From IMG/VR virus record IMGVR_UViG_3300006789_000205, positions 1 to 22,120 of that record: a stretch of DNA of 22,120 nt. One strand, given 5' to 3'. This stretch comes from a virus. Both the position numbers and the translations under genes were made by a program. Below the pieces are notes generated by a model that had not been told where the DNA came from, searched no databases, and was given only the letters and a program-made list of their open reading frames with translations. Below, in pieces: positions 1-22,120 of the stretch (positions are counted from its first letter, which is position 1; the number at the start of each line of letters is the position of its first letter).

Positions 1-6
1 ATAAAC

Positions 7-14
7 ACTAAATA
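7..14 (+). promoter_or_regulatory. Weak late-promoter-like box (ACTAAATA)
   Basis: ACTAAATA matches six of eight positions of the T4-type late promoter consensus TATAAATA and lies about 33 nt before the first start codon, a usual distance. The match is partial and this AT-rich genome will contain such strings by chance, so this is only a candidate. Confidence 0.25.
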
Positions 15-46
15 AAAGAAGACAATAGGACAAGGAGAACATAAAA

Positions 47-808
47 ATGCCACTTTGGGGAAAATCAACTTCAGCCGAGAGTAGGCCTAAATGGTTACCA
101 GACGATTCCAATGCCACAGATGCTAGTGGTGCTCGTGAAGATGCATTCGCTACCACAGGTGGTTGGGCTCTAAAGCCAGGTCAAGGCAACTCAGGCAACG
201 ACAACACAAGTGCAACACCAGAAGTAATTGTTGCAATTAGAAACCTATCTAGCACGATGGGTGAATCCAACATTCTATCTGTTGATTGGACAGATAGTTC
301 TACGCTAGCACATGATGGCTCAGCTACATTTGATTTAGTATACACACTAGATGAAATAGCTACAGTTACATCTGCTGCATGGTCAGGTGATAATGTTGTA
401 ACTAATAAGGTACATGTAGATGTAAACTGTGTAGGTCCAACAGACATGGCGAGTGATGCCGCAATGAAATTACAATACTACTCAGGATCAGGAACTAATA
501 CTCTGACATTCAGAGGAACTATTCCAGCTGCTGCAGTAGCATCAGGTCGTATTTGCGATACGGCTGGTACATTTGCAATGGTAACACATGGTACATCTGC
601 TATCGTAGATGGCAACGGAACTACATGTACATGGGCCGATGCAGATCACGATGGTGGTTCAGCAGGTGCTGGTGTTGATCAGTCAAGTGCAATTTGGGGA
701 ACCGATGTATATAGGACTGGTGATAGCTCGAATTATACACTAGAGACCGTATGTGGATCAAGTTCTGGTTCAGCCGCTGTGCTAACTGGTGTATCGTTTG
801 CTGCTTAG
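47..808 (+). CDS. Putative virion structural protein
   Basis: A 253-residue protein starting at ATG with a good ribosome site (AAGGAG about 9 nt upstream). It has no signal peptide or membrane segment. The N-terminus (MPLWGKSTSA, then a WLPDD patch) resembles small structural proteins I recall from marine T4-like phages. The rest is rich in Ser, Thr, Gly, Ala and Asp with alternating beta-type patterns, as in virion decoration or fibre-like proteins. It is followed 14 nt later by another likely structural gene and by two proteins conserved in marine myophages, which fits a particle gene cluster. I cannot name the exact virion part; the assignment rests on N-terminal resemblance, composition and position. 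Confidence 0.55.
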   Translation: MPLWGKSTSAESRPKWLPDDSNATDASGAREDAFATTGGWALKPGQGNSGNDNTSATPEVIVAIRNLSSTMGESNILSVDWTDSSTLAHDGSATFDLVYTLDEIATVTSAAWSGDNVVTNKVHVDVNCVGPTDMASDAAMKLQYYSGSGTNTLTFRGTIPAAAVASGRICDTAGTFAMVTHGTSAIVDGNGTTCTWADADHDGGSAGAGVDQSSAIWGTDVYRTGDSSNYTLETVCGSSSGSAAVLTGVSFAA

Positions 809-822
809 TAAAGGATTAAATA

Positions 823-1350
823 ATGCCTAAGATTACCGGACTGGGTGCTGCCGCGGCACCTGCAAATACAGATGTTCTGGTGTTGGTATCCAACACTGCT
901 GGGACTGCGAACACCCAGAAGGTAACTGTGAATACATTCTTCAGTAATGTGACAGCAAATGCTAAGTTTGCTAATGCTGAGATCACAGCATTAACTTTAA
1001 CCACAGCAAACGTACAGTCAATAGCTTTGGGGCATGAATATATCTTTTCTAATGGTGCATTGAGTACAAGTGTTCCGCTATCAATATTACAAGGCGGAAC
1101 ATCTAATGCTGTTGTGACTACATTGGCTAATACAACGGTGTTGGGACAAGTTAAAGTTATTGTAGCTTATCATGTCAACCAAACTACAAGTGTTACAATG
1201 GATCAAACACTAGGTTCTGCAGTAACATATACTTTCCAGACAGAAGGTGAGAGTTTATCTTTAATATGGACAGGAGACCACTGGGCGATAACGAGTAGGA
1301 GTTCAAATGAAACTGGAAGTAATGTACAAGGAACAATGGACGCCACGTAA
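823..1350 (+). CDS. Putative virion structural or fibre-associated protein
   Basis: A 175-residue protein with ribosome site AAAGGA about 8 nt before its ATG. The N-terminus is rich in Ala, Pro, Asn, Thr and Val (for example TGLGAAAAPAN and DVLVLVS) and leads into predicted beta strands. This style is common at the start of tail-fibre and virion-surface proteins in marine T4-like phages, where a short head segment precedes a beta-rich body. A central part (about residues 70-150) has repeated Val/Thr strands ending in WTGDHWAI. No catalytic motif is visible. It sits between two structural-type genes and is probably co-transcribed with both. The exact role is unknown. Confidence 0.5.
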   Translation: MPKITGLGAAAAPANTDVLVLVSNTAGTANTQKVTVNTFFSNVTANAKFANAEITALTLTTANVQSIALGHEYIFSNGALSTSVPLSILQGGTSNAVVTTLANTTVLGQVKVIVAYHVNQTTSVTMDQTLGSAVTYTFQTEGESLSLIWTGDHWAITSRSSNETGSNVQGTMDAT

Positions 1351-1356
1351 ATCATA

Positions 1357-1740
1357 ATGCAAGACCTTGATGATTCGAATTTTATATTATACGCCGCAGC
1401 AAATTATGATAATCCTCTTTGTTATGATACAGATGAGTTTTATGATGATTTGAAGCGGTTTAAGTACTTGAAGAGATTATTTAATAGATACAGAGAAACA
1501 GGTGAACTAAAAGAAAGATTGATAATTAATCATATTATAGTGATATACAATGTATTTGGTCCAGTAGCTGCAACAAGGCTACTGTTTTTTAAGTTAAGTG
1601 AGTATCATAGTATGTTGAAGCCATTCTTAATGTTAAATGGAATGATGCCCGACATTGTTGTAGGAATATATGGTAAGAATATACGATCGACAGAAATATC
1701 ACTTGACTCTGGAATAGTAGAGGCATTAAGGAAATTATAG
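1357..1740 (+). CDS. Conserved marine T4-like phage protein, unknown function
   Basis: A 127-residue, probably helical soluble protein without signal peptide. The pattern FILYAAANYDNP near residue 9, a Tyr/Asp-rich segment, and then KRFKYLKRLFNRY and ERLIINHIIVIYNVFGP resembles a family that I recall recurring in marine T4-like phages beside head and neck genes, with no assigned function. Its stop codon directly abuts the next ATG, so the two are likely translated together. The ribosome site is weak and the start is chosen by frame length and family resemblance. Confidence 0.6.
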   Translation: MQDLDDSNFILYAAANYDNPLCYDTDEFYDDLKRFKYLKRLFNRYRETGELKERLIINHIIVIYNVFGPVAATRLLFFKLSEYHSMLKPFLMLNGMMPDIVVGIYGKNIRSTEISLDSGIVEALRKL

Positions 1741-2259
1741 ATGGCGACAGGTGTAGTAGATTTATTTGTAGTATATCAATTTCTTAGAAGGTTGGTGACG
1801 CCTTTTAAATCTTGGCCTGCGTACGAAGAAGGTATCATTGATGAAAAAGGCAAGATCCTTATTCCTAAAAATAAAAGGACAACGTACGAACAAAAGAAAG
1901 CATTCAAAATATTTGATCTAATGATCCTTAAACTTAAAAGATTATTAGAAAAAATACCATTTGGTAAGTCAATTCTTGGAAGATACGCTGCCGCGTTATG
2001 GTTAATTAAAGAGCAAGATAATTGGCAGAGTAAGACAGAAGACGAATTGCTTAATGAGGATATTGATGAACAGTTCTATTCATATATGCGTGAAGCAAAG
2101 AATAAAAAATTAGAATCACTACTTGTACAGCTGGAGGATGCTCCTGTAAATGCTACAGGGGCATCAGTTGTAGGAACTGGAGATAATGCTGTTCATTGGA
2201 GAAAAAGTAGAAAAAAGCCTGCGGTATCACGAAGATTTAAAACGAGTAGGCTTAACTAA
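1741..2259 (+). CDS. Conserved marine T4-like phage protein, putative virion-associated
   Basis: A 172-residue, basic, mostly helical protein whose ATG follows the previous stop without a gap. It begins MATGVVDLFVVYQFLRRLV and includes GIIDEKGKIL and a central LLEKIPFGKS...YAAALWLIKE block that I recall from marine T4-like phages next to structural genes. The last 25 residues are Lys/Arg-rich (WRKSRKKPA, RRFKTSRLN), possibly for contact with DNA or an acidic partner. Adjacency to the previous conserved gene supports a joint role in particle assembly. The function is not known. Confidence 0.6.
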   Translation: MATGVVDLFVVYQFLRRLVTPFKSWPAYEEGIIDEKGKILIPKNKRTTYEQKKAFKIFDLMILKLKRLLEKIPFGKSILGRYAAALWLIKEQDNWQSKTEDELLNEDIDEQFYSYMREAKNKKLESLLVQLEDAPVNATGASVVGTGDNAVHWRKSRKKPAVSRRFKTSRLN

Positions 2260-2283
2260 TTCTCGGTAAGAAAAGGAGACAGA

Positions 2284-2445
2284 ATGAATTGGGTAACAGA
2301 TAGAACAAAAGAGCGCACATCATGGGACGGTGCTGCATTGATTGCAGTAGGAGCAGTCGTCCTGTTTTTGGGCCCTTGGGCAACATATGCTGCATACGCG
2401 GCCATTGTATGGGGCCTATGGACAATGTGGACAAAGGAGGGCTAA
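2284..2445 (+). CDS. Small membrane peptide (53 aa)
   Basis: A short ORF with a good ribosome site (AAAAGGAGAC, GGAG about 7 nt before ATG). The product begins MNWVTDRTKERTSWDGAA, continues with one long hydrophobic stretch of about 27 residues rich in Val, Ala, Leu and Trp, and ends in TKEG. This is a single- or hairpin-membrane-segment peptide. It lies after the structural genes and just before a terminator. Small peptides of this kind are usual in marine myophages, but I recognise no family. The good ribosome site and the fitting stop make it a probable real gene. Confidence 0.6.
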   Translation: MNWVTDRTKERTSWDGAALIAVGAVVLFLGPWATYAAYAAIVWGLWTMWTKEG

Positions 2446-2476
2446 TTTAGATAACATCTTAATTTAGTCTATAAAG

Positions 2477-2513
2477 AATGCCGGTAGTATTCATTTACTA
2501 TCGGTATTTTTTT
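2477..2513 (+). terminator. Intrinsic terminator after the structural gene block
   Basis: The arms CCGGTAGT and ACTATCGG pair with one G-T wobble around an 8-nt loop. The stem extends outward to about 12 pairs and is followed by seven T. It closes the 47-2445 transcription block and precedes the curli-like operon. Confidence 0.8.
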
Positions 2514-2531
2514 GTTTTAACGTGATCTGAA

Positions 2532-2539
2532 GATAAATA
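2532..2539 (+). promoter_or_regulatory. Candidate late promoter box (GATAAATA) before the curli-like operon
   Basis: GATAAATA differs from the T4 late consensus TATAAATA only at the first base. It lies just past a terminator and about 60 nt before the preferred start of the next gene, so a new transcript beginning here is expected. This suggests late expression of the operon. No early-type -35/-10 pair was convincingly seen. Confidence 0.45.
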
Positions 2540-2599
2540 TTTGGTAATCGTTACAAAGTATTTCAAATGGAGATAAAATACGAAATTATAGGAGAACGC

Positions 2600-2878
2600 A
2601 TGGAAGCCTTAAAAATCATTGGTGATTTAGGCTTTTCCATAGCAGCAGTAATAGGTGGAGGTTTTTTTATAATTTTACTTTTGAAATATATTTTAGAATC
2701 TGTTGTTACTAAAACAATAGGTCTTAATGGCATGATTGGTGCCTTAGATAATCGTGTAAAAACTATTAATAATGAAATTGTAAGACTTGATGCTCTGATA
2801 TGTCATGCATTGGGAGTGAAACCTGATACGCGAAGAATGTCTGCAGCTGATGGAAAAGAGGATACAAGAAAAGACTAA
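2600..2878 (+). CDS. Small membrane protein, first gene of the curli-like operon
   Basis: The preferred start is the ATG at 2600, because GGAG lies about 6 nt before it; an in-frame ATG 33 nt upstream has no ribosome site. The 92-residue product has one hydrophobic segment (about residues 10-34, with AAVIGGGFFIILLL). A soluble part follows, containing GLNGMIGALDNRVKTINNEI and probably forming a helix or coiled coil, and then a charged tail. It resembles small membrane proteins I recall from marine myophages, of unknown role. Its TAA overlaps the next ATG (TAATG), implying translational coupling. With the next gene, which has the same layout, it could form a hetero-oligomer in the inner membrane. 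That is inference. Confidence 0.65.
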   Translation: MEALKIIGDLGFSIAAVIGGGFFIILLLKYILESVVTKTIGLNGMIGALDNRVKTINNEIVRLDALICHALGVKPDTRRMSAADGKEDTRKD

Positions 2879-3129
2879 TGGAAGATATAGTAAACGCAAT
2901 CAATCAATATGGTGTACCTACCGTAGCCGCTGTAGGTATGGCATATTTTATATTCTATATTTGGAAATTTGTTACACATACAATTTTGCCATCGTTATCT
3001 ACTGCTTCGGGCACCTTGATACATTTAATTGATCGTGTTCGAATGTTAGACAATGACATGATTCGGTTGGATCAAAAGATACATACTATAATCGAAATAA
3101 AAGAACAGCAGGATAGAAAAAATGAATAA
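2878..3129 (+). CDS. Small membrane protein paired with the upstream gene
   Basis: An 83-residue protein whose ATG overlaps the upstream stop. It has one membrane segment near residues 15-38 (VAAVGMAYFIFYIWKFV). An amphipathic tail (LIDRVRMLDNDMIRLDQKI) follows, with heptad-like Leu/Ile spacing, and then a polar end. The layout mirrors the gene before it: N-terminal membrane helix, then a helix containing a DNRV/DRVRMLD-type motif. The two may therefore be distant paralogues. It overlaps csgF by 8 nt, so it is part of the curli-like operon. No known curli component (CsgC, CsgD, CsgE) resembles it. Confidence 0.65.
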   Translation: MEDIVNAINQYGVPTVAAVGMAYFIFYIWKFVTHTILPSLSTASGTLIHLIDRVRMLDNDMIRLDQKIHTIIEIKEQQDRKNE

Positions 3130-3667
3130 GTTATTAACTCTATTAGCTGTAATGTTAATAAGTAGTAGCGCTGTGTTCGCCGAAGGCATGACACATAAAT
3201 GGAAATCGCCTTCTTTTAGTGGTATTGGGTTTAGTGCTCATGCCTTGACGATTGAGAACCAAGAGTTTACTCGTAAAGCGGAAATTAAAGCAAAAAGAGA
3301 ATCTGAAGCAGCTAAAAAGGTATCAGCAGCAAAGAATACAAACTATGCAAAATTTATAGACAACCTAGAGTCAAGAATATTTGCAGAGTTTTCCAAACAA
3401 TTAACAGATAGTTTATTTGGTGAATCATGTGGATCAACTTATACGACAGCAGTAGTTGAAGGAGTAACAGTAACAACACAAGATACTCCAAACCCAGAAG
3501 CAGGAAATACAGATGGTGTTGGTAGTAATTGCACAGGAACATATACATTTAATGATACGACAGTCACATATACAAAAGATGTTGAAAACGACGTAGTAAC
3601 ATTGGATATAGCAGGGCCAGATGGTAGTCAAATTATTACTTTGCCTCTTAACGATTTTCAGTTCTAG
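3122..3667 (+). CDS. csgF: CsgF-like curli assembly protein
   Basis: A 181-residue exported protein with a signal peptide at residues 1-20, cleaved after VFA. The mature N-terminus (EGMTHKWKSPSFSGIGF) matches the start of mature CsgF, where a GTMTFQFRNPNFGG-type segment inserts into the CsgG barrel and forms a second constriction. The middle (YAKFIDNLESRIFAEFSKQL) fits the CsgF helix, and the end (GTYTFNDTTVTYTKDVEN, then DGSQIITLP) fits the C-terminal beta domain. It is longer than the enterobacterial protein (about 138 residues). The extra length is a charged linker at about 50-72 and an insertion at about 101-137 flanked by C103 and C137, which could form a disulfide. It overlaps csgG by 47 nt, the expected partner. 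The identification is confident from motif order and linkage. Confidence 0.85.
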   Translation: MNKLLTLLAVMLISSSAVFAEGMTHKWKSPSFSGIGFSAHALTIENQEFTRKAEIKAKRESEAAKKVSAAKNTNYAKFIDNLESRIFAEFSKQLTDSLFGESCGSTYTTAVVEGVTVTTQDTPNPEAGNTDGVGSNCTGTYTFNDTTVTYTKDVENDVVTLDIAGPDGSQIITLPLNDFQF

Positions 3668-4430
3668 TATACTGTTCGGATGTCAAACGATCCCACCTGA
3701 TCCACCTACATCAACAAGCGAACTGGCATATGAGAAATTAGAAAATGTCAATCCTCCCGTAAGGAAGGTTCCGATAGCTGTCTATTCGTTTAAGGATATG
3801 ACTGGCCAGAGAAAACCAGGCGATGGTGTAGCATTGATAAGTATGGCAGTTACTCAAGGTGCTCATGTATGGCTTCTACAGTCATTGAAACGTGCTGGTG
3901 GTGGTGACTGGTTTATGGTTATAGAACGGATTGGGTTAGACAATCTGTTGAAAGAAAGACAGATTATACGTCAAACGAGAGAGACACATGGTGATAAAGA
4001 CAAGTTAAAACCTTTACTGTTTGCTGGAGTATTAGTCGAAGGTGGTATTGTAGGATATGATACCAATACTATGACGGGAGGAATTGGAGCTCGATTATTA
4101 GGAATTGGAGCCCAAGATGAATATAGAGAAGACAGTGTATCAGTTGGTATAAGAATAGTATCGGTCAGTACAGGTGAGATTTTATTAGCAGTTAGTAGTG
4201 AGAAAACTATATTAAGTTCAAGAGTATCTGCTACAGTGTTTAGATTCTTAGACATGGGAACTAAACTACTAGAAATAGAAGCTGGATATACAGAGAATGA
4301 ATCTGTAACATATGCAGTAAGAAAAGCTATTGATAAAGTTATCATTGATATGATTAAAGAAGGAACAAAAAAAGGACTGTGGGAATTTAAAGAAGTAAAG
4401 GATGATCAGAATAAGGAGATAGAAGAATGA
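3621..4430 (+). CDS. csgG: CsgG-like outer-membrane secretion pore lipoprotein
   Basis: A 269-residue homologue of CsgG (E. coli 277), the nonameric outer-membrane channel that exports curli subunits. Residues 1-20 are a lipoprotein signal ending in LFG before the lipidated C21. Family blocks appear in order: VPIAVYSFKDMTGQRKP, then VIERIGLDNLLKERQIIR, EGGIVGYDTN, GGIGARLLGIGA, and VSVSTGEILLAVSSEKTIL. These are followed by FRFLDMGTKLLEIEAGYTENE and a final GLWEF. The loop that in E. coli carries the Y51, N55 and F56 constriction is replaced by G67-D68-G69-V70-A71-L72, so the aromatic gate seems absent. The start lies inside csgF in another frame, and the stop overlaps the next ATG (ATGA). 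The function is secure at family level; substrate and gating are inferred. Confidence 0.9.
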   Translation: MVVKLLLCLLTIFSSSILFGCQTIPPDPPTSTSELAYEKLENVNPPVRKVPIAVYSFKDMTGQRKPGDGVALISMAVTQGAHVWLLQSLKRAGGGDWFMVIERIGLDNLLKERQIIRQTRETHGDKDKLKPLLFAGVLVEGGIVGYDTNTMTGGIGARLLGIGAQDEYREDSVSVGIRIVSVSTGEILLAVSSEKTILSSRVSATVFRFLDMGTKLLEIEAGYTENESVTYAVRKAIDKVIIDMIKEGTKKGLWEFKEVKDDQNKEIEE

Positions 4431-5131
4431 ATAAAGTAATTCTTGCATTTATAATGTTCTTTATTATGACGAGTGCAAGTTTTGCTGACAGTAATGTTTA
4501 CATTACTCAATCTGGTGCTAACTTAGATTTAGATATAACCATGGATGGAAATGGAAATGCTATCGGTGCATCAAACGATAGAACATTACTTACTGGTGCC
4601 GACTTAGATGTTGACATTGATCTAATTGGTGCTACTAATGTGATAACTGGTGATTTTATTGGAGCTGGTGAATCAGGCTCAGACGATCTAAAAATAAGTC
4701 AAACAGGTAGTACTAATACTACTGCGTTAAATGTTGGAGCATCGGCAGCAACGGATGATGTAAAAATCTTAGAAACTAGAGTAGGTAGTAGTGGTGCAAC
4801 TTCATACATAATTGGTTCATCAGCTACAGTTCAAGATGTTAGTGTTACTGTGGATGTTATTGGTGACGATATTGATATAGCAATTACTGAAAACTCATCT
4901 AGTTCTGGATCGGATAAAACAACTGATATTGATATTGGAACAGACAGTGATGATGTTGATATAGTTATTACTCATACTGGTGCAGGTGCACACAAAACAA
5001 AACTATTATGCACTGGTTCTTGTGCTGGTAGTGACTTTACAATGTCACAAACAGGAGCAAATAGTACTGATGTTGATTTAACAGTAACTAATGCCACTAG
5101 CTCAGATGTTGACATCACTATTACGGACTAA
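4427..5131 (+). CDS. Curlin-repeat (CsgA/CsgB-like) secreted protein
   Basis: A 234-residue exported protein with a signal peptide cleaved after residue 20 (SASFA before DSNVY). Curlin-type strands are clear at 25-30 (YITQSG), 89-94 (KISQTG) and 205-210 (MSQTGA). Between them are degenerate Asp/Ile/Thr-rich strands (DVDIDLIGATN, DVDIVITHTG, DVDITITD) in place of the usual Gln/Asn ladder. C195 and C199 precede the last clear repeat; classical curlins lack cysteines there. The ATG overlaps the csgG stop, as expected for a substrate co-made with its exporter. The very acidic strands suggest a beta-solenoid or an amyloid-like fold that may bind cations. It could be a nucleator (CsgB-like) or a fibre subunit; I cannot tell which. 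Confidence 0.75.
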   Translation: MNKVILAFIMFFIMTSASFADSNVYITQSGANLDLDITMDGNGNAIGASNDRTLLTGADLDVDIDLIGATNVITGDFIGAGESGSDDLKISQTGSTNTTALNVGASAATDDVKILETRVGSSGATSYIIGSSATVQDVSVTVDVIGDDIDIAITENSSSSGSDKTTDIDIGTDSDDVDIVITHTGAGAHKTKLLCTGSCAGSDFTMSQTGANSTDVDLTVTNATSSDVDITITD

Positions 5132-6227
5132 ATTATTTGTAGTATTATTAATACTACCCCATTTATCATATGGTGCAACAATTGGTAATGTAGTACTACA
5201 AGAAGGCGTTGCATCTGTTGAGAGAAAAGGAGCAGAATCTGATCTTAACCTAAACTCTGACATTATGTTTATGGATAATGTCAAAACTGGTAAAGGGGAA
5301 GTTGGTATCACATTTATAGATGATACTAACGTGGCAGTGAGTAGTCAAAGTTCTCTTGTTATAGATGATTTTGTTTATGATCCTAACAGTGCCAAGGGCT
5401 CTAAGTTAGTACTTAAAATAGCTCTTGGTACAGTTAGGTATGCAAGTGGTAATATAGCAAAGCTAAACAAACAAAATGTTGACATTCGTACCCCGACCGC
5501 CAGAATAGGTGTTCGGGGTACTGCTTTTAGTATGACTGTTGATGAGATAGGCCAATCGCTTATCATATTGCTACCAAATGCCGATGGGACTGTAGGAGAG
5601 ATATCGGTAGAGTCTGATATAGGTCAAGTGATATTAACTAGAGCGTTCCAAGCAACATCTGTTAGATCAAGAGAGGCTAATCCCACACGACCCAAGATGC
5701 TTGACTTGACAGAGAGTATGATTAATAATATGTTAATAATCAAACCACCTAAAGAAAAGACAGAGATAGCATCTGCTGAGGTTAAAGATAAGAAGAAAAA
5801 GAATCTAGGAAACTTCTTAGATGAAGCGAAGGAGATTGACAAAAATTGTTTAGAGGAAGAATGTGAAGGTCAAGAAGAAGAGGGCGGGTTTACCAGCTTA
5901 GATATTAATCCTTTAGACGTTAGTTTGTTATTAAATGTGCTAGAGGAATTGAACAAAAAATACAAAAAACCAAGTACAGTATTAACAAGAACAATATCTG
6001 GTACAGATGGCAGAGTTGCTGGATATAACCCAGATACTTTAGTAACAACTCTTATAGAAGGTGATATAGTACAATTGATTCGAGAGTATGATAGCAGTGT
6101 AATAGACATTACTTTAGATAGAGTAGATGGTCACAAAATTAACATAGATCAAAAAGGTAGCGTTGTGCCGGAGATAAGAACAGATGAAGCGGGTTATACT
6201 TCTACTATTGATATTACTATTCAGTAG
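5106..6227 (+). CDS. Exported FecR-domain protein in the curli-like operon
   Basis: The preferred start is the ATG at 5106, giving the signal peptide MLTSLLRTKLFVVLLILPHL and cleavage near SYG/ATIG; an ATG 15 nt upstream is also possible. A FecR domain follows (about residues 25-190 of the shorter form), with GEVGITFIDDTNVAVSSQS, KIALGTVRYASGNIA and the diagnostic VDIRTPTARIGVRGTAF. Next come a Lys/Glu-rich linker (about 205-260) and a C-terminal part ending in curlin-like strands (INIDQKGS, STIDITIQ). Many FecR proteins are inner-membrane anti-sigma regulators, but this form is exported and lacks a visible membrane helix after the signal, so it is more likely an envelope scaffold. It overlaps the curlin genes on both sides by 26 and 44 nt. 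Confidence 0.8.
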   Translation: MLTSLLRTKLFVVLLILPHLSYGATIGNVVLQEGVASVERKGAESDLNLNSDIMFMDNVKTGKGEVGITFIDDTNVAVSSQSSLVIDDFVYDPNSAKGSKLVLKIALGTVRYASGNIAKLNKQNVDIRTPTARIGVRGTAFSMTVDEIGQSLIILLPNADGTVGEISVESDIGQVILTRAFQATSVRSREANPTRPKMLDLTESMINNMLIIKPPKEKTEIASAEVKDKKKKNLGNFLDEAKEIDKNCLEEECEGQEEEGGFTSLDINPLDVSLLLNVLEELNKKYKKPSTVLTRTISGTDGRVAGYNPDTLVTTLIEGDIVQLIREYDSSVIDITLDRVDGHKINIDQKGSVVPEIRTDEAGYTSTIDITIQ

Positions 6228-7650
6228 TGTTGCTACTACTGCATATGCTGAAGATGTTCTGATTATACATCAGGGATATGGTAACACTGCCTCTAAATGG
6301 AAGAATAGATTAGAGGATGCTGGTCATACTGTAACATCTGTAAATACGAGTAGCTCTAGCTTTCCATCTAGTACCACATCTTACGAACAAATATATGATA
6401 TTAGATACACTAATACTCATGCTCTAACAACCTCACAAAAGAATGCATATCAGGCCTTACTTGCAAGAGGCGGAACTTTATTTCTTAATACCGAAAATCC
6501 TCACTCTAATCATCAAACACGAAACACGGGTATAGCTACTTTTATAACATCTTTAGGTGCTGGAACTGTAACTTATAGCAGTTCTTATGCTGGCAATGGT
6601 ACACAATGGAATACTACTCATTCATATGTAGATGGCATGAGTGGTACTTTGACTATGCCAGCTGCTGGTACATTCTCAGCACTAGGTAATGGAGATTGGT
6701 TGGTAAAGGATGCAGATGGAGATGTAGTAGCAGCAGTATGGTATGGTGAAGATTTAGATAATGCTTATAGTGACGGTATAATTTTTGTATTTACAGATAT
6801 TAATTATGCATCTCATAGTTCATACTATACAAATAACAACAAAGCATTTATGAATGCATTGCGTACTGCTCTAGCAAGTACATTCAACCAACCAACTAGC
6901 GCTGTAACCATATCAGCAGGACAAACTACAAAAAGAACTGCTGCAATGAATGCCAGTATAGAAAATGGTTGTAATGTTTGTATAGTACAATCAGGTGATA
7001 ATCCCACAATTAATATACAGCAAGATGGTAATAATAATTTTATTGTGGATAAAGATTGGTCTGGGCCTGCTACTTTAACAGGAGACAATCTCGCATTAAC
7101 TATAAAACAAGGCAACGTAACGACAACTGGTAGTAGTGATGAAAATGGAATAGGATTATATATAAATGGTAACAACACAAATCTAACAATAAATCAAGGC
7201 GACCATGCAAACGACCAAGGTGAGCATAAAATGGTAATAGATATTAATGGCGCTTCTAATGTTATGAATCTTACTCAATATGATGGTGGAACATTATCAA
7301 AACACTTTTTTGAAGCAGACATAGATGGTGGTAGTAATAACTTCACTGTTACACAAAAAGACAATGGCCAGAAGACAATGTTCTTAGATGTAAATGGAAA
7401 TAGTAATCAAGGAACCTTTATACAAGAGGACACTGGAACTCACTATCTTGACGTTACATTAGATGCAGACCACGATGTAGATATTACTCAACGTGGTAGT
7501 GGTAATCATGGAGCAAGAGTTAACTTAGATGGTCATAGTACTGATTTTGATTTAATTCAACAAGGTAGTAGTGCTCAATATTATAATTTAGACAACACCT
7601 GCAGCAATGCTTTAGGCTGTACAATCTCAACAACGCAAGGTACACAATGA
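6184..7650 (+). CDS. Exported two-domain protein: amidotransferase-like fold plus curlin repeats
   Basis: A 488-residue secreted protein with a signal peptide at 1-22 (TTAYA before EDVLII). Residues 23-230 resemble an extracellular class-I amidotransferase-like (Rossmann-type) domain: VLIIHQGYGNTASKW, YEQIYDIRYTNTHALT, LLARGGTLFLNTENP and GIIFVFTDINYAS. I see no Cys nucleophile where amidotransferases have one, so it is probably a structural or binding domain. Residues about 264-486 form a curlin-like array with QSG, QQDGNNN, INQGD, LTQYDGG, TQKDNGQ, IQEDTG, TQRGSGNH and QQGSS, spaced about 22-30 residues. Cys pairs C263/C266 and C473/C479 bracket the array. It likely leaves through the CsgG pore. 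The stop overlaps the cyclase start by 4 nt. Confidence 0.75.
   Translation: MKRVILLLLILLFSSVATTAYAEDVLIIHQGYGNTASKWKNRLEDAGHTVTSVNTSSSSFPSSTTSYEQIYDIRYTNTHALTTSQKNAYQALLARGGTLFLNTENPHSNHQTRNTGIATFITSLGAGTVTYSSSYAGNGTQWNTTHSYVDGMSGTLTMPAAGTFSALGNGDWLVKDADGDVVAAVWYGEDLDNAYSDGIIFVFTDINYASHSSYYTNNNKAFMNALRTALASTFNQPTSAVTISAGQTTKRTAAMNASIENGCNVCIVQSGDNPTINIQQDGNNNFIVDKDWSGPATLTGDNLALTIKQGNVTTTGSSDENGIGLYINGNNTNLTINQGDHANDQGEHKMVIDINGASNVMNLTQYDGGTLSKHFFEADIDGGSNNFTVTQKDNGQKTMFLDVNGNSNQGTFIQEDTGTHYLDVTLDADHDVDITQRGSGNHGARVNLDGHSTDFDLIQQGSSAQYYNLDNTCSNALGCTISTTQGTQ
6973..7641 (+). repeat. Curlin-type protein repeat array
   Basis: About nine to ten degenerate units, each with a beta strand holding a Gln followed by Gly/Asp-Asn (Q269, Q279, Q309, Q337, Q365, Q391, Q414, Q436, Q459, Q485). 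Units are about 22-30 residues apart. The DNA is diverged between units, so this is an old protein repeat and not a recent tandem duplication. Confidence 0.7.
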
Positions 7651-9698
7651 AAAAATGGATTATATCATTGGTTGTAATCTTGGTTCTATGTGGAATTCGT
7701 TTCACAGATCCTTGGTTTTTAGATATGGTGCGTATGAAAGCACTAGATCAACACCAACGAAATCAAACTCAACAAAGCCTATCCAACCTAGTTACAGTAG
7801 AAATCAATAATGAAACTATAAAAAAGAAGGGCCAGTGGCCTTGGGATAGAAATACTCTATCTAACGAAATTCTAAAACTGTATCAAGCAGGCGCAGCTAT
7901 AGTTGTACTTCCCATTCTATTTGCAGATGATGATCGGTTTGGTAAGGACAGAGCATTAGCAAGAGTTCTAAAGAAGACTCCCACTATTATAGGACAAATA
8001 CCTACCAACGGAAACGATGACACTGGTATTGTAAGAGGTGTTGCAACAATAGGCAAACCATGGAAAGGTTGGATATATCAATACCCAGGTGCCATTGGAC
8101 CTATACCTCTACTTGCAAAGAATGCTCATGCTGTAGGTATGATGATAATTGCACCAGAGAAAGATGGCGTGGTTAGACGTATGCCTCTGGTGGTTGCAGT
8201 TGGCGATACATTGTATCCATCAATGAGTATGGAAATACTACGAATAGCTGCAGGAGATATATCATACCAAATGAAGACGGGTATTGCTGGTGTCGAGAAG
8301 CTACGAATACCTAAATTTAAAATGATTGAAACAGATGCGCATGGTAACATATGGTTGGACTTCAAATGGAAAACACCAGTGTATCCACTACACGAAAAAC
8401 TTCCAGACCTTAAAGATAAGATCGTAATACTAAGTATGACAGCATCTGGCTTAGATAACCCTGTTTCAACTCCTGTGGGAGTCATACAGTCACATGATCT
8501 CATTGGCGCATCTCTTGCTACTATGATGACAGGACGAAACATAACACGTCCATTCTGGACTGATCTTGCCGAACTAACAGTCAGTGGTGTAGGAGCATTA
8601 ATTCTTACAGTAGTTGTACTTACACTTGCATGGTATTTTGGAGCCATGTTGTTGCCTGTGTTCCTTGTTGGATCATTCTATGGTTCGTCCTATCTATTCA
8701 CCGAATATAGTTATCTGGTAGATTGGTCTTACCCTGTTATCACCATGTTTGTAGTTTGGGCATTAGCAGCCTTTATGCGGTTCATGGAAGAATATAAACA
8801 GAAGATGGAAATTAAGAAACAGTTTGCTGGCTATGCAAGTCCAACTGTCGTTAGATTACTACAAGAAAATCCTTCACTAATCAAGGATGGTATGAAAAAA
8901 GAGATTAGTATTTGCTTCTCTGATCTCCGAGGGTTTACTCCATTAGGTGAGAGCTTTGGTGATGATGTCAAAGGACTAACAAACATCATGAATGGATATA
9001 TGGATGCAATAACGCAACCTATCCTAGACTCTAATGGTATGGTGATTAAATACATTGGTGATGCAAGTATGCATGTCCATAATGCACCTATAGAAGATCC
9101 AGACCATCCTAAGAGTGCAGTTAAGACTGGGTTACAAATGTTGGAGGCAGTGGAGAAGTTTAATGATAAAATTGTATCAGAGGGCAAACCACCTATAGGC
9201 ATGGGAGCTGGTATAAATACTGGACTTGGATACCTTGGAGAAATGGGTAGTACTCTGCGGCACAGTTATGACGTATTAGGAGACTCTGTTTCAACTGCGG
9301 CTAGAATTGAAAGTAAGTGTAAAGAGTATGGTTGTCTGTTGTTGGTTGGTGAAGCCACATATGATAGAACCAAAAATGATTTCTTTTACCTAAAGGTTGA
9401 TGAACTAGCAGTGAAAGGTAAAACTGTTGGCATTCGTATCTATACTGTTCTGTGTGAAATGGAATGGATGATGAATAATACTAATTGGGGTATGGGTGAG
9501 AACCAACATGAAAGAATGCATGAATATTATCGTGCTCAACAGTTTGATAATGCCATTCGACTGTGTAATGACTTAATGGATGAATTTGATGGAAGGATGA
9601 AGAACTACTATACTATGTGGATCGAGCGTTGTGAATATATGAAGACCCAACCACTTGAGAAAGATTGGAATGGCGTGTTTATTGCAACGACCAAATAG
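7647..9698 (+). CDS. CHASE2-domain class III nucleotide cyclase (putative adenylate cyclase)
   Basis: A 683-residue receptor-like enzyme. An N-terminal membrane helix (5-17) precedes an extracytoplasmic CHASE2 sensor (about 25-300; VEINNETIKKKGQWPWDR, then PEKDGVVRRMP). Three membrane helices follow (about 309-330, 332-350, 358-378), then a short coiled linker and a class III cyclase domain (about 415-600). Metal Asp residues are D426 (FSDLRGFT) and D472 (KYIGDA). K468 and D542 sit at the usual adenine-selecting positions, favouring cAMP over cGMP. The transition-state Arg is R553, but the usual Asn three codons after GDxV is S549, which may lower activity. A C-terminal extension (600-683) resembles a short helical repeat. 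The start overlaps the curlin-like gene (ATGA). It would make a second messenger in the host cytoplasm in response to an envelope signal. Confidence 0.88.
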   Translation: MKKWIISLVVILVLCGIRFTDPWFLDMVRMKALDQHQRNQTQQSLSNLVTVEINNETIKKKGQWPWDRNTLSNEILKLYQAGAAIVVLPILFADDDRFGKDRALARVLKKTPTIIGQIPTNGNDDTGIVRGVATIGKPWKGWIYQYPGAIGPIPLLAKNAHAVGMMIIAPEKDGVVRRMPLVVAVGDTLYPSMSMEILRIAAGDISYQMKTGIAGVEKLRIPKFKMIETDAHGNIWLDFKWKTPVYPLHEKLPDLKDKIVILSMTASGLDNPVSTPVGVIQSHDLIGASLATMMTGRNITRPFWTDLAELTVSGVGALILTVVVLTLAWYFGAMLLPVFLVGSFYGSSYLFTEYSYLVDWSYPVITMFVVWALAAFMRFMEEYKQKMEIKKQFAGYASPTVVRLLQENPSLIKDGMKKEISICFSDLRGFTPLGESFGDDVKGLTNIMNGYMDAITQPILDSNGMVIKYIGDASMHVHNAPIEDPDHPKSAVKTGLQMLEAVEKFNDKIVSEGKPPIGMGAGINTGLGYLGEMGSTLRHSYDVLGDSVSTAARIESKCKEYGCLLLVGEATYDRTKNDFFYLKVDELAVKGKTVGIRIYTVLCEMEWMMNNTNWGMGENQHERMHEYYRAQQFDNAIRLCNDLMDEFDGRMKNYYTMWIERCEYMKTQPLEKDWNGVFIATTK

Positions 9699-9724
9699 AA
9701 AGGTCCCATAGGAGAGCTACCACA

Positions 9725-9943
9725 ATGATTCCGCTTAGTAACTATAATTGGTTTGGCAAGCCACCGTTAAAAGAACAACTTAAAGACATTTTAATGACGA
9801 CATGGATACTCTTTCTATGTCCTTTACTCGTAGGTGTTACCGCTATTGCTGTGATTTGGGGACTGTCTGTCTTTACAGTCGACTCAAATAAATCAATCCA
9901 GTCTTATATATTGCCATGGCATAATGAGATAAAAGATAAATAG
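9725..9943 (+). CDS. Small membrane protein after the cyclase
   Basis: A 72-residue protein. The ATG at 9725 is preferred because TAGGAGAG lies about 10 nt upstream; an in-frame ATG 60 nt earlier would overlap the cyclase end and lacks a ribosome site. One hydrophobic segment of about 27 residues is present (ILMTTWILFLCPLLVGVTAI and beyond), with a short polar N-terminus (SNYNWFGKPPLKEQ) and a polar tail. It is separated from the cyclase by 26 nt and is probably the last gene of that transcript. I recognise no family. Partnership with the cyclase or the two small membrane proteins at the operon start is possible but not shown. Confidence 0.6.
   Translation: MIPLSNYNWFGKPPLKEQLKDILMTTWILFLCPLLVGVTAIAVIWGLSVFTVDSNKSIQSYILPWHNEIKDK
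9935..9942 (+). promoter_or_regulatory. Candidate late promoter box (GATAAATA)
   Basis: The same near-consensus octamer as at 2532, 38 nt before the start of the Cys-rich gene. It overlaps the last codons of the previous gene, a common place for T4-type late promoters. It suggests separate late transcription of the Cys-rich peptide. Confidence 0.4.
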
Positions 9944-9979
9944 TACACGGTGTAGCAACAGAGAAAGGAAGGTGATCTA

Positions 9980-10084
9980 ATGTCTTGCGAGAACCAAGAA
10001 TGCCTCAGTCCAGCGTGTAAATGCGATCCTTGTGAATGCACAGAAGATGACCCTTGTCCCTGTTGTGTTGGTACCCCGGACTAA
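9980..10084 (+). CDS. Cysteine-rich metallothionein-like mini-protein (34 aa)
   Basis: A 34-residue protein with nine cysteines: MSCENQEC, then CKCDPCEC, then DPCPCC near the end. CxC, CxxC and CC spacing with many acidic residues is typical of proteins that bind Zn, Cu or Fe-S through thiolates. Ribosome site GGAAGG lies before the ATG. It sits alone between a late-promoter-like box and a strong terminator, so it appears to be a one-gene transcript. I recall similar small CENP-type Cys-rich proteins in marine phage genomes but no tested function. Metal buffering, redox control, or binding to a host zinc protein are all possible. Confidence 0.65.
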   Translation: MSCENQECLSPACKCDPCECTEDDPCPCCVGTPD

Positions 10085-10110
10085 TTACTGGCATTTTTCT
10101 CAATAACTAA

Positions 10111-10137
10111 ATACCGGCGCCCCCGCCGGTATTTTTT
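10111..10137 (+). terminator. Strong intrinsic terminator after the Cys-rich gene
   Basis: Perfect 9-bp arms ATACCGGCG and CGCCGGTAT surround a CCCC loop, followed by a run of T. It is very GC-rich against the AT-rich background. It ends the curli-like and Cys-rich gene region and insulates the lysis block. Confidence 0.9.
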
Positions 10138-10156
10138 ATATGAATAGGGATGGACT

Positions 10157-10642
10157 ATGGGATTTAAATTAGCTGCCGTGATGGCTCTTGTCACAGGATT
10201 AATACTGGCAGGATTCTATTGGTATTATAATGATACTCAAGAAAAACTAGCTATCTTGCATGAGAATAATGCAAAGCTAGAAACAGCTGCAAAACTTCAA
10301 AAACAAGCTATAGAAGAAATGGAACAGCAGGTTGAACTTGTTAACGCGATAGCTAAAACTACATCAGAAGAAATAGCAAAATCCAGAGAGAAGATAGAAG
10401 TAATAAACAAAAAGTTTAACAAACAAAGTAAGCTGTTGGGTTCTCGTGACATGGGTAAACTAGCAATAAGTAAACCAAGACCGATAAAAAAGATAGTCAA
10501 TCGTGGCACTGTGGATATAATGAGGTGCTTTGAAATTGTATCTGGAAAATCATTGACGGAGAAAGAGAAAAATGCGGAAAAGCCAAGTCAACTTAATCGT
10601 AGTTGCCCTGATATCGCTAATCCTAATAGGGTGCAGCGCTAA
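10157..10642 (+). CDS. Inner-membrane spanin-like protein (Rz-like)
   Basis: A 161-residue protein with an N-terminal membrane anchor (about 5-24) and a long charged helix (about 26-95, NNAKLETAAKLQKQAIEEME) predicted to form a coiled coil in the periplasm. A C-terminal domain with DIMRCFEIVSG and a final NRSCP places C124 and C150 as a possible disulfide. The next gene, a lipoprotein, starts inside its 3' end in another frame with a 71-nt overlap. That is the classic Rz/Rz1 nested arrangement that fuses inner and outer membranes at the end of lysis. The i-spanin assignment rests on topology and overlap, because spanins diverge fast. Confidence 0.75.
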   Translation: MGFKLAAVMALVTGLILAGFYWYYNDTQEKLAILHENNAKLETAAKLQKQAIEEMEQQVELVNAIAKTTSEEIAKSREKIEVINKKFNKQSKLLGSRDMGKLAISKPRPIKKIVNRGTVDIMRCFEIVSGKSLTEKEKNAEKPSQLNRSCPDIANPNRVQR

Positions 10643-11051
10643 CGTAAAACAGATTGAACTGAAGGTTTCTCCTGTTAAACCAATACCTCTTGTTTTGCCT
10701 GAGGTAGATAAAATTAACTTAGATGATATAGAGTGGTTTGTAATAACAAAAGGAAACGCCGAAGCAGTTTTTGCAGAGTTAGAGAAGAAGAATTATGATG
10801 AAGCATTGTTTGGGTTGACAGATAAAGGATACGAAAACATATCAGTGAATATGGCCAAGATCCTTACTCTGGTACAGCAACAAGAATTGATTATAGGAGC
10901 ATACAAGAAATATCATGCAAAGCAAAGTGGAGCAATATCACAACACAATAAAGAACAAAGTGAATCGTTGGAAAGACAAAAGAAAGAAAGCAAAAAAAAT
11001 GATTCAGGAACATCCATTTTTAAAAGACTTCTCCCCTGGGGACCTAAATGA
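10572..11051 (+). CDS. Outer-membrane lipoprotein spanin-like protein (Rz1-like)
   Basis: A 159-residue lipoprotein. Residues 1-20 form a lipoprotein signal ending in LIG before the lipidated C21. A Pro/Val-rich stretch follows (KVSPVKPIPLVLPEV), then a conserved block (INLDDIEWFVITKGNAEAVF, then LFGLTDKGYENISVNMAKIL) that I recall in marine T4-like phages beside i-spanin genes. The tail is charged and basic. The ATG, with GGAG about 10 nt upstream, lies within the i-spanin gene. The role is to bridge the envelope with the upstream protein during lysis. It is larger than typical Rz1, so some extra function is possible. Confidence 0.7.
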   Translation: MRKSQVNLIVVALISLILIGCSANVKQIELKVSPVKPIPLVLPEVDKINLDDIEWFVITKGNAEAVFAELEKKNYDEALFGLTDKGYENISVNMAKILTLVQQQELIIGAYKKYHAKQSGAISQHNKEQSESLERQKKESKKNDSGTSIFKRLLPWGPK

Positions 11052-11817
11052 CGTAGAGTATGCTAGATATTTCTTTGCTGTGTGTTCTTTTTTAGCTTAT
11101 GGTGGCGATGAGGTTGCCCACTTGTTTGAGGCAGCAGGTTTCCCACAGCATAAGTTAATCAGTCACGAAGGGGCACAGTGTCACGTAATTTCAAATAGAG
11201 AATCAATTGTCTGGATCTTTAGAGGTACAGAGCCTACCCAAAAAAGTGACATATGGGCAGACTTAAAAGCGTGGAAGGTAAAAAGTGAACAGAAGGGATT
11301 GTGTAATCCTATGGGCAGTGTTCATGCAGGATTTAAAGAAGAATTAGACAAAATATATGTTGACACAGAAGCAACCATAGCTGATAATAAGAAGAAGCTA
11401 TACATAACAGGTCACAGCTTGGGTGGTGGAATGGCTACACTTGCTGCTGGAAGACAACAACAAAGATGTGTATATCTTTATACCTATGGTTCTCCGAGAG
11501 TAGGTAATAGAGAGTATGGCTTTAATTTCAATGTTAATTGTTTTAGAGTTCAGAATAACAATGACATAGTACCGAGAATGCCACCGTGGATTCTGGGATA
11601 CAAACACCTTGGAACAAATGTATATATCAATCACTATGGATATATCAGGAAATTGGGTGTATGGCAGACGATGAAAGATAAAATGAGAGGACATATTACT
11701 GCTATGCTTAAATTCGAATTTTTTGATGGTATGCGTGATCATGGATCTTCCGCTTATGCTAAATATCTGTGGAGAGAATGGGATTACTCAAGGCAAGTTA
11801 AAAAGTGGGAGGGATAG
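10999..11817 (+). CDS. Class 3 lipase-like hydrolase
   Basis: A 272-residue alpha/beta hydrolase of the lipase class 3 type. The nucleophile elbow TGHSLGGG holds S140; the acid is D189 in NNNDIVPRMPP; the base is probably H248 in RDHGSSAYAKYL. An oxyanion-side block VWIFRGTEP is also present. The start is uncertain: an in-frame ATG at 10915 would add 28 mostly basic residues and lie deep in the spanin-like gene, whereas 10999 has a purine-rich leader. No signal peptide is visible, so any access to envelope lipids would need membrane collapse by holin. It lies between spanin-like genes and a virion-like gene. It may hydrolyse host glycerolipids late in infection or be packaged in the particle. 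Confidence 0.85.
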   Translation: MIQEHPFLKDFSPGDLNDVEYARYFFAVCSFLAYGGDEVAHLFEAAGFPQHKLISHEGAQCHVISNRESIVWIFRGTEPTQKSDIWADLKAWKVKSEQKGLCNPMGSVHAGFKEELDKIYVDTEATIADNKKKLYITGHSLGGGMATLAAGRQQQRCVYLYTYGSPRVGNREYGFNFNVNCFRVQNNNDIVPRMPPWILGYKHLGTNVYINHYGYIRKLGVWQTMKDKMRGHITAMLKFEFFDGMRDHGSSAYAKYLWREWDYSRQVKKWEG

Positions 11818-12125
11818 TGGCACAGCGTCCTAATACACTAGAGGTTGAAACAGGTACATTTGAATTTATTGTTGATGGTGAGCTAGTAACATATAACAAC
11901 TATCTCGAAATACCTGAAGATTTAGATTTCGAACACGTGATTAGGTTCGAAGCTGATCTGCCTGCGCCGGTCGGTGAAATAGCATATGATGAAGAAGGAA
12001 ATACATCTGAGTGGTCGCCAGGAGTTATATTGAGACATCACACAGATGAGCAACATGATGATTTAGCAGTGTGGAATGTTAGATTGCAGCAGTTAATGGA
12101 GAAAGAACGTGCCCGCAGTATGTAG
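11817..12125 (+). CDS. Conserved phage protein, putative baseplate or spike-associated
   Basis: A 102-residue acidic protein. The chosen start is the GTG that overlaps the lipase stop (TAGTG); the purine block GGGAGGG lies only 3 nt before it, so a GTG 12 nt upstream is an alternative. The product has a beta-rich first half (VETGTFEFIVDGELVTYNNY) and then GEIAYDEEGNTSEWSPG. This resembles small proteins I recall preceding the PAAR tip gene in marine myophages. Its end overlaps the PAAR start by 17 nt. The function is unknown; linkage suggests a tail tip part or chaperone. Confidence 0.55.
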   Translation: MAQRPNTLEVETGTFEFIVDGELVTYNNYLEIPEDLDFEHVIRFEADLPAPVGEIAYDEEGNTSEWSPGVILRHHTDEQHDDLAVWNVRLQQLMEKERARSM

Positions 12126-12405
12126 AGGAGCCACTATCGATGCTGATGTTGTTCATTGTTCACAGCCAAGGAGGCTGGCAATGAGTCCAAATGTTCGTGT
12201 TAATGGTACTGGAATATCAAGACAGGGTGATGTTAATACATCGCATCTCTTACCAGGCTCTCCTTGTCCAGCTCACCAGGCTGTGATTACAGCTGGTTCA
12301 TCTACTGTAAGAATTAATGGCCAAGGATGTGGGAGAATTGGTGATCCTATAACTGCATGTACTCAAGTTGCTACAGGCAGTAGCAACGTGTTCGCGGGGG
12401 GATAA
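12109..12405 (+). CDS. PAAR-domain baseplate spike tip protein
   Basis: A 98-residue PAAR protein, the type (T4 gp5.4) that sharpens the central tail spike. It starts at a GTG with GGAG 7 nt upstream and begins MPAVCRG, as PAAR proteins often do. Family blocks are SPNVRVNGTGISRQGD, HLLPGSPCPAHQ, STVRINGQGCGRIGD, and a final ATGSSNVFAGG. His and Cys residues (H17, C18, H46, C53, H56, C74, C84) can supply the metal site that pins the tip. A second in-frame ATG at 12181 with a strong ribosome site would give a shorter form. The stop overlaps the next ATG (TAATG). Confidence 0.85.
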   Translation: MPAVCRGATIDADVVHCSQPRRLAMSPNVRVNGTGISRQGDVNTSHLLPGSPCPAHQAVITAGSSTVRINGQGCGRIGDPITACTQVATGSSNVFAGG

Positions 12406-12680
12406 TGGTAGAGCTATTAGATCGCATGTTTGGCGACACACTATGGATTTATACTGGTATCGTTGGTAGTATCTTCGGTGCCCTTTTTATTGCGTATATG
12501 AGAGACACACGAATTGGCTTGTGGTTTTATGGTAAGTGGGATTTCGTATTAGATTTTGTTCGCGATCGTTATGGGTGGACTTGGTTCGATCAAGATGTAG
12601 ATGCATGGAGAAAGGTCAATCCTAATATTGCTAAGAAGATAGACGAAATAGAAACCAGAGTAAAAGAGTTGGAGAAATAA
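12405..12680 (+). CDS. Small membrane protein after the PAAR gene
   Basis: A 91-residue protein with one hydrophobic helix at about 12-32 (LWIYTGIVGSIFGALFIAYM). A Trp/Tyr/Asp-rich soluble part follows (GLWFYGKWDFVLDFV, GWTWFDQDVDAWRKVNP), then a charged helix ending in ETRVKELEK. It resembles a protein I recall next to spike or lysis genes in marine T4-like phages, of unknown function. It may be a holin-like or envelope protein. It is translationally coupled to PAAR through TAATG and is followed immediately by another membrane gene. Confidence 0.6.
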   Translation: MVELLDRMFGDTLWIYTGIVGSIFGALFIAYMRDTRIGLWFYGKWDFVLDFVRDRYGWTWFDQDVDAWRKVNPNIAKKIDEIETRVKELEK

Positions 12681-12681
12681 A

Positions 12682-12987
12682 GTGTCTGAGTTATCAGAGA
12701 GGGATCTACTAAAAAGATTGGACATTGCTATTACTAAATTGACAGATGTATCTAATGACATTAAACAAGTACTTGCTGTTCATGAACAGAAGTTTGAGAA
12801 TCAAGATGGAGTTAATACAGCATACTATGATCAAATAGAAAAACTTCATCAAAGAGTTGGTGATCTTAGAGATGAAATGATGAAGAAGATGACTGCTATA
12901 GAAAGGTGGCGATGGATAATGTTGGGAGCCGCTGGTGTAGTAGGATTTTTACTAGCTAACACATCTATCGTTGACTTGTTGAGATAA
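12682..12987 (+). CDS. Coiled-coil protein with C-terminal membrane anchor (XhlA-like layout)
   Basis: A 101-residue protein starting at GTG, one base after the previous stop; GGAG lies 10 nt upstream inside the previous gene. Residues 5-75 form a helix with heptad spacing (LLKRLDIAITKLTDVSNDIK, then IEKLHQRVGDLRDEM). A single membrane helix is at about 80-97 (WIMLGAAGVVGFLLA). This resembles the layout of XhlA-type holin partners, although the sequence match is weak. Its place between spike and protease/holin-like genes suits a lysis accessory. Hypothesis only. Confidence 0.55.
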   Translation: MSELSERDLLKRLDIAITKLTDVSNDIKQVLAVHEQKFENQDGVNTAYYDQIEKLHQRVGDLRDEMMKKMTAIERWRWIMLGAAGVVGFLLANTSIVDLLR

Positions 12988-13042
12988 TTAGTATAGAGTA
13001 GAAGTATTGATAGTTATAACGCACAAACAAAGGAATTAAAAA

Positions 13043-13942
13043 ATGCGTATTCATAAAAAGATTTGCCACAGTGTGTGCTCATTGCTAGCTATGATGGCAC
13101 TAGTGGCCCTACCGCAGCCTTCTATCGCGGCTGAGGTAGTTACGGAAGCTCCTGTTAAAATGATTACAGAAATGCTTTACCCCACAGTGATGGTGGATAC
13201 AGGTAAAGGAGTGGGTTCCGGAACCGTTATTTTTAGTGCCGCGCGGGCACACGAGTCCTGGAAAGATGAAAAGATTTGGTCTCTAGTCTTGACAAACCAC
13301 CATGTTGTTAAGGATGCAATTTCTATTTCCGAAGATTTTGATCCGAAAAAAGGCAAATCTATTCAAAGTGAAACACGCAGGCCAGTTCATGTTCGAATAT
13401 GGGACTATAATGATTACAGCACTGCTGTAGGTACTACCGGTAGAGTTGGTCGTATCTTGGCATGGGACAAAAACAGAGACTTAGCACTGCTTCGCTTGGA
13501 TGATAAAGAAAGAGTGTTAAAGAATATTGCTACGTTCTGGCCAGAAGATGTGGGTGGACCATATCTTTTTCAACAGACCTGGGCAGTAGGAAGTGGTATG
13601 GGAAATCCACCCTATCCAACAGAAGGTCTATTGAGTGGAATTGCTGGAAAGGATCAACAAGGACGTCCGTTGTATCTGTCTAGTGCACCTATTATCTTTG
13701 GAAATAGTGGTGGTTCTTTATGGGCCCACAGTGCTAAAAGAGATAAGTATGAAATGATCGGAGTTCCTTCTATGGTAGGAGCGTATGGTTGGGGTGTTGC
13801 TATCACTCATATTGCATGGTCCAGGCCTATATCTGAAATCAGAGCTTTCCTAAGAGAGAACGAATACGGGTTTGTTGTAGGTGATGAAGACACCGCTAAG
13901 AAAGATCCTAAGGACGATGACAAAAAGGACGATGATGACTAA
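13043..13942 (+). CDS. Exported trypsin-like (HtrA-type) serine protease
   Basis: A 299-residue protein with a signal peptide (1-30, PSIAA before EVV), so it should reach the periplasm. The chymotrypsin-fold triad is visible: H87 (LTNHHVV), D146 (KNRDLALLRL) and S222 (FGNSGGSL). GVGSGTVIF and the spacing match the S1C/HtrA class, but no PDZ domain follows; the protein ends in an acidic tail of repeated Lys/Asp (KKDPKDDDKKDDDD). Ribosome site AAAGGAA precedes the ATG after a 55-nt gap, the largest in this block. Its stop overlaps the holin-like gene. It may cleave envelope or superinfecting-phage proteins, or mature the curli-like proteins. The substrate is unknown. Confidence 0.85.
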   Translation: MRIHKKICHSVCSLLAMMALVALPQPSIAAEVVTEAPVKMITEMLYPTVMVDTGKGVGSGTVIFSAARAHESWKDEKIWSLVLTNHHVVKDAISISEDFDPKKGKSIQSETRRPVHVRIWDYNDYSTAVGTTGRVGRILAWDKNRDLALLRLDDKERVLKNIATFWPEDVGGPYLFQQTWAVGSGMGNPPYPTEGLLSGIAGKDQQGRPLYLSSAPIIFGNSGGSLWAHSAKRDKYEMIGVPSMVGAYGWGVAITHIAWSRPISEIRAFLRENEYGFVVGDEDTAKKDPKDDDKKDDDD

Positions 13943-14223
13943 TGACCTCCTCCACCATGTGGTGGCATTGGACAGCTTTAATAGTTTACCTAATAATATG
14001 TGTTTTTGATTTTATGGTCGTGCCTGTATGGTTCGGTTTTATGAGACCAGATTATCATACTTTTTTAAATGAGGTTAGAATGATTGATGATACTATGGTG
14101 CAGTTAGAACTAATGAAGAAGTTGACACAACACCATTCTCCATATACATTACAAATGGGTGGATTGTTCCACCTAGCCTTCGGTGCATTATTGACTGGAT
14201 CAGCCTTCGGTCTAAAGAAATAA
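13942..14223 (+). CDS. Putative holin (two to three membrane segments)
   Basis: A 93-residue membrane protein whose ATG overlaps the protease stop by 1 nt (TAATG). Hydrophobic segments lie at about 10-34 (ALIVYLIICVFDFMVVPVWF) and 70-88 (GGLFHLAFGALLTGSAFG), with a polar helix between. The GGLFH and FDFMVVP patches and the small size resemble 3TM-type phage holins. No endolysin is seen in the window. Because it is coupled to an exported protease and near spanin-like genes, a lysis-timing role is likely but not proven. Confidence 0.6.
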   Translation: MTSSTMWWHWTALIVYLIICVFDFMVVPVWFGFMRPDYHTFLNEVRMIDDTMVQLELMKKLTQHHSPYTLQMGGLFHLAFGALLTGSAFGLKK

Positions 14224-14238
14224 GGAAGATTAAAAGTA

Positions 14239-15219
14239 ATGAAGGATTTGTTATTGAAGTATCAACGTGGCGAAATATCTCATAAAGATCTAAAAGAAGG
14301 CCTTTATCCTGACTTAATTCGAGCTCGAGGGAAAAAAGAATCTCGAGACGTTGTCATGTATTCATATAGATGGAATACTCATGAGCATATAAACACTCAT
14401 GAAATAAATCGTATTATCCATAGTGTTAAGTCATTAAGGAAGTTCAACAAAACAATTCCTATATATTTGTTCTGTAGTGGAACATTTAAGCACCAAGAAG
14501 ACCTATTGGTAGAAGAATATGGTGTTAAGATAAGACAATTTGAAAAGTTCGATCACGATATGTTGAATTCGTGGTCGATTCACAGATGGTATAATCTCAA
14601 ATATTTCCATGACCGCACAATGGGTGTAAGAAATCAAGATTATAGTATATTATATGTTGACTCTGACACGATATTCTACGATGATGTACAATATATATTT
14701 GATACGTACTGTACTCATGATGTGTATGGTAGAGAGGAAATAGGATTTCGTCACTGTCCAATAACAGGATCAAATAAGAATATCAGATTTAGTCTTGATG
14801 TTGTAGATGCTGCGATATATGCATCGGGTGGTCGCTCTCATGTATACAAATATTGTACTGGTGTTATGTTGTTGAATAACAATTTGCATGTGAAGATTAC
14901 TCATAGAATTAATTGGCTAACCAGGATAATGAAACAATTACAAGAAGGTACTGCAATTAACCCTATGCCTAATCCTAGGATATTAGATCAGTATGGTGTA
15001 TGGTTATTACTGAGTCGATTGAACACGACATGTGGACTCTTTGGTATTCAAGATGTAACTCACTCCTACTTGGAAGCCAAGCACCAAGAGTATTTTAATC
15101 CTGTTGTCCTACACTATACTACCAAGGATGAGCAGGAGTTTGCCAAGTCGAACAAGGAGTATCATAATCTTATTAGAGACACAGAGGACTTGGGCCCAGA
15201 GATAGATCCCTATTATTGA
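14239..15219 (+). CDS. Glycosyltransferase-like protein (GT-A type)
   Basis: A 326-residue soluble protein with ribosome site AAGGAAG before the ATG. The core has a nucleotide-sugar fold pattern: IHSVKSLRKFNKTIPIYLF for the first strand-helix unit, and YSILYVDSDTIFYDD with the metal-binding DxD at D141-S-D143. A later acceptor-side block is YKYCTGVMLLNN. This matches GT8-like or related retaining transferases. A terminal HYTTK pattern may supply the His often seen at the end of such folds. The target could be phage DNA bases, virion glycans, or host surface sugars. It precedes the primase gene. Confidence 0.7.
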   Translation: MKDLLLKYQRGEISHKDLKEGLYPDLIRARGKKESRDVVMYSYRWNTHEHINTHEINRIIHSVKSLRKFNKTIPIYLFCSGTFKHQEDLLVEEYGVKIRQFEKFDHDMLNSWSIHRWYNLKYFHDRTMGVRNQDYSILYVDSDTIFYDDVQYIFDTYCTHDVYGREEIGFRHCPITGSNKNIRFSLDVVDAAIYASGGRSHVYKYCTGVMLLNNNLHVKITHRINWLTRIMKQLQEGTAINPMPNPRILDQYGVWLLLSRLNTTCGLFGIQDVTHSYLEAKHQEYFNPVVLHYTTKDEQEFAKSNKEYHNLIRDTEDLGPEIDPYY

Positions 15220-15236
15220 TATGAGTGAAATATATT

Positions 15237-16277
15237 ATGTGGTTAGATGTCAAATACATAAACCTACTTTCTAACAAGTTACCACAGTTTAAGAAGAAGG
15301 ATCAGTCTTATAACTTCAGATGTCCTTACTGTGGTGATTCCCAGAAGAACAAGTTTAAGGCTCGCGGGTACATTGTATCCAAGAGTGGAAAATATTTCTA
15401 CTATTGCCACAACTGTGGTGTAAGTAGGAAATTCTCTGCGTTCCTAGAGGAGCAAGATAAGTCACTTCATGACCAATATAGATTAGAATCAATCGCAGAA
15501 AGAGGCCGAGAGAATGTCAAGATTGCCAAAGCCATAGATACAACAACAACTTTAAAATTCGATTTTCCTGAGTACAGAAAAAAGGGTAGCCCCCTCAGAA
15601 AACTCAAGAAAATCTCTCAACTTGAATGGGACCATCCAGCTAAGACGTATATCTTAGACAGAAAGATCCCCAACTATTATCACAGTAAGTTGTTTTACTG
15701 TGATCATTTTATGGAATGGACCAATACTCTCATTCCGGAAAAATTTAAAAAAGTAGAAGACAGATATGGACCCGAAGATGAGCCTAGAATTATTATTCCA
15801 TTCATTAATAAGCAGGGCCAGTTCTTTGGATATCAAGGTCGTTCGTTTAGAAAAGATACTAAGTACCAACCTAGTCTCCGATACATAACTATTATGCTCG
15901 ACGAGTCTAAATCAAAGATATTTGGTTTGGATGACGCAGATAATGGGAAGCCTATTTTTTGTACAGAGGGCCCTTTTGATAGTATGTTTGTTAATAATTG
16001 TGTTGCGATGGCTGGTAGTGATGGCTATCCAAAATTTGATGACGTTACAATGATATTTGACAATGAGCCCAGGTCCAAGCAAATTGTTGATAAAATGTTT
16101 AAGATTGCAAATGATGGAATAAAAATTGTTGTGTGGCCTAGTCGACTACAGTATAAAGACATAAACGATATGATAGTGGGTGGATTGAACGCAGCAGACG
16201 TAAAATTATTGATCGACGAGAATACGTATAGTAAATTAGATGCCATGTTGGCTATTAATACATGGAAGAAATGTTAA
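15237..16277 (+). CDS. DNA primase, T4 gp61-like
   Basis: A 346-residue primase. The ATG at 15237 is chosen because homologues begin MWL; a GTG 12 nt upstream is an alternative. The N-terminal zinc site has C29, C32, C57 and C60 (CPYCGD, YYCHNCG), with the same spacing as in T4 gp61. A TOPRIM catalytic domain follows, with E244 in FCTEGPFDSMF and D275 in MIFDNEPRS, and an earlier PFINKQGQFFGYQGRSF core. It synthesises RNA primers with the replicative helicase. The next gene is thymidylate synthase, so this is the replication and nucleotide block. Confidence 0.88.
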   Translation: MWLDVKYINLLSNKLPQFKKKDQSYNFRCPYCGDSQKNKFKARGYIVSKSGKYFYYCHNCGVSRKFSAFLEEQDKSLHDQYRLESIAERGRENVKIAKAIDTTTTLKFDFPEYRKKGSPLRKLKKISQLEWDHPAKTYILDRKIPNYYHSKLFYCDHFMEWTNTLIPEKFKKVEDRYGPEDEPRIIIPFINKQGQFFGYQGRSFRKDTKYQPSLRYITIMLDESKSKIFGLDDADNGKPIFCTEGPFDSMFVNNCVAMAGSDGYPKFDDVTMIFDNEPRSKQIVDKMFKIANDGIKIVVWPSRLQYKDINDMIVGGLNAADVKLLIDENTYSKLDAMLAINTWKKC

Positions 16278-16287
16278 TAGGAAGGCG

Positions 16288-17025
16288 ATGTCTGTGTCAA
16301 AGAATAAATGGGCAACATTAGTTGATAAGATGGGTGACGACCTAACAGTTGTCAATGCTGCTAGAGTAAGTTTTAATAAGAATGTTGATTACAGTGAAGA
16401 TGAGTATAAGTTTCAACCTATTGCGATGAATGTTCAAGCTAGGACAAAAGTTCCAAAGGTACCACAATTAAGAAAGGAAGACGAACGCCTTGTAAAGTAT
16501 TTGGCTGAGCATGGGCATTGGAGTCCTTTTAGTCATTGCTTTCTTCAATTCCATATCAAAGCTCCTATATTTGTAGCTCGCCAACTTGTAAAGCATCAAG
16601 TTGGTCTGGCATGGAATGAGATATCGAGGCGGTATGTAGATGATGAGCCAGAATTCTATGAGCCTGAAGAGTGGAGACTTGCTGCAGAGAACAAGAAGCA
16701 AGGTTCCTCTGATGAAACTGTAGAGTACAGTATTGAGCCGGCTTATATTCACGCGACACAGTGTTATAATAATATGTTAGGCTTAGGTATTGCTCCGGAG
16801 ATGGCCAGAATGGTTTTACCACAAAGCCTGATGACAGAATGGTATTGGTCAGGATCGTTGTACGCTTTTGCGAGAGTATGTAATTTAAGATGTAAGTCTG
16901 ATGCGCAAAAAGAGACTCGTTTGGTGTGTGAAGATATATCGAATCAAATAAAAAAACTGTTTCCAGTTAGCTGGAAATATTTAACAGATTTAGCGGAGGA
17001 GAAAGAAGTTGCTACAGCAAGTTGA
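16288..17025 (+). CDS. thyX: Flavin-dependent thymidylate synthase ThyX
   Basis: A 245-residue enzyme that makes dTMP from dUMP using FAD and folate. The start at 16288 has a strong AGGAAGG site; a longer frame reaching into the primase is unlikely. Family blocks are NAARVSF, HGHWSPFSH, VARQL, and KHQVGLAWNEISRRYVDDEPE. The ThyX motif is usually RHR then S; here R-H-R is K102-H103-Q104, a variant I recall from marine phages. The serine S113 and RRY are kept. An insertion near residues 38-60 contains AMNVQARTKVP. It overlaps the reductase gene by 17 nt, so the two are co-translated to supply DNA precursors. Confidence 0.92.
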   Translation: MSVSKNKWATLVDKMGDDLTVVNAARVSFNKNVDYSEDEYKFQPIAMNVQARTKVPKVPQLRKEDERLVKYLAEHGHWSPFSHCFLQFHIKAPIFVARQLVKHQVGLAWNEISRRYVDDEPEFYEPEEWRLAAENKKQGSSDETVEYSIEPAYIHATQCYNNMLGLGIAPEMARMVLPQSLMTEWYWSGSLYAFARVCNLRCKSDAQKETRLVCEDISNQIKKLFPVSWKYLTDLAEEKEVATAS

Positions 17026-18982
17026 AGCCACACCACAGCAAAAGTTAAATGGTAAATTACCAATTCAAAGCAATTATTTACCTACATTGTACCAGCAATT
17101 TATTCATCTGTCTAGATATTCAAGATGGATCCAAGAAGAAGAACGGAGAGAGAGCTGGCCAGAAACAATAGACAGATATGTTGAATTCTTTGAGGATCAT
17201 CTGCGAGAGAACTACGGATATGAATTAGAACCTAATGTAAAGAAGGAGATCCAGGAAAATATACTGAGTCTTCAAGTTATGCCTTCAATGCGAGCAATGA
17301 TGACTGCTGGTCCAGCACTGAAGAGAGACAATATAGCTGGATACAACTGTGCATTCATTGCAATCAATAAGATTAAGTCGTTCGATGAAGTGCTATACAT
17401 ATTGATGAATGGAACCGGTGTTGGATTCAGTGTAGAGAGACAGTATGTAAATGATTTGCCATCAGTAGCAGATGAGTTTCATCAAACAGATACATTAATC
17501 ACTGTAGCAGATAGTCGATTGGGTTGGGCAAAAGCATTGCGTGAGCTAATAGGACTATTATATGTTGGACAAGTTCCTGCATGGGACACATCTAAGGTTC
17601 GACCAGCTGGATCAGTATTGAAGACGTTCGGAGGTCGTAGTAGTGGACCAGAGCCATTAGAAGACTTATTTCATTTCTGTATATCTAAATTTAAGGGAGC
17701 GATGGGAAGAAAGCTCACGTCGTTAGAATGTCATGATATCATTTGCAAAATCGCCGAAATTGTTGTCGTTGGTGGTGTTCGTCGTAGTGCTCTCATTTCT
17801 CTCTCTAATCTTAGTGATGACCGGATGAGGCATGCGAAAGCAGGCCAGTGGTGGGAGAACGAAGGGCAACGAGCATTGTCCAACAATAGTGCATGCTACA
17901 CAGAGAAGCCAGACATTGGTATCTTTATGGAAGAGTGGGTAGCACTGTATAATAGTAAGTCTGGTGAACGAGGAATATTTAATAGAGAGTCTGCTAAGAT
18001 GCAAGCAGCTCGTAATGGTAGACGTGATGCAGATAGAGACTTCGGTACGAACCCATGCTCAGAGATTATTCTTAGGACAAATGAGTTTTGTAATTTAACA
18101 GAGTGTGTTGTGAAAGAGACAGACACGCTTAAAACATTGAAGAGTAAAATTCGTCTTGCTACGATACTTGGAACATTTCAATCAACACTAACAGAGTTTA
18201 AATACATATCAAAGGAATGGAAGGCTAATTGCGAGGAGGAGAGACTGCTAGGTGTTTCAATGACTGGTATTATGGATAACCCATTAACGAATGGAAAAGA
18301 GGATGGATTGGATAAGAGACTTAGTGCTCTCCGTGAGATTGCTATTGAAACAAATAAAGAATGGGCAACTAAACTTGGGATCAATCCTTCAGTTGCTATT
18401 ACATGCGTTAAGCCGAGCGGCACAGTATCTCAGTTGGTTGACTCTGCTTCTGGTATTCATGCCCGTCATAATCCTTATTATATTCGTACAATCCGTGCGG
18501 ACAAGAAAGACCCTCTCTGCAAAATGATGACCGATGCTGACTTCCCCGTCGAGGATGACATTACGAGGCCTTTGCATACCAGTGTCTTTTCATTCCCTGT
18601 CAAATCGCCGGAGAACGCTGTTAATCGTATGGATATGAGTGCTATTGAGCAACTCGAGCTATGGTTGACATATCAGAAGCATTATTGTGAGCACAAGCCA
18701 TCTGTTACTATATCTGTTAGAGAGAGTGAGTGGATTGAAGTAGGCGCGTGGGTATATGCGAATTGGGAATGGATGAGTGGAGTATCTTTCCTGCCGTTCT
18801 CAGACCATACATATAGACAAGCTCCTTATCAAGATATAAATAAGAAGCAATATGAAGAGTTGGAAAAGAGGATGCCTAAGGGAGTTGATTGGATGACTTT
18901 GTTGGCTCGGTATGAAAGTACAGATATGACTGAAGGAGCCCAAGAGCTGGCTTGCTCGGCAGGAGGATGTGAGATTGTCTGA
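17009..18982 (+). CDS. nrdJ: Class II (B12-dependent) ribonucleotide reductase
   Basis: A 657-residue monomer-type reductase starting at TTG, with GGAGGAG about 8 nt upstream and no usable ATG nearby. It reduces ribonucleoside triphosphates with adenosylcobalamin. C114 (GYNCAF) and C361 match the redox pair, and C350 and E352 (TNPCSEI) the thiyl radical Cys and Glu, with the same 408/410/419 spacing as the Lactobacillus enzyme. KPSGTVSQL is the substrate loop. C649 and C654 near the end (ACSAGGCEIV) are the swinging thiols. It is shorter than the Lactobacillus enzyme (about 740). It works with any oxygen level but needs B12 from the host. ThyX is upstream. Confidence 0.93.
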   Translation: MLQQVEATPQQKLNGKLPIQSNYLPTLYQQFIHLSRYSRWIQEEERRESWPETIDRYVEFFEDHLRENYGYELEPNVKKEIQENILSLQVMPSMRAMMTAGPALKRDNIAGYNCAFIAINKIKSFDEVLYILMNGTGVGFSVERQYVNDLPSVADEFHQTDTLITVADSRLGWAKALRELIGLLYVGQVPAWDTSKVRPAGSVLKTFGGRSSGPEPLEDLFHFCISKFKGAMGRKLTSLECHDIICKIAEIVVVGGVRRSALISLSNLSDDRMRHAKAGQWWENEGQRALSNNSACYTEKPDIGIFMEEWVALYNSKSGERGIFNRESAKMQAARNGRRDADRDFGTNPCSEIILRTNEFCNLTECVVKETDTLKTLKSKIRLATILGTFQSTLTEFKYISKEWKANCEEERLLGVSMTGIMDNPLTNGKEDGLDKRLSALREIAIETNKEWATKLGINPSVAITCVKPSGTVSQLVDSASGIHARHNPYYIRTIRADKKDPLCKMMTDADFPVEDDITRPLHTSVFSFPVKSPENAVNRMDMSAIEQLELWLTYQKHYCEHKPSVTISVRESEWIEVGAWVYANWEWMSGVSFLPFSDHTYRQAPYQDINKKQYEELEKRMPKGVDWMTLLARYESTDMTEGAQELACSAGGCEIV

Positions 18983-19454
18983 AGGTGTTATTGATTATGG
19001 TATAGTTCATTCTAAGGCCGCCAAGACAAAGATTACAAAGCTACGTGACTTACAAATAAGAGTTGTAAGATACTGGGAAAACGGTAATGTTAAAACCGAA
19101 GGTGATTATAATGAAATGCCTGATAAGTTAAAAAACAAGGCACCCGGTACAGAGAGATTCTTCGAGCATACAACAGAAGACGGTACTAAGTTTGGCCTAC
19201 ATAACTGGTATCATGAAAACGGTAACAAATTCAAGTCCATTAACTATACAGATGGATATGAAGATATGACTGGTGCACAGATATGTCATGACAACGGCAG
19301 AGTTATGGAGCAAGGTGACATTGTTATGGGTACCCGTGTAGGCAAATGGGAATATTATACAAAAGAAGGTGAGTTGACTCATTATGAACATTATAGCGAA
19401 GATGGTAGCACCATTGAAGTCCCGATTTTCGTTGTACCAAGATCGAAAGAGTAA
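18975..19454 (+). CDS. YwqK/MORN-variant repeat protein
   Basis: A 159-residue protein. The TTG at 18975 is preferred because AGGAGG (18961-18966) is 8 nt upstream; a GTG at 18969 would be only 2 nt away. The body has three to four copies of a MORN-variant unit: VRYWENGNVKTEGDYNE, NWYHENGNKFKSINY, CHDNGRVMEQGD, and RVGKWEYYTKEGELTHYEHY. Such repeats occur in YwqK-type antitoxins and in many phage and bacterial proteins of unknown role. The start overlaps the nrdJ end, so translation is coupled. No catalytic residues are seen. Function unknown; a toxin-antitoxin role is not supported because no toxin is adjacent. Confidence 0.7.
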   Translation: MSEGVIDYGIVHSKAAKTKITKLRDLQIRVVRYWENGNVKTEGDYNEMPDKLKNKAPGTERFFEHTTEDGTKFGLHNWYHENGNKFKSINYTDGYEDMTGAQICHDNGRVMEQGDIVMGTRVGKWEYYTKEGELTHYEHYSEDGSTIEVPIFVVPRSKE

Positions 19455-19470
19455 TAAAGGAAAGCAAGAT

Positions 19471-19701
19471 ATGAATCAAGATGATGAGATAGTGGAAAAG
19501 GATTCCTTATCCTGTGAAGTGTGTGGAGCTGTTTGCGAAGTTCAATATCAAGAGGATGATACAGATGGGCACTCCCCTGGTTATTGTCCCTTCTGTGGCC
19601 ATGAGATGTATGATGAATTGTCTACAGATGACTTCGGCATGGAAGCAAGTGAGCGTGCCGAGTTCGGAGGTGGTGTAGAATGGATAGACGAAGATCAGTA
19701 A
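19471..19701 (+). CDS. Small zinc-ribbon-like protein
   Basis: A 76-residue acidic protein with ribosome site AAAGG before the ATG at 19471; a longer ORF from 19384 would overlap the previous gene. It has two CxxC knuckles, C15-x2-C18 (LSCEVCGA) and C39-x2-C42 (YCPFCGHE), plus C22, which is the pattern of a zinc ribbon. The remainder is rich in Asp and Glu, ending GGGVEWIDEDQ. It may be a nucleic acid or transcription factor-binding adapter. Its stop lies inside the start region of the resolvase gene. No specific family is recognised. Confidence 0.65.
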   Translation: MNQDDEIVEKDSLSCEVCGAVCEVQYQEDDTDGHSPGYCPFCGHEMYDELSTDDFGMEASERAEFGGGVEWIDEDQ

Positions 19702-20263
19702 TGTAATTGGAATTGATTATAGTACAACAAGTCCAGCCATAACGATTAAGGTAGATGACGACTACGACGTTTACTACCTAACATCAAAAAAGAAATCGAT
19801 ATGTGAGATTGATCATGAGCAGTTTATGTTCAGAGGATCACTTTTGCCAGACCTATCAGGCATAGACAGATATGCCTACATATCTTCGTGGGCTGTAGAT
19901 ATAATAGACACATATAAAACAGATAAGATTATGTTAGAGGACTATGCATATGCTGCGACCGGCCGTGTTTTTAATATAGGAGAGAATACAGGTATATTGA
20001 AATATCGGCTACGTAACAAAGCTAATATCGTATTAGTTACGCCCACAGAAGTCAAAAAGTTTGCTACCGGCAAGGGGAATGCCAAGAAGAGCAATATGCT
20101 AGAGGCATTTATTAATAAGACATATGTTGATCCAAGAGAGATACTGGATTACCATGGTGAGAACCCTATATCAGATATTGTGGACAGTTATTTTATATGT
20201 AATTATAAGGAGGCCATCGATGGCAAAGCGAACAGGCAAGGGCAGAAGAAAGATAGGCTCTAA
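19694..20263 (+). CDS. RuvC-like Holliday junction resolvase (unusual start)
   Basis: A 189-residue RuvC-fold nuclease. Acidic residues match RuvC: D8 (VIGIDYSTTSPA), E82 (MLEDYAY), D161 and D164 (PISDIVDSYF). It would cut branched DNA before packaging. The frame is open from 19688, after a TAG, but holds no ATG, GTG or TTG until 19826, which would remove D8. The likeliest first codon is ATC at 19694, giving a product reading (M)SNVIGID; ATT at 19706 is an alternative. Another option is a +1 frameshift from the zinc-ribbon gene, which ends in the same bases. The long open frame and conserved motifs show the protein is real. Confidence 0.78.
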   Translation: MSNVIGIDYSTTSPAITIKVDDDYDVYYLTSKKKSICEIDHEQFMFRGSLLPDLSGIDRYAYISSWAVDIIDTYKTDKIMLEDYAYAATGRVFNIGENTGILKYRLRNKANIVLVTPTEVKKFATGKGNAKKSNMLEAFINKTYVDPREILDYHGENPISDIVDSYFICNYKEAIDGKANRQGQKKDRL

Positions 20264-20312
20264 GAAGAGAAAAGCTAGGAATAAGAATAGAAATAGGCTT
20301 AAAGCGAGATAG
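20220..20312 (+). CDS. Very basic 30-residue protein
   Basis: A small gene with a near-perfect ribosome site (AAGGAGG, 6 nt before ATG), overlapping the last 44 nt of the resolvase in another frame. Of 30 residues, 16 are Lys or Arg (MAKRTGKGRRKIGSKKRKAR then NKNRN). I recall short proteins starting this way after the RuvC gene in T4-like marine phages. Such a peptide should bind nucleic acid or an acidic protein surface. The function is unknown. The strong ribosome site and the position argue that it is translated. Confidence 0.7.
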   Translation: MAKRTGKGRRKIGSKKRKARNKNRNRLKAR

Positions 20313-20315
20313 ATT

Positions 20316-20918
20316 ATGGATATTATAAATATTGTAGACATTGAGAGTTTGATATATGTAGGACGTGAATCATTAGAAATGATGTTCTTGACGTTAATGG
20401 TCGTCACTGCAATTGTCGTTGACAAGAAGATACTTGCCTCAGCGATGTTAGGATTGCTGTGTGGACTGTTAGGTGGCTTTGCATTAGGTGAGCTGCTACA
20501 TGATTATGAAGTTCTGATGTATGCTATGTTGAGTGGATTGATGCTCTACTTGTTCTTCACCAGCGCAAATCTACCAGTACATATCAAGGGACATGTTGAT
20601 GCTATTGCGAATCGCAATAAGACAAACATGGTAGGTTATCTCGTTATATGGTTCATATACTTTCGCGAAAGCATGGAAGTGTTCACATTCATGTTTCAGC
20701 GGTATAATAATACGTGGGAAGGGTGGACAGGTGCAGGTCTAGCAGTAATCATTGTTGCCGGCCTCTATAAGTGGTTGGTACAATATAAGGACACTAAGGC
20801 TCTATTTACGATAACACGATATGCATTCCTGGCATTTGCAATATGGTTTGGGTATGAAGCACTAGAGCACGCGTGCATACATGCATGTGATCTCGCATTA
20901 CATAAGGGAGGAGGCTAG
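20316..20918 (+). CDS. FTR1/EfeU-like iron permease-like membrane protein
   Basis: A 200-residue membrane protein with about six helices. Two RExxE motifs, R17-E18-S-L-E21 and R117-E118-S-M-E121, lie exactly 100 residues apart in two similar helices, as in the two halves of FTR1 (REGLE in TM1 and TM4). The glycine patches (GLLCGLLGGFALGELL; GWTGAGLAVIIVAGL) fit the same two-fold arrangement. It is shorter than EfeU (276) and ends in a His/Cys tail (EHACIHACDLALH) that could bind metal. It starts 3 nt after the basic protein gene and is followed by an iron-dependent oxygenase. Iron transport is inferred from the motifs, not proven. Confidence 0.65.
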   Translation: MDIINIVDIESLIYVGRESLEMMFLTLMVVTAIVVDKKILASAMLGLLCGLLGGFALGELLHDYEVLMYAMLSGLMLYLFFTSANLPVHIKGHVDAIANRNKTNMVGYLVIWFIYFRESMEVFTFMFQRYNNTWEGWTGAGLAVIIVAGLYKWLVQYKDTKALFTITRYAFLAFAIWFGYEALEHACIHACDLALHKGGG

Positions 20919-20920
20919 AA

Positions 20921-21604
20921 ATGTTACCAACAGGTGGAACTCCAGTTAAGAAATCTCTAAGGGTTGATATTAATTGTATAAGAGAAGAGTTTGAGGCAAC
21001 ACGTGATAAAGTTCCGTGGCAATCAGGAATGACGTGTATTAATTACAAAGATGAAGATGAACCACACAGGCGTCATACTGGTCTAAGTGCTCCACCGGTA
21101 GAAGAAGGATGGCATGAAGGGAGTTTAAAAGAGGGAGCTGCTCATCATCGTAGATACACAAATTATAATCCTGAGTGGGATGGTACATTAATAAAATCAA
21201 TACTAGAGTACTATGATTGTTTTGCTGGAAGGATTATGTTAAGGAGTCCTTGTACGTGCTATACATGGCATGATGATAGATCCATGACATCAAGTTCTGC
21301 TAGTGTAGATGAGGATTTGTCGTTTGAAAGTTTCTATAAGCTCCACATTCCAATATATAGTGATCCTGGCAACTACTTTGCATTTGATAGTGGTCTGTAT
21401 AGATTAGAGCCTGGTTGGGTTTATATAGTTGATCCGACCCGAGAGCATACATTCTTTAATGCAAGCATGGAGGACAGATATCATATTATGGCTGGCACGG
21501 ATATGAAAAAAAGAGAGGCTGCTAAGTGGAGCAACAAAGACCGTGGCAAGCCTGCAGGATTTGATTCTATAAAACATGAACTTAATAAAGAATTTTTTAT
21601 ATAA
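20921..21604 (+). CDS. 2-oxoglutarate/Fe(II) oxygenase, Asp/Asn hydroxylase-like
   Basis: A 227-residue soluble protein with ribosome site GGAGGAGG just before it. The second half has a double-stranded beta helix pattern: GRIMLRSPC, the metal motif H117-x-D119 (WHDDRS), KLHIPIYSD, LEPGWVYIVD, the distal H176 (REHTFFN) and R186 (DRYHIM), the probable oxoglutarate anchor. This matches aspartyl/asparaginyl beta-hydroxylase-like enzymes. The first 85 residues hold His/Arg-rich segments (PHRRHTG, HHRRYTNYN) of unknown role. The substrate could be a protein side chain. The upstream FTR1-like gene may supply iron. Phage oxygenases of this fold are frequent in marine myophages. Confidence 0.7.
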   Translation: MLPTGGTPVKKSLRVDINCIREEFEATRDKVPWQSGMTCINYKDEDEPHRRHTGLSAPPVEEGWHEGSLKEGAAHHRRYTNYNPEWDGTLIKSILEYYDCFAGRIMLRSPCTCYTWHDDRSMTSSSASVDEDLSFESFYKLHIPIYSDPGNYFAFDSGLYRLEPGWVYIVDPTREHTFFNASMEDRYHIMAGTDMKKREAAKWSNKDRGKPAGFDSIKHELNKEFFI

Positions 21605-21607
21605 ATA
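21600..21607 (+). promoter_or_regulatory. T4-type late promoter box (TATAAATA)
   Basis: A perfect match to the T4 late consensus TATAAATA, 34 nt before the next start codon, overlapping the end of the oxygenase gene. It suggests that the following gene is a late, probably structural, gene and that this phage uses a gp55-like sigma factor. Confidence 0.75.
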
Positions 21608-21641
21608 GCTTTGTCGACAATATATAACAGGGAAAATCATT

Positions 21642-22120
21642 ATGGCACTTGTTTCGGACAAATATATAACAATACTCGATGATCACTACGGATCACTTGA
21701 TGTTGATGGATGGATCACTACTCTCAAGACAGACTTCGATAAGTATGTTGCCGGTACTCAACCGGCTGGGTATCCACAATATGATAGCTATGATTCTAGC
21801 TACATAGCGACTGATGCAGAAGGTAAGCTCGTAAGACCTAATTTTGTTGATGGAACAAAGAATGTTGCTCATTCTTTAGCAGGTAATCATACTGGTCAAG
21901 CATGGTCATTTGCGGACGAAGTTATAGCGAGATTTGAGTTACCAGATGATTCTACTCGGCGGGTTGGGTATATGACAACATTAGCTAATAAAGATACAGG
22001 ATGGATTGGTATCACGTCTTCCGATCCAAGATCAGCTGGATATACAACTGGTGGGATCGCTTGGTTAGAGTTGGTAATTACCCCTTCGGCTTCGAGGCAA
22101 ATTAAGTTTAGAGATCAAAT
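21642..22120 (+). CDS. Unidentified protein, probably virion-related (3' partial)
   Basis: Starts at an ATG with AGGGAA upstream and continues past the end of the window for at least 159 codons. The product begins MALVSDKYITILDDHYGSLD and contains YVAGTQPAGYPQYDSYDSS, LANKDTGWIGIT and GGIAWLELVIT. The style is beta-rich and Tyr/Asp/Gly-rich without signal peptide or membrane segment, as in virion fibre or decoration proteins. The perfect late promoter before it supports a structural role. I recognise no family. Confidence 0.6.
   Translation, partial: MALVSDKYITILDDHYGSLDVDGWITTLKTDFDKYVAGTQPAGYPQYDSYDSSYIATDAEGKLVRPNFVDGTKNVAHSLAGNHTGQAWSFADEVIARFELPDDSTRRVGYMTTLANKDTGWIGITSSDPRSAGYTTGGIAWLELVITPSASRQIKFRDQ

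Follow-up and report, generated by a model that had tools for sequence, protein, structure and literature searches.

A predicted six-helix member of the FTR1/EfeU permease superfamily encoded by T4-like viruses

Can a phage carry its own iron permease, and what would it gain from it? The question is raised by a gene near the end of a 22,120-nucleotide stretch of DNA from a virus of ocean bacteria (IMG/VR record IMGVR_UViG_3300006789_000205, positions 1 to 22,120; hereafter the window). Iron limits much of ocean productivity, and phage iron acquisition is an open question, as reflected in the 'Ferrojan Horse' idea. Pelagiphages alter host iron-uptake genes, one phage raising and another lowering them (PMC12753301), and a phage gene for an iron permease is therefore plausible. 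The literature searched contained one mention of an FTR1-family gene in a prophage region predicted in a cyanobacterium (PMC5177637) and no report for lytic phages, an absence that is not proof. Metagenomes have also led to reports of iron transport encoded by giant viruses that infect eukaryotes (PMC9270025), but these are unrelated viruses with unrelated hosts, and the transporter family is not stated there.

Anatomy and kinship of the viral protein

The gene (20316..20918, plus strand) encodes a membrane protein of 200 amino acids with six predicted transmembrane (TM) helices, which we place in the FTR1/EfeU superfamily. A preliminary description of the window had noticed two RExxE motifs 100 residues apart in a six-helix protein, and this reading holds. 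The protein has exactly two such motifs, RESLE in TM1 (residues 17-21, 20364..20378, plus strand) and RESME in TM4 (residues 117-121, 20664..20678, plus strand), spaced by 100 residues. Two RExxE motifs arise in a fraction of 4e-5 of composition shuffles of the protein, and no other ORF of more than 100 amino acids in the fetched viral contigs and the window carries two (352 ORFs scanned in all). The AlphaFold model built with the joint alignment (pLDDT 80, pTM 0.64) has six helices, at residues 9-32, 37-57, 60-83 (continuing to 99), 103-126, 134-155 and 160-198. The protein is hydrophobic; loops L1, L3 and L5 hold most of the positive charge, whereas acidic residues lie mostly in the N-terminus, L2 and the C-terminus, which suggests that the N-terminus is outside. 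Given this N-out topology, both RExxE motifs would fall within the outer halves of their helices, TM1 and TM4. Two further conserved stretches, both on the plus strand, are a HIKxHV motif in the predicted cytoplasmic TM3-TM4 loop (residues 89-94, 20580..20597) and YEALEH (residues 180-185, 20853..20870), which is predicted to mark the outward end of TM6 and is followed after a short distance by the end of the viral proteins. The window protein ends in a short, Cys/His-bearing tail (20871-20915, ACIHACDLALHKGGG), absent from the other 13 members of the viral family, that might bind metal.

Scans of IMG/VR with the window protein and with alignments of it yielded 22 loci, plus one further partial locus from a later scan. 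Distinct complete viral permeases number 14; identity with the window protein is 52-81% among the remaining 13. On its own, the window protein matches family models weakly and below the curated cut-offs (TIGR00145, E 6.5e-4; PF03239, E 0.02). Across the family, the EfeU model NF041756 is matched by 11 of the 14 members (best E 3.2e-7), TIGR00145 by 13 (best E 7.7e-7) and PF03239 by seven (best E 1.5e-5), and locus L007 passes the Pfam cut-off once the matches in its frame are summed. The next-best families match at most three members each, with best E-values of at least 0.014. The profile search against FTR1 and related families, proposed earlier as a check, thus returns iron models as the best ones.

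Profile-profile alignment with hhalign leads in the same direction. The viral profile aligned with seven cellular FTR1/EfeU proteins at P 5e-5 and with 86 cellular FTR1/EfeU sequences at a probability of 80% (P 1.5e-5, score 42.0), query positions 1-170 falling on template positions 4-197. The latter alignment is collinear from TM1 to TM6 and has both RExxE motifs in register. As controls, 60 column shuffles, 100 hydropathy-preserving column shuffles and the reversed profile were used. The shuffles reached at most 24.2, compared with 42.0 for the real profile; the reversed profile scored 32.6 over a shorter stretch, above the shuffles, and part of the hhalign score is therefore a generic membrane-protein signal. 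In a MAFFT alignment of 14 viral and 33 cellular proteins (47 sequences), R17, E18, E21, R117, E118 and E121, that is, the R and both E residues of each motif, are invariant, as are G50, L72, F125 and F164. Judged by its sequence, the viral protein almost certainly belongs to the FTR1/EfeU superfamily, as a remote but genuine member. The FTR1-type permease named in the preliminary description is therefore borne out by family profiles, by profile-profile alignment with its controls, by motif register and topology, and by the iron-sulfur (Fe-S) gene context described below.

With EfeU (YcdN, the permease of EfeUOB) the viral proteins have 13-21% identity. They share with it the order and placing of TM1 to TM6, the RExxE motifs in TM1 and TM4, an acidic TM2-TM3 loop and an F-x-x-T that is conserved where TM6 begins. 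Standard EfeU and Ftr1 have seven TM helices, whereas six are predicted here: EfeU has about 276 amino acids and extends about 70 residues, including TM7, beyond the viral end, whereas all complete viral members stop just after TM6 at a length of 180-200 amino acids and lack TM7. Because six helices are predicted and all complete members end at this point, the protein is classified as a predicted six-TM variant within the superfamily and not as a standard EfeU. Unlike EfeU, the viral permeases have their own HIKxHV motif, and no EfeO gene was found. Dual RExxE motifs are common to the viral permease and the yeast, fungal and diatom Ftr1/FTR proteins (OFeT family), where they have been tied to iron permeation (PMC4909778, PMC4460010); yeast Ftr1 has seven TMs and works with a multicopper oxidase, neither of which occurs in the viral system. 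The FTR1/EfeU permeases that have been characterised import, and their systems depend on an oxidase or on a partner in the periplasm (PMC9174327). Genes for EfeO (PF09375), P19 (PF10634) and Cupredoxin_1 (PF13473) were not found in 14 viral records, which are fragments; with no partner gene found, the viral permease would act alone or with host proteins.

An internal 3+3 repeat was not detected when the halves of the permease were compared by hhalign (P 0.067, nine columns). Foldseek searches with two AlphaFold models of the permease gave no match in the PDB at E <= 0.001, the top hits being generic MFS/ENT proteins, and the second model gave none in BFVD at the same threshold. These fold searches are uninformative, since an EfeU sequence search matched no chain in the PDB and hence no FTR1 structure.

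The viral family and its genomic setting

Within the viral family, the named residues of both RExxE motifs and of the HIKxHV and WFGYEA stretches are invariant. The first RExxE motif takes the form RE[AS]LEMM and the second RE[SF]ME, forms that set the viral proteins apart from EfeU. H, I, K, H and V of HIKxHV are kept in every viral member and do not appear in those cellular FTR1/EfeU rows that were displayed; E181 and E184 of YEALEH are likewise invariant. dN/dS is about 0.06-0.28 in eight of nine relative pairs with amino-acid changes, so that selection must be keeping the protein; the pair L016/L017, nearly identical and differing at four nucleotides, carries no information on this point. 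The permease gene is under purifying selection across about 50% divergence.

The permease relatives sit on large T4-like viral contigs, up to 184 and 200 kb, with T4-like replication genes. The primase of the window has up to 47% identity with T4-like cyanophage primases, and the DNA polymerase encoded next to the permease of L012 has its nearest matches in Sinorhizobium and Agrobacterium jumbo phages. A search of 50,697 phage records brought up no family member, and PHROGs holds no convincing family for the permease. A pattern scan revealed no full-length EfeU in viral contigs; MT835771, the sole phage record with EfeU, was rejected: it is a gut scaffold that has not been verified, and the gene lies at its edge. 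In GTDB genomes, a pattern scan found no close cellular relative of the viral permease. HMM search of 398 Pseudomonadota genomes gave weak matches only, which were FTR1-like with two RExxE motifs at four of seven loci. Among these genomes, the viral profile is matched best by the cellular FTR1-like proteins L115, L117, L119 and L120, with REVLEM as the first motif and REG[SG]E as the second. A tblastn match in L004 that ran past the stop codon was discarded: the L004 protein ends in AHIL, and further stops follow.

The surroundings of the permease gene differ between loci. It lies between ferredoxin and NifU in L005, directly after ferredoxin in L006 and L007, with a FeS_assembly_P gene further upstream, before a WYL_2/CDGSH-like gene in L011, and after a gene resembling, by eye, a T4-type sliding clamp in L012 and L015-L023. 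Eight contigs of 36-200 kb were compared for distance. An A-type Fe-S carrier is present in all eight; the permease is at most 7.4 kb from Fe-S genes in four, adjoining ferredoxin in three, and 30-73 kb away in four. Ferredoxin with DUF3470 was found in seven, NifU in three and FeS_assembly_P in two of these eight contigs, and another permease-bearing contig has one more FeS_assembly_P. None of the four Fe-S families tested was found in the 22-kb window, which is a fragment. The co-occurrence of permease and Fe-S genes may in part be a trait of the phage group, because other marine phages also have Fe-S genes (P-SSM2 NifU; PMC8940887). Like the permease, such genes (P-SSM2 NifU; marine-virome nifU and ferredoxin; PMC8940887) are iron-related auxiliary genes of marine T4-like phages; their products assemble or use clusters, whereas the viral permease would bring iron in.

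Two of these neighbourhoods may be given in more extent. Positions 7643-10712 of the 184-kb viral contig L005 hold a cluster in which the FTR1-like permease is accompanied by ferredoxin-DUF3470, NifU, an A-type Fe-S carrier and two further genes. In L011, the gene that directly follows the permease (8692-9063) joins a WYL_2 domain to a CDGSH-like iron-sulfur end.

Elsewhere in the window, positions 3621-9698 hold a gene run unusual for phage. It comprises CsgG (PF03783, E 4e-57), a repetitive protein that is curlin-like by eye, a protein with a FecR domain, a DUF4350-like protein whose curlin repeat is marginal, and a CHASE2-adenylate/guanylate cyclase (E 2e-37 and 4e-17); it looks like a phage-borne cluster for curli-type secretion and signalling. 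Genes for a class 3 lipase, a PAAR protein and a trypsin-like protease lie near one another at 10915-13942. The preliminary description had also considered PAAR as a destination for iron, and no such link was found.

Substrate, direction and the neighbouring oxygenase

Iron transport by the viral permease is probable. FTR1 relatives for other metals exist, such as the lead-uptake protein PbrT. That the viral protein is an FTR1-fold protein for another metal or cation (e.g. Mn or Pb), its RExxE glutamates being kept for that ion, would agree with such relatives, with 13-21% identity to EfeU and with a conserved HIKxHV motif of its own. We nevertheless regard it as unlikely, since the R and both E are kept in both motifs, the best family models are iron ones and the genomic context is one of Fe-S and ferredoxin genes.

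Small phage membrane proteins often work by exclusion. A non-transporting FTR1-like protein, which would bind or modulate a host permease or exclude a superinfecting second phage at the membrane, fits this frequent role as well as the missing TM7 and partner genes, but it is quite unlikely: few residues are as well conserved as those of the putative iron site, purifying selection acts across about 50% divergence, and an exclusion protein would have no need of both motifs.

Two base pairs downstream of the permease, on the same strand, follows a gene for an Asp_Arg_Hydrox-like 2-oxoglutarate (2OG)/Fe(II) oxygenase (20921..21604, plus strand). The preliminary description took it for an iron-dependent hydroxylase. 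A 2OG/Fe(II) oxygenase of Asp_Arg_Hydrox type is plausible, as H117-x-D119, H176 and R186 occur in the expected order; the match to Asp_Arg_Hydrox (PF05118, E 6.5e-4), at 20.0 bits, stays below the gathering cut-off of 22.6, and the phmmer match to the PDB beta-hydroxylase 7v4f is weak (E 0.013). Adjacency and the Fe(II) that the oxygenase would use might speak for permease and oxygenase as a dedicated two-gene module. This is very unlikely, since among the loci found the pair is confined to the window virus and L001, its near-identical sibling, which also holds the single viral relative of the oxygenase detected by pattern scan; in other relatives with readable sequence, AlgH-like, NifU, ABM-like, WYL_2/CDGSH-like or other genes lie downstream of the permease. 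The functional pairing proposed earlier is thus not upheld by synteny, and the phage Fe-S and ferredoxin genes of the relatives are better supported associates. A promoter and terminator scan of 19700-21750 gave nothing useful above chance.

Ftr1 has its N-terminus outside, and the predicted N-out topology of the viral protein agrees with it, which speaks against an iron exporter or leak. Such a protein, releasing iron or depolarising the cell late in infection, is highly improbable: the sequence does not give the direction of transport, but characterised FTR1/EfeU members import (PMC9174327).

A proposed role in infection

On balance, we consider it likely that the viruses encode a minimal six-TM iron permease of FTR1/EfeU type, an auxiliary gene product raising host iron during infection. 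Infected cells would produce the permease and insert it, N-terminus out, into their inner membrane. Iron would enter where the TM2-TM3 loop and the end of TM6 carry acidic residues and would then pass inward via a site formed by the RExxE glutamates, those in TM1 and those in TM4 being predicted to sit at about the same depth on the outward side. The permease may work alone or with periplasmic iron-binding proteins of the host. The extra iron would serve iron-dependent steps of virus production: in the relatives, Fe-S proteins might be built with phage ferredoxin, NifU and A-type carrier, and in the window virus iron would perhaps also reach the Fe(II) oxygenase. A ribonucleotide reductase is encoded at 17009-18982 of the window, with Pfam matches to class II (B12-dependent) domains; it does not readily explain an iron permease, because class II enzymes need no iron.

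More tentatively, it is possible that the six-TM FTR1 proteins form a virus-only clade that takes up iron with neither an oxidase nor a periplasmic partner and supplies it to Fe-S assembly proteins encoded by the phages themselves (ferredoxin, NifU, A-type carrier, FeS_assembly_P). If this is true, marine phages have an iron-supply line from membrane to cofactor. A phage with its own permease would make phage iron acquisition directly testable. Moreover, a natural six-TM FTR1 without TM7 and without the known partners would help to define the minimal core of the family.
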